From an uncultured Lachnospiraceae bacterium (GTDB lineage: Bacteria > Bacillota > Clostridia > Lachnospirales > Lachnospiraceae), in contig CAMWLV010000009.1 of the NCBI GenBank assembly GCA_947175175.1, positions 1-49,497 of the forward strand: DNA of 49,497 nt. Reading direction: 5' to 3'. The first letter of the stretch is position 1. Each line of letters opens with the position of its first letter. The notes under the pieces are model-generated. The model did not search any database and had not been told where the DNA came from. It worked only from the letters and a program-made list of their open reading frames with translations. Below, piece by piece: positions 1-49,497 of this stretch. The translations under genes and the position numbers were made by a program.

Positions 1-91
1 TCCACCCTTGCTACAAGCAGCAGGATTCTCTATTGTATCTGTTTCAATATATCAACACCCACATGAAATTCACAATTTTTCGTTAAAACTG

Positions 92-463
92 TTATTCTTC
101 CGCTTGTTCCAATGCTTCTAGGCGTTTCAAGATGTCTGCCGTCTCCGTCCAGTTCCGGCATTGGGAGAACAACACCTGGATGGCATTTACCCTGACCTGT
201 GGCGGAACATTCTCGTTATTAATGATACGCTGTAATGTATCTGCTCCCTCTGATAAAGAAGCCTGCATCTTAGTTACTGCCGCTTCCACAAAGATTGCCT
301 TGCGCTCCGACAATACCCTCTGAAACGCTTCGTCTTTCCGATACTTGTCAATCGTTCCCCTTGAAAGATTGGTTGCTTTCATAATGTCTACTATCTTGTC
401 ATATTTCAAAAAAGCTTCAATCATTGTCTCGCTGTATGTCTTTTTCTTCGCCAATTGTATCAC
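92..463 (-). CDS. HTH protein resembling a phage small terminase subunit
   Basis: A 123-residue protein. The N-terminal half contains a helix-turn-helix (around residues 25-45, with SRGTIDKYRK as the recognition-type helix), followed by a helical region. This organisation resembles phBC6A51-like and other small terminase subunits, which bind phage DNA at the packaging start site. The start codon overlaps the stop of the upstream gene by 4 bases (ATGA), so the two are probably translationally coupled. It is the last gene seen of the leftward operon of the satellite-like element. No large terminase is present in the window, so it would need a helper phage for packaging, or it may be a plain DNA-binding regulator. 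The HTH call is reliable; the terminase role is inference. Confidence 0.6.
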   Translation of the reverse strand: MIQLAKKKTYSETMIEAFLKYDKIVDIMKATNLSRGTIDKYRKDEAFQRVLSERKAIFVEAAVTKMQASLSEGADTLQRIINNENVPPQVRVNAIQVLFSQCRNWTETADILKRLEALEQAEE

Positions 464-978
464 CTCGCTTTAATATCTCCCTCGCATTCCTTCCACACTT
501 CCGCCGCCGTTCCATTTAAAGCATCCAAGAAATTGTCTTCTGCATCTTCCTCCGGCTGATCGTCCTTAACTTGGCTTTCCAGTTTAAGAAGTTCTATTTC
601 AAGTTTCTGCTTATCAAGCTGATGTTTCAGCGGGTTGTTGACGAATTTATCTATCACAATCCCCATGGTAGTAGCAACCTCTGACAGTTTCGCCGCTGCT
701 ATCTTCTCTGGGTCTTTGAGTGTTTCCAGATAAGTGTCAAGGATTTCTTTCGCCTGCTCTTTTCTGGATTCCATGTATGCAAGCATATCAAGGGTGTTTT
801 GTTTCTTTTTTTGTTGGCATTTTGTGGCATTTTCTGTATCTGCCATGACAATATTCTTAACTGTGTTCCTTGACACGCCGTTGATTTTTGCAGTAGCGTT
901 ATAGCTGCCACACTCAACATAATCCGCAATTATTTTCTTTTTCTGCTTATCCGTCAAATGCGCCGCCATATTCATCAC
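460..978 (-). CDS. Second HTH/small-terminase-like protein
   Basis: A 172-residue protein. Residues 8-45 form an HTH of the type that starts many small terminase subunits (NATAKINGVSRNTVKNIV). A long charged helical segment and an acidic tail (DDQPEEDAED) follow. The acidic end and central helices fit an oligomerising small terminase, but this is family resemblance only. It sits immediately upstream of another HTH protein, with a 4-base overlap. Two consecutive proteins of this type are unusual. A general transcription regulator is the alternative reading. Confidence 0.55.
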   Translation of the reverse strand: MMNMAAHLTDKQKKKIIADYVECGSYNATAKINGVSRNTVKNIVMADTENATKCQQKKKQNTLDMLAYMESRKEQAKEILDTYLETLKDPEKIAAAKLSEVATTMGIVIDKFVNNPLKHQLDKQKLEIELLKLESQVKDDQPEEDAEDNFLDALNGTAAEVWKECEGDIKAR

Positions 979-1001
979 CTCACAAACTCTGCTGCCACTG
1001 A

Positions 1002-1175
1002 CTACTTTAATACCTCCCTTGCGTAATACTGGAAGGTCGAAACTATGTAATAGCCGGCATATTCTGGGGAAATAAATTGTATGTTTGCATCAAATCTGTG
1101 CTCAAATGTTTTTAAACTTGCCATATAGGCAGCAGGGCTTTCCTGCACATCCGCTAAATCAATAATTCCTTTCAT
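1002..1175 (-). CDS. Small hypothetical protein (57 aa)
   Basis: Starting at the ATG at 1175 gives a 57-residue protein beginning MKGIIDLADVQES. This ATG overlaps the stop codon of the upstream gene (ATGA). An in-frame upstream extension only re-reads the neighbour's 3' end in another frame, so the short form is preferred. It contains several aromatic residues near the end (YYIVSTFQYYA). I recognise no domain. Its place inside a tightly overlapping operon is the main support for it being real. Confidence 0.5.
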   Translation of the reverse strand: MKGIIDLADVQESPAAYMASLKTFEHRFDANIQFISPEYAGYYIVSTFQYYAREVLK

Positions 1176-1687
1176 TCCTGCTTTCCTCCCTCCGGCATAT
1201 AGACAACCTCGCCGCCCTCTAATTCGTATCTGTCCGCACAAATCAGCGCATCATAAGAAAGACAAACACCATACAAATCATCAAAGAATAAAGGATACAC
1301 TTCCCCATCACTGCACAGCGCATATAAAAGCACCTTATATTTGCACTCCCCTCCATCAGAATCCTTGACCACTGCATACATATCATGGGGGCAAGGGATA
1401 ATCTGCCGGATAATCGGTCTTGAATACGGTTTATTCTGTTCTGCTTTCACTTTCCTTTCCTGAAACTTTACATTGTCCTCGCCAAAAGCATTCACCAGTA
1501 TGGAAATATGTGCTTCATCAAAACTGCGGCTGCTCAACTTCTTGTATCCTTTGATACTCGCATCATATACCATTACAAGGGAATCCCCGGGGGATTCATC
1601 CAAAAGTGCAAATAATTTTTCCTCATTCTCGGAATACTCTTCCCGGCTGTCAAATTTTATCCATACTTCTTTTACAGATTCTTTCAT
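1172..1687 (-). CDS. Protein with DNA polymerase III alpha C-terminal-like domain
   Basis: A 171-residue protein. Residues 8-78 read like the extreme C-terminal domain of Firmicutes DnaE: an opening VWIKF strand, a helical LFALLDESPGD segment, a strand (SLVMVYD), then a helix ending AFGEDNVKF. The polymerase itself is absent. In bacterial Pol III this end of alpha contacts the tau subunit of the clamp loader. The second half (residues 90-165, beginning IIPCPHDMYAVVKD) is a separate domain I do not recognise. The gene lies two positions upstream of the terminase-like genes and downstream of the primase-helicase, so a replication role is plausible. The similarity was judged by eye and needs a profile search. 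Confidence 0.5.
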   Translation of the reverse strand: MKESVKEVWIKFDSREEYSENEEKLFALLDESPGDSLVMVYDASIKGYKKLSSRSFDEAHISILVNAFGEDNVKFQERKVKAEQNKPYSRPIIRQIIPCPHDMYAVVKDSDGGECKYKVLLYALCSDGEVYPLFFDDLYGVCLSYDALICADRYELEGGEVVYMPEGGKQE

Positions 1688-1748
1688 AATGTCACCCTTT
1701 CCGGCATATTCAAAATGCCATTGCTATTTTATTGAAATTCATTACCAA

Positions 1749-2040
1749 AAAGGGCAAAAGGGCAGATTTTTTTCGCCGTTTTCTTTTTTATATATAAATA
1801 CCCTATACCGCATACTTTTTAGAAAACTTCTAAAATATTTATTTATAAACTGCCCTTTTGCCCTAAATGCAGTAAATACAAGGCTTTGAGTGGGGCAGAT
1901 ATATAAAAATTACCTGCCCTAAAACTGCCCTAAATGCTCTAAAATCTGCCCTATCAGTCAAAAGGTAGTTCCTCCTGATACCCCTCCGGTATTGACACAA
2001 AACCATCCGGGGCAGTTTTTGGGGCAGGTGTGGGGCAGTT
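1749..2040. repeat. Iteron-like TGCCC(C/T) repeats near the primase gene's 3' end
   Basis: TGCCCT occurs at 1851, 1859, 1915, 1926 and 1947, with a degenerate TGCTCT at 1935. Inverted copies (AGGGCA) occur at 1751 and 1759, and GGGGCA at 1892. GGGGCAG at 2009, 2021 and 2032 lies inside the end of the primase gene. Spacings within clusters are 9-12 bases, close to one helical turn. An AT-rich stretch (1765-1850) lies between the inverted and direct copies. This resembles an iteron-type replication origin served by the adjacent primase-helicase. That function is inference. Confidence 0.5.
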
Positions 2041-4140
2041 TTTTCCATCAGAAATGCCCTTGAAATATCTGTAGCCGCCAGTCTTAAAATCTGTGTACCC
2101 CTTTACCCTCAAACTTTTGTAAAAATTATTCTTTGTCAGGCTTTGACGGTCAGTATCTTCACAATACTTTTCATAGTTCCTATAAAGTTCCGTCCGTTCA
2201 ATCCTGCTGCCATCTTCCAAAACACATGATTCCACAAGGAACGCCTGCACCGTGTCACTGTCCATTCGTAGCTGTGCAACGGCTTTTTCAGATTCAGCAG
2301 AGGTTACAATAATCTCTTTTTCATACATTCTTTCAAGTGCCTGCACGGAAAGCCATACAAAATAGTCAATTTCCTGTAACAGCTCATTCAGCAAATTAGG
2401 GTTCTTTCTCTCCGGCACTCTGTTCATGGGAAGTACCAAAAGCCGCCGATAAAAGCCGTTTGTTTTTTCAGCCTTTACAACTGGCAGTTCGTTTGTGGAA
2501 AATATCAGCTTTGCATAATTCTTGAAAGAAATTGCATCACGCCCCTTTTGCTCTGCCCTTAGCGTATCTTCCCCCAAAACCTTTTTAATGATTGCAGTAT
2601 CTTCAAGGGCTGATATTTCCAAATCTGCGCAACTGTTCAGCAGCTTACCCATAAGCCCGAAACTTGCAAACCGCTGTTGTAAATCGGTCAGACTGATATT
2701 TGACAGATTCCGGCTCCCAACGGATGATTCCATTAGCCTTATAAATGTGCTTTTTCCGCTGCCGCCCTCTCCAAGCAATACAAGAAATTTCTGCTGTCCT
2801 ACATCCTTTGTGTGTGCATATCCTGAAAACTGTAAAAGCATTTCCCGGCTGTCAGGCTCCGGGCAGATAAAGTTTAAAAATTCCTCTGTCCTTTTCCCCT
2901 CATGCACTGCATCCGGCTTGTACTCATGCGGTATCTGATTTATGGCTTTATATTTAGGGCTGTGCGGCAGCAGACGTTTTTCCTTGCAATCGTACATCCC
3001 ATTTTCAAAACATATCCAGTGCGCCGGATAACAATTTAATTCCTCAAAAGGCACCTCCAGGGATATATCACAAAGAAATCTGTCATATATTCTTTTCAGT
3101 GTGGTACTTTTGATGAACTGCGGATATATCAGTTTGCTAATCATTGTTTTCAGCCTTGCGCCGCTTGAATCAGCTTTAAAATAGCCGCCGTCATAGATAT
3201 AGACCGTACCGCCGCAAACAAATAAATCCTGCTGCCGCTTTATGTATTTAAAGATAGCTTCATCAAATACGCCTGTCGGAACGCCTTTATTATTCACAAG
3301 ATGAAACTGTGACAAGTCAAGCGTGTTTCCCTCTGTACTTTTTTCTGTAACGGTTTCCTGCTGCAAAAGGCTCTCAAATTCTTCCTTGCTGTGTCCTGCT
3401 GCAAAATAGTCTGATATATCAGCTTTGGGAATGTCCGGCACTGGAACAATAACCTTTGCGCTTTTCGCTATGCCTTGCAAGTCGCTCTGAATAGTATTTG
3501 CGACACGCCGCCCCGGTTCGTCATTGTCGGCCAGTACATAGACAACCGCCCCTTTGCATAGCTGCGCCATATCTGCCGCCCAATCATTCACACCGCCGTA
3601 GGAAAAAGCTGTATAGCCTTGTTTTGCCAGTGTATCAGTGTCTTTTTCTCCCTCTGGTATAAATATAGGCTTTCCCTCTGAAATCGCCTTATTTATGGCT
3701 TGTACGCCGTCAGGAGCATAGACAGCGCATAACTCTTTCCGTGTCCGTCCTCCCAGTCCGTAGGTGAAACGCTCACTTGCCAACGTGCCATATATCATTT
3801 TCTTTCCCTGCATCCGCACTTTAGAAAAAGCATAGCCGCCGTTAATAGAAACGTAATTATAAACTGCTTCAATAGGCTTTTTCTCTCGGCTCTCAATATA
3901 GACTTGCCAACTGCTACCAGTCCGCTTTTCCTGATAGAATAAATCAGACATTTTCAAGCCTGCTGCCGACAATACATTTTCAATACTGCAATTTGCATGA
4001 CAGTGTATAAGGACGGAATCACGCCCTCTTGTGATAGTCAGGGACGCTTGCTTGTCATCATGCGCCGGGCATTTGCACTGTGCCTTGTCAGGATAATGCT
4101 TTTGCACTTGAAAATGATCTAGTATTTCATCATAAGTCAC
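1954..4140 (-). CDS. Phage/plasmid primase-helicase, D5/P4 family
   Basis: A 728-residue replication protein. The N-terminus has a CHC2-like zinc-binding primase motif: C22, C24, H27 (CKCPAHDD) and C47, C51 (CHANC). A TOPRIM region follows around residues 155-230, with EGEKD and ADNDEPG as metal-binding motifs. Then comes the D5-type N-terminal region and a superfamily 3 helicase with Walker A GEGGSGKST near residue 457. The C-terminus is a winged-helix-like region ending in a proline-rich tail encoded by the GGGGCAG repeats. Proteins of this layout unwind and prime replication of satellites, phages and integrative plasmids. It is the largest gene of the leftward operon and lies 44 bases after the excisionase-like gene. 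Confidence 0.9.
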   Translation of the reverse strand: MTYDEILDHFQVQKHYPDKAQCKCPAHDDKQASLTITRGRDSVLIHCHANCSIENVLSAAGLKMSDLFYQEKRTGSSWQVYIESREKKPIEAVYNYVSINGGYAFSKVRMQGKKMIYGTLASERFTYGLGGRTRKELCAVYAPDGVQAINKAISEGKPIFIPEGEKDTDTLAKQGYTAFSYGGVNDWAADMAQLCKGAVVYVLADNDEPGRRVANTIQSDLQGIAKSAKVIVPVPDIPKADISDYFAAGHSKEEFESLLQQETVTEKSTEGNTLDLSQFHLVNNKGVPTGVFDEAIFKYIKRQQDLFVCGGTVYIYDGGYFKADSSGARLKTMISKLIYPQFIKSTTLKRIYDRFLCDISLEVPFEELNCYPAHWICFENGMYDCKEKRLLPHSPKYKAINQIPHEYKPDAVHEGKRTEEFLNFICPEPDSREMLLQFSGYAHTKDVGQQKFLVLLGEGGSGKSTFIRLMESSVGSRNLSNISLTDLQQRFASFGLMGKLLNSCADLEISALEDTAIIKKVLGEDTLRAEQKGRDAISFKNYAKLIFSTNELPVVKAEKTNGFYRRLLVLPMNRVPERKNPNLLNELLQEIDYFVWLSVQALERMYEKEIIVTSAESEKAVAQLRMDSDTVQAFLVESCVLEDGSRIERTELYRNYEKYCEDTDRQSLTKNNFYKSLRVKGYTDFKTGGYRYFKGISDGKNCPTPAPKTAPDGFVSIPEGYQEELPFD

Positions 4141-4184
4141 TATTGCACCCCTATTCTGTCATTATCTTTGAAAACCTCGCTCAT

Positions 4185-4388
4185 TTACTCACCTGATAAA
4201 GCATCCATATACTTATCAACTTTGGGAAAATCAATCAAATAGTTACGCCCGATTCTTATAACGGCATTTGCATCCTCAGCAATCTGCCGCATAGTATTTC
4301 TTCCAACTCCGTAACGTTGACATGCCTGCTCTATTCTGCCCGTTTTAACATCAATTCCCGATTCTGTTCTAACCAATCTACTCTTCAT
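4185..4388 (-). CDS. Excisionase-like small HTH protein
   Basis: A 67-residue protein with a winged MerR/excisionase-type HTH: IEQACQRYGVGRNTMRQIAE, then a wing segment (AVIRIGRNYLIDFPKVDKYM). Such proteins bend DNA to direct integrase toward excision, or act as small regulators. It lies between the operon's first HTH gene and the primase, the usual place for xis in satellites. No integrase was found nearby, so any excision role would depend on a lost or distant recombinase. Confidence 0.7.
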   Translation of the reverse strand: MKSRLVRTESGIDVKTGRIEQACQRYGVGRNTMRQIAEDANAVIRIGRNYLIDFPKVDKYMDALSGE

Positions 4389-4539
4389 ATAAAAATCACC
4401 TTTCTTTTATTGTTTGTTATTGTGTTTCTTTATGCTTTCATGGTATACCAGCTTTAGCAGAAAGAACATATCTAAAAAGTGTCTAAAAAGTTCCATAAAA
4501 GTATCAAAAAACTCTCATAAATCTTTCAAAAATACTGTT

Positions 4540-4731
4540 TTATTTCTCAAAATTCACTTGCACCCCCCTTATACTTTCGATTGCTCGCATAACCTTTTCT
4601 TTCTTCTCTGCATCCATTTCAGACCGAAGCCATTTACTGAAAGCTGATTCCGATACCCCAAGCGCATCCGCAATCTCATAGTGAAACAATCTGCTTTTCC
4701 TGATTTCTTCCCTGATTTCTAAATTTGCCAT
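4540..4731 (-). CDS. Small XRE/Cro-like HTH regulator
   Basis: The ATG at 4731 (MANLEIREEI) is preferred because AGGAG lies 8 bases upstream; an in-frame start at 4752 is possible. The 63-residue protein has a Cro/C1-type HTH (HYEIADALGVSESAFSKWLR). It is the first gene of the leftward operon, divergent from the larger XRE repressor. By position it is a Cro- or Str-like early regulator. It is separated from the repressor by the operator array at 4768-4898. Confidence 0.75.
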   Translation of the reverse strand: MANLEIREEIRKSRLFHYEIADALGVSESAFSKWLRSEMDAEKKEKVMRAIESIRGVQVNFEK

Positions 4732-4767
4732 TCTATTCACTCCTATTGACATTCTGCATTTTCTATG

Positions 4768-4898
4768 TTACCATTTTAGTAATCAATAATTATTGTTTAC
4801 CATATGGGTATCTTATCATGTTTACTTCCAGTTGTGGGAATTATTACCAAATAAGTTACCTATACAGTAATCTGATAATCAAATTACCATTTTAGTAA
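4768..4898. promoter_or_regulatory. Five-site operator array between divergent repressor genes
   Basis: The 15-bp dyad TTAC-N7-GTAA occurs as TTACCATTTTAGTAA at 4768-4782 and 4884-4898, and TTACCTATACAGTAA at 4856-4870. Degenerate forms lie at 4797-4811 (ends GTAT) and 4844-4858 (ends GTTA); the latter overlaps the next site. The two identical sites flank the intergenic region, one next to each gene start. This is typical of a lysogeny-type switch controlled by the XRE repressor or its divergent partner. Confidence 0.7.
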
Positions 4899-4914
4899 CT
4901 TATGGGGGTAAATT

Positions 4915-5538
4915 ATGGAAAACAGATTCAGGAAATTAAGAATGGAACTCAATCCAAATGACATGGAGGAGTACAAAGCAAAAGACTTATCTAAAGATTT
5001 AGGAATTGCCGCCCCTAAAATATCAGAATTGGAACATGGGAGAGCTGCATCATTATCAGAATTGCAAGCATATCACAAATATTTTAATGTTCCCTATGAA
5101 TATCTTTTAGGAGAAAATGACAGTAGGCACTATGAAAACATGACAGCATCCAATGAAATCGGACTAAACAGCGAATCCATAGAAACTATTAAAAAAATCA
5201 CACAAGATGCCGTCCTGAAACGCCTGCTTAATACTTTCATAGATAAATATATAGTTGGACTGCTTAGAGAAATATCCCGTGGAACTTACTATGTGGAAGT
5301 TACCAACCGCAATATTGTTGATGGCTCAAGCAAGGCTTATGAAAATTATTGCAATTATTACAAAGATATACAAATAGCGTCAGACAAGGCGAAAGAAGCA
5401 CTGCAAGACATTACCAACCAAACCGGACATATTTTCCGGGTTGTTTCCGGGGATGATAATATTGAGTATTGCAAATTAAAAGCTGGTGAAATGGTAAAAA
5501 AAGCAGTAGGTGAAATATTATATCATTGGGAAAAATAA
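4915..5538 (+). CDS. XRE-family repressor (CI/Stl-like)
   Basis: A 207-residue protein preceded by GGGGG 7 bases before its ATG. Residues 1-65 are a Cro/C1 HTH (KDLSKDLGIAAPKISELEHG) ending in the common YEYLLGENDS linker. The C-terminal 130 residues are a helical domain with no LexA-type peptidase motif (no Ser/Lys pair seen), so RecA-stimulated self-cleavage is unlikely. In satellites such repressors are lifted by a helper-phage protein. It is divergent from the leftward operon, with the operator array between them. Its terminator appears to have been split off by the downstream IS. Confidence 0.8.
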   Translation: MENRFRKLRMELNPNDMEEYKAKDLSKDLGIAAPKISELEHGRAASLSELQAYHKYFNVPYEYLLGENDSRHYENMTASNEIGLNSESIETIKKITQDAVLKRLLNTFIDKYIVGLLREISRGTYYVEVTNRNIVDGSSKAYENYCNYYKDIQIASDKAKEALQDITNQTGHIFRVVSGDDNIEYCKLKAGEMVKKAVGEILYHWEK

Positions 5539-5554
5539 ACATATTAAAGCCCTT

Positions 5555-7372
5555 GAGAGTGTCAGATAAACTGTGTATTTCCTTAAAACTGCCATCAGGG
5601 ATTATATCAAATCCTCGAAAGCCTGTAAAGGCTGGAACAGGCTTGAAAGGAAAAAATAATTCGCACTAAATAATGCAGGAAACAAGCCTTTTTGTGGGAA
5701 AAGTAGTAAAATAAAAGAAAAAAGTTTTTCGCAAAGGAACCTATATGAGCAGGAAACAAGAGAGAATTCGGAGAAAACTGGAAAGCAATCCAGTAGCGGA
5801 GTGCAATAAGATCAGGAATAAGTATTGTCCTGACCTGTTCCGTGATTTTGCAGATACAAAAGATCCGAGAAACCAGAGTTATACAGAGTATTCCAACGAT
5901 GAACTGCTGGGGACTATGTTCTATAAAGGAATAGCCGGAATCAAAAGCATGCAGTCAATGACATATGAGTTCAACCGTGAAAGGGTTGTGGAAAATCCAT
6001 ACCAGTTTATGGGACGAAAAGGGAAAGAATACCTTCCCCATGCAGTCACGGTTAATGAATATTTTGAGAGGCTTTCACCGGATGAACTGCAGAAGGTGCA
6101 GCAGAAGCAGGTCTGTGGACTGATCCGCAGCAAAGCCTTTTATGACACCAGATTTCAGAAGAAATGGCTTGTGATCGTAGATGGAACACAGACTTATTCC
6201 GGGAGGCGCAAACTCAATGATGGATGCCTGGAACGTCATTATAACAAAGGGACAGAGGAAGAAACAGTGAATTACCACTGCGACGTGCTGGAAGCGAAGA
6301 TTGTGTTAGGAGAGAGCCTGATTGTAAGCATAGCCAGTGAATTTATAGAAAATAATGGAGAAGATGCTGAAAGGCAGAAACACATGAGTGAGGAGAAACG
6401 GAAGCAGGATTGTGAAACAAAAGCCTTTAAGAGGCTGGCAGGGAAGATAAAAAAGGCATATCCGCGGCTGCCCATCATACTGCTGGCAGACAGCCTGTAT
6501 GCATCAGAACCGGTAATGGACATCTGCCGTGATAACGGCTGGAAATTCATCATCCGGTATAAAACGGGAAGCATTCCCAGCATTACGGAGGAATATGAAA
6601 ACATCCCGGAAAAGGAAACGTCAGGGCATGCAGAATACGTCAACGGAATTGATTATAATGGGAAGCTGGTGAACATGCTGCGTTTCTGGGAGGAAAAGAT
6701 TGTGAACGGAGAGGCTGTGCGGACGGAGTTCTAATGGCTTACAAGCATACGCATAACCAGAAAGAATGCAGAGAAAACGGCAGATGCCGGAAGGAAGCGC
6801 TGGAAGATAGAGAATGAGGGCTTCAACCGCCAGAAGAACTGGCAGGGGGACATCACCCATGCCTGCAGCTGGGATGCTACTGCGATGAAGAACCATTACC
6901 TGATGATGCAGATATCAGATATGGTGAAGCAGCTGTATGAATGGTTCTGCCTGAAGAAAATGGAAATAAAAAAGAAACACAAAAATATATCTTCCGAACT
7001 GTTAGAAAGCTTTGGCTGGCAGCTAACAGAAGGGGAAGATATAAATTGGAATGATACGCACTGCGCACCAGTCAACTGAAATAAGTATAGCAAAGGAAGT
7101 GATGCCTGCCAAGAGAGAAACAACAAAATTATGCACAAAAAAAGAAACACAGGAAAAGTGCCGCTATACGATGTGGATAACTATAGAAAAACTCAGAAAA
7201 AATGTGCATAAAATAAATTTCCTAAAGATGACAGGCTGAAAAAGAGTTTTCCTTTCATAACTGAGGCTGGAAGGCTTACCTTGACAGGCTTCCGAGGATT
7301 TAAGGATGACTTCTAAGCAGTTTTAAGGGGCAGCTTTTCGAAAACAACTTACACACTTAATCTGACACACCC
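5555..7372 (+). mobile_element. Insertion sequence with 8-bp target duplication
   Basis: The outer ends are imperfect inverted repeats of 23 bp: GAGAGTGTCAGATAAACTGT on the left and GGGTGTGTCAGATTAAGTGT on the right (reverse complement). They match at about 19 of 23 positions. Subterminal similarity continues inward (GCAGTTTTAAGG, GAGGATTT, ACAGGCTT on both sides). AAGCCCTT occurs directly outside each end (5547-5554 and 7373-7380) and is read as the target duplication. The element carries one transposase gene, broken by a stop codon. A non-coding stretch (7080-7372) holds only the right subterminal region. Confidence 0.8.
5745..7079 (+). pseudogene. IS transposase (DDE type) with in-frame stop
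   Basis: The frame is open from ATG 5745, except for TAA at 6732-6734, then continues unchanged to 7079 (444 codons). The N-terminal part has IVDGTQTYSG (first catalytic Asp region) and ILLADSLYAS (second Asp region). The part after the stop carries GRKRWKIENEGFN, where the catalytic Glu of this transposase type lies. The stop therefore removes the third catalytic residue. A C-to-T change of CAA is the simplest cause. The family resembles IS4-group/ISNCY DDE transposases; I could not fix the exact family. Confidence 0.8.
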
Positions 7373-7414
7373 AAGCCCTTACTGCTTTTTCCAGTAGCAA
7401 GGGCTTTTATTTTA
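7373..7414 (+). terminator. Rho-independent terminator, displaced from repressor gene
   Basis: AAGCCCTT (7373-7380) pairs with AAGGGCTT (7399-7406), with extra inner pairing (ACTG/CAGT), followed by TTATTTTA. The same AAGCCCTT is found right after the XRE gene at 5547. The IS therefore appears to have inserted at the first arm of this terminator and moved the hairpin 1.8 kb away from the repressor. Confidence 0.7.
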
Positions 7415-7604
7415 TGAAACTCTATTGAATTGAGATAAATTTGAGATAAAAGCGCCATTCCGGCAGCAGGACAGCAACAAACTTTCCTTGATTTCCGGGC
7501 TTTTCCGGCTCAAAAATCAGTTAAGGCTTTTCATCGTCGAAACATGATGTCATTTTGCCTGATACTTCTTTCTCACATTCAGGACATTTAATAGATGCCC
7601 TGGC

Positions 7605-9059
7605 TTACCTCTTTTCTAAATTGTATTTATTATTTTGTTCTTTTCTTTCCTCACGTATAACATAGGCATTACATTCTATGGCATAGCGTTCAACATCATA
7701 CAGATTCATATTAAAGCTTTGCGAACTTCTATTGCTTTTGTATTTAGTCTTATTTACATATAGTACTTTGGTTCCATACGGCGGTTCTTTTAATGTTTCA
7801 CTGATTTTCTTCACATATAATTCATTATTATTTTTTCTTATTTGAACAGTGTAATTATAAAATTGCAAATCACAGTTCCCTACTTTTCCATCTTTATCAA
7901 AATTAATTTTGTACAGATATTCATTTCCATAATACCCATAATATGAAAGCCATAAAAGAATGGGGTATTCCCTGTCAGCATAGGAATAAGTATATGGATT
8001 AAGTCGTAAATGCGAATATGGAAGTTTTTGGTTTAAAATATAGTCGGTTGTTATTTTTGTGGGCAATGGCTTTTCATAAAAATTGTTATATGGAGTAAGC
8101 AACCTATTAACAAGGATTAATGCCGCCTTTGCTGTTTGGAGATTTTCCCCGTCAAGTTCAATGACTGTAAAATTCCCATCTGTTACAAAAGGCTTTTTTA
8201 AATCAAAAGGCTTCATATCATATTTTTCAACATCTTCAAACGATAGATTAAGGTTGTTATCCTTTTCAGTGTTTATTCTATCATAGTAATCTTTGTATGG
8301 GTCAGAAGCTTCTTTTTGTTCAACAGATACATCGAGCCTTTTATTTTTTGATATTCGTTTTTCTAAAAGTTTTATTTGACTTTGTTCTATTTGTTCCAAA
8401 TTTTTCAAATCGGTGGACGGTGAGCTTATAAACGGCAACTTGCCCTCATATTCCGACAACTCCGCCAAAATAACCTTTATCTCGTTTATGGAATCATAAA
8501 ATTCTTTTCTATCAGTGGTTTCATTTGCTATTTCTGAAAGCTTTTTGGCTTTTTCCAACATCTTATAAGCTTCAAAAACAGATAAGCCTTCTTGGATATC
8601 TTCAGATACATGCGAATCAAATGATTCATTTTGAGTATCAGCTATATTTTTATCAGACGATTGCGCATTTGCTTCTTCCGATATACGCTTTTCTAAAAGT
8701 GCAATTTGTTTGTCTTTGGCGTTTCTGAATTTTTTTAAATGCTCTGATGGCGGTTGAGACAGATTTAATTTTTGCTCTATTTCAGATAGTTCGATTAATA
8801 TATTTTCTATTTCGTCTACAGAAGCGTAAAAAATATTCCTATCAGTTGTTTGATTTATAACGATTGCCAATTCATTTACCCTGTCAATTTTGGCGTTTGC
8901 TTTAACAATAAGAATTTCATTGAGCAGTACTATAATTCTTTGGTAAAACTCGTCTCTATTGTATTCTAATAAAGAATCCGACTCTGGGATTGAGATTGTA
9001 ATATTGCCTTTCAAACTATTTTTATTCAGAACATTAAGTATCTTTTGTATAAAACTCAT
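7605..9059 (-). CDS. Unknown protein with two tandem helical repeats
   Basis: Start chosen at ATG 9059 (MSFIQKILN); starts at 9110 or 9122 are also open and none has a strong ribosome site. The protein (about 484 residues) has two repeats of about 70 residues. Each begins with a conserved (I)(N/A)(Q/E)TTDR motif, followed by FY.S..EI..IL.ELSE, and ends in I.LLEKRIS. The repeats are separated by an acidic linker. The C-terminal half is rich in Tyr and Asn. It is AT-rich compared with its neighbours, suggesting transfer. Reading on in the same frame past the TAA gives 28 codons with IKCPECEKEV, like the start of a zinc ribbon. Function is unknown. Confidence 0.6.
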   Translation of the reverse strand: MSFIQKILNVLNKNSLKGNITISIPESDSLLEYNRDEFYQRIIVLLNEILIVKANAKIDRVNELAIVINQTTDRNIFYASVDEIENILIELSEIEQKLNLSQPPSEHLKKFRNAKDKQIALLEKRISEEANAQSSDKNIADTQNESFDSHVSEDIQEGLSVFEAYKMLEKAKKLSEIANETTDRKEFYDSINEIKVILAELSEYEGKLPFISSPSTDLKNLEQIEQSQIKLLEKRISKNKRLDVSVEQKEASDPYKDYYDRINTEKDNNLNLSFEDVEKYDMKPFDLKKPFVTDGNFTVIELDGENLQTAKAALILVNRLLTPYNNFYEKPLPTKITTDYILNQKLPYSHLRLNPYTYSYADREYPILLWLSYYGYYGNEYLYKINFDKDGKVGNCDLQFYNYTVQIRKNNNELYVKKISETLKEPPYGTKVLYVNKTKYKSNRSSQSFNMNLYDVERYAIECNAYVIREERKEQNNKYNLEKR

Positions 9060-9151
9060 ACTCTTTTCTCGCTTTTCTAATATTTTATCGAATATGACAA
9101 ATTTTACCATATCCAGCCGCAAAATGAAATATATTTGTATAAATACAATAT

Positions 9152-9271
9152 TTATTCTAGCTCTGCTGCCATTTTTGCGATTATATGTTCTATCCGATGT
9201 ACCCTACTGAAACTGTCACCAACTAGCTGTTCCAATATGTCGCACAATGCATCATTTATTTGGACACCACC
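9152..9271 (-). pseudogene. Possible remnant of a phage tail-region gene
   Basis: A 39-codon frame ends ...RIEHIIAKMAAELE and stops at 9152. It has no convincing start and an in-frame stop just upstream. It lies directly downstream of the tape-measure gene, where distal tail genes would be. I read it as the C-terminal remnant of a deleted gene. Support is weak. Confidence 0.25.
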
Positions 9272-9370
9272 TCAAAGTAAATACAATGAAAGCACTGAAA
9301 ATGTCTTACATTCCCAATGCTTTCTACTACACCTTGTATCAATCAATTGCAACTGCCGCTTACACTATTT

Positions 9371-12300
9371 TTAATTCGTTCCCAACACCTCCACATTATA
9401 TCCAAGCCGCCCAAGCTCTGAAAGAACATCTGGTATGAACGCATGGGCGAAATCCTCACCGTTGCAATTCAATGTAAGGTTCATGGAAATGTTACCCTGT
9501 CCATACCCTCCACGCCTGTCCAGGACGTTTTCTAAACCCTGCTCAATCGTAGCAAGCGGTGCTTCAATATTGGTTCGCCCTGCCGGCTGATCGCCCAGAA
9601 TCGCCATGAATGGATTGCCACCACGGATTACTGCACCGTTTGCAAGGCGTGGGATTGAAACTTTAGGCACCTCGCTAAGATTAAAACCTATATGTTGTCC
9701 ACCTGGAATATCTATACTAATGGAATTTATCGCCCTAATCATAGTGTTGACAGCTGCTACAACAGCATTTGCAACACCCTCAACAGTCCCTATGATAGCG
9801 TTGATAATGCTCTTTATCACATCTGCAACGCCTTGTATAACACCTGCAAAACCGTCCCAGACACGTTGCCAATCGCCTTTGGCAATACCAATAAGTATGT
9901 TTATCACACCATTTACAATCTCAATTATTCCGTTTATGATATCCGTTACAAAAGCTATTGCATCTTCAACAACCTGTATTACTATACCGCAGATATCTGT
10001 TATTGTTGGAACAAGCACATCAACCAGCCAGTCTATAAGCGGTTTTACTCGCTCTTCCCACATAAACAGCAACGCTTCACCTATCAAACCAAACATTTCA
10101 ACCAGATTGTCAAAAAGAGGTTTTAAATGCTCCTCCCATAAAGCCTTTATTCGTTCTCCCAGTCCATCAATAAGATTCCTGAAATCTTCACTCTGTTCAT
10201 ACAAATACACAAACCCTGCCGCAAGTGCTGCTATCCCTGCAACAATCAACGTAATGGGTGAGGTCAGTGCTGCAAGCACGCCACTCAAAATGCCGACTGC
10301 TGCTGACAGAATCGTTCCTGCGTTTGCGATTGCCAGGACAATCCCGGCAACAGGTGCGGCAATGGAGATAAACTTCTGGATAGCCTCTGAATGGTCTGAT
10401 ATCCAGTCACCCAGTTTTGTCAATAAATCTGTGATGGTTTCCATCGCGGATATGATTGCTTCTCCTGCCCATTCACCAAGCGGCTGTAAAAAGTTTTCCC
10501 ATAACCAGACACCTAAAGGCTTAAACACATCTAACACAGAATTGAGTAAATCTAATGCTGATGAAAGCATATCAAGAAAAGCTGGTATTGCGTCTTCTAT
10601 CGTCCACCCTGCCATGGGGAGTAAGACATTCGTCCAGAACCATTCAAGCCCTTCACCTATCGTGTCTGTGAGTGGTTTGAGGGCTTCCAGAAGCCCATTT
10701 ACGGACTCTAAGAGTGGATAGAAGTCAAGATTTTCACTCCATACAACCGTTGCATCAGCCGCATTTCTGATATGTTCAATAATGATTGCAAAGATATCAC
10801 GAATGTTTTCAAGGATACTCAGTCCTATCTGGTTTTTGTTCCATGCTTCATCTAGGCTGTGTGCAAGATTCCCGATAACAGCACCAATATCTTCGGCAAT
10901 GTGGACCATGTCCGAAAACATCTGGACAGTGGCTTCTTCATTCCACATGGTAAGGAAGTCGCGCCCTATATCACTCATAAGATTCTGCATTTCCTGCAGG
11001 GCATGCTTCCATGAATCCATTACAGAAACACCGTCATGGCTCCATGCTTCTTTCAATGGTGCAAAGAGACTGGACATAATCTCCTTGAATCTGTCTGCCA
11101 GGCTTACAATCTCGCTTTCAATTGGAACTTCTTCAAACATGTCCTCAACAGGTACTTGTCCTGCCCCAGCTCCTCCACCGCCGGAAGTAGGTTTTGCCAA
11201 TACGTCCAGATCATCAAACTTTGCCAATGCCCCTGCTGCTTTTTTGGCTGCACTGCCGGTCTTTTCAAGTGATGCTGCATAATCTTCCTGCACAGCTATA
11301 GCCTTTGTAAAGGTACTCGCTCCTGTCAGAGTGGCGATAAACATACCGACATAGGTTGCCGCCTGTGATATCATGTCGATAAGCGTCTTTAACAGTGGCG
11401 CAATAGTCGTCAGGATCGGTGCAAATGCCGTGGCAAGGCTGTTTTTTAGCTGTGTGAGAGACGATTTGAGCATTGACAGACTTTCATTTACGGGTGTGGA
11501 ATATTGGGCAAGGTTAGCAAATCCTTCCTTTACCGCTGTTCTAAACTTGTTAATGAGCGCGTAAACGCTCCTTATCCCGAGTCCGTATTTTAAAATGGTT
11601 TTCAATGCAGACTTTAAAGAGGCATTGGTACTTTTTACGGTTTTATTAAAACCACTAAATGAACCTATCATCTTCTTAAGGGCACTTTTCGCAGCATCTA
11701 CAAGGCGTTTAAAACCTGATACCGCTTCCCCATTTCTTGCACTAACCTCTTTTTGCCTCTGCTGCAATACTTCATAATCATTTTGGAGATAGCCCAGCTG
11801 CTGTTCAAGCCGCGCATATTCCTCCGTTTCCCCGCCTGCAGTAAACGCTTTCCCTTTGTCCTCCAGGTCTTTCATGACTGCGCTTATGCTGCTGATCTGC
11901 GCACGTGTTTCCCTTATCCTGTTGGCGGAATTATTCCACTCGCTTGTGAACTGCTTTCCTAATTCCCTTAATTTTTGCTGTTCAGCTATGATTGCATTTT
12001 CGGTCGCACGCCATTTTTCCAGATGCTTTTGTAACTGTGCGTATTCCTCTGTTGGGACTTCCTTTGTCGCCTTTCCAGAATCTTTGAGGCTCTGCATCTG
12101 CTGCTCAATCTCCCTGATCAGCGAGGACTCATGCTCTATGTACTGGGATAACTCTCTCCATTCGCTTGTAAATTCTTTTCCGGCTGCCGTAAGTCTGTTT
12201 TGTTCGTCTGTAAATCTGGCCAGAAAATTTCTGGAGCTTTCCAGTTTCTTTTCTAATTCTGCATATTCTTCCGTTGGCACCTGTTTTGTTGCCGTGCCCG

Positions 12301-12655
12301 CGCTTTTAAGCGCTTCCATTTCCTGTTTGATATTTCGGATATTCAGTGAAGCTTCCTGCGCCTGCTCTGACAATTTTTTCCAGTCATCAGAAAACATATT
12401 CCCAGAACTTTTCAAAGACTCCTGCTGTGCTTTTAACTGTCCAATTTTCTGTGCTGCTTTTTCAATATCTTTCTGCAGTTTGGCATATTCTTCAGTAGGT
12501 ACTTTTGTATTCCTCAAAGAGTCCATTTTCGAGCGCAGCTCCGCTATCTTATCAGCAGTTTTGACAATACGGTTTTCAAGACTCATAAGCTGTGATGATG
12601 CATTCTGCGTATTGATTTGTGTGTTTATCCTTATACTTCCGTCATACTGTGGCAT
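9371..12655 (-). CDS. Phage tail tape measure protein
   Basis: A 1094-residue protein. Residues 1-300 are coiled coil with four tandem repeats of about 65 residues, each containing (V)PTEEYA.L...LE or a close variant. A short basic segment (around 325-370) precedes hydrophobic helices (around 400-445, ATAFAPILTTIAPLLKTLI), and a glycine-rich linker (SGGGGAGAG) follows. The C-terminal half has long hydrophobic and amphipathic stretches typical of tape measures that set siphophage tail length. It stands without portal, capsid, tail tube or terminase genes, so it is probably part of a prophage remnant. Two small genes upstream fit the tail-chaperone position. Confidence 0.85.
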   Translation of the reverse strand: MPQYDGSIRINTQINTQNASSQLMSLENRIVKTADKIAELRSKMDSLRNTKVPTEEYAKLQKDIEKAAQKIGQLKAQQESLKSSGNMFSDDWKKLSEQAQEASLNIRNIKQEMEALKSAGTATKQVPTEEYAELEKKLESSRNFLARFTDEQNRLTAAGKEFTSEWRELSQYIEHESSLIREIEQQMQSLKDSGKATKEVPTEEYAQLQKHLEKWRATENAIIAEQQKLRELGKQFTSEWNNSANRIRETRAQISSISAVMKDLEDKGKAFTAGGETEEYARLEQQLGYLQNDYEVLQQRQKEVSARNGEAVSGFKRLVDAAKSALKKMIGSFSGFNKTVKSTNASLKSALKTILKYGLGIRSVYALINKFRTAVKEGFANLAQYSTPVNESLSMLKSSLTQLKNSLATAFAPILTTIAPLLKTLIDMISQAATYVGMFIATLTGASTFTKAIAVQEDYAASLEKTGSAAKKAAGALAKFDDLDVLAKPTSGGGGAGAGQVPVEDMFEEVPIESEIVSLADRFKEIMSSLFAPLKEAWSHDGVSVMDSWKHALQEMQNLMSDIGRDFLTMWNEEATVQMFSDMVHIAEDIGAVIGNLAHSLDEAWNKNQIGLSILENIRDIFAIIIEHIRNAADATVVWSENLDFYPLLESVNGLLEALKPLTDTIGEGLEWFWTNVLLPMAGWTIEDAIPAFLDMLSSALDLLNSVLDVFKPLGVWLWENFLQPLGEWAGEAIISAMETITDLLTKLGDWISDHSEAIQKFISIAAPVAGIVLAIANAGTILSAAVGILSGVLAALTSPITLIVAGIAALAAGFVYLYEQSEDFRNLIDGLGERIKALWEEHLKPLFDNLVEMFGLIGEALLFMWEERVKPLIDWLVDVLVPTITDICGIVIQVVEDAIAFVTDIINGIIEIVNGVINILIGIAKGDWQRVWDGFAGVIQGVADVIKSIINAIIGTVEGVANAVVAAVNTMIRAINSISIDIPGGQHIGFNLSEVPKVSIPRLANGAVIRGGNPFMAILGDQPAGRTNIEAPLATIEQGLENVLDRRGGYGQGNISMNLTLNCNGEDFAHAFIPDVLSELGRLGYNVEVLGTN

Positions 12656-12774
12656 AATAAAAAGACACCTCCATCTAAGCAGAGATGCCTTTGCAAGTCT
12701 GCCCGTAAATTTTTCAGGTTAGCGGCTGAATCCTGTTATCAGCCGGTATTTGTTTTTATCTGTTTCATGTTCAT

Positions 12775-13053
12775 TCAGTTGTCTTCCTTCTGCGCAACCA
12801 AAAATAGCTCTTTTCTAAGTTCGTCATCAGTTTTGGGTTTACACACGCCGGATCCAATCAATATGTCTATTGCCATCTGCGCAGCAAGTTTTGTGCCGAC
12901 TGTTATTCCGTTCAGTACCATCTTTGCACAGACTTCTTCCCAACTGTCTGATTCTTCACACCCTCGGAAGATGCATTCCTCCAGCTTGTCTTTCTGCCCT
13001 TCAAGCTGCCTGTCCACCTCACGCTCTATAACCGTTTTCAACAAATTATCCAT
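12775..13053 (-). CDS. Small phage-associated protein of unknown function
   Basis: A 92-residue acidic helical protein with three cysteines near the middle (ECIFRGCEES...EVCAKM). It lies just upstream of the tape measure gene and 13 bases downstream of the next small gene. In tailed phages this position often holds tail-assembly chaperones, but no sequence motif proves that here. The 119-base gap to the tape measure gene holds no clear gene. Confidence 0.5.
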   Translation of the reverse strand: MDNLLKTVIEREVDRQLEGQKDKLEECIFRGCEESDSWEEVCAKMVLNGITVGTKLAAQMAIDILIGSGVCKPKTDDELRKELFLVAQKEDN

Positions 13054-13066
13054 GCTATCGTTCCTC

Positions 13067-13531
13067 CTATGCCTTATCTCTTAATGCAATGTCCAGGTAA
13101 TGGAAAAACAACCGCCTTGCCCCATAGAAATCAGTCCTCCCAAGCGGACACCGCCCCAATTCTTCATGGAACTCCACATGCTCGTAGGAGAGACCTTTTG
13201 TCACTGACAAAATGATATGTCCCGCGGATTTCCTGTCAGCCTTGAGGGCACACTCCATCACAATCCCTGCATATTCATCAGACTTTGCAATCCCCATCAG
13301 TCCGTTCAGCCTTTCAGGTGTGATTCCATACTCTTCCCATGATGCCCTGATGTTCTTCGCCTTTTCTGCCCTGCGCTCCCAGTATCCCTTGTTATACTGC
13401 TGTATCTTGTCCCGGTTCCTTGCACGCCAGTTCTTTCGCTGGCTGTTAATCTTCTCCCTGTTCCTTCTCCGATACTCTCTTTGATAAGCCCTTCTTGTTT
13501 CGATAGCTTCCGCTGACATCTCTGCCCCCAT
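13067..13531 (-). CDS. Phage-associated protein of unknown function, basic N-terminus
   Basis: A 154-residue protein with a strongly basic N-terminal half (RRAYQREYRRRNREKINSQR), with repeated RN-R-K-I motifs suggesting nucleic-acid contact. The second half ends GRTDFYGARRLFFHYLD. GGAGGG lies upstream of the chosen ATG. It is the first gene of the three-gene tail fragment. An N-terminal part like HNH-associated or viral basic helices is possible, but no HNH motif is visible. Function not known. Confidence 0.5.
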   Translation of the reverse strand: MGAEMSAEAIETRRAYQREYRRRNREKINSQRKNWRARNRDKIQQYNKGYWERRAEKAKNIRASWEEYGITPERLNGLMGIAKSDEYAGIVMECALKADRKSAGHIILSVTKGLSYEHVEFHEELGRCPLGRTDFYGARRLFFHYLDIALRDKA

Positions 13532-13731
13532 TCCCTATCCCTCCATTCAAATGATTACCCCACATTTGCAGGTTTATTTTCATGATACAAAACGTGGTCA
13601 CCTCCCTGTACTGACCACTGTGTGAATACTTTTCCTTTCTGCTCTTTCTTCCATTATCCTACATTTTGACGAAGCAGTTGTACCATTTTATAGAGGTTTT
13701 ACGCTATGCTGATACACTCAAAAATTGTGAT

Positions 13732-15058
13732 TTAGGAACTGTAGAAAAATAATTGCTCAATAGTAATATATGTGTTATAGTTGACTAAATACAAGAGATG
13801 AGGTTAGCCAACATGACAAACGAAGCTATAAATAAACTTAATATATATTCAGATGCTTTTAACCAGATTCGTAATGTTTTGAACGAACGAGACCGCCGCC
13901 TTTTTCTTGCCGAGACTGCTGTCCAGGCTGGGCATGGAGCCCTGAGTATCCTTAGCCAGCGCACAGGGGTTGCGATCTCTACAATACGCCGGGGGGTTGC
14001 TGAACTTTCATCACAAGAATCACCTGATGATGGATATATCCGATGCAGCGGGGCAGGGCGCAAGCCAGTGGAAGAGACCTACCCAGACATCATAAAATCA
14101 GTACAGGAAATCCTTGATGATGAGACTTATGGTTCTCCAGAAGGCGGAAAATGGACATCATGCAGCCTTCGGAATATCTCAAAAGCATTGTCTGATAAGG
14201 GGATTACCATTGAAAAAAGCACAGTACAGAGAATCGTAAAGGAGCTTGGTTACAGCCGTCAAAAAAACCGCAAGATGGAGCAGGTGGGCACTCCCAGCCC
14301 TGACCGGAATGAGCAGTTTGAATTCATCCGATCGGAGACCAGGGAAGCCCTCAAGGATGGTATCCCTGTAATCTCCGTTGACACAAAGAAGAAGGAGAAT
14401 ATCGGGAATTTCAAAAACGATGGGACAGAGTACCGCGCCTGTGGATCACCACGTCTGGTGTCTGACCATGATTTTTTCATACCAGAACTCGGAAAAGTGG
14501 CTCCTTATGGCGTATATGTGCTAAATGACAATGCCGCATTTGTAAACCTGGGGACAAGCGCTGACACAGGTTTGTTTTCAGTGGAGAGCATCCGCCGGTG
14601 GTGGTACACGATAGGCAGGGAGAACTTCCAGTACGCTGAAAGGATCGTGATCACATGTGATTGTGGCGGGAGCAACGGGACCAGGAACAGGCTGTGGAAA
14701 CTTGCACTGGCAGAACTGGCTGAGGAGATTGATAAGGAGATCGAGGTCATCCATTATCCACCAGGGACATCCAAGTATAATAAAGTCGAACACCGTCTCT
14801 TCTGTTACATTACAAAGCACTGGCAGGGCAAACCATTGGTCGATGTTCAGACTGTAGTGAACCTCATTCAATCTACGACCACGGAGAATGGACTGTCTGT
14901 TGTATGCATGCTTGATAAGAATGTTTATGAAACTGGCATTAAAGTGACTGATGAAAACTTTGATGCAATTGACATTGATTACATAGGTCCACACCATGGA
15001 TGGTCATATATCATAAAAGGATTCAGAATTTGAGCGTTAATTTTTCTACAATTCCTTA
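13732..15058 (+). mobile_element. ISAzo13-type insertion sequence
   Basis: Inverted ends: TTAGGAACTGTAGAAAAAT at 13732 and TAAGGAATTGTAGAAAAAT (reverse complement) ending at 15058. Similarity extends through GCTCAA. The 1.3-kb element contains one intact transposase gene. I could not identify a target duplication. The terminal sequence closely resembles the ends of the small palindromic element at 33153-33213. Confidence 0.75.
13798..15033 (+). CDS. ISAzo13-family transposase
   Basis: A 411-residue transposase (a start at the ATG 15 bases further in is also plausible). The N-terminal third has HTH segments (SILSQRTGVAISTIRRGV and a second GITIEKSTVQRIVKELGYS). The RNase H-like catalytic domain shows VISVDTKKKENIG (first Asp), ITCDCGGSNGTRNRLWK (second Asp) and GTSKYNKVEHRLF (catalytic Glu). 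These three motifs are characteristic of the ISAzo13 family. The reading frame is intact, so the element may be active and could mobilise related MITEs. Confidence 0.9.
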   Translation: MRLANMTNEAINKLNIYSDAFNQIRNVLNERDRRLFLAETAVQAGHGALSILSQRTGVAISTIRRGVAELSSQESPDDGYIRCSGAGRKPVEETYPDIIKSVQEILDDETYGSPEGGKWTSCSLRNISKALSDKGITIEKSTVQRIVKELGYSRQKNRKMEQVGTPSPDRNEQFEFIRSETREALKDGIPVISVDTKKKENIGNFKNDGTEYRACGSPRLVSDHDFFIPELGKVAPYGVYVLNDNAAFVNLGTSADTGLFSVESIRRWWYTIGRENFQYAERIVITCDCGGSNGTRNRLWKLALAELAEEIDKEIEVIHYPPGTSKYNKVEHRLFCYITKHWQGKPLVDVQTVVNLIQSTTTENGLSVVCMLDKNVYETGIKVTDENFDAIDIDYIGPHHGWSYIIKGFRI

Positions 15059-15156
15059 GCACCAAAAAAGAATCACCCTGATCTTATTCATGATGACTCT
15101 TTCAATTTCTTTACTAATCAAACACTTATATAACTATAGTACTATATACTATTACA

Positions 15157-15191
15157 AAAGCCCCTCATGGCAGCAGTCATAAAGGGGCTTT
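15157..15191. terminator. Hairpin terminator downstream of the ISAzo13 element
   Basis: AAAGCCCCT and AGGGGCTTT form a 9-bp stem with a 17-base loop, flanked by A and T runs, so it could act on either strand. The bases around 15034-15301 otherwise hold no gene. A tandem ATTGGGGTA/ATTGGGGTA pair at about 15205-15224 is seen. Confidence 0.65.
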
Positions 15192-15301
15192 AAAATATAA
15201 AATTGGGGTATTTATTGGGGTAAAATGCTATGCAAAACATCTACAAACCGCATAAATAAAGGCTTTTACGCTAATTTGTCATTATACTTGTGGTATAAAA
15301 A

Positions 15302-16522
15302 TCAATTCTGAAATGAATTCATCCGCAGCTTAACCCTTAAAATGTGTCCCACGGATTCGTCAATCCGTTCCTCGCTGATTTCACCGCATTCGACGGCAGA
15401 GATCACTCCCTCTGCTGCCTGATGAAAATCTGCTGGCATCAGTATCATATCAACACCTGCGTTGACCGCAGCAACTGCGGCATCTTCACTGGTGTATTTT
15501 TCAATAACAGCACCCATATTCATGGCATCTGTCACGATGATTCCGTCGTATTCCAAGTTACCGCGCAGAATTTCTGTCACCATCTTATATGACAGAGAAC
15601 AGGGAGTGTAATCCCCTGTGACTGTCGGCACAGATATATGGGAAATCATAACCAGATCAATCCCTGCCTCCCCGGCACCTGCAAACGGAATCAGTTCTGC
15701 CGACAACAATTCTTCATACGACTTATCCGTGTACGCAAAACCCTCATGTGTATCTGCCTCCGTGGCGCCATGCCCCGGAAAATGTTTGAAAGTGCTCAAT
15801 ATCCCGTTATCATGCAGCCCGTCAGAGTACGCGCTGGCAAAGCATAGTACTGTCCCAGCGTCCACCCCAAACGAGCGATTGCCGATCACGGTATTGTTCT
15901 GATTGGTCAAGACGTCTGCATCCGGTGCAAAATCCAGATTAAACCCCAGCTCTTTCAAGTATGTGCCTATCTTATTTCCTGCCTCATATGCACCTTCTTC
16001 CGACTTTATATTCCCCATCGGTCTGATCTTTGCAACATCAAAGCCCTTGTTGTTTCCAACACGTGCAACTGTTCCGCCCTCCTCATCCACACACTGAAAA
16101 AGCGGTATCCCTTCCATGTCCTCTGCGGCTTCCTGCGTATAACGCAGCATTTCTCTGGTCTGCGCAGCATCAATCAAGTTTCTGGAAAAATAGACCAGCC
16201 CTCCGACCGGATACTCCTCCAGCTTAATGCGCATCGTCTCATCTGCTGTCGTGACATTGGCACCATCCGTCAGCACCTCTGGTGTCACAATAAACATCTG
16301 GTATACTTTCTGTTTTAATGACATAGAATTCAGTATCTCCTCTGCACGTCTCTCAATTTCCGCTTCATCCGGGGCATTGTCTATCCCCTTTTCCTGTGGA
16401 GAATCCACCTGCTCCTTTTTCACAAATCCAGCAGCTGACAGCAATAACATCATTACCAATATCAATCCAATTGCAATCTGTACTTTATTCCTTTTCCCAG
16501 TAAGTATAAGAAGCTTTTCCAT
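15302..16522 (-). CDS. Glycoside hydrolase family 3, NagZ-like beta-N-acetylhexosaminidase
   Basis: The ATG at 16522 gives about 406 residues beginning with a basic stretch and a hydrophobic segment (IAIGLILVMMLLLSAAGF), a signal peptide or membrane anchor; the frame is open upstream to 16591. The catalytic domain includes FQCVDEEGGTVARV, and KHFPGHGATEADTH, the signature of the NagZ subgroup in which the His in the loop acts as acid/base. VTDAMNMGAV carries the nucleophile Asp. NagZ-like enzymes remove N-acetylglucosamine from muropeptides or chitin-type oligosaccharides. With a signal segment it likely works outside the membrane. It stands alone, with a terminator upstream separating it from yqeY. 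Confidence 0.88.
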   Translation of the reverse strand: MEKLLILTGKRNKVQIAIGLILVMMLLLSAAGFVKKEQVDSPQEKGIDNAPDEAEIERRAEEILNSMSLKQKVYQMFIVTPEVLTDGANVTTADETMRIKLEEYPVGGLVYFSRNLIDAAQTREMLRYTQEAAEDMEGIPLFQCVDEEGGTVARVGNNKGFDVAKIRPMGNIKSEEGAYEAGNKIGTYLKELGFNLDFAPDADVLTNQNNTVIGNRSFGVDAGTVLCFASAYSDGLHDNGILSTFKHFPGHGATEADTHEGFAYTDKSYEELLSAELIPFAGAGEAGIDLVMISHISVPTVTGDYTPCSLSYKMVTEILRGNLEYDGIIVTDAMNMGAVIEKYTSEDAAVAAVNAGVDMILMPADFHQAAEGVISAVECGEISEERIDESVGHILRVKLRMNSFQN

Positions 16523-16708
16523 GTTCCTATTACCCCAATCCATATTATTCCCATACAGTACCTCATCATTTATCATTATAACAGGCATCATACAATTTTA
16601 CTATCTATTATTTCATAAACTGCTTGAACACCGATATGAAGATATCCTTATGAATCATTTCCTTACACACTCCAGCGGCATATTTCGTCTGCATCGGCGT
16701 GTGCATAA

Positions 16709-16744
16709 AAAGACGTATGAAATGCTCTCATTCCATACGTCTTT
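16709..16744 (-). terminator. Rho-independent terminator of the pfk-yqeY operon
   Basis: AAAGACGTATG (16709-16719) pairs perfectly with CATACGTCTTT (16734-16744) as an 11-bp stem, followed on the minus strand by a T run. It is 15 bases after the yqeY stop. Just beyond it (about 16655-16708) is a sequence shared with the insertion inside the methyltransferase gene near 42960-43015. Confidence 0.8.
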
Positions 16745-16759
16745 CTCACTATATTTTTC

Positions 16760-17197
16760 CTACTCACAGAGTCTGGCCACAACTTGATTGATCACACTGC
16801 CATCCGCCTTTCCCTTCAATTCAGGCATGACATTTTTCATGATCATGCCCTTATTTTTCTGGGCTACGATATCGGCAAACTTCTCTGTGATGAATGTCTC
16901 CACCTCCTCTGCCGACATCATCTGCGGCGCATATTCCTGAAAAATATCATACCTCGCCTGATATTCCTGCTTTAAATCCTCTCTTGAATCCGGGCAGGTG
17001 TCAAGCTGTTCCTTTACGGACTTGATTTCTTTCAAGATCACACGGTCAACGATCTCCTCGCTGATATTGTCCCGGCAGCCCTCATCGATGGCAACCTTTT
17101 TTGCTGCAGACACAAGCGCGGAAAGTGCGTCCTTACGCACTTTATCCCTCGCTTTCATCGCCGCCATCATGTCCTTCTGCAACTGTTCGAACCGCAT
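16760..17197 (-). CDS. yqeY: GatB/YqeY domain protein
   Basis: The start at 17197 (MRFEQLQKDMMAAMKARDK) is chosen because GGAGG lies about 8 bases upstream; the longer frame runs into the neighbour. The 145-residue length is usual for YqeY. The N-terminal helical bundle and the C-terminal K(A/G)DG..IN..V..L end are typical. YqeY is related to the tail domain of the GatB amidotransferase subunit and is thought to bind tRNA, but its exact role is not settled. It follows the phosphofructokinase gene by 13 bases. Confidence 0.85.
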   Translation of the reverse strand: MRFEQLQKDMMAAMKARDKVRKDALSALVSAAKKVAIDEGCRDNISEEIVDRVILKEIKSVKEQLDTCPDSREDLKQEYQARYDIFQEYAPQMMSAEEVETFITEKFADIVAQKNKGMIMKNVMPELKGKADGSVINQVVARLCE

Positions 17198-17210
17198 AAT
17201 CATTTCCTCC

Positions 17211-18452
17211 CTAATCCATCCGCAGAACCAGATGCTGCGGCAGACCATTAACCATATATGGCTGATAATCACCTTGAATCAGCGGCTCAATATAGTTGAT
17301 AAACTCGTCGGTCACATAATTGCCTTCTTCATTCACCCAGTTTCTTGGAACCAATTTCTCATTGTTTGCGATGCGGTGCACATCATAGATGCCGGCAGCA
17401 CTCATGTACGGATCGTCTGATACGCGGTCAATGACAACCATCTTTCCGGTATCACCTTCATCTGCTGCTTTCACAGCGGCACCGCCCACCATAAATGCCT
17501 CATCCACATCGACACGCGACGCCATGTGGGACGCACTTCTCTGCAATGTGGAGAACTCAATGCTGCGTGTCTTGCACCCGATCTCTGCGCCGAGATACCC
17601 TGCCAGATATGCAGCTGTTCCCTGAAGCTGCTTGTGTCCGAATGCATCCACATAGTCAGCACCGCCTGACAATTCACAGACATATCTGCCATCTGCGAGT
17701 TTGATTCCCTCTGACACTGCTATTGTCAGGGACTCCTTCGTCTCCAGCAGCTCCTGCACTTTTTTTAGAAATTTATCAATATCAAAAGGAATTTCTGGAA
17801 GATAGATCAAATCTGGACCTTCACACTCCTCTGTCTTGGCAAGCGCCGTCGCACCGGTAAGCCATCCTGCATTGCGCCCCATCACTTCGATCACCGTAAT
17901 CATAACCTTGTGGTAGGCAAGTCCCAGCGCATCGCGGATTACTTCCTTTGTGGAAGCCGCGATATATTTTGCCGCACTTCCAAATCCAGGTGTGTGGTCA
18001 GTGAGTGCAAGATCATTGTCAATCGTCTTAGGCACACCTAAAAACTTCTGTGAGTGACCTTTTATGATCGCATAGTCAGACAGCTTTTTGATTGTGTCCA
18101 TCGAATCGTTTCCGCCAATGTAAATAAATGTCTCAATGTCCAGTTTATCCAGTATTTGAAATATTTTTTCATATATTTCCAGATTCTCGTGAATTTCCGG
18201 CAGCTTAAAACGGCAAGATCCCAAAAATGCCGATGGTGTGCGCTTCAAAAGCTCAATATCCATATCCGAATGAATCTGTGTGGACAGATCCACATATTGT
18301 TCATCCAAAAATCCCTGAATCCCATGCAGCATGCCATACACCTTATGAAAGCCTCTCTCCCTGGCAGTCTTGTACACCCCCGCCAAGCTTGAATTGATCA
18401 CAGATGTGGGTCCTCCTGATTGTCCTACTATAATGTTGCGTTTCTTCTCCAT
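17211..18452 (-). CDS. pfp: 6-phosphofructokinase, probably pyrophosphate-dependent
   Basis: A 413-residue PfkA-superfamily enzyme. VGQSGGPTSVINSS begins the nucleotide/phosphate-binding domain. GGNDS (about residue 112) stands where ATP enzymes have GGDGS, and PKTIDND (about 142) where they have PGTIDND. The Asp and Lys at those positions are the usual marks of pyrophosphate-dependent PFKs. EVMGRNAGWL is the conserved substrate-binding motif. It interconverts fructose-6-phosphate and fructose-1,6-bisphosphate in glycolysis. A good ribosome site (TAGGAGG) precedes the ATG. PPi use is inferred from residues and not certain. Confidence 0.85.
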   Translation of the reverse strand: MEKKRNIIVGQSGGPTSVINSSLAGVYKTARERGFHKVYGMLHGIQGFLDEQYVDLSTQIHSDMDIELLKRTPSAFLGSCRFKLPEIHENLEIYEKIFQILDKLDIETFIYIGGNDSMDTIKKLSDYAIIKGHSQKFLGVPKTIDNDLALTDHTPGFGSAAKYIAASTKEVIRDALGLAYHKVMITVIEVMGRNAGWLTGATALAKTEECEGPDLIYLPEIPFDIDKFLKKVQELLETKESLTIAVSEGIKLADGRYVCELSGGADYVDAFGHKQLQGTAAYLAGYLGAEIGCKTRSIEFSTLQRSASHMASRVDVDEAFMVGGAAVKAADEGDTGKMVVIDRVSDDPYMSAAGIYDVHRIANNEKLVPRNWVNEEGNYVTDEFINYIEPLIQGDYQPYMVNGLPQHLVLRMD

Positions 18453-18481
18453 TTCTTTCTACCTCCTATTTTTGTTTTGTT

Positions 18482-18509
18482 ATTGTATATTTATTTTACA
18501 TGTTAACAA
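18482..18509 (-). promoter_or_regulatory. Promoter of the pfk-yqeY operon
   Basis: On the minus strand TTGTTA (18504-18509) and TACAAT (18482-18487) are separated by 16 bases. The -35 overlaps the last codons and stop of the upstream reductase gene. This is about 30 bases before the PFK start. Confidence 0.5.
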
Positions 18510-21073
18510 GTTGCTCCGCCTACCACGGTCTTCTTCAAAACCTGCTCGCGGTCAATCTTGCTGTTGAGCAGTTTGTCCTGCACATAATCAAAGCCAAGCC
18601 GGTCGATCGTGTCCGCAAAACGCTCCCCGGAAAGTCCCTCATCGCGGAAGAGCAGAATCGCGCGCTCTGCCATATCGATAACCTCTTCCTCGGAAGTGAA
18701 GATCTTATCCAGCATATGTCCCTGTGCCACTTTCTTACCCCATCGTCCACCGATGCAAATACGATATCCCTTCGCGGACTCGTTCACTGCGCCAAACGGG
18801 CATTTACCGATACATCTGCCACAGCGGTTGCAGGTTCCTGCATCAATATGAATCTTGCCATCCTCCATCTGTGCCACATGGATCGGACAGCCTTTCTCCA
18901 CCTGACACACTTTACAGCCACGGCATTTTGAGAGGTCAATCTCCGGCACGCGCTGGCCGATAATTCCCAAATCATTCAAATCCGGTTTTACGCAGTTGTT
19001 CGGGCATCCGCCGACTGCAATCTTAAATTTATGCGGCAAAGCCACATCTTTATAACCCTTGTAATACAACTCATGCATTCTCTGTGAAAGTCCAAAGGTA
19101 TCAATCAGACCATACTGACAGGTTGTCCCCTTGCAGGATACAACTGGACGGACTTTGGAGCCTGTACCGCCGGTCTCCAGTCCTGCCTCGGCTAGAAACT
19201 CGCGCACATCCTCGATGCTGTCATACGGAACCCCCTGAATCTCCAAGGTCAGACGCGTGGTCATCGTCACCTCACCTGTGCCGAACCGCTCTGCCGCCTC
19301 GGCAATCTTTTTCTGCTCCTCCGCCGTGATCTTGCCGTTTCTCGTAATCACACGCACATTAAAGATATCATCATAACGTTTATCCTGCAGACACCCAAGT
19401 CCTTTCACACGCTTGATCTCCTCTGGAGAAAGCTTCTTGCCATTGCGTGGCACCCGCACTTCATTAAAGGTGACACCACCCTCAAGGACAAGCGTGTTTG
19501 TATAGCCTAGTGCTTTTAAGCGGTTCTGTAAAAAGTATCCTCTCTTGCCCTTTGCACACACAAGCAGCAGCTTTGCATCTTTATCCAGACCCTCAATCGG
19601 CTCTACTACCTTTGACAAGTCTATCCAGCGCGCATTAGGGATTGCCGGAGCCGGCTGTGCATCGAGCACTGTGTAATCCTTTGCCGCACCGGAAGCATAC
19701 TCTGACGGACTCATGCTGTTGATCACGCCGTCAAGCTTATTCTCCAGTATGTAACATGCTGTAACAAACGGGTGAATCGCCGTGGAGAACGGCGGTGCAT
19801 ATGCAAAATCCATCGTGTCAAATTCATCCAGCTTCATTCCTTTATAAATTCCTGTCACGGCGATATCGACCATCTTGTCAACAGCCCCCGCACCAAGTAC
19901 CTGAATACCGAGGAGCCGGCGGCTCTTTGTCTCTGCTGTCAACTTAATGATAAAGGACGATGCGCCTGGATAATAATGCGCCTTGTCGTCAAGGATACAG
20001 ACAACCGATGTCGCCTCAATACCTGCTGCAGCTGCCTGTTCCTGCGTGAGACCTGTCCGTCCTCCATTTAAAGTAGGAAGCAGACGCACGACACCTGTTC
20101 CAAGACATCCGCCATATCCTGTGCCCTGCTCGTACATTTTCTTTGCCATCGCGCGGGCCGCAAGGTTTGCTGTCGATCCCATCGCAGACCATTGCGGTTT
20201 GTCTGTTATCGCGTTTTTCACCATCGCGCAATCCCCTACTGCATAGATGTCTGGAATATTTGTCTGCATATTCTCGTCCACGATCACGGTGCCTTTGAAC
20301 ATCTCGATTCCCGAATCTTTTAAGAACGCCGTCGCTGGACGCACACCGATCGCAAGGATCACAATATCTGCCGGCAAAATGCCGCTGTCCGTGTTGACGC
20401 TCTCAACATGCTCCTCTCCATTGATTCCTTTAAGGCTCACCGACGTTAGCACACGCATACCACTCGCCTTGAGCTGACGCTTTGCGAACCCCGCCATGTC
20501 CTCGTCGAACGCATTTGGCATGATCTGCGACGCCGCATCGATCACAACCACTTCCATATTCAGTGCCGCAAGGTTTTCTGCCATTTCAAGCCCGATAAAT
20601 CCAGCACCGCAGACTACCGCCCTGCGGCACTTGTTGACTTCAGCATACTCGCGGATCGCCACTGCGTCATCCGGTGTGCGCACGCAGAATGCCCCTGCAA
20701 GTCCTACGCCGTCCACCGGAGGAACAAAAGGCGCTGCTCCAGTCGCAATAATCAGTTTGTCATAGGTTTCTACAAAAACACTGCCGTCTGTGCGCTGAAT
20801 GGACACTTCTTTTCTGTCACTCTCAACGCCGACTGCCTCACAGCCAATCTGTACCTTCGCACCCGTAAGTCCTGCGTATTTCTCTGGTGAATTCACGATC
20901 AATTCTTCTCTGGAAGCGATATCACCGCCAATATAATACGGAAGTCCACAGCCAGCATAGGATATGTCTGCACCTTTTGTAAAGATCAATACCTCCGCCT
21001 GTCGGTCAAGGCGTTTTAGTTTTGCCGCCGCTTTTGTTCCGGCCGCCACTCCGCCTAAGATCACATACTTCAT
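18503..21073 (-). CDS. Disulfide reductase-rhodanese-siroheme/4Fe-4S fusion protein
   Basis: Start at 21073 (MKYVILGGVAAG) after AAAGGAGG; the longer frame is not needed. The 856-residue protein has four parts. Residues 1-450 are an FAD/NAD(P)H flavoprotein of the CoA-disulfide reductase type, with VAAGTKAAAK and redox C42 in YAGCGLPYYIGG. About 480-540 is a rhodanese-like domain with Cys in LLLVCAKGKRGY. About 570-705 is a sulfite/nitrite reductase-like half with CX5C (CKGTTC) and CX3C (CPNNC), the ligands of a siroheme-linked 4Fe-4S cluster. About 710-760 holds two ferredoxin motifs (CRGCKVC, CNRCGRCIGKCP). It probably moves electrons from NAD(P)H to a sulfur species in the cytoplasm. It lies just downstream of iscU, but with its own promoter. 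Confidence 0.85.
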   Translation of the reverse strand: MKYVILGGVAAGTKAAAKLKRLDRQAEVLIFTKGADISYAGCGLPYYIGGDIASREELIVNSPEKYAGLTGAKVQIGCEAVGVESDRKEVSIQRTDGSVFVETYDKLIIATGAAPFVPPVDGVGLAGAFCVRTPDDAVAIREYAEVNKCRRAVVCGAGFIGLEMAENLAALNMEVVVIDAASQIMPNAFDEDMAGFAKRQLKASGMRVLTSVSLKGINGEEHVESVNTDSGILPADIVILAIGVRPATAFLKDSGIEMFKGTVIVDENMQTNIPDIYAVGDCAMVKNAITDKPQWSAMGSTANLAARAMAKKMYEQGTGYGGCLGTGVVRLLPTLNGGRTGLTQEQAAAAGIEATSVVCILDDKAHYYPGASSFIIKLTAETKSRRLLGIQVLGAGAVDKMVDIAVTGIYKGMKLDEFDTMDFAYAPPFSTAIHPFVTACYILENKLDGVINSMSPSEYASGAAKDYTVLDAQPAPAIPNARWIDLSKVVEPIEGLDKDAKLLLVCAKGKRGYFLQNRLKALGYTNTLVLEGGVTFNEVRVPRNGKKLSPEEIKRVKGLGCLQDKRYDDIFNVRVITRNGKITAEEQKKIAEAAERFGTGEVTMTTRLTLEIQGVPYDSIEDVREFLAEAGLETGGTGSKVRPVVSCKGTTCQYGLIDTFGLSQRMHELYYKGYKDVALPHKFKIAVGGCPNNCVKPDLNDLGIIGQRVPEIDLSKCRGCKVCQVEKGCPIHVAQMEDGKIHIDAGTCNRCGRCIGKCPFGAVNESAKGYRICIGGRWGKKVAQGHMLDKIFTSEEEVIDMAERAILLFRDEGLSGERFADTIDRLGFDYVQDKLLNSKIDREQVLKKTVVGGATC

Positions 21074-21125
21074 CCTTTGTCCTCCTTTAGATAGTTTGTG
21101 CCATACAACATTACACCTAACTAAT

Positions 21126-21154
21126 AGTATATTGCAAATTGTCTCTGTTATCAA
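21126..21154 (-). promoter_or_regulatory. Promoter of the reductase fusion gene
   Basis: TTGATA (21149-21154) and TATACT (21126-21131) on the minus strand, spacing 17. It lies about 50 bases before the ATG and after the iscU terminator, showing that the fusion gene has its own transcript. Confidence 0.6.
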
Positions 21155-21218
21155 CAAATTTTATGCACTTTTTGTGAACTTTATGTGCTGTTAATTTCCT
21201 TACACATCCCGTAAGCAT

Positions 21219-21250
21219 AAAAAATCCGGTCATTCACAAACCGGATTTTT
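21219..21250 (-). terminator. Terminator of the isc operon
   Basis: AAAAATCCGG and CCGGATTTTT form a 10-bp stem with an 11-base loop, 8 bases after the iscU stop codon. The A and T flanks make it suitable as an intrinsic terminator. Confidence 0.8.
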
Positions 21251-21257
21251 AAATGCA

Positions 21258-21692
21258 TCAATATTCCTCTTCCATTTTCTCTTCGATATCATCAACAGGC
21301 TTTTCCAGGCCTTCAATCTTGATATTGTTCTTTTCTGCGTAATCCCACAATGCCGCATGTATCGCCTCCTCCGCAAGCAGGGAACAATGCACCTTCACTG
21401 GCGGCAAGCCGTCGAGCGCCTCCATGACTGCCTTGTTGGTCACCTCCAGTGCCTGCTGAACCGTCTTGCCTTTCACAAGTTCTGTCGCCATGCTGCTGGT
21501 CGCCACTGCGGCACCACAGCCAAATGTCTTAAACTTTGCCTCCTGTATGATTCCGTTATCGTCTATATCGAGGTATATACGCATAATATCGCCACACTTC
21601 GCATTTCCGACAGTGCCAACGCCGCTCGGATTCTCGATCTCACCCACATTGCGCGGATTGTTAAAATGATCCATTACCTTCTCGCTGTACAT
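21258..21692 (-). CDS. iscU: Iron-sulfur cluster assembly scaffold IscU/NifU
   Basis: A 144-residue scaffold. The three cluster-ligand cysteines are visible: GNAKCGD, TFGCGAAVATSS and VHCSLLAEEAI. Start MYSEKVMDHFNNPRNVG is the classical IscU opening. It receives sulfur from the desulfurase encoded 6 bases upstream and passes Fe-S clusters to targets such as the adjacent multi-cluster reductase. The C-terminus carries an acidic tail (DDIEEKMEEEY), often seen in Clostridia. Confidence 0.95.
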   Translation of the reverse strand: MYSEKVMDHFNNPRNVGEIENPSGVGTVGNAKCGDIMRIYLDIDDNGIIQEAKFKTFGCGAAVATSSMATELVKGKTVQQALEVTNKAVMEALDGLPPVKVHCSLLAEEAIHAALWDYAEKNNIKIEGLEKPVDDIEEKMEEEY

Positions 21693-21698
21693 AGATTC

Positions 21699-22883
21699 TT
21701 ATGCCTCCTCCTTCTGGTTTTGTTTTATAAAATCCTCATATAACGGTGACATGGAGCGAAGCCGTTCCACGATTTTTTTGATTGCATCCACCGTAAAATC
21801 TATATCTTCCCTAGTCGTCTCCTCCGAGAGTGTCAGTCTCAGGGAACCATGTGCAATCTCATGGGGAAGTCCAATCGCCAATAACACATGAGATGGATCG
21901 AGTGAACCTGATGTGCACGCTGAGCCAGAAGAAGCACAAATTCCCTGCTGGTCAAGCAGTATGAGAAGCGATTCCCCTTCTATAAAACGGAAGCAGAAAT
22001 TTGCATTGTTTGGAAGCCTGTCCGTCTCGTGGCCATTCAACCTAGTGTATGAAATTTCCGTGAGCACTCTCTTAATCAGATAATCTCTTAGAGCTGTCTC
22101 TTTCTCCATACGCGCCTGAAGCCCGTCTGCTGCAAGCGCTGCCGCGGTTCCTATGCCGACGATGCCCGGTGTATTATGTGTCCCGGCGCGGCGTGAGCGC
22201 TCCTGTGCGCCGCCATGTACAAATGAGCCAATGCGCACGCCTTTTCGAATATACAAAAAACCGATTCCTTTTGGACCATGGAACTTGTGTCCGCTGGCGC
22301 TGAGCATGTCAATCCCCAGTTCATCCACATTTAACGGAATATGCCCATATGCCTGTACCGCATCTGTGTGAAAAAGAATCCCATTCTTTTTCGCAAGTCC
22401 GCCAATCTCCTTTAATGGCTGTATCGTGCCAATCTCATTGTTTGCCGCCATGATTGTGATCAGAATGGTATCTGGTCTGATCGCAGCCTCAAGTTCATCA
22501 AGTTTTATCACGCCATACTCGTCCACATTCACATAAGTGACCTCATATCCCTGTTTTTCCAGATACTGACAGGTGTGCAATACTGCATGATGCTCGATTG
22601 TGGAAGTTATGATATGCTTTCCCTTTGTATTATATAACTCCGCTGCCGCTTTGATCGCCCAGTTATCTGACTCACTTCCGCCAGCTGTAAAATAAATCTC
22701 ATTGGGCTTTGCACCAATCAGGTCTGCAATGTTTTTCCTCGCCTCATCCACCGCCTTCATGGACTTTCCCGCAAAACTGTAGATAGCAGAAGGATTTGCA
22801 TACTGTTCGCAGAAATATGGTTTCATTGACTCAAAGACTTCCTCCGAAACTTTGGTGGTCGCCGCATTGTCAAGGTAGATCAT
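21699..22883 (-). CDS. nifS: Cysteine desulfurase, NifS/IscS type
   Basis: A 394-residue PLP enzyme. MIYLDNAATTKVSEEV opens the protein. HTDAVQAYG binds the cofactor, and SASGHKFHGPKG contains the PLP-bound lysine. The active cysteine loop is CASSGSACTSG. It converts cysteine to alanine and a protein persulfide for Fe-S assembly. It lies between the Rrf2 regulator and iscU in one operon. Confidence 0.95.
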   Translation of the reverse strand: MIYLDNAATTKVSEEVFESMKPYFCEQYANPSAIYSFAGKSMKAVDEARKNIADLIGAKPNEIYFTAGGSESDNWAIKAAAELYNTKGKHIITSTIEHHAVLHTCQYLEKQGYEVTYVNVDEYGVIKLDELEAAIRPDTILITIMAANNEIGTIQPLKEIGGLAKKNGILFHTDAVQAYGHIPLNVDELGIDMLSASGHKFHGPKGIGFLYIRKGVRIGSFVHGGAQERSRRAGTHNTPGIVGIGTAAALAADGLQARMEKETALRDYLIKRVLTEISYTRLNGHETDRLPNNANFCFRFIEGESLLILLDQQGICASSGSACTSGSLDPSHVLLAIGLPHEIAHGSLRLTLSEETTREDIDFTVDAIKKIVERLRSMSPLYEDFIKQNQKEEA

Positions 22884-22906
22884 TTTTTCTTCCTCCTAAT
22901 TTCCTA

Positions 22907-23341
22907 TTATATCACGTAATTGTCCACTGCCTTCTCATGCTCGATATCGACCAGATCCTGCAGCGTCATCGTGTCTATGACATTGTTCACAGCCGCATAG
23001 ATGCGCCGATACACCTCAACGGTGGCACATTTGCCCTCGCGCTCACAGGGAAGTGCATGATCGGCAAGGCACTCGACCGGCACAAGAGATCCTTCTGTCA
23101 GCCTGAGAATCATACCAACTGTGTAATCCTTTGGCGCCTTCACAAGTTGATAACCACCTTGTGCACCACGGGTACTTCGCACATATCCAGCCTTGTTCAG
23201 CACTGCAATAATCTGCTCCATATATTTCTCGGATATTTCCTGCCTTGCCGCAATGTCCTTGAGCTTAATCGTCTCTCCTATGTGACCAGCCAAGTCCAAC
23301 ATAATTCTCAAGGCATAACGTCCTTTTGTCGATATGGTCAT
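22907..23341 (-). CDS. iscR: Rrf2-family regulator, IscR-like
   Basis: The start at 23341 (MTISTKGRYALRIMLDLAGH) has AGGAGG about 8 bases upstream. The 144-residue protein has the Rrf2 winged HTH (KDIAARQEISEKYMEQI) and a wing with STRGAQGGY. Three cysteines with spacing C-x7-C-x5-C (CLADHALPC...C) match cluster-binding Rrf2 members rather than CymR, which lacks them. It probably senses Fe-S supply and controls its own operon with nifS and iscU. Confidence 0.88.
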   Translation of the reverse strand: MTISTKGRYALRIMLDLAGHIGETIKLKDIAARQEISEKYMEQIIAVLNKAGYVRSTRGAQGGYQLVKAPKDYTVGMILRLTEGSLVPVECLADHALPCEREGKCATVEVYRRIYAAVNNVIDTMTLQDLVDIEHEKAVDNYVI

Positions 23342-23391
23342 AAACAGCCTCCTAATCATTCATTGCCCATTAGTTCTATTACCTATACTCA

Positions 23392-23420
23392 TTTATAGCA
23401 CTTATATCCTACAAAGTCAA
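23392..23420 (-). promoter_or_regulatory. Promoter of the iscR-nifS-iscU operon
   Basis: TTGACT (23415-23420) and TATAAA (23392-23397) on the minus strand with a 17-base spacer. CCTATTGACTTTGTAGG overlaps the -35 as a weak dyad and is a candidate IscR site. It lies about 50 bases before the iscR start. Confidence 0.6.
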
Positions 23421-23458
23421 TAGGTTTAATTGTATTTATATTAGTTTCTGCACTGCAT

Positions 23459-25603
23459 CTATCCCATAGCTGTTATTATGATCAAACCAGCACACAGCAC
23501 TCCCAGCATCACCGGCAATATCAGAGTCAGAGCTGATACTGCCAATCTGTTCCTTTTATAAAAGTTCTGTTCCCTGACATCAGCGATCACCTGCAGGATT
23601 CCCTGCAGTGCACACAAGACCACTGCAATGACAGCAACCACATATACAGGATATACTGTCCGCTTTTGCCCATCTGCATCACTGCTGTCATTTTCCGTGA
23701 ATGCATTGCCATTATCCAGCCTTCTGATCTCAAAGCGGAATGTGGTACCCTCCTGAAGTTCTCTGTGAAAGCAGCCCTCCGCAGTTTCCCGCAAACGTTC
23801 ACCACTTATCCCCAGTTCTTTTATAACACTGTTTTGTGCAATGTAATCCTCAAACCATTCGAGTGACACCTGCCCAAAGATCCGCTCAAATAAAATCTCA
23901 TTCACGACAGGAACCGCCATAGCGTCCGCATCCTGATATACAAGGATTTCCCCATCTGCACGCATGGCAGTCATATCATCCGCCAAGGTCTCCGGGAGAA
24001 CATATCCGCACTCGACTTCACCCTTCAGCACTGCGTCCCGAACTGCTTCATCACTCCTGTACTGCTCAAACTGAACCAGTCCGTCATATGCCCTCAGCAG
24101 TTCCGCATAATCTCCTGACACATCATAGACGGCTGCCCTGATCTGCGTTTCCGATCCTTGTTCTACCTTCCTGACCACCGCTGACAACACAACGATCACT
24201 CCCAGGCTGATCCACATGCTTTTCCTGTGCAGCAGGCGCCGCAGCATCACCATGCCAAGTGACGGGACACGAACATCCGCAGTTATCTGTCCCATATCTG
24301 CCACCGACCTATTCCGTTCTCCGATATGCATGGACACCACTGTGCACAGAAACAGACACAGCCCCCACACGCAAAGCCCCGATACCACATAGGAAAACGA
24401 CTGTATATCACCTGTAAACAATATGGTAAATCCTTTTTTGACCATTGCAGCCGGAAGATACTTTCCAACAGCCGCTACTGCCCTGGGCAATAACACAGAT
24501 GGTATCAGACACCCAGACAGATAGGACTGGAGCACCGCCAAAATTCCGATCACTACCAGCGCTGACTCGCGTTTTTCAACAATCTGATAGATCATCATGA
24601 AATATATTGTCATAAAACTTATGATCACTAACAGACTGACCAATCCCTGCCATGTGACCTCGATTGCCAGCACACTGCCTGCCCGTGATATCAACTCCAG
24701 CACAAACAGTGCCAGAAACGGCAGCAGCAAAACTACTGACATCAGCACACTGCCTGCAAGGCATCTACTTGCGAGCTGCACTGCATAAACCACACCCACA
24801 CGTCTGTCTGTCATCGTCTGCTGCAGACTGCTCCGCTTACAGTACTTCCCAAAAAAGAGCCCTGCAAACATCAGATATATTGTGAAAAGTGCACTTTTGT
24901 AATAAATGACATATGTGTCATTTTCTGTGAGCGAAAGCGTTTTTTTCCGAAACAGCTTTTCCCTGCCGGCAGCTGCCTGCAGATTAAACCGGTTGATATC
25001 ATCATACATTGACTGCAGAAAACCGTCCGCAAATATTTCTGATCCATATTCCTCTGACAGTTCCCGTAAAAGGGCATCAGACGCATAAATTTCAGCCTGC
25101 GCGGTGCCAAGCATTCCGATTCCCGCCGAAGCAAGCTCCTCAAAGAGCATCCCTGCCACCGCACCCAGACCGCCGCCTGACACAACACTGTCACGTTTTT
25201 CGGGCAGATACAGCGTTGCCGGAGTATTGCTCCCCGACAGGATTTCATTGATGACATCGTCGGGAAGTACGATCAGCGCAGACAGCTCCCCCTCTTGTAA
25301 AAGCTGCTTCCCCTCCTGCTCTGTGACAGCCTCAAGGGTGCAGAGACTTTTGATTGACTCCATACACTGTACATAAGCAACTGCCAAAGCCGTAATCTGA
25401 TTCTCCTCTGCAGCGTATCCCACTTTGAGTTTGTACTCCTCATAATCTTGGTCTTGTAAAACACCAGCACAAAAAGCAATCATACCAGCAGTGATCAGGC
25501 ACACAACCAACAACATTATTGCTTTCTTTAAAATTGAGGGCAGCATGACAGCCGCCCTCTTATATTCCATTTGTAACCAAATTCTATTTTTTTTCATATC
25601 CAT
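23459..25603 (-). CDS. ABC-2 type transporter permease, duplicated architecture
   Basis: About 714 residues, starting at the ATG that overlaps the upstream stop (TGATG). It contains two YhgE/ABC-2-like halves. Each begins with a membrane helix followed by an extracytoplasmic domain of about 150-200 residues with a (A)LIVLP or GYVLPE motif. The first half then has about six helices (230-430) and the second ends with two (around 650-714). Together with the ATPase encoded two genes upstream it should form an exporter. The substrate is unknown. Fused double permeases of this type can export peptides or lantibiotic-like compounds, but no such gene is nearby. Confidence 0.75.
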   Translation of the reverse strand: MDMKKNRIWLQMEYKRAAVMLPSILKKAIMLLVVCLITAGMIAFCAGVLQDQDYEEYKLKVGYAAEENQITALAVAYVQCMESIKSLCTLEAVTEQEGKQLLQEGELSALIVLPDDVINEILSGSNTPATLYLPEKRDSVVSGGGLGAVAGMLFEELASAGIGMLGTAQAEIYASDALLRELSEEYGSEIFADGFLQSMYDDINRFNLQAAAGREKLFRKKTLSLTENDTYVIYYKSALFTIYLMFAGLFFGKYCKRSSLQQTMTDRRVGVVYAVQLASRCLAGSVLMSVVLLLPFLALFVLELISRAGSVLAIEVTWQGLVSLLVIISFMTIYFMMIYQIVEKRESALVVIGILAVLQSYLSGCLIPSVLLPRAVAAVGKYLPAAMVKKGFTILFTGDIQSFSYVVSGLCVWGLCLFLCTVVSMHIGERNRSVADMGQITADVRVPSLGMVMLRRLLHRKSMWISLGVIVVLSAVVRKVEQGSETQIRAAVYDVSGDYAELLRAYDGLVQFEQYRSDEAVRDAVLKGEVECGYVLPETLADDMTAMRADGEILVYQDADAMAVPVVNEILFERIFGQVSLEWFEDYIAQNSVIKELGISGERLRETAEGCFHRELQEGTTFRFEIRRLDNGNAFTENDSSDADGQKRTVYPVYVVAVIAVVLCALQGILQVIADVREQNFYKRNRLAVSALTLILPVMLGVLCAGLIIITAMG

Positions 25604-27633
25604 CAATAATACATTATGCCATAGAGCAGGTCTTCGATATCTGACTCACTCATTTCAAACACGTTAGTCGCATTTTCAGGTACTTCAATCGTATTGTCCG
25701 CCGGCTCTATCCCGATGGAACCTGTCATCAGCAGCATGTCCTCACCGTCCATTGTCAATGCCCCATGATTGAGCTGAAAGGTGTAACTTTCACCCTTTAC
25801 AATATCTGTAAAGGCTCCCTCTGCACGGATTCCAATACTTGTGTCAGGCACTTCGATTGACATCTGCAGGTCAAAAGTCTGATCACTGTATCCCCATTTA
25901 TTTGCATACCAGAAAGTGATCTCATCATCACTGTTATTCTCCTGCATACTCAGCGTCAGATTCTCACTGTAATAATCTTCTGTGATGGAAGCAGTCCTCG
26001 ATATCCCCATATATAAAATCTCGTCACCAGCCTGCACATAAATCCCACCCTCAATGGAATCCAATGTGCGTTCCGTTCCTGCAAAATCAATATCAACTGC
26101 CAAGAACTCAATATCCAAATCCTGACCGGAAACCGCAATATCCTCTGGTGTAGAAATATTGACAATCCGTCCCTTTTTATCAAGATAAAAATCAATGACA
26201 GGATCCTGCTCAAACCGGAGTCCAAAAAGCTGTTCAATCACATAATCCATCTCTTCCCTGAACTCGCCAAAATCACCTGTGTATGACGTCTGATAGCCTT
26301 TCATCAATTCATCATAGAATTCGCTTGCAAGAACATCGTCCCTGATCGCCTCCATTGATTCATTGTACGCGTCCTTGTCCATTGTAACCCGCACACCGCC
26401 ATATTCCGCAGATGTGCCATCGAACGTGAATTCTCTTTTTTGATCAATGGTTTCGAACTTCATGGATTCTGCATTGATCCTGCCCTGTTTCTGAAAGATC
26501 TTCAAAAGCTCATTATCCCTGCCGAATTGTCCGTCGCCGTCCTCTGCATTGGCATCCTCAAACAATGTCACGGAATAATCCTCTGGCAGTGTTTCGCCCA
26601 CCAGGGAAGCCCATGCCGAATTATTGAAATCTCTTCCCAAATTTGTCAGTTCAAGACTGTACACTTCCTTTTGAAATACCATCGGAGCACTTAAATACAA
26701 TGTATTATCAGCTGCGACAATATTTCCGATATTCATTTTGAATCCGTATGCCCCTGCGCTCAGTCCGTACTCTGCCATCTTTTTCTTGTAGTCAGTGACA
26801 CCATCCACTTCAATATTAATACTGGTGATGCTGCCTGACGCATTGGGATCCGTGAAAGAAAAGTCGATATTGGTATGCACCGGAGCCGTATCCTTTAATT
26901 TGTTTAACGCATCCAATCCGATATCATCGGCAACCGAACTCCGGTATGCTGCCATCTCCTTTGTCATATTCGCGATGCCCTTTGCAAGCTGCTGCCTTGG
27001 CCCACCATTGCCAAAAAGCGATTTTACTGCAAGTGCACCGATCACAATGGCAATGACCACTGCCGCTGCACAGAGAATGCCAGCAACAATCCCCGTATTG
27101 TTCTTTTTTGTTTTCACTGCGGGTGCTCCCTGAACTGGAGGCGGAACCTGCACCGGGCCAAACTCCATCAGATTTTGATTCGGCTGACCGCCGTTCAATG
27201 GCTGTCCATAATAATTGGGCTGACCATTCCCAGGCTGATAAAACTGTCCTGACTGCATCGGAACTGCCTGCTGCGGCGTCATGATCTGCGGCTGTGGCTC
27301 TGACGACGTTTTTGCAAGCTGCACTGGTGTTGTGACCTGTGGCAGCTGTTCTGTCTCTAATGGTTTGGCAAGCTGCACTGGTGTCGTGACCTGTGGCGGT
27401 GTTGCCGATTCCGACGACTCGTTCACCTGCACTGCTGCCGCATCTTGAGAATCCGGCTCTGTCTCCAGCGGTTTTGCAAGCTGCACTGGTGTCGTGGCCT
27501 GCGGTTGTGATTCCATACCATACACAGAGGAGTATCCACTTCCCTCTGCCTGCTGCTGTGGTTCTTCACCATACAACATGCTCCCGCTGCCGGAACTGTC
27601 TGTGTTTGTCTCAAATTTGTTGTTTTCTTCCAC
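25603..27633 (-). CDS. Membrane-anchored protein with proline-rich repeats, ABC-operon partner
   Basis: A GTG start at 27633 with AGGAG 9 bases upstream gives 676 residues. Residues 1-170 are low-complexity, rich in P, Q and G, with three copies of a TTPVQLAK motif. One membrane helix follows (about 178-205, GIVAGILCAAAVVIAIVIGALAV). The remaining 460 residues form an extracytoplasmic domain of beta-rich, acidic character. The gene lies between the ATPase and the permease, 6 bases from the former and overlapping the latter, so it is probably an accessory subunit of the exporter. Domain family not identified with certainty. Confidence 0.65.
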   Translation of the reverse strand: MEENNKFETNTDSSGSGSMLYGEEPQQQAEGSGYSSVYGMESQPQATTPVQLAKPLETEPDSQDAAAVQVNESSESATPPQVTTPVQLAKPLETEQLPQVTTPVQLAKTSSEPQPQIMTPQQAVPMQSGQFYQPGNGQPNYYGQPLNGGQPNQNLMEFGPVQVPPPVQGAPAVKTKKNNTGIVAGILCAAAVVIAIVIGALAVKSLFGNGGPRQQLAKGIANMTKEMAAYRSSVADDIGLDALNKLKDTAPVHTNIDFSFTDPNASGSITSINIEVDGVTDYKKKMAEYGLSAGAYGFKMNIGNIVAADNTLYLSAPMVFQKEVYSLELTNLGRDFNNSAWASLVGETLPEDYSVTLFEDANAEDGDGQFGRDNELLKIFQKQGRINAESMKFETIDQKREFTFDGTSAEYGGVRVTMDKDAYNESMEAIRDDVLASEFYDELMKGYQTSYTGDFGEFREEMDYVIEQLFGLRFEQDPVIDFYLDKKGRIVNISTPEDIAVSGQDLDIEFLAVDIDFAGTERTLDSIEGGIYVQAGDEILYMGISRTASITEDYYSENLTLSMQENNSDDEITFWYANKWGYSDQTFDLQMSIEVPDTSIGIRAEGAFTDIVKGESYTFQLNHGALTMDGEDMLLMTGSIGIEPADNTIEVPENATNVFEMSESDIEDLLYGIMYY

Positions 27634-27639
27634 TTCACT

Positions 27640-28317
27640 TTACTCCTTTATCTCATTCAGTAAGCATTCCCCCCGCAAAGCCCTGTCAATCTCTTTGCTT
27701 ACTCCCCTGTTCAGGGCAAATACCCTGTCACATAACTCCAAATCAATCTCATCATGCGTGGCAAGGAGGACTGTGCCTCCCATCTGCTTGTACATGCAAA
27801 GATACTTCCTGATCTCTGCCTTTCCGGGCAGGTCAAGTGCTGCATCCGGTTCGTCCAGGATCAAAACCGGCGGATTTCCTGCCAGCGCACAGCCGATGCT
27901 CACACGCTTCCGCATACCACCCGAGAGCTTTCCTGCCTTCAGCCGGCACATCTGATCAACACCAAGCGCCTGCAAAAAACCCTGCTCGAGCGACTGTTCC
28001 AACATCTTTGCATCCTGATACCACAGACGCAGATTGTCCATCACACTCAGCTCTGGTATCAGATTACTCTCCTGTGGTACATACCCCACATAACTGATAA
28101 AAAGCTGTCTGCCCTGCGCATGGTTTCCGTCAAAATAGATATCCCCTCCGTCTGCTTTTCTCAAACCGGCAAGGATATTCAAAAGTGTCGATTTCCCACA
28201 GCCATTCGTTCCCACAATGCCGACACACTGTCCTGCACTGGCTGTGATATTCACTCCGCAGAGAACTTTTTTTCTTCCATATGAGCTTGCGATATTCACT
28301 GCCTGTAAGCGCTCCAC
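27640..28317 (-). CDS. ABC transporter ATP-binding protein
   Basis: A GTG start at 28317 (VERLQAVNIASSYG) is preferred because GAGGGG lies 5 bases upstream; the longer frame is unsupported. About 225 residues carry Walker A GTNGCGKST, Q-loop YVPQESN, signature LSGGMRKRV, Walker B VLILDEPDAALD and the switch His in LLATHDEID. It powers export through the permease encoded two genes downstream. It follows the replication-initiator-like gene by 31 bases without a visible terminator. Confidence 0.9.
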   Translation of the reverse strand: MERLQAVNIASSYGRKKVLCGVNITASAGQCVGIVGTNGCGKSTLLNILAGLRKADGGDIYFDGNHAQGRQLFISYVGYVPQESNLIPELSVMDNLRLWYQDAKMLEQSLEQGFLQALGVDQMCRLKAGKLSGGMRKRVSIGCALAGNPPVLILDEPDAALDLPGKAEIRKYLCMYKQMGGTVLLATHDEIDLELCDRVFALNRGVSKEIDRALRGECLLNEIKE

Positions 28318-28348
28318 TTTACCCCTCCGTCTATCTATGCATACAAAT

Positions 28349-29440
28349 CTAATTCGACAAAATCTGTTTCTCCAGATCCGCAAAATTCATCTGCGCGTAC
28401 GCTGTGTCCAAATCCTTGTTGTTCCATGCGGAGCCTTTTCTCTCACCGCTGAGCCTTGTCGGCTCATTGTATCCGTTTTTCAGGATCGTGAGTGCATATC
28501 CGACTTTGTTCTCAACCTGTTTTTTGAGTGTATACGATAAGATCTCGACCAGCTGTTCATGTGTGCGGTCATTTGATTTTGCAGTGCGCAGGATATCCTT
28601 TGCCTCCTTGAGACTGCAGTCAAAAAGATCAATGACCTCCTGCTCCTCCTCCGTGGCAATGACAGACTCACCGTTTTGCTCGATGGTCTCATACTCGACT
28701 ATAGTGCGGTTTCTTTTCACCCGCTTAACCTTGAAACGGACAGCGCTGATCCCTCTCTGTCCGCTTGGAAGCTTCTCGTGAATCAATTCATATTCAAAGG
28801 AAATATCCGTATTGCCATTAATCTCCTCATATGGCTTATCGAGAATCTCTCGTTTGACATTGCCATTCGCATAGGATTCTGGTATCTTCATCATCTTGCG
28901 AAGCTCATCAAAGGCAATCACAAAGACACCGCCGTTAAAAGTCTCCTTATCCTTCAACAGATAATAGAGCCGCTTTGAATATTTCTTGGTGAGGTTCAAG
29001 GGATACTCGATCCGGTAATATGCCCCCTGTTTGGCGGATATGATCATCTCCTTAACCTCCGGGTGAAGGTCGAGCACGATCTTACTCCTGCCCTCATCAC
29101 CGCGCTTTTTCTGGTATTTGATCTTGCTAAACCATGGATAGTAGATATCTGTCCCCTCGTCCTCCTTCAACCGGAAGCCAAGTCCCTCAAATTTTTTTAC
29201 CGCCTTCTGCAGATAATTGTAGGCATTGGATTCATCCTTGAGATCATAGAGATGTTTCACATCGCCGATATTGATCTCGTATCGTGTGTTCTCCTCTGTG
29301 TCATCCCCCTCACCGACAATCCCAAGCAGGATATCAAGGATATCATTCTGCCTTCTGTCAAGGTCATACCTTGCCTCGATAATGGTCTGGGGCCGGAATG
29401 CCACCTCAGTCCCACCTCTTTTTTTCTTACGACTATTCAT
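28349..29440 (-). CDS. Plasmid-type replication initiator (Rep_3 superfamily)
   Basis: Start at 29440 (MNSRKKKRGG) with AGAGG 8 bases upstream; ATG 29470 is also open. The 363-residue protein has the two winged-helix domains of RepB/Rep_3 initiators: an N-terminal part with QNDILDILLGIV and YDLKDESNAYNYLQKAV, and a second with YPLNLTKKYSKRLYYLLK. Such proteins bind iterons to start plasmid or chromid replication. No iterons were seen in the 150 bases upstream. It has a good promoter and is followed by ABC transporter genes, so it may be a fixed chromosomal relic or a co-opted regulator. Confidence 0.8.
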   Translation of the reverse strand: MNSRKKKRGGTEVAFRPQTIIEARYDLDRRQNDILDILLGIVGEGDDTEENTRYEINIGDVKHLYDLKDESNAYNYLQKAVKKFEGLGFRLKEDEGTDIYYPWFSKIKYQKKRGDEGRSKIVLDLHPEVKEMIISAKQGAYYRIEYPLNLTKKYSKRLYYLLKDKETFNGGVFVIAFDELRKMMKIPESYANGNVKREILDKPYEEINGNTDISFEYELIHEKLPSGQRGISAVRFKVKRVKRNRTIVEYETIEQNGESVIATEEEQEVIDLFDCSLKEAKDILRTAKSNDRTHEQLVEILSYTLKKQVENKVGYALTILKNGYNEPTRLSGERKGSAWNNKDLDTAYAQMNFADLEKQILSN

Positions 29441-29492
29441 TCCATAACCTCTTTCGCAACCTTTAACCAAACATTTTTATCGTATAAATGCT

Positions 29493-29521
29493 ATATTAAT
29501 CTAAATTTGGGTTTTGTGCAA
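29493..29521 (-). promoter_or_regulatory. Promoter of the Rep_3/ABC transporter operon
   Basis: TTGCAC (29516-29521) and TAATAT (29493-29498) on the minus strand, spacing 17, about 50 bases before the rep start. Confidence 0.55.
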
Positions 29522-29552
29522 GCCATTCATGGATATTCTTTCATTTTATATG

Positions 29553-29590
29553 GCTCCCCCTTGCGTACTCCGCCACGCATACCAATCAAT
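29553..29590 (-). repeat. Partial copy of the two-hairpin SD element
   Basis: The 3' half of the element seen at 31966, 44395 and 44462: ATTGATTGGTATGCGTGG, a short GCGT-type hairpin and AAGGGGGA on the minus strand. The first hairpin is missing; the left edge coincides with the last codons of the upstream membrane-protein gene and supplies its TGA stop. Confidence 0.65.
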
Positions 29591-30830
29591 TACCATAGCG
29601 CACTTGCTCATATTCCCTGTGAAGCTGCTGCATCTGTTCATCGTTTTTCAGGCCGGCACACTCCTCAATTTCCGCTGGGGATTCATACAGTGCTGGTCTG
29701 TCCTTTCGGTGCTTTCGTATTGTCTTGCGATACCGGCGCCGGATACGCTCTGCCTCGCTCTCCGCGCCACGGCGTCCTTTCTTATCTAAAATATCCTCTT
29801 TCCGCTGCAAAATCTGGTCGTCCTTGATCTCCTCAATCCGATCTCCATTCTCGTCGCGGCTGTTGCGGAAATCCTGAAGCACCTGCCGGATTATCTGAAT
29901 GATGCCATACAAAAAAGCCAATACGCATGTAATCCCTATTGCCCAGAATATCGCGTTTACAACTTTTGAAGGCTCCGGCGCCGGTTCCCCGTCATTTAAA
30001 AGCTCCATCCAATCTGCTCCGCCCGCCGCCGGCTGCTGAAATCCCGCATCACTCTCGAATTCGAGCGGAATCGGTTTCATATCGTCAAGCCACTCCCGGA
30101 TATCCGTATACTGCCGTTGACCTGCCAATAAAACCCCCGGCATCATTCCGACGAGCAGAAACAGTGAAAAAATAAGGAACATCGAAAAACTCACCCCATA
30201 CAGACGCCGTCTCGGAATCCCCTTCGTGCGCTTGTTCATCTCCAGATATGCCTTCGTCGTCCCAAAATATTCGTAGAGCAGTGCAAGAAATGTATATACG
30301 ATCACACTATAAAAAGCAATGTCACACAACAGCTTTGCATTCAGGCAAAATCCAAGCAGATAAAATACCACAAAATACCACAAAAGGGACAGTGTCGGCT
30401 TGTCTAAAAAGCTCACCAGCTTAGCTGCAAGCGGTTCCTCCCGCCTCCACTTCGCTGCCTTCACCCTGTCTGCAAAACGCTTTATGATCATAAAAAGTGT
30501 CTCTGCAAGCATTACAGCACAATAGCAGATCTCATAGCCTTTATAAGCTCCCCTTTCACCTGTCAGAAAAACAATCAATCTGGTAATACCACCCACTCCT
30601 GCCAACAGCAAAGCACTTATCATAAAATAAAGAATCACACTCTTGACCTGCTTTGCCGCCCGTTCTGTGACAATGATGGGAACTGCCACCAACAGGCATT
30701 TAAGATACAGAACTCCAGTCCCTGCGGGATCTGACCATTCTGTAACAGCATAAACCAGCGGAACAAACATTGCAAAAAGAAGAGTAGCATGCAGATATTC
30801 CACCGCTTTTAATCCTCTCCTTAACATCAT
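29586..30830 (-). CDS. Polytopic membrane protein of MoxR/DUF58 operon (DUF4129-like C-terminus)
   Basis: A 414-residue protein with about nine hydrophobic segments: six in residues 10-190, one near 215-240 (FSMFLIFSLFLLVGMMPGVLL), an outside loop, and a final helix near 292-312. The cytoplasmic tail ends with RRRYRKTIRKHRKDRPALYE and SPAEIEE, resembling the DUF4129 segment of TgpA-type transglutaminase proteins. The transglutaminase domain itself is absent. It overlaps the DUF58 gene by 4 bases. In this operon type the membrane protein works with MoxR and DUF58 in envelope or protein-complex maturation; the exact role is not known. Confidence 0.7.
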   Translation of the reverse strand: MMLRRGLKAVEYLHATLLFAMFVPLVYAVTEWSDPAGTGVLYLKCLLVAVPIIVTERAAKQVKSVILYFMISALLLAGVGGITRLIVFLTGERGAYKGYEICYCAVMLAETLFMIIKRFADRVKAAKWRREEPLAAKLVSFLDKPTLSLLWYFVVFYLLGFCLNAKLLCDIAFYSVIVYTFLALLYEYFGTTKAYLEMNKRTKGIPRRRLYGVSFSMFLIFSLFLLVGMMPGVLLAGQRQYTDIREWLDDMKPIPLEFESDAGFQQPAAGGADWMELLNDGEPAPEPSKVVNAIFWAIGITCVLAFLYGIIQIIRQVLQDFRNSRDENGDRIEEIKDDQILQRKEDILDKKGRRGAESEAERIRRRYRKTIRKHRKDRPALYESPAEIEECAGLKNDEQMQQLHREYEQVRYGN

Positions 30831-31963
30831 GTCCGCTCCACCTCCTTAACTACAACACGCATGTTGTCCTTACTTTTTTGAATGGCATCTTTTAGGGAAT
30901 TTTTCTCCCCTCTGTAAACCGGCACGATCACCAAGGTCTGATACTCTCTGACACACTCCCTGATACACTCCGCCAACGGTTCATTTAGATTTTTGGTGAC
31001 AAATACAAGAAGTGTATCCTCCGAGAGCGGCTTTTTCGTAAAAGACTCAGAAAAAAGTTTACTCACAAGCTGCCCGAAATCCTCTGCACCGTTTTCCTTG
31101 TCATATTCTGCAAGCAGACGCTCAAAAACAATACGGTTTCCCCTGTTGTTTGCCGGATGAAACACTTCACTGCCTTTCCCGTTAAAGGCAAAACCGACTT
31201 CTATATTCTGCCGCAGCAGTCTCCGCATCATTGTTGCCGCCAGGGCAATACTCTCCTCCACGAGATCTTCATATTTTAAAATACCCGTATCCTCCACGTC
31301 CAGAAAAACCATCGCCTTCTGGGACTGTAATGAATCAAACGTGTTGACCATGAGAGAACCTGTCTTTGCGCTCGCCTTCCAGTTGATCGTTTTCATGGGA
31401 TCATCCGTGGTGTAATTGCGAATGGTGCGGAATGCAAAGGGATCCTCATAAAGCCTTTTGGCACACTGGAGCGTCCCGAGCATACGCTCACACACCGTCA
31501 CAATTTCTGACACATCTGTCATTTTCGGATACACGTAGATTTCTGCTTCTGTCCCAACCGCCTTACTGTAATGCTTCCGATATAACAATGTATGTGTGGT
31601 GATATCGGCATCGCTTGCCAGATATTTTCCACGCTTCGTGCACTTTACTGGTATCTCCCTGGTGATCTTCTGTCTGCCAAGCACTGAGAAAACGTCCCTT
31701 TTATATAGATAGTCACTGACGTTCGTATTCTCGACATCGGCAAAATCAAGTTCCCTTCTCGTGTGAAACCCCACCTCAAGAACTGGAACAGGCATGCTTT
31801 TGCGGTTCTCGATCACTTCATAGAGCTTGGTCTCCTGCCCGGCATACACTGCATCTGCATCAAACCACAGTTTCACCGTGACCTCTTTTGCCCACCGATA
31901 TTTATAATAGAATTCCCATAGGGCACTGACGAGCAGCATGCCCAGCAATAAAATAATTATCAT
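30827..31963 (-). CDS. DUF58 domain protein
   Basis: The ATG at 31963 (MIIILLLGMLLVSALWEFYY) is chosen because AAGGGG lies 7 bases upstream. That ribosome site belongs to the repeat element upstream; the longer frame would translate the repeat. About 378 residues: one N-terminal membrane helix, a beta-sandwich region, then the DUF58 core with NYTTDDPMKTINWKASAKTG near residue 190 and a VWA-like end. DUF58 proteins accompany MoxR ATPases, and the gene order here is standard. Confidence 0.88.
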   Translation of the reverse strand: MIIILLLGMLLVSALWEFYYKYRWAKEVTVKLWFDADAVYAGQETKLYEVIENRKSMPVPVLEVGFHTRRELDFADVENTNVSDYLYKRDVFSVLGRQKITREIPVKCTKRGKYLASDADITTHTLLYRKHYSKAVGTEAEIYVYPKMTDVSEIVTVCERMLGTLQCAKRLYEDPFAFRTIRNYTTDDPMKTINWKASAKTGSLMVNTFDSLQSQKAMVFLDVEDTGILKYEDLVEESIALAATMMRRLLRQNIEVGFAFNGKGSEVFHPANNRGNRIVFERLLAEYDKENGAEDFGQLVSKLFSESFTKKPLSEDTLLVFVTKNLNEPLAECIRECVREYQTLVIVPVYRGEKNSLKDAIQKSKDNMRVVVKEVERT

Positions 31964-31965
31964 TT

Positions 31966-32030
31966 TATACCCCTTGCGGGCTCCAGCACGCATTCCAATC
32001 AATAGTTTGAAAGTGACCTTCTTTCAAATT
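31966..32030 (-). repeat. Two-hairpin SD element, copy upstream of the DUF58 gene
   Basis: Minus strand: hairpin TTTGAAAG/CTTTCAAA, spacer ATTGATTGG, second hairpin built on GCGTGC..GC-CGC with a TGGA loop, then AAGGGGTATAA. It fills the whole gap between the MoxR stop and the DUF58 start and provides the DUF58 ribosome site. Confidence 0.8.
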
Positions 32031-32031
32031 T

Positions 32032-32964
32032 TTATCTCTTTGCCTTCCAATCCTCTGTTGGCAGATCGATACTGTTCAATATTCCCGTGACAACTGATGA
32101 TTTCTGTATGTCATCAAACTCACCGATCAAGCGGTGGCACAGCACATCATGCGCCACTTCCTTAATGTCCTCTGGTACTACGTAATCCCGCCCCTGCACA
32201 AGCGCATAGCCCTGTGATGCCCGCAGTAGTGCAAGCGTCCCCCGTGGGCTCACGCCTGCTTTGTTTTTTCTGGTCGCCTGAACCAGCGCCACGATATAGC
32301 CGCGCAGATCATCGTGTACAAACACCTCACGACATGTCTCCTGCAGCTTTCTGACTTCCTCCGCACTGCATACGGCATCGATCTCTGCAAGCGGCTCCGC
32401 GTTGATAAAACGGTCAATCATCTGACGCTCTTCCACTTCACTTAGGCTTCCCATAGGAATCTTCATAATAAAACGATCCAGCTGCGCCTCCGGCAGTGGA
32501 AAACATCCGATTGTCTCCACTGGATTTTGTGTCGCTATGACAAAAAACGGCGCCTCCAAAATCCGTGTCTCCCCGTCCACTGTCACCTGCCCTTCTGCCA
32601 TGCACTCAAGCAGACTGGACTGCGTTCTCGGCGTGGCGCGGTTGATCTCATCTGCCAGCAAAATATTGGTAAAAACCGGTCCCGGCTTAAATGTAAATGT
32701 ACCCTTTTCCTGATTAAAAAATGACAGTCCTGTCACATCGCTTGGAAGCAGGTCAGGTGTGAACTGCACTCTTTCAAATGTACAGCCCATTGATTTTGCA
32801 AGCGCACGCGCAAGTACGGTTTTACCTGTTCCCGGCACATCCTCCAGCAGTACATGCCCACCCGCTGCCAGAGAAGCCAGCAGCAGTCTGGTCACTTCCT
32901 TCTTTCCGATCATTACCTTTGCAACATTCTCTTCAATTCTTGATAAGATATTGTTGATTTCCAT
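32032..32964 (-). CDS. MoxR-family AAA+ ATPase
   Basis: Start at 32964 (MEINNILSRIEENVAKVMIG) with GAGGG just upstream; an ATG at 32991 is alternative. About 310 residues. Walker A is EDVPGTGKT; Walker B is ILLADEINRATPRTQSSLLE, the MoxR signature; ATQNP is sensor 1; and the lid has GVSPRGTLALL. MoxR ATPases act as chaperones with von Willebrand/DUF58 partners, here encoded immediately downstream. Confidence 0.93.
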   Translation of the reverse strand: MEINNILSRIEENVAKVMIGKKEVTRLLLASLAAGGHVLLEDVPGTGKTVLARALAKSMGCTFERVQFTPDLLPSDVTGLSFFNQEKGTFTFKPGPVFTNILLADEINRATPRTQSSLLECMAEGQVTVDGETRILEAPFFVIATQNPVETIGCFPLPEAQLDRFIMKIPMGSLSEVEERQMIDRFINAEPLAEIDAVCSAEEVRKLQETCREVFVHDDLRGYIVALVQATRKNKAGVSPRGTLALLRASQGYALVQGRDYVVPEDIKEVAHDVLCHRLIGEFDDIQKSSVVTGILNSIDLPTEDWKAKR

Positions 32965-32987
32965 ACCATCCCTCATTTTTCTACTTC

Positions 32988-33229
32988 GCATCGATTATAG
33001 TAAACGACAAAAGTATTTGCCGTTTACTATAATCGATGCACACGACCGCATAAGGAATTTTGCCGCTTTACGGCATGCGGTCGGCGCGGGTAAACGCAAA
33101 TTATATTTGCGTTTACTATACCTATAATCGAGTATAACCGACACTAATATCTTAAGGAACTGTAGGAAAATATCCTGCACAATCTGCATCAGCTATTTTT
33201 CCACAGTTCCTTAATGTCGGTTATACTCG
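32988..33229. repeat. Block of consecutive hairpins between MCP gene and MoxR operon
   Basis: Four inverted repeats in a row: 19-bp perfect arms at 32988-33006/33021-33039; CGACCGCA/TGCGGTCG at 33043-33050/33076-33083 with an inner GCCG/CGGC; GTAAACGCAAAT/ATTTGCGTTTAC at 33090-33101/33105-33116 with a 3-base loop; and 15-bp arms at 33129-33143/33215-33229 enclosing a MITE. TATAGTAAACG recurs in the first and third. It occupies almost the entire intergenic region. Confidence 0.85.
33153..33213. repeat. MITE, copy 1
   Basis: A 61-bp palindromic element with ends TAAGGAACTGTAGGAAAAT and (reverse complement) TAAGGAACTGTGGAAAAAT. It sits in the loop of the fourth hairpin. The centre (ATCCTGC.CAAT..GCAT) matches the element at 39848-39902. 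The ends match those of the ISAzo13 element at 13732-15058. Confidence 0.75.
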
Positions 33230-33235
33230 AGTGTT

Positions 33236-34699
33236 TTACTGATTCTTTAAATCTTTCGCAAGCTCATAAATTGACTCAAATATTCCTTTGCATGTATCTA
33301 CCTGCTCAACCGTAATATTTGAATTATCCAGTCCTTCACTTGAAGAAGCTGCAACTTCCTCACTGGCTGCCGAAAGCTGTGAGATATTGTCGAAGATGCT
33401 GTTGGAGAGCTTTCTTGTCTGCTCCATACACTCCTTCACTTCATCGATATTATTTGAGAGAAGCTCTACCTCCTGTGATACCTCGTCAAACTTCTCCTTG
33501 GTCTGCTGAATCAATTCATTCTGCCTGGCCACAGAGCTGACCGCTGTCTCGATACTTTCATTTGCAAGCTTTGTATCGGTATTTAGCTCTTGAATTATAT
33601 TTGTAATATTGTTTGATGCCTCTTTGGTGTCCTCCGAAAGCAGCCGAATCTCCTCAGCTACTACGGAAAATCCCCTGCCGGCTTCGCCTGCCCTTGCCGC
33701 CTCGATCGAAGCATTGAGCGCCAGCAGGTTTGTCTGGCTCGAAATGCTTAAGATTGTATCCACAAAGCTGCTCACCTGCTGCACTTTAGAAGTAAGCACC
33801 GTGATGACTTCCTCCACCACTTTACTGCTGTTGCTGACATTGTCCGCCTGCCTCCCAAGCTCCTGCACAGAGAACGCACCACTGTCAACCGTAGTATTTA
33901 CGCGCTTCGAAGCTGCGATCATGGATTCCGTAGCTTCTCCCGCGGCATCTGTCTGTGCCAGAATCTCCCCACAGATTGCCGCCTCCTCTTGTATCGCCTC
34001 TGCGGTGCTCTCTGTACTGCCCGCTATATTTTCCATTGATGTGTGGCTGTTTTTCAGGCTCTCGCTCAATGTGTTGAAACGCTCCATAGCCTCATCGAAA
34101 TGCTTGATGATATTATCGGCAACCGTAACCATGATCGCATTGCTTGCCTCCTGCTTCTTTGCCGCCTCCGTGATCACGCCAGTATTCTCTTCGTTAAACC
34201 TCACCAAGAGCGCTGTTATTCTTATAGATGCATATGCCACAAGAAAGCTGACGAGCAGATTGAGAATCACCGTTTCTCCGTCTGGACCGCCCAGCTTGTC
34301 AAGATGCATTATCACCCTGACAATATTTCCGGCAACAATAGCGCTGTTTCCTCAGATGACCAGCCTTCTGTTCAGATATATCATGCTTGCGATCAGGATC
34401 GGATATGCATAGATGCTTGTCCCCTCCGAAACGCCGACAAGCCGGAACACTACATAGACAAAAGCTCCTGCTGTCATCATACAGATTCCACATATCTTAG
34501 TATCCTTCTTTGAGAGAAATACAACGATCACAGCAATCAGTCCTACCAGTGATGCTGCCATTTCCACATATGTGTACCAGCCCGCTGTCTCCGGCTTGGT
34601 CAGCACAAGCAGCCCCATCGCCAACAACAGATATCCCAAAATCAATACCATTACAGGAAATACAACCATATTTGCACGCCTATACTGTTCTTTTGTCAT
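33236..34699 (-). pseudogene. Methyl-accepting chemotaxis protein gene with internal stop
   Basis: One frame of 487 codons, broken by a TGA at 34352-34354. The first 115 codons encode four hydrophobic helices (MVVFPVMVLILGYLLLAMGL and others). After the stop the frame continues with a further helix and a full cytoplasmic signalling domain, including the conserved tip [20 protein letters not shown] and [12 protein letters not shown]. The second part could be translated alone from the ATG at 34315, giving a receptor with almost no sensor. In the unbroken form it would signal to CheA/CheW. No other chemotaxis genes are in the window. Confidence 0.8.
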
Positions 34700-34906
34700 T
34701 GTTCTCTCTCCTTTGTCTAAAATTTTTTATCTTGACCACTGTTCTGCCATGTACATTCACAAGCAGGCTCCTATATACGTATTATACAATTTTCTGCATG
34801 ACTGAACTAATAATATTATATTACTTTACAAATCAATTGTATAGGCAAAATTTTTGAATATTTTGGACAGTACTGTCTTCCAAAAACAAGTGTCGGGAGA
34901 CAGAAA

Positions 34907-35698
34907 TCAAATATCATTTAAATTGTAGTTTTTTGATTTAATGATCATAGAATTTCCCTTAAAAATTTCATTGAGCAAGTCATGCTCCAACGCCTTGCGC
35001 CTCTCCAAATGCCTAATCAACCCCTTCATACTTGTCAAAGCATGCTTCTTTCCGCATGGCGACTCCTCCAGATACCGAATCATCATCGGATACCATAATT
35101 CATTTCCTTGATCATCAGACCGCTCTTTTTTGATCACATTGATGGTATCTGAAATATCCTCCACATCCAGATATACGATCTGATACGGTTTACCCGTAAG
35201 AATACACTTCAATTTCCGATAAAAACTATAAATTTCGTCATCTGTCATCATGAGATATAACATCTGATTTTCAATAATATTCTGGAAAATGGAACACTCG
35301 AAAATCTGTCCCTCCCCCTCCCATCTCCTGAAACGTTCCAGAACCACATTTTCAAAAGACGCTTTATCAAGATTTCCGTTATAAATTTCAAATCTTTCCA
35401 TATTTCTGTGAAAATCTGGTATATCTGTCAAAATCTGTGTGTAACAGACAATCTTGTACTTACCTTCTGTAACTGTTTTCTCTTTGATTTCTGCCGCAAT
35501 CGACGGATAGCTTGTCAACACTTTGCGATACTGCTCCTCTGTGACATAAGCGCACCACGCCAGTTCGACCGGCGAATAATCTCCCTCGCGAAAAACCTTA
35601 TAGTCAATAAGCTTATCAGAAAGCTTCTGCACAAATGTCGTTTTACCTGCGCCCTGTATCCCTTCAATAAAATAATTTGTTCGCCCCACTGTTGTCAA
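34907..35698 (-). CDS. P-loop NTPase / kinase-like protein
   Basis: The frame is open from TTG 35716; TTG 35698 (overlapping the AraC stop as TTGA) or GTG 35689 are likelier starts, and no ATG is available. The first strand and Walker A are FIEGIQGAGKTTF, and the following region resembles deoxynucleoside-kinase/thymidylate-kinase folds (FREGDYSPVELAW). VYLDVED near residue 170 could be the lid-side strand. The sequence does not point to a specific substrate. Coupled to the AraC gene upstream. Confidence 0.6.
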   Translation of the reverse strand: MTTVGRTNYFIEGIQGAGKTTFVQKLSDKLIDYKVFREGDYSPVELAWCAYVTEEQYRKVLTSYPSIAAEIKEKTVTEGKYKIVCYTQILTDIPDFHRNMERFEIYNGNLDKASFENVVLERFRRWEGEGQIFECSIFQNIIENQMLYLMMTDDEIYSFYRKLKCILTGKPYQIVYLDVEDISDTINVIKKERSDDQGNELWYPMMIRYLEESPCGKKHALTSMKGLIRHLERRKALEHDLLNEIFKGNSMIIKSKNYNLNDI

Positions 35699-36600
35699 AG
35701 CTCCTTCCTCAAACAACTCCTCCTAAATTCCGAAGGTGTCATATGCATATATTTCCGAAATGTCCGATTGTAATAGCTGATATTGTTAAAGCCTGATTTC
35801 GTGGCAACCAGACTGATTTCATCATCAGAATGTTCCAGAAAGTCCACGCTCTGATTAATCCTGTAATAATTTAGATACTCAAACGGTGTCATATAGGTTA
35901 TAGATTTAAACAGACGGCATATATGCCCTTTGCTCAATCCAAACTCTTTTTCGAGCTGTTTCAATGTAATATCACTGTCATAGTTTCTGCGAAGATACTC
36001 CATCATGGATTTCACAGTCACAACGCGGTGGTCAAAGTCGTTTTCGGCAGTATCCTGGTCATGGGCAATATTAGTCACAAGCAGATGTAACGCTTCCAAC
36101 AGGCGTATCTTGATAAACAGCTCATATGCGTACTCCTTTGCATGAAATGCTGCCCGAATGTCGCAGAGACATTGCAGCAGCTGCTTTTCCCACGCCTCCG
36201 CCGGGCAAATCACACGGCTTGCTGCCCCATTTGCCAAACAGGTTTCCAAATACTTTTTCTGGATAATGTCGCTGCTCATGCTGCGCAAAAAATCCATGTG
36301 AAAAACAATCGCAAAAAAATCCAGCCTCTGATAGCGTTCACAGGTCAGAAGATGAAGTTGATCAGACGGAATGATGCAGATACTATTCTCCTGTACTGGA
36401 TAGACTGCACCTCCCAAATGTATCAGGGCATTTCCCTTTGTGATGACGAGAAACTCAATCTCCTCATGCCAGTGGCAGCCGATACGCTCCTCAAAGGACA
36501 TGTCCGGCGAAATATCATACAGCATCAGCGGAAACATGGCGTTTCCATGCAGTGTAGTCTCGCGCAGATGGGACATATTTTGCGTTGGTACTTTTTTCAT
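35695..36600 (-). CDS. AraC-family transcriptional regulator
   Basis: A 301-residue regulator. Residues 30-120 are a cupin-type sensing domain (CHWHEEIEFLVITKGNALIHLGG). The C-terminal 100 residues are two HTHs: ITLKQLEKEFGLSKGHICRLFK and the conserved SGFNNISYYNRTFRKYMHMTPSEFR. It is divergent from the GH31 gene and probably activates it in response to a sugar. The P-loop gene overlaps its 3' end. Confidence 0.92.
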   Translation of the reverse strand: MKKVPTQNMSHLRETTLHGNAMFPLMLYDISPDMSFEERIGCHWHEEIEFLVITKGNALIHLGGAVYPVQENSICIIPSDQLHLLTCERYQRLDFFAIVFHMDFLRSMSSDIIQKKYLETCLANGAASRVICPAEAWEKQLLQCLCDIRAAFHAKEYAYELFIKIRLLEALHLLVTNIAHDQDTAENDFDHRVVTVKSMMEYLRRNYDSDITLKQLEKEFGLSKGHICRLFKSITYMTPFEYLNYYRINQSVDFLEHSDDEISLVATKSGFNNISYYNRTFRKYMHMTPSEFRRSCLRKEL

Positions 36601-36633
36601 GTATTCTCTTCTCCCATACAGCCAAATTGTTAA

Positions 36634-36691
36634 TATCGTGCAAGTATGTGCAAATATTGTTCAAGAATGTCGCATCCACAATCAATATAAT
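36634..36691 (+). promoter_or_regulatory. GH31 promoter with candidate AraC direct repeats
   Basis: Two similar 20-base sites start at 36634 (TATCGTGCAAGTATGT) and 36655 (TATTGTTCAAGAATGT), 21 bases apart, two helical turns. The second overlaps the -35 zone of TATAAT at 36686-36691, which has no good -35 hexamer. This is the usual layout of an AraC-activated promoter. The 209-base gap otherwise holds only AT-rich leader and the GGAGG site at about 36796. Confidence 0.55.
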
Positions 36692-36808
36692 ACAATTATA
36701 AAAGAGCTATGAATGAAATACAACCCCGAAATCAAACTTAAAAATGATTTTTTAACAGCTTCAAAAACAACTTTTAAAACTATCACTTAAAAACGGAGGA
36801 ATAAACAT

Positions 36809-38785
36809 ATGAGATTTTGGAAAGAAAACGAATCCCTAATGTGGAAACATCAGTACGAAACTGTTATGATCACACCATGGGGCAAAAATGCACTGCGCAT
36901 ACGCGCCACAATGTATCCCAATTTTGCAGAACAGAACTGGGCACTTGAGGAACCAATCCCCAATACTACAGATGATCGTTTCATCGAGATCAACGGAAAA
37001 GACAGTGCTTCGATCACAAACGGACGCCTGTGCATCAAGGTAGATTTCTCAGGCATTATGACCTTTTACCGCGACGGACAGAAATTTCTGAAAGAATACC
37101 ATAGAGACTATGATCAGCCTTCATGCCCTGAGAGCAGATGCCTGAAAATCCGCGGAAGGGAATACAAGCCAATTCCCGGCGGCGAATATGCGTTAAAAGT
37201 ACGCTTCGAGAGCAATGACGGGGAGAGGATCTACGGTATGGGACAATATCAGCAGTCCTATCTCGACTTGAAGGGCTGTACGCTTGAGCTTGCCCAGCGC
37301 AATTCCCAGATATCCATTCCATTTGCCGTGTCCAGTCTCGGCTACGGTTTCCTGTGGAATCACCCAGGCGTCGGAAATGTAATCTTTGGAAAAAACTACA
37401 CGGAATGGGAGGCAAAGACCACAAAACAGATGGATTATTGGATCACTGTTGATGACAATCCGGCAAAGCTTCTGCAAAATTACACAGAAATGACCGGAAG
37501 AACACCTATGATCTCAGAGGAACTTCTGGGACTCTGGCAGTGCAAGCTGCGCTACCGGACACAGGAGGAGGTGCTCAGTGTCGCAAGGAAATACAAAGAG
37601 CTTGGCATTCCCCTTGACGTGATCGTCATAGACTTTTTCCACTGGACCAGACAGGGCGACTGGAAATTTGACAAGGAATACTGGCCAGACCCAAAAGCTA
37701 TGTGTGATGAACTGCACGCTATGGGAACAAAGGTTGTCGTTTCTGTATGGCCTACTGTAGATAAGAAAAGTGAAAATTTTGAAGAAATGCTGGAGCGTGG
37801 ACTTCTGATTCAGACAGAGCGTGGCAGCAATCAGACTTATGAATTTCAAGGCGACTGCCTGACGATCGACCTCACCAATCCTGAAGCGCAGACATATCTG
37901 TGGGAAAAATGCAAAAAGAACTATTATGATTATGGCATTGACATGTTCTGGCTGGACAATGCCGAACCAGACTACGGCGTATATGATTTTGAAAATTACA
38001 GATATCAGTTGGGAAGTGCTCTGGAAGTCAGCAATCTTTACCCGAAGCTTTATGTGAAAACGTTTTATGAACAAACAAAGTCGCTTTCCTTAGTGCGCTG
38101 CGGCTGGGCTGGAAGCCAGAAATACGCGTCTCTTCTCTGGTCAGGAGATGTCCCCAGCACCTTTGAATCCTTAAAAGACCAGATCAGTGCTGGTCTCAAT
38201 GCAGGGCTCGCCGGAATCCCTTGGTGGACTACGGATATTGGCGGATTTATGACTGATGACGTGGCGGACGAGGACTTTAAAGAGCTTCTTCTCCGGTGGT
38301 TTGAGTTTGCAGTATTCAGTCCGATTCTCCGCATGCATGGCGACCGTGGTCCCCATGATATTCCGCCACTTTCCGACAAAGAGTGGGGAGGCGGCAGTCT
38401 GTACACAGGTCATGCCAATGAACTGTGGAGCTATGGCGAGGAGGCGTTTGACATCATGAAGAAACAGCTTGACCTCCGTTTGTCCCTAAAGCCTTATATC
38501 AAGCAGCTGATGCGTGAGGCGTCGGAGACTGGGGCGCCGCTCCTTCGGACAATGTTCTATGAATTTCCAGAAGATCCGCACTGCTGGGAACTGGAAGATC
38601 AATATATGTTTGGCAGTCAGTATCTGGTTGCCCCAATCCTTCAATTAGGACTGCGTGAGCGTAAAGTATATCTGCCGGCCGGCGATTGGAAAAATATGTC
38701 AGACAATCGGATCTATGAAGGTGAGAAGACAATTTTCTGTGATGCCCCCATTGACCAGATTGCTGTGTTTGAGAGATTGGTATAG
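36809..38785 (+). CDS. Glycoside hydrolase family 31 (alpha-glucosidase/alpha-xylosidase type)
   Basis: A 658-residue enzyme without signal peptide, so cytoplasmic. N-terminal beta-sandwich (1-230) contains GERIYGMGQYQQ. The (beta/alpha)8 barrel has LGLWQCKLRY, and FWLDNAEPDYG carrying the nucleophile Asp. WSGDVPSTFESL carries the acid/base Asp, and RMHGDRGPHDIP follows. The sequence FWLDNAEP and small size resemble YicI-type enzymes, which often act on alpha-xylosides, but the substrate cannot be fixed here. ATG preceded by GGAGG. Controlled by the divergent AraC gene. Confidence 0.9.
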   Translation: MRFWKENESLMWKHQYETVMITPWGKNALRIRATMYPNFAEQNWALEEPIPNTTDDRFIEINGKDSASITNGRLCIKVDFSGIMTFYRDGQKFLKEYHRDYDQPSCPESRCLKIRGREYKPIPGGEYALKVRFESNDGERIYGMGQYQQSYLDLKGCTLELAQRNSQISIPFAVSSLGYGFLWNHPGVGNVIFGKNYTEWEAKTTKQMDYWITVDDNPAKLLQNYTEMTGRTPMISEELLGLWQCKLRYRTQEEVLSVARKYKELGIPLDVIVIDFFHWTRQGDWKFDKEYWPDPKAMCDELHAMGTKVVVSVWPTVDKKSENFEEMLERGLLIQTERGSNQTYEFQGDCLTIDLTNPEAQTYLWEKCKKNYYDYGIDMFWLDNAEPDYGVYDFENYRYQLGSALEVSNLYPKLYVKTFYEQTKSLSLVRCGWAGSQKYASLLWSGDVPSTFESLKDQISAGLNAGLAGIPWWTTDIGGFMTDDVADEDFKELLLRWFEFAVFSPILRMHGDRGPHDIPPLSDKEWGGGSLYTGHANELWSYGEEAFDIMKKQLDLRLSLKPYIKQLMREASETGAPLLRTMFYEFPEDPHCWELEDQYMFGSQYLVAPILQLGLRERKVYLPAGDWKNMSDNRIYEGEKTIFCDAPIDQIAVFERLV

Positions 38786-38799
38786 TTTAAGTACAGCAA

Positions 38800-38830
38800 G
38801 GTCACGACGTGATCAAACAATGTCGTGACC
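38800..38830. terminator. Hairpin downstream of the GH31 gene
   Basis: GGTCACGAC and GTCGTGACC form a 9-bp stem with a 13-base loop, 15 bases after the GH31 stop and 18 bases from the convergent MerR gene's stop. It lacks a long T tract, so it may serve as a shared weak terminator. Confidence 0.6.
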
Positions 38831-38848
38831 CTCCAAAATGAATCATTC

Positions 38849-39694
38849 TTATGAATAAAAAGCCTGTATCGCCTGCCCGATATACACGGTCGTGCCATCG
38901 CCATAGATGCTGTCTTGTACTTTCTGCATTGTTTTATTGGTCTGATAGCTGGCTGCAAGTTCCAGCATCAGTGCAGTGACATCATCCATCTGGTAAAGCT
39001 GCTTTGCCACAAAATCATACTCACCGACAATCTCCCTTATTTCTAATGCATTGACATCTGTTCCCAATTTGTCTGCAAGCTTCTGCATAATTGCCGTGAT
39101 ACGTTTCTGATAAGCTGTGACCAGTCCTGCATCTGTGGGATTCTTCTGCGCCTCCATCGCCTTTTCCTTGCTCCCATACCACTCGACAATTTTTGCGAAA
39201 TTTTTCTGTGCCTCCTCCGATGCTGCACTTTCCAAAAACTGCTTTCTCCACTCTTCCTCACTGCCGTAACGCGAAATAAAAAGCACTCTCTGTGCCTCGC
39301 TGCAGTTTTCATACAACGAATTCCATATTTCCTCGACCTCACTCTTGCCAAACACTTCAAAATCCATCTTGTTATCTCCTTTCAAAATCTCATCAATGCT
39401 TGCGATCAGGCGCTCCATACGCTCCTTTTTCCTGACAAGCATTTTGCGCTGCATCTGCAGTATTTCGTTTTTGTCAAAAGCCGGATCTTCCATAACAGCC
39501 TTAATTTCCTTCAGGGGAATATCAAATTCGCGGAAGAATAAGATCTGCCGCAAAGTTTCCAACGCTTTATCGTCATAAAGCCTGTATCCCGCCTCACTTT
39601 TCTCTGTCGGCGAAAGCAGTCCGATCGCATCATAATAGTGAAGCGTGCGCACGCTGATACCTGTGATCCCTGAAATCTCTTTTACTGTCATCAT
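38849..39694 (-). CDS. MerR-family regulator with TipAS-like effector domain
   Basis: A 281-residue protein. Residues 1-70 are a MerR HTH (VKEISGITGISVRTLHYYDAIGLL, with the paired RLY wing). A dimerising coiled coil follows (75-110). The C-terminal 150 residues resemble the TipAS domain that binds thiopeptide-type compounds in TipA. Such proteins activate their own gene; its promoter at 39904-39934 has the 19-base spacer typical of MerR control. The final helices are rich in Ala and Gln. Confidence 0.85.
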   Translation of the reverse strand: MMTVKEISGITGISVRTLHYYDAIGLLSPTEKSEAGYRLYDDKALETLRQILFFREFDIPLKEIKAVMEDPAFDKNEILQMQRKMLVRKKERMERLIASIDEILKGDNKMDFEVFGKSEVEEIWNSLYENCSEAQRVLFISRYGSEEEWRKQFLESAASEEAQKNFAKIVEWYGSKEKAMEAQKNPTDAGLVTAYQKRITAIMQKLADKLGTDVNALEIREIVGEYDFVAKQLYQMDDVTALMLELAASYQTNKTMQKVQDSIYGDGTTVYIGQAIQAFYS

Positions 39695-39758
39695 GTTTCT
39701 TGCCCTCCTGCTCTTGAATTGAGTATGAGAAAATGCCCTTCTCTCCTACTCTCGCGCC

Positions 39759-39831
39759 GGGCACCCGTCAGCTCCAGCTGATATACTTCCATGCGAAAAA
39801 TTTCCATATATGATTTTTCGCATTGGTGCCC
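39759..39831. repeat. Nested inverted repeat upstream of the TipA-like gene
   Basis: Outer arms GGGCACC/GGTGCCC (39759-39765 and 39825-39831) enclose CAGCTCCAGCTG and ATGCGAAAAA/TTTTTCGCAT. It lies in the leader of the MerR gene, next to the MITE. Confidence 0.6.
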
Positions 39832-39847
39832 GTGTGCATAAAAATAT

Positions 39848-39902
39848 GAAACTGCGAAGAAACATCCTGCGCAATTCCGCATTCTCATTTCTTCACAGTT
39901 TC
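39848..39902. repeat. MITE, copy 2
   Basis: A 55-bp palindromic element with ends GAAACTGCGAAGAAA and TTTCTTCACAGTTTC. Its centre shares ATCCTGCGCAAT and GCAT with the copy at 33153-33213. It abuts the -10 hexamer of the MerR promoter. Confidence 0.65.
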
Positions 39903-39903
39903 T

Positions 39904-39934
39904 AAGATAACCTATGACGCTCCGTGAGGGTCAA
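39904..39934 (-). promoter_or_regulatory. MerR-type promoter of the TipA-like gene
   Basis: TTGACC (39929-39934) and TATCTT (39904-39909) on the minus strand, spacing 19, the long spacer of MerR-activated promoters. The spacer carries a dyad (ACG...CGT). The transcript leader is about 210 bases and includes the MITE and the nested inverted repeat. Confidence 0.6.
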
Positions 39935-40212
39935 TCCCTTTTATAAATTTTTTCTTTTAATGGTTCTCCCTGCAAAACATCAATATAATATTCCTTCAAA
40001 TGTTTTCTAATCTCTTGTGGTGTAACAGGAATTTCCGTATCCAAAAAAGGATATTCCAAATGTACTTTTTTGTCTTCAGATACAATATACACTCTATGAC
40101 CATAATCATTTACTCTCACATACCAATAATAGCATGTTCCTTCGTACTCTATTTTGCGTTTATTATTCTTTAATACCATATTTACCCCAACTACATTGTC
40201 CAAAAATCTCAC
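39931..40212 (-). CDS. Small hypothetical protein (93 aa)
   Basis: A GTG at 40212 overlaps the stop of the GNAT gene (GTGA); an internal ATG at 40179 (MVLKNNKRKIEYEG) is an alternative start with GGGG upstream. The sequence is rich in Tyr, Lys and Glu, with alternating strands (CYYWYVRVNDYGHRVYIVS). I recognise no domain. It is the last gene of the phosphoesterase-GNAT operon. Confidence 0.55.
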   Translation of the reverse strand: MRFLDNVVGVNMVLKNNKRKIEYEGTCYYWYVRVNDYGHRVYIVSEDKKVHLEYPFLDTEIPVTPQEIRKHLKEYYIDVLQGEPLKEKIYKRD

Positions 40213-40736
40213 ATCCTATGAACATACATTCTTGACATATTGGGTTCACCATCGCCCTGCACCATACACAGAAATTCCCATCCATAACGCTCATAAAACG
40301 ATGTGTGGTCTGTCAACAGATAAAGTGTGTCAATTCCCCGCTTCTTCATATCTGTACAGACAGTATTCAATAATACCCCTGCCACGCCCTGTCCTCTTTT
40401 CCGCTCTTCTGTATAGACAGCACAGACATTGGGTGCAAGGTCTTTTCTGTCATGAAAATCATTTTCGATCACACCCATTCCACCAATGATCTGATTTTCT
40501 TCCATTGCCAGATACCATTGCGGGACGGCACTTTTCATCGTCAGACATTCTTCCATGGAAAGACATTTCTCCATGGATAGGCACTCTTCCATGGATAGGC
40601 ACTCTTCTATGGATAGGCACTCTTCCATGCTTTCCAGATACGCCTCCAGCGGGATTCCCCATTTCTCATGAAACCACTGCGCTGCGCGTTCTTTTAACTC
40701 CGGTCTGTCCACCAGCCGGATTATCTCATATGCCAT
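40209..40736 (-). CDS. GNAT N-acetyltransferase with internal tandem repeat
   Basis: A 175-residue acetyltransferase. The acetyl-CoA-binding motif is VYTEERKRGQGVAGVLLNTV, followed by LYLLTDHTSFYERYGWEFL. The start overlaps the phosphoesterase 3' end by 16 bases. Residues 37-66 are five repeats of M-E-E-C-L-S type; relatives of this fold have a single short helix there. Substrate unknown. Confidence 0.82.
   Translation of the reverse strand: MAYEIIRLVDRPELKERAAQWFHEKWGIPLEAYLESMEECLSIEECLSMEECLSMEKCLSMEECLTMKSAVPQWYLAMEENQIIGGMGVIENDFHDRKDLAPNVCAVYTEERKRGQGVAGVLLNTVCTDMKKRGIDTLYLLTDHTSFYERYGWEFLCMVQGDGEPNMSRMYVHRM
40539..40628 (-). repeat. Five 18-bp coding tandem repeats in the GNAT gene
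   Basis: Units of 18 bp on the minus strand (ATGGAAGAGTGCCTATCC and variants). The first three differ by one base, the last two have diverged further. Each encodes a six-residue M/I-E-E/K-C-L-S/T unit, so copy-number change keeps the frame. Confidence 0.9.
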
Positions 40737-41611
40737 CTGCTTTCACTCCCTCCAAACAATTCCTCATGCGCCCTTTTCCAATAGATTTCCGGTATCTCCG
40801 GCCAGATGCATTTTCCAGTCTCCAGCTCGCATAATTCCATCGCCTTGCCCAGCATCTTTCCAAGTGAAAACATTCCGCCTGTCAGGATTCGCTCCGTCCC
40901 CAGTGTCCAATACGGCGCGACCTCGTACAATCCTTTCTCCCGCATCTCCTGAATTGTCCGCATGACATCATACTCCAGGCCCACAAACTCAGGTTTCCAT
41001 TCCCGATGGTCACTGTGCAGGATCATAAAATATGTCTTTGCAATTCCATTCTCGGTGAAGGATAATCCGACAGAACCCGGATTCCAAACCACTTTGGAAT
41101 ACTCCTCTATATCCATTACCTTGTGCGTGTGACCGCACACAATATATTTCTCTTTCACTTCGGCCAGAATTTCTTTGTTGACACCCTTTCCCGCACGGAT
41201 ATCCTCCCTCACCTCACGCGGTGAACCGTGACAGATCCGGATATCTTCCATGCCGTCTATATGAATACAGTCCGTAATCGGCAATGACATCAAAAAAGAC
41301 ATATCCTCCTCTGTCAACTGCTGACACCCATAGCGTATCATTCCGACCGTACTTGGGTAGGCATCCCACTCCGGATGACCTTCCCCCAGTCCAAATAACT
41401 GATAATCTTCTTTGTTGCCCTTTATGATATAGCATGGCTTTTTCTTCTGCAGATCATACAGGGTATCCATCACCTGTCTGATTCCGGGAAACTCTCCCAC
41501 GTAATCTCCCAGAAAGCAGTACGCATCAATATCCTGCTTTTCCAAATATCCCATACATGTCTCCAGTGCAATGTGATTTCCATGTATATCCGACAGCACA
41601 GCAATGTTCAT
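40721..41611 (-). CDS. Metallophosphoesterase, calcineurin-like
   Basis: Start at 41611 (MNIAVLSDIHGNHIALE) with GGAGG 8 bases upstream. Motifs: SDIHGN, LGDYVGEFPG, KGNKED (in place of the commoner GNHD), and CGHTHK, which together hold the two metal ions. About 296 residues, resembling the MJ0936/YfcE-like group of phosphodiesterases, extended at the C-terminus. First gene of a three-gene operon with GNAT and the 93-residue protein. Confidence 0.9.
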   Translation of the reverse strand: MNIAVLSDIHGNHIALETCMGYLEKQDIDAYCFLGDYVGEFPGIRQVMDTLYDLQKKKPCYIIKGNKEDYQLFGLGEGHPEWDAYPSTVGMIRYGCQQLTEEDMSFLMSLPITDCIHIDGMEDIRICHGSPREVREDIRAGKGVNKEILAEVKEKYIVCGHTHKVMDIEEYSKVVWNPGSVGLSFTENGIAKTYFMILHSDHREWKPEFVGLEYDVMRTIQEMREKGLYEVAPYWTLGTERILTGGMFSLGKMLGKAMELCELETGKCIWPEIPEIYWKRAHEELFGGSESRWHMR

Positions 41612-41705
41612 GACGTTTCCTCCATAATTTAAACCATCCTTTTCTCCATGATACATGCACCGTTTGACAGTGAAACAGGATCCGGAGATAATGCAACAGC
41701 TTTTT

Positions 41706-42398
41706 TCAATTCTTCCTGTGTCCCGCTAAGTTTAAGCATCGCAAATCCTCCATAATTTCGTTCACAGCAGAAGTTACAAACACATCCAATTCCTCTTTTG
41801 ACAGATAAGTACTATGTTCCTCAATGTTTGCGGCGCCATTTGCATAAAAATCCAAAACAAACTGCCTGCGCTCTTCAAAGGCGTTTTCCGGGAAGATGTC
41901 CATATAGGTATTTTTGAGATTTTTGATCCTGCAATAAATCTGGAAAGCTTCAAATGAGGGATTGGATTTCAGATACATAAAATCCATGTCATACCAGTCC
42001 GTTTTTATCGTATCCCAGAACAGTTCAGGATTGGAGCGATACAATTCATTTTGTCTTTCCTTCGCGGGAAGAACGATTTCCCTCGCCCAGATTTTGTCCG
42101 TAAGCAGATGCGTCAGATAGCCGAAAAAGAAAGAATCTTCTTCCTTGGTGTAAACAAAACGGTGCTCCGGGGTAAAATATTGTTGGATAAATAGTCCTTC
42201 GTCAATATATTTGATCCCATTACGATCCCAGGCATAGAAATGGGAGATTGACTTCTCTGGGACAAAACCAGTTCCGTCTTCTGCCGGAATACCGCTGTCG
42301 GGCGTAATATTTCCCAGAACAAATTCATTTGCGAACTCAATATTTAGTTGTCGGTAGAGCTGCTGTGCAACTCTTAAATGTATCATCCATGATGCCAT
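41706..42398 (-). CDS. Putative zinc-dependent phospholipase C-like hydrolase
   Basis: A 230-residue protein beginning MASWMIHLRVAQQL. The conserved pattern includes an early His, GNITPDSG, an HFYAW segment, and FFFGYLTHLLTDKIW, which is the metal-binding signature of Zn-dependent phospholipase C/S1-P1-like proteins. No signal peptide is visible, so it is probably cytoplasmic. Substrate uncertain; other HD-like or hydrolase roles remain possible. Confidence 0.75.
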   Translation of the reverse strand: MASWMIHLRVAQQLYRQLNIEFANEFVLGNITPDSGIPAEDGTGFVPEKSISHFYAWDRNGIKYIDEGLFIQQYFTPEHRFVYTKEEDSFFFGYLTHLLTDKIWAREIVLPAKERQNELYRSNPELFWDTIKTDWYDMDFMYLKSNPSFEAFQIYCRIKNLKNTYMDIFPENAFEERRQFVLDFYANGAANIEEHSTYLSKEELDVFVTSAVNEIMEDLRCLNLAGHRKN

Positions 42399-42442
42399 AA
42401 ACTCTGTACCTTTCGCAATTTATCATTCTGAGACAAAACAGG

Positions 42443-43720
42443 CTATTCGCCGCTGTTCCCATAACAGCATCTATAGAGCGGCGCATATGTCAGAATCTCA
42501 AGCGCTCCCTGCTCCGCAATCTTCCGATTGACTTTTCGGATAATCTCTTTCCACTCTGAAGCATATGCTGCATACTCTTTTGGATAATGGTTCTCTATAT
42601 ACCCTGTCAATACCTTTGCATCAGTAATCCCGGTCAGTCGATTTTGAAATATCTCACTTCGAACCTCTGCAAAATGCTCACACAATTTTTGTTCCATCTG
42701 CTTCCGCTTACGCTCCTGACAGGCGATCAATTCCGAAAAATCAACACCTGCCGCGACACTTTCAAACAGTCGGTTCACTTCCTCCATAAAACCGTAAGAA
42801 CTGTATGTAGAGAGCATAAATCCTTCCTTCTTCAATGCACAATCTGCCTTGTCCATCAGCGCATCCTTGTCCACAATAAAATCCCACAAATGGTTTGCGA
42901 CAATCCGATCGAATTTTTCATTTTGTGTCCCTGTACAATCAAGTCTGGGATTGCCTCGTGCGCCGCCGATGTGCCCTTCTGGTGTCATACTTTCTTTGCA
43001 TAGGCGTGTACATAAGAAATTGCGCTCTAAATCCTGACGCAGAAAAATAAACTTCACATTTTTTTGCAGAAACTTTTTATTTTCCAGATAAAACTGTTCC
43101 AGAAAATCAATCGCCGAGTTTAATTTTTCGACAACGGTAATTGTCACACCTTCTGGTATTCTGGTCCAGTTCCGGATCCACAGGTTTCCATGCCCGCACC
43201 CCATATCCAGTATCGCGGCACCAGAAAAGATCTGAATCTGGTCATATACCCACTGAAACCAGTCCTGCTGGCTTTCGGAATAGGTCTCATAAAGCCCATA
43301 CCGGTAATCAAACGGCGTCTCCATGTCCTTCACATGCAGAATATCCAGCACGGACTCCATACGCTCACGCTCGCTCCCTGTTTCACTGCATGCAAAAAGC
43401 GCATCCTCCAAAGATGCGATAACCTGATTCATCTGATTTCTTTTCTGCTCCAACAGCAGCTTCTGCTGCCAGAGTATCTCTATGATAGAATCTTCGCTTT
43501 GACTTTCAAGCATGTGATCGATCTGCTTCAACGATAGTCCTGCATACTGCAGCAGCTTTATTTTTTGCAGCTGCAGCGCCGACTCCCCATCATACAGGCG
43601 GTATCCGCCTTCTGTGTAGGAGACCGGCTTTAGTAAACCTTTCATATCATAGTATCGAATCGTTCTTGCGGAAACCCCCGCCAGCTCTGCTAGCTCTCCT
43701 GCGGTGTATTTTTCTTCCAT
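42443..43720 (-). CDS. MerR regulator fused to a SAM-dependent methyltransferase
   Basis: A 425-residue protein. Residues 1-70 are a MerR HTH (AGELAELAGVSARTIRYYDMKGLL); a coiled coil follows. About 165-345 is a class I methyltransferase with AAILDMGCGHGNL as the SAM-binding glycine loop and IVANHLWDFI as motif IV-like. Residues about 234-266 (within NFLCTRLCKESMTPEGHIGG and on to CTGTQ) interrupt the strand order between RQDLE and KFDRIV and look like an inserted repeat. The effector is unknown. The upstream promoter has MerR-type spacing, so the gene is probably autoregulated. Confidence 0.82.
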   Translation of the reverse strand: MEEKYTAGELAELAGVSARTIRYYDMKGLLKPVSYTEGGYRLYDGESALQLQKIKLLQYAGLSLKQIDHMLESQSEDSIIEILWQQKLLLEQKRNQMNQVIASLEDALFACSETGSERERMESVLDILHVKDMETPFDYRYGLYETYSESQQDWFQWVYDQIQIFSGAAILDMGCGHGNLWIRNWTRIPEGVTITVVEKLNSAIDFLEQFYLENKKFLQKNVKFIFLRQDLERNFLCTRLCKESMTPEGHIGGARGNPRLDCTGTQNEKFDRIVANHLWDFIVDKDALMDKADCALKKEGFMLSTYSSYGFMEEVNRLFESVAAGVDFSELIACQERKRKQMEQKLCEHFAEVRSEIFQNRLTGITDAKVLTGYIENHYPKEYAAYASEWKEIIRKVNRKIAEQGALEILTYAPLYRCCYGNSGE

Positions 43721-43776
43721 AACATTGCGCTCCCTATCGTTTGAGTAGTGACAGCTTTACCATGCCTCTACGAAAC

Positions 43777-43807
43777 ATTATAAAGGTTGACGCAACGTCA
43801 ATGTCAA
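43777..43807 (-). promoter_or_regulatory. MerR-type promoter of the MerR-methyltransferase gene
   Basis: TTGACA (43802-43807) and TATAAT (43777-43782) on the minus strand are separated by 19 bases. The spacer contains the perfect dyad TTGACGCAACGTCAA (43787-43801 as read on plus). The -35 lies across the stop codon of the rhomboid gene upstream. Confidence 0.75.
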
Positions 43808-44391
43808 TACCGATTCATCTTATTTTTATGCATCACATAACCCAATCCTGCTCCCACGCAGCCGCCTAATATGTGTGTCAGCTGTGATATATTATCACTG
43901 GTGACAATTCCGCTGTAGATCTGCCCTCCAATGTAGAGCGTTGCGACAAGTATCAATGTGATCGGTATTGTACCTTCCTTTACACTGGTAAATGGAGACA
44001 GCAATATAAACGCAAACACCACACCGCTGGCGCCAAGCAGCTGGATATGCGGAAAGAAGATACAATGTACAATCCCTGTCACCAATGCTGTCGCAAGTAT
44101 GACAAACAAAATATTGGAAGAACCATACTTTTCCTCCAGCAGCGGTCCCACAATCAGCAGCATCATGATATTTCCGATAAAGTGTTCCCAGTTCGCATGT
44201 CCAAGCACATGCCCGAACAACCGCACATACGTCAATGGCGATAACAGCGAAGATCGGTACACGCTAAACAGTGCGTTTGTCGTCCACCCCTTCGTAACCC
44301 ACCCCAATACCAGGGACAAAAAACAGACCGCCGTAAAACAGATGACAACCGGCGAGTTAAATGAGAATTTGATTTTTCCTTTGTTTTTCAT
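43804..44391 (-). CDS. Rhomboid-family intramembrane serine protease
   Basis: Start at 44391 (MKNKGKIKFSFNSP) with GGGAGG 8 bases upstream; the longer frame translates the repeat element. 195 residues with about six membrane helices. HANWEHFIGNIMML carries the conserved HxxxN loop; GASGVVFAFI contains the catalytic Ser; and LTHILGGCVGAGLGY contains the catalytic His. It cleaves membrane proteins; targets unknown. Its ribosome site is provided by the repeat element at 44395-44461. Confidence 0.92.
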   Translation of the reverse strand: MKNKGKIKFSFNSPVVICFTAVCFLSLVLGWVTKGWTTNALFSVYRSSLLSPLTYVRLFGHVLGHANWEHFIGNIMMLLIVGPLLEEKYGSSNILFVILATALVTGIVHCIFFPHIQLLGASGVVFAFILLSPFTSVKEGTIPITLILVATLYIGGQIYSGIVTSDNISQLTHILGGCVGAGLGYVMHKNKMNRY

Positions 44392-44394
44392 ACT

Positions 44395-44461
44395 TATACC
44401 TCCCTGCGTGCTCCAGCACGCATACCAATCAATAGTTTGAAAGCGGCCTTCTTTCAAACTT
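44395..44461 (-). repeat. Two-hairpin SD element, copy upstream of the rhomboid gene
   Basis: Hairpin AGTTTGAAAG/CTTTCAAACT, spacer ATTGATTGGTAT, hairpin GCGTGC/GCACGC with TGGA loop, then AGGGAGGTATAA directly before the rhomboid ATG. It is the second of two tandem units. Confidence 0.85.
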
Positions 44462-44528
44462 TATACCCCCTTGCGTGCTTCGGCACGCATACCAATCAAT
44501 AGTTTGAAAGTGACCTTCTTTCAAACTT
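44462..44528 (-). repeat. Two-hairpin SD element, tandem upstream copy
   Basis: The same 67-bp unit as 44395-44461, with a GCGTGC/GCACGC hairpin (loop CGAA) and AAGGGGGTATAA at its 3' end. It directly precedes the next copy. Confidence 0.85.
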
Positions 44529-44611
44529 GCTCCTTTTACAGTATTTTTAGTCCCTATCATATAATAGCACCAAAAAGATGTCAATAGAATTTTTATTGCT
44601 GCTAACGATTT

Positions 44612-47137
44612 TTACTCCGCTACCGGAGTAATGTCATTCTCTTTGCCAACTGTGGTCAATCCGATTATGTCAGATTCCCTCACATACCGACTGCCCACAA
44701 CATGAAGCTCTCCATTCTCATAAGCTGCCGTCACAACGATTTCATCCAGTGACCATTTATTAAAAGCCTCAAAGTGAAATTCAATCAAATCCTTCTTGCC
44801 ATCATTCACAATCACAACATCATAGCTGACGCTCTGGTGTTCCTCCTCTGTTTCTATATCACCATAATAAAACATCAAATTACTGTCAAGGAAAACTGCA
44901 GTATCAACCGCCGCTTCCCCTGTCAGTTCCTTTACTGTCAGATGGATATGGGGCGTGCTGACTTCCTGGTAAACCTCTGGCGGCATCGATGCCCACTCTG
45001 GAAATTCGTTTTCCGAATTTCTGTAGACTACCGTAATACTGGGATTATAGAGATCGTTCCCTCCCTGCAGCCCGGGGACTTTTCCTTCCATATAAGTACA
45101 CAATTCCTCCGGCGGCATCAACGGCTCGTAACTGCCGTTTTTCTTTTCAAACAGTGCAGTCTCACCATAGGCATTGGGATCTGTGCCAAAACCATAATAT
45201 ACCTGAACCAGAATTTCCCTCACCCCATCACCATTAAGATCGCAGGTCTGGACTGTAGGCATCCCCATTCCTAACTCTTTCGTCTGAATCAAATCCCCGT
45301 TTCCAAATTCAATGCTGTATGTACACATCTCATAATCCACAATATTTTCCCGGTAAACACGATCCACCTTGCCGTCACCGTCATAATCCTGATGAACAAA
45401 CTGCTCATATCCATCCCAGTCCGTGCACTCGTCCAGATAGCCAGTGTAATCACCATAATCAAAGAGCCCTCCGACTTTTGTGTCATCCTCAAAAATCTTT
45501 GCAAACTGCACACGCTCCCGATCCTGTTCCACGATAAAGTAAAGGTCCTCCACCATGCCGCTGCCGCACTCCAGATATAGATAGCGGTAGTCTGCCAATG
45601 TCACGCAGTCTGCAGAACGCCATACTGTGTAATCAGGATCAATGCAGTCTGTCGTCAATTTCAGGTGTCCGAACAAATCTGTGTTATTCGCAAAAGATTC
45701 CCTGTCATAATACTGCTGAACAAGTTTTTTTGACGGGACATCATAAACATACATATTCACTGCATCTTCCGGGCAAAGATAAACTTCCTGTCCCGCTTTC
45801 GAGACAAACACCTCGCAATCCAGCTCATCCTGCGCATTCAGACAGCCGAGCTCCCTGAGGTTCACTGAACTGTCAAGTCTGCTCTGGGTGATATCATAGA
45901 CAAACAGGCCGAAATAATGGTGAAAAATCAAGATATTTTCATCTGCATAATCCAAAATAGGACCATCTATGTCACATACCATTTGATCTGTTATTACCGC
46001 TGGCTTAACCGCGATGGACGCGTCTGCTGCCGCACTTTCGCCATTTTGATCTGTCTGCTGTATATTGGCATCATTTACCGCAGAATGGTTTCCTTCAATA
46101 CTATTTTCTTTTGGATCGTCTTCCGATATACTCTTTTCTGCGGGATTGCTTCCGAGTGCAACGGACACGACGATAACAAGCGCAAGTACTGGCACTGCGA
46201 TCAATGCTGCCGTCTTTTTATACCGCATGATATTCTGAATCCGACACTTCACATTGCCCTCGCCGAAACCGAGCGGCGCACCTGCAAAGACCTTTTTGCC
46301 ACTTGCTAAATTCAATAAAGATGCCGAATACGCCGCCCGCAAGTCTGTCCCCATCTTACGCATTACCGCCTCGTCGCAGGACATCTCCATATCTCTTTCC
46401 GAAAGGGAAAAGGCACACCACACAAGCGGATTGAACCAGTGTATTGACAACGCAAAAAATGCCATCAGCCGGAAGATGTGGTCGAATCTTCTGATATGTG
46501 TCTCTTCATGGAGCAGGATATAGCGGCGCTCGTTTTCTGTAAGCGTCGTCGGAAGATAAATCCGCGGACGCAGTACTCCCATCACAAATGCAGTCCCGAT
46601 GTAGTCGCATAGGTAAATATTTTTATCCGCATTTTTTTCATCTGATACTGCGCCGATCAGTTTTCTTTTCAGGAAAATGATGCTGACAGCACTGTAAACC
46701 CACAAAACTGTCACTCCCATAATCCAGACAACACTGCAGACCATTTCAAAGTCCCACGATGATTGTGCACTTCCTTCTATTTTGTCCATGAACCCTGCAT
46801 AGTGGGCAGTGTATTGGTTTGTTCCCACGCTGGTATTCTTTGATGTCTGTACAGGCAGTATTCCCTCCTGCATCCCAGACTGCACATTCTGCTGCGGCAT
46901 ATACTGCATCATTCCCTGCTCTGTCACGGATATATCAACAACCTGAAATACCGAAAATACTGATGAAAAAGAAACCGGACACAACAGCCGCAGCAGTACG
47001 ACACCCCACAGAATGTAACTGAAAATCTTGGGCACACGCCGCAGAAGCAGCCGCACAAGCAGGACTGCCACAATCACAATCCCACCAGTCAGACTCATAT
47101 TTAGAACCACTGAAAAAAAGGATTTACAGATTTCCAT
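44612..47137 (-). CDS. BlaR1/MecR1-type M56 peptidase with large sensor region
   Basis: An 841-residue protein. Residues 1-330 hold about four membrane helices and the M56 metalloprotease with HEETHIRRFDH (zinc HEXXH, about residue 211) and the motif CDEAVMRKMG. Instead of a beta-lactam-binding domain, the outside part (about 345-841) contains predicted beta strands and two Asp-rich, EF-like calcium loops, YDGDGKVDR and LNGDGVREI. It lies next to the BlaI repressor gene and should cleave it on a signal. No beta-lactamase gene is adjacent. Confidence 0.85.
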   Translation of the reverse strand: MEICKSFFSVVLNMSLTGGIVIVAVLLVRLLLRRVPKIFSYILWGVVLLRLLCPVSFSSVFSVFQVVDISVTEQGMMQYMPQQNVQSGMQEGILPVQTSKNTSVGTNQYTAHYAGFMDKIEGSAQSSWDFEMVCSVVWIMGVTVLWVYSAVSIIFLKRKLIGAVSDEKNADKNIYLCDYIGTAFVMGVLRPRIYLPTTLTENERRYILLHEETHIRRFDHIFRLMAFFALSIHWFNPLVWCAFSLSERDMEMSCDEAVMRKMGTDLRAAYSASLLNLASGKKVFAGAPLGFGEGNVKCRIQNIMRYKKTAALIAVPVLALVIVVSVALGSNPAEKSISEDDPKENSIEGNHSAVNDANIQQTDQNGESAAADASIAVKPAVITDQMVCDIDGPILDYADENILIFHHYFGLFVYDITQSRLDSSVNLRELGCLNAQDELDCEVFVSKAGQEVYLCPEDAVNMYVYDVPSKKLVQQYYDRESFANNTDLFGHLKLTTDCIDPDYTVWRSADCVTLADYRYLYLECGSGMVEDLYFIVEQDRERVQFAKIFEDDTKVGGLFDYGDYTGYLDECTDWDGYEQFVHQDYDGDGKVDRVYRENIVDYEMCTYSIEFGNGDLIQTKELGMGMPTVQTCDLNGDGVREILVQVYYGFGTDPNAYGETALFEKKNGSYEPLMPPEELCTYMEGKVPGLQGGNDLYNPSITVVYRNSENEFPEWASMPPEVYQEVSTPHIHLTVKELTGEAAVDTAVFLDSNLMFYYGDIETEEEHQSVSYDVVIVNDGKKDLIEFHFEAFNKWSLDEIVVTAAYENGELHVVGSRYVRESDIIGLTTVGKENDITPVAE

Positions 47138-47500
47138 TTACGACTCCCTCCCATTTTCCTCAATGATTCTTCTGAGTTCCTCCACGTCCTTATCTGAGAG
47201 CTTTCTGCCTGCTGTAAACGCTGTCAGAAAGCGTGGAAGAGAGCCCTGAAAGGTATCCTCTACAAACTGCTCACTCTGCTTCGACAAAAATTCCATCTTC
47301 GTCACACATGATGTTACCACGCCATTTTCATTCCGAAATAGTCCTCTGTCGCATATTCTCCGCAGAATCGTATATGTAGTGGACTTTTTCCAGTTCAGTG
47401 ATTTTTCGCTGAGCTTTGCAAGCTCCCCCGACGACAGGGGTTCATTGTCCCAGATCAAATCTGCAAACTTCATTTCAATCTCGCCTAATTTGTATTCCAT
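47138..47500 (-). CDS. BlaI/MecI-family repressor
   Basis: Start at 47500 (MEYKLGEIEMKFADLIWDNE) with GGAGG 8 bases upstream. About 120 residues: a winged HTH (SSGELAKLSEKSLNWKKSTTYTIL) and a C-terminal dimerisation helix with the region cleaved by BlaR1-type proteases. The stop is directly followed by the start of the M56 gene. Confidence 0.93.
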   Translation of the reverse strand: MEYKLGEIEMKFADLIWDNEPLSSGELAKLSEKSLNWKKSTTYTILRRICDRGLFRNENGVVTSCVTKMEFLSKQSEQFVEDTFQGSLPRFLTAFTAGRKLSDKDVEELRRIIEENGRES

Positions 47501-47539
47501 TAAAACAACCTCCGTTCTACTCACTGCAAACCTATTTAT

Positions 47540-47568
47540 ATTCTACAGCAAGTAGACCAGATTGTCAA
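47540..47568 (-). promoter_or_regulatory. Promoter/operator of blaI-blaR1
   Basis: TTGACA (47563-47568) and TAGAAT (47540-47545) on the minus strand, spacing 17. A 13-bp dyad CTACTTGCTGTAG (47543-47555) overlaps the -10 and suits BlaI binding. Confidence 0.65.
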
Positions 47569-47577
47569 TGCGGTTTT

Positions 47578-48040
47578 CTAATACACTTTGCAGACATCCA
47601 CCCATTTCAAATATCCAGAACAGCCCTCCAGCTCTGGTATCGTGAGCTCGATTGCGCTGTCGGAGCTGCCACAAGCCGGAAAAACCGTCTCAAAGCGTTT
47701 TAACGAAACATCGAGATACACTTCCACACCCTCATCCACCCCAAACGGACAGACACCACCCACGGCATGACCAACTAATGTTTCCACCTCCTCAGGCGAG
47801 AGCATCTTGGCCTTTTTGCCAAACTGTGCCTTGTATTTCGGATTATCAATCTTGGCATCTCCAGCGGCCACCACCAACACCGCATGATCATCCACCATAA
47901 ATGAAAGCGTCTTTGCAATTCGCTGCAGCTCACAGTGCAGCGCTGCGGCGGCGAGCTCCACTGTCGCGCTGGAGACATCAAATTCCTGAATCCTGTCTTC
48001 CTCTTATACTTTTCAAAATATACTTTTACTCTCTTGCCAT
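47578..48040 (-). pseudogene. YbaK/EbsC-type aminoacyl-tRNA deacylase, frameshifted
   Basis: A good start (ATG 48040 after AGGAGG) is followed by a TAA at the fifth codon in its own frame. The homologous N-terminus instead switches frame twice within about 20 codons: VKVYFEKY in one frame, then EEDRIQEFDVSSATVELA in another. From 47961 the frame is open to the stop at 47578, with KTLSFMVDD, AGDAKIDNPKYK and GGVCPFG, typical of the YbaK fold. Either a decayed gene or sequence errors. Such proteins hydrolyse mischarged tRNA. Confidence 0.7.
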
Positions 48041-48303
48041 TTTCTCCTCCTAGCTTAAATTCATGTGTTCCGTCCAGCTTCGTATTGGTTCGTTTCGTGG
48101 ATATAAACAACCAATAAACACCAAGTTTCCTGCTTCCGCCCTTACCAGCTCATGGATAGCCATCCTGCCATAGCTATCTAGCACCATGATGTCCATGAAT
48201 TTTATCATCTTTTAAGCAGATGTGCCTGTTTTAAAATCCGCCTAACTAATAGTTAGTCTTGTGCTCAGTGATTATATAGCGTTCTAAAGCTGTACAAGGG
48301 AGA

Positions 48304-49497
48304 TTAATTAGATTTTTTTAACTTATCAATAAGTTTTTGGGCATCTTTTGATAATGCTCCGCTCTCATAAGTCTTAATTAGTTGATTTGGAAAATAGTTT
48401 TCATATATATCCATTTTTTTGACCATGAAATATCATAATCCTCTGTGCCAAGCATGCCAACGTGTTCCCAGAACAGCTTCTTGCCACTTGGAAGGTAGAT
48501 AGTGAAATCAGGATTTATGACTTTTCCATTTTCATATTCCAACAATTCTTCATATTTATAGTTAATACCGGATGTATGGAGTAAATTACAGATGATAACC
48601 TCGGATTTGCTTCTTACGTTGTTGCCAACTATGGTTGTATAGATACGATTCAGCTGGTATTTATCCATTCCTAAATAGCGTGCGATTTCCTGATGCAAAT
48701 ATTGTGAGTCAGGTTTAGCTTCAAGTAATTTTACAAAGTAGCTCAATAATTCATGCTTATATTCTTTCTTTTCGGCAATGCCATCAAGCATCATTTTCAT
48801 CTGTTCATCCGATATTCTGGTTGATGTGACTTCTATCACTAACCATCTTTCCAATGTTTTTTTTAGTTTTGCATTTCCTTTGATAATGGAATCATACACT
48901 ATATTGGATAATTCCTCGGCGGTTATATTATTTGCTTTTATTGTGCGCACAAAGCCTTTGGAACGTGTGCTATCATAAAGCTCCTGTAATTTATTATCCT
49001 GAATATCATAAAGCTCCGTAAGACCAGAAAAACCTTTACAGATTATTTTAATCATACCTGCTTTCATATAATATGGCAAACATTCCTGAATGTCCTCATT
49101 GTCAAAATAAGCAATCACTCTGAAACCGTCACGTTTTCCTATATTTTTGTAGACTGCCTGTAGCTTTGCCTCTGTTGGAAATGATCTGTCTATAAAATGT
49201 GTTTTCTTTACATCTATATTTTTATTGGAATACAGTAAATAGGCATTAGCACCATATCCGTCACGAGCTGCTTGAGCAACCTCTTGATAATATTGCTCTG
49301 CTGATTCGGGTATCATAAAATGAATTACATTTCTTATATCTTTTATATCAATTCCCATACCAAATGCGTTGGTTGCAAATACAAGGTTGATATTCCCATT
49401 ACGATATTGCTCTATAATATGCATTCGTTCATTTGAGGACATTTCTCCATGAAACCATGGTGCCTTATAACCTTTAGTAATCTGTATCATATACACA
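48304..49497 (-). CDS. RecQ-type helicase C-terminal part with PD-(D/E)XK-like end; frameshifted, partial
   Basis: The gene enters from the right edge. It shows helicase motif V (FATNAFGMGIDIKDIRNVIHF) and a variant motif VI (YYQEVAQAARDG, where QxxGRAGRDG is usual). A winged-helix region follows. About residues 290-355 contain SEVIICNLL, NPDFTI and WEHVGML, in the order of a PD-(D/E)XK nuclease. In the main frame it ends at 48378 with an odd tail (WIYMKTIFQIN). At 48414-48420 (seven A's on the minus strand) a -1 shift opens a better tail (MDIYENYFPNQL... to KKSN), ending at 48304. DNA repair or phage defence is plausible. Confidence 0.7.

Follow-up and report, generated by a model that had tools for sequence, protein, structure and literature searches.

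A truncated satellite-like module with two candidate small terminases beside a tape-measure gene in an uncultured Lachnospiraceae bacterium

A contig from an uncultured Lachnospiraceae bacterium opens with a run of phage-like genes that stops at the contig edge, and it raises the question of whether these genes are one end of a phage satellite or something else. The window analysed here comprises 49,497 nucleotides of this contig (CAMWLV010000009.1, here C9), of which the module occupies positions 92 to 5,538. We take the stretch to be probably the truncated end of a parasite island, likely carried in phage particles. The reading that we favour, at a probability of about two in three, is that the module forms the repressor-side terminus of a satellite resembling the phage-inducible chromosomal islands (PICIs), within a composite island of at least two stacked elements extending from a GH3 gene to an RtcB-like gene. 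On the best reading of the sequence, a satellite tape-measure gene stands next to two small terminases of different families. We argue from what the sequence shows: its gene content and conservation, the repeats at att sites, the synteny of the terminases and the tape-measure gene of the adjoining segment. The features are collected in Table 1. Loci were compared through up to 120 matches, with those of the window to itself left out, and some statements below apply to the matches listed. The names RtcB-like, lysS-like, relaxase-like, VTC-type and GNAT-like come from reading the proteins, without a profile, and the phage nature of loci L112 and L113 was assigned in the same way.

Table 1. Features of the module and the adjoining segment, in window positions
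Feature	Position	Strand	Details
TerS2, probable second small terminase	92..463	-	123 aa; HTH and long helices in model
TerS1, small-terminase homologue	460..978	-	172 aa; C-tail FLDALN
Probable deletion scar ORF	1002..1241	-	ERCC4-domain gene remnant
171-aa backbone accessory gene	1172..1687	-	82% identical in L073
D5-type primase-helicase	1954..4140	-	D5_N / DUF5906 / Pox_D5 (profiles)
Excisionase-like (DUF6462)	4185..4388	-	PF20063 3.2e-12, phrog_16129 1.6e-6
Small HTH regulator	4540..4752	-	phrog_17740 7.5e-15
Divergent XRE repressor	4915..5538	+	L017 copy 97% identical
IS insertion	5547..7380		5555-7372 between 8-bp target duplication AAGCCCTT; DDE transposase ORF 5745-6734
Arm-like repeat TTTTATCTCAAATTTATCTCAATT...	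7417..7451	-	also at both ends of L013 and L015 elements
att-core-like CGACGATGAAAAGCC	7525..7539	-	in L017, 3' end of lysS-like gene
505-aa gene between tape measure and module end	7605..9122	-	no family
Tail tape-measure protein, 1094 aa	9371..12655	-	phrog_1535 E 3.0e-130 / 2.9e-131
92-aa gene before tape measure	12775..13053	-	no family
154-aa gene, weakly endonuclease-like	13067..13531	-	relatives in L070, L013, L114, L118
ISAzo13-type transposase	13798..15033	+	PF07592 2e-109; between island end and 154-aa gene
Second arm-like repeat TTTTACCCCAATAAATACCCCA	15204..15225	-	common to repressor-side ends of L020, L021, L075
attL, 26-bp core TTTATACCACAAGTATAATGACAAAT	15274..15299	-	directly 3' of GH3 stop

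Gene content and limits of the module

The genes named in the original prediction for this locus (a divergent XRE repressor, a small HTH gene, an xis-like gene, a primase-helicase, the 171-aa gene and two further HTH genes) are all present, and with them the PICI trait of a divergent master regulator joined to an xis and primase/rep module. The primase-helicase matches PF19263 (6.8e-22) and phrog_6088 (3e-85) in profile searches, and the excisionase-like gene is 100% identical to its copy in L015. For the 171-aa gene we obtained no Pfam match at E 1, a best PHROG value of 0.057 and no PADLOC match; PADLOC profiles matched none of 10 proteins. Positions 982-1136 match the 3' end of a gene with an ERCC4 domain; among the matches listed, L013 and L015 have this gene complete. 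Judged from pS against pN, the module is coding above chance level: pS was at least three times pN in all eight pairs, which covered five module genes (the repressor and the small HTH gene not included) and the tape-measure gene, with pS near saturation for 92-463.

No structural or lytic phage gene lies within the module. Contig C9 begins at window position 1, so that it ends 91 bases past TerS2, and no contig continuing C9 beyond position 1 was found in the assembly. Because the module runs off the contig end, the missing capsid, portal and large-terminase (TerL) genes are uninformative, and the weight originally placed on their absence cannot be kept.

Two candidate small terminases

Small terminases combine an HTH with a long-helix region, and a terS homologue is an optional PICI trait in the literature. 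By the synteny set out below, both HTH genes at the contig end, whose ORFs overlap by 4 bp, are homologues of this kind. Direct profile matches are weak and mixed, both for TerS1 (TerS phrog_4044, 0.005; phrog_23746, of unknown function, 8.9e-4; Pfam Sigma70_r4_2, 4.8e-4) and for TerS2 (TerS phrog_7344, 4.7e-4; phrog_268, of unknown function, 4.8e-4; excisionase phrog_66, 5.8e-4), and for this reason the terminase call rests on synteny. The profile check proposed earlier was thus divided about evenly between terminases and regulators, and it is gene order that points to TerS.

In 24 of 25 viral loci, near-duplicates among them, members of the TerS1 family have a TerL gene no more than 1.75 kb downstream, as the terminase reading would have it, and the TerS proteins of many phage contigs are 71-78% identical to TerS1. 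When TerL genes within 2 kb were counted, an L023-type TerL accompanied the C-tail motif in 15 of 17 motif-bearing loci and was found in 0 of 8 motif-less loci; the two exceptions are L024, where that range contains no TerL, and L039, whose TerL is of another class. L042 and L043 carry a near-match, LFDAIN, that the motif pattern missed, and a TerL 49% identical to the L023 type. At 1e-40 an L023-type TerL was absent from the bacterium's own genome and present in 2 of 38 genus genomes. A PDB sequence search with TerS1 returned 20 matches, headed by HTH regulators and including no TerS, and 460-978 was unmatched in phage records.

In L070, L117 and L071, the last of which includes the stretch L116 of a viral contig, the TerS2 family lies directly upstream of TerL; in L054 a single 81-aa gene stands between the two. 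The TerL in question is a Terminase_3, of another class than that of the TerS1 family, and the two classes have no mutual blastp match. The TerS2 family also occurs without a match to TerL or portal seeds, in L053, L072, L124 and L125. Of these, L053 encodes a protein with the TerS1 tail, a TerS2 (70% identical) and related xis and 171-aa genes, and its 5.6 kb beyond TerS2 gave no match to the same seeds. The TerS2 model has a mean pLDDT of 85.7; its best PDB match had an E of 0.17, with none at 0.001, and a PDB sequence search found nothing. Phage records gave two weak matches to 92-463, and neither the primase nor 92-463 by itself had a confirmed relative in viral-contig scans. Contig C238 of the same genome has the order TerS2, 81-aa gene, TerL, ~300-aa protein; it belongs to a separate element, its TerS2 being 54% identical.

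Insertion sequences, att sites and the adjoining segment

It had been proposed that the IS next to the repressor occupies the place of an integrase. The IS is flanked by copies of AAGCCCTT at 5547-5554 and 7373-7380, and among the matches listed L017 represents the IS-free version, in which the repressor adjoins a lysS-like gene with no integrase between them. The IS therefore fills a gap that has no integrase in L017, and we reject displacement. Where relatives carry an integrase, it lies instead at the end distal to the repressor (L013, L015, L016 and L019, that is 4 of 10 close primase relatives).

The CGACGATGAAAAGCC core is present at both ends of the L015 element, and the 26-bp core beside GH3 recurs identically on contig C231 of the same genome, between the RtcB-like gene and an integrase, with a single copy at an empty site in G032. 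The C231 integrase is 31% like that of L015, and a search for an L015-like integrase in the genome, whose assembly is 86.5% complete, yielded at best 56% identity over the C-terminal part.

The original prediction mentioned neither the tape-measure gene nor the reach of the island to 15299. Tape-measure genes are found in the window, L053, L072, L114, L124 and L125, and the presence of such a gene in the adjoining segment, as well as in relatives that are complete, strictly breaks the PICI rule of no structural genes. Relatives of the 154-aa gene lie ahead of the tape measure in L070, L013, L114 and L118, among the matches listed. The family search with the 505-aa gene was empty (Pfam 0.3, chance level); kinship with a 381-aa gene of L013 was dropped, as 29 residues aligned at E 0.095, which is not clear. 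A tape-measure fragment on contig C4 is 93% identical, and C4 was rejected as a continuation of the window element since it abuts a different site, the fragment being followed by other chromosomal genes.

These features bear on the possibility that the locus is a graveyard of satellite-derived pieces, now immobile or inactive, a reading that overlaps with the favoured one and that we regard as possible but doubtful. The IS beside the repressor, the nuclease deletion scar and the ISAzo13 insertion are signs of decay that count against a working satellite, the adjoining segment is reduced to a tape-measure end, and the assembly lacks a matching integrase. However, the ORFs of the module are uninterrupted and those tested show conservation, another integrase sits at the far att copy, and the assembly is incomplete.

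Relatives and alternative readings

The close primase kin are integrative elements, with both ends mapped for L015 (13.1 kb) and L013 (about 19.4 kb); in plasmid and phage records the primase has remote matches only, below 60% identity. None of the 10 close primase relatives matched TerL or portal seeds, most of these loci being incomplete. None gave a TerS1 or TerS2 match either, and this second result counts against the satellite reading. L016 carries a head-tail adaptor gene (phrog_541 1.2e-21) just beyond its repressor. The element adjoining that of L013 has relaxase-like genes (L111 14766-16426, by protein reading), a hint of conjugative neighbours.

Three other relatives are bounded by att repeats, namely L072 (14.5 kb, 45-bp repeat), G569 (14.9 kb, 44 bp) and L071 (16.8 kb, 26 bp). 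No capsid gene appears in their ORF lists, of which that of L072 was also profile-scanned, and no major capsid was found among the 12 L125 and 15 L072 ORFs scanned with profiles; one L072 gene has a partial minor-capsid match (PF06152 1.5e-7, phrog_4611 9e-13). At the same GH3 site, islands L073 and L128 have a TerL and no portal match. L073 runs from xis (88-91% identical) through the 171-aa gene (82%) and a TerS2-like gene (32%) to TerL and then the contig end, and in L128 a 171-aa-type gene is joined to TerL, so that TerL may follow in the window island too. L070 and L071 have both TerL and portal.

An ordinary prophage, of which we would see the early genes and the start of packaging with structural genes beyond the contig end, might account for the likeness of TerS1 to phage-contig TerS, for a contig that ends after TerS2 and for the TerL and portal genes just described. 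We nevertheless consider it rather improbable, as TerS1 is followed by TerS2 and not TerL, just as in L053, TerS2 occurs without TerL in L072, L124 and L125, the close primase relatives, most of them incomplete, show no TerL or portal match, and the three att-bounded relatives measure 14.5-16.8 kb. No full prophage was seen for the primase lineage, although the L016 adaptor and the TerL of L073 and L128 qualify that result. Quite improbable is a non-satellite integrative element with Tn916-type int/xis, a plasmid-like primase and phage passengers, its HTH proteins being regulators or decoys. In its favour, L013 and L015 have Tn916-type integrases (in L015 with the Tn916 integrase DNA-binding domain, PF02920 3.7e-28), the ten relatives gave no TerS1 or TerS2 match, regulators match in direct profiles and relaxase-like genes lie beside the L013 element. 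Against it, the TerS genes overlap, pN is well below pS, the TerS1 tail motif is kept and linked to TerL class, and a gp3-like packaging gene occurs in L057 and L058, elements of the same genus with a primase of this family (in L057 PF16677 6.9e-6, below the profile cut-off).

Taken together, the gene list of the original prediction stands and its satellite-type and terminase readings find support, whereas its arguments from the IS and integrase and from missing structural genes do not.

On the satellite reading, the repressor would let go when a helper phage is active, excisionase and integrase would then excise the element, the primase-helicase would replicate it, and TerS1 and/or TerS2 would mark its DNA and hand it to the helper TerL or, alternatively, to the island's own TerL if one is present past the contig end. 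Because the TerS families go with TerL classes lacking a mutual blastp match, the element may be able to exploit helpers of two kinds. The TerS2 of complete relatives is accompanied by a tape measure and by a ~300-aa protein that we read as coiled, and a capsid gene was not found; this co-occurrence suggests that such satellites could supply their own tape measure to helper tails, as in the PLE satellites of Vibrio cholerae. The model of the ~300-aa protein (pLDDT 83), from whose helices we call it coiled, has its best viral fold match, to an uncharacterised protein, at E 1.7e-3, and weaker mixed matches from 0.11, some named minor-capsid or tape-measure. That gut Lachnospiraceae harbour capsid-less satellites which alter virion assembly at both ends, with TerS adaptors (here two, matched to two unrelated TerL classes and hence two helpers), their own tape measure in helper tails and a swappable TerL-docking C-tail, is a tentative proposal, which we put forward as speculation.

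With the PICIs of Gram-positive cocci such as the SaPIs, as presented in the available text of PMC6092414, the locus shares a divergent repressor, followed by xis, primase and terS in a single orientation; it too has att sites of its own, its complete relatives measure ~15 kb, and no major capsid was found. It differs from them in an integrase placed, in this lineage, away from the repressor, in two TerS families and in a tape-measure gene that adjoining and related elements carry. Capsid-forming PICIs, in the portions available of PMC12987554 and PMC11389934, are alike in tmp genes (putative in some, PMC12987554, Extended Data Fig. 10 legend), and some relatives here have TerL and portal; in contrast, a major capsid was not found in L072, L071, G569, L124 and L125 (part profile-scanned, the rest from ORF lists). 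Tn916-type elements are like the L015 integrase domain and have an Xis-like gene, but here there are packaging genes, and conjugation genes were not noticed in the L013 and L015 core ORF lists. Satellite tape measures and control of tail assembly by PLE were reported in 2026 (PMC12987554, available text). PLE has its own tape-measure gene, as here, in other hosts; chimeric tails are shown for PLE, whereas gene content is what we have here, and the likeness rests on descriptions, in the available part of which the TerS pair is absent.

If capsid-less satellites with TerS and tape-measure genes do exist in gut Firmicutes, their existence would point to tail takeover as a widely used strategy. 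If confirmed, pairs of TerS from different TerL classes would offer one satellite a direct and testable route to two helper types, and such use would bear on how satellites track helper diversity.

Gene order of the module and the gap beside its repressor

We consider the module at 92-5538 (see table) to be a phage satellite, with a probability of about two in three. The window begins at the first base of contig C9 in an assembly of 4.1 Mb (249 contigs, 86.5% complete). The order repressor, xis, primase, terS, which PMC6092414 gives for PICIs, is the same in the module, and pS was at least three times pN in all eight gene pairs tested for coding constraint.

Features of the module and of its flank towards the chromosomal gene GH3
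Feature	Position	Strand	Remark
TerS2 gene	92-463	minus	4-bp overlap with TerS1 gene
TerS1 gene	460-978	minus	
Scar ORF	1002-1241	minus	
171-aa gene	1172-1687	minus	
D5-type primase-helicase	1954-4140	minus	
DUF6462/Xis-like gene	4185-4388	minus	
Small HTH gene	4540-4752	minus	
XRE repressor	4915-5538		divergent from rest of module
Second core type	7525-7539		between 505-aa gene and repressor
26-bp core	15274-15299		directly past GH3 stop
GH3	15302-16591		PF00933, 1.8e-75

The original prediction held that an IS occupies the place of an integrase beside the repressor, which is not so. Window positions 4469-5554 and 7365-7539 align to one unbroken stretch of locus L017 (9263-8168 and 8183-8009), where the repressor adjoins a lysS-like gene with no integrase in between; the insert (5555-7372) has AAGCCCTT on both sides. 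The landing place of the IS is a short non-coding gap.

A scan of genome contigs (30 stretches tested) gave ten loci that each hold a close relative of the primase, with a best segment 85-94% identical. They are titled Lachnospiraceae (5), uncultured Clostridium (2, one bin), Hungatella (1), Bacillota (1) and uncultured bacterium (1), and by their ORF lists they are integrative elements. ORF lists and a search with seed proteins place the integrase of L013, L015, L016 and L019 at the element end opposite the repressor; five of the other six loci stop at contig ends, and no integrase was seen in L021 in the 8.4 kb beyond the primase. A 16-bp core at 5825 and 18910 bounds 13.1 kb in L015, whose integrase lies within the right end, and L013 has a core pair with one mismatch. 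Both carry a further integrase gene immediately outside the left core, which we read as part of a neighbouring element. An integrase-like gene does adjoin the repressor in the ORF lists of more distant elements of the same genus, for example L055 and L058, so the expectation suits elements of that type and not the lineage of the window module.

On related primase backbones in the same genus, L057 (11118-11756; PF16677 6.9e-6, under the family cut-off) and L058 (8423-8959) encode a gp3-like packaging protein, which makes a third type of packaging gene for this backbone. Separately, own contig C46 (L146, 8799-9221) has a truncated piece of an integrase beside a transposase-like ORF; the piece is 56% like the integrase of L015.

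The two small-terminase genes

TerS1 has matches in 25 viral loci (30 stretches tested), which include near-duplicates (L033-L035; L042/L043) and are thus fewer than 25 independent cases. In 23 of the 25, a large terminase (TerL) seed match is found no more than 0.6 kb downstream; in L039 the distance is 1.75 kb. A portal seed match also follows in 22. The phage contig L024 (8001-8522 and 13625-15572) has its TerS1-type gene 5.7 kb from TerL, with another TerS-like gene, of a different kind, immediately before TerL.

The C-tails of TerS proteins have a role in contact with TerL. An L023-type TerL was present in 15 of 17 loci with a C-tail motif versus none of the 8 without it; the window TerS1 has the motif, and its partner would on that ground be an L023-type TerL.

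By genome search, the TerS2 family occurs in 5/397 family-sample genomes and 5/38 genus genomes, our own genome being in both counts. In L070, L117 and L071 (the last of which contains L116, a stretch of viral contig), the family lies directly upstream of TerL; on own contig C238 (L054) one 81-aa gene separates it from the TerL downstream (PF04466 1.4e-30). The TerLs of the first three loci have 90-92% identity to that of L054. For the L054 TerL, blastp at E 10 matched nothing in the L023 class. L053, L072, L124 and L125 carry the TerS2 family and had no TerL or portal seed match. The pair of TerS genes was seen elsewhere once, in genome G108 (L053), whose first protein has the same tail and a different front part (phrog_309 TerS, 3.5e-10).

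A probable composite island at GH3

GH3 and the repressor are separated by an ISAzo13-type transposase (13798-15033), two genes of 154 and 92 aa, a tape-measure gene (9371-12655) and a gene of 505 aa. The transposase is an insertion that parts the tape-measure segment from the att end.

Own contig C231 has an exact copy of the 26-bp core at 2732-2757, with an RtcB-like gene on one side and a tyrosine integrase (PF00589 7e-24) on the other. The 20-bp heart of the core is single in G032 (L130), where the GH3-RtcB site is empty, and bounds 3.6 kb as two copies in G566 (L132). The arm-like repeats beside the two ends are unlike each other. Judging by the common core and the GH3-RtcB order, C9 and C231 would belong to one island. 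We read this as a probable composite of, in this order, a reduced tape-measure element, the module and, next to RtcB, one or more parts that bear an integrase.

At the same GH3 site, L073 (G034) has a distant TerS2 (32%) followed by TerL, and L128 of the sister genome G017 (3047-4612) has a single long ORF of a 171-aa-type gene and TerL, possibly a natural fusion. The TerL in both counts against a TerL-free element.

Elsewhere in our genome, contig C4 (L107, 2-1609) has a second copy, the C-terminal part of a tape measure, which lies beside a different chromosomal site and shares 93% identity with that of the window. Window 40209-40736 reads as a 175-aa GNAT-like ORF in which the peptide SMEECL is repeated in tandem and in frame.

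Probable tape-measure satellites and the reading of the module

A 45-bp repeat bounds 14.5 kb in L072, and L124 and L125 are whole viral contigs of 14.6 and 14.8 kb. All three have an integrase and a repressor-type gene together with replication genes and TerS2, and also a small gene, a coiled protein of ~300 aa and a tape measure of 967, 912 and 1001 aa, respectively. No PHROGs match to a major capsid protein was found among the 15 L072 and 12 L125 ORFs scanned, parts of the three loci outside these scans being judged from ORF lists; a single gene of L072 matches a minor capsid family in part (PF06152 1.5e-7). By ORF lists and seeds, G569 has a 44-bp repeat and 14.9 kb with TerS, TerL, a ~300-aa-type protein and the tape measure last, and L071 has a 26-bp repeat and 16.8 kb with TerL and portal and without a tape measure. 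Own contig C85 (L110, 1747-2181) holds a tape-measure remnant next to a response-regulator gene of the kind that flanks the L071 element (L071 17792), which is a further shared insertion site.

PMC12987554 shows PLE tape measures in chimeric tails. It states that there were no reports of a tape-measure gene in satellites besides PLEs, and the putative tmp genes that it lists are from PLE-like elements and cf-PICIs. Full-text literature with few subscription papers, judged by title and abstract, gave no Lachnospiraceae satellite with TerS and a tape measure and no satellite with two terS genes.

The element itself may be decayed, since it has two IS and one deletion and no matching integrase was found in our own genome. 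L112 and L113 resemble tail regions of phages and are possible helper types; their related tape measures match parts of the window's at 32% and 35% identity. That the satellite would use two helpers and take over a tail is plausible and unproven, and we hold it to be rather unlikely.
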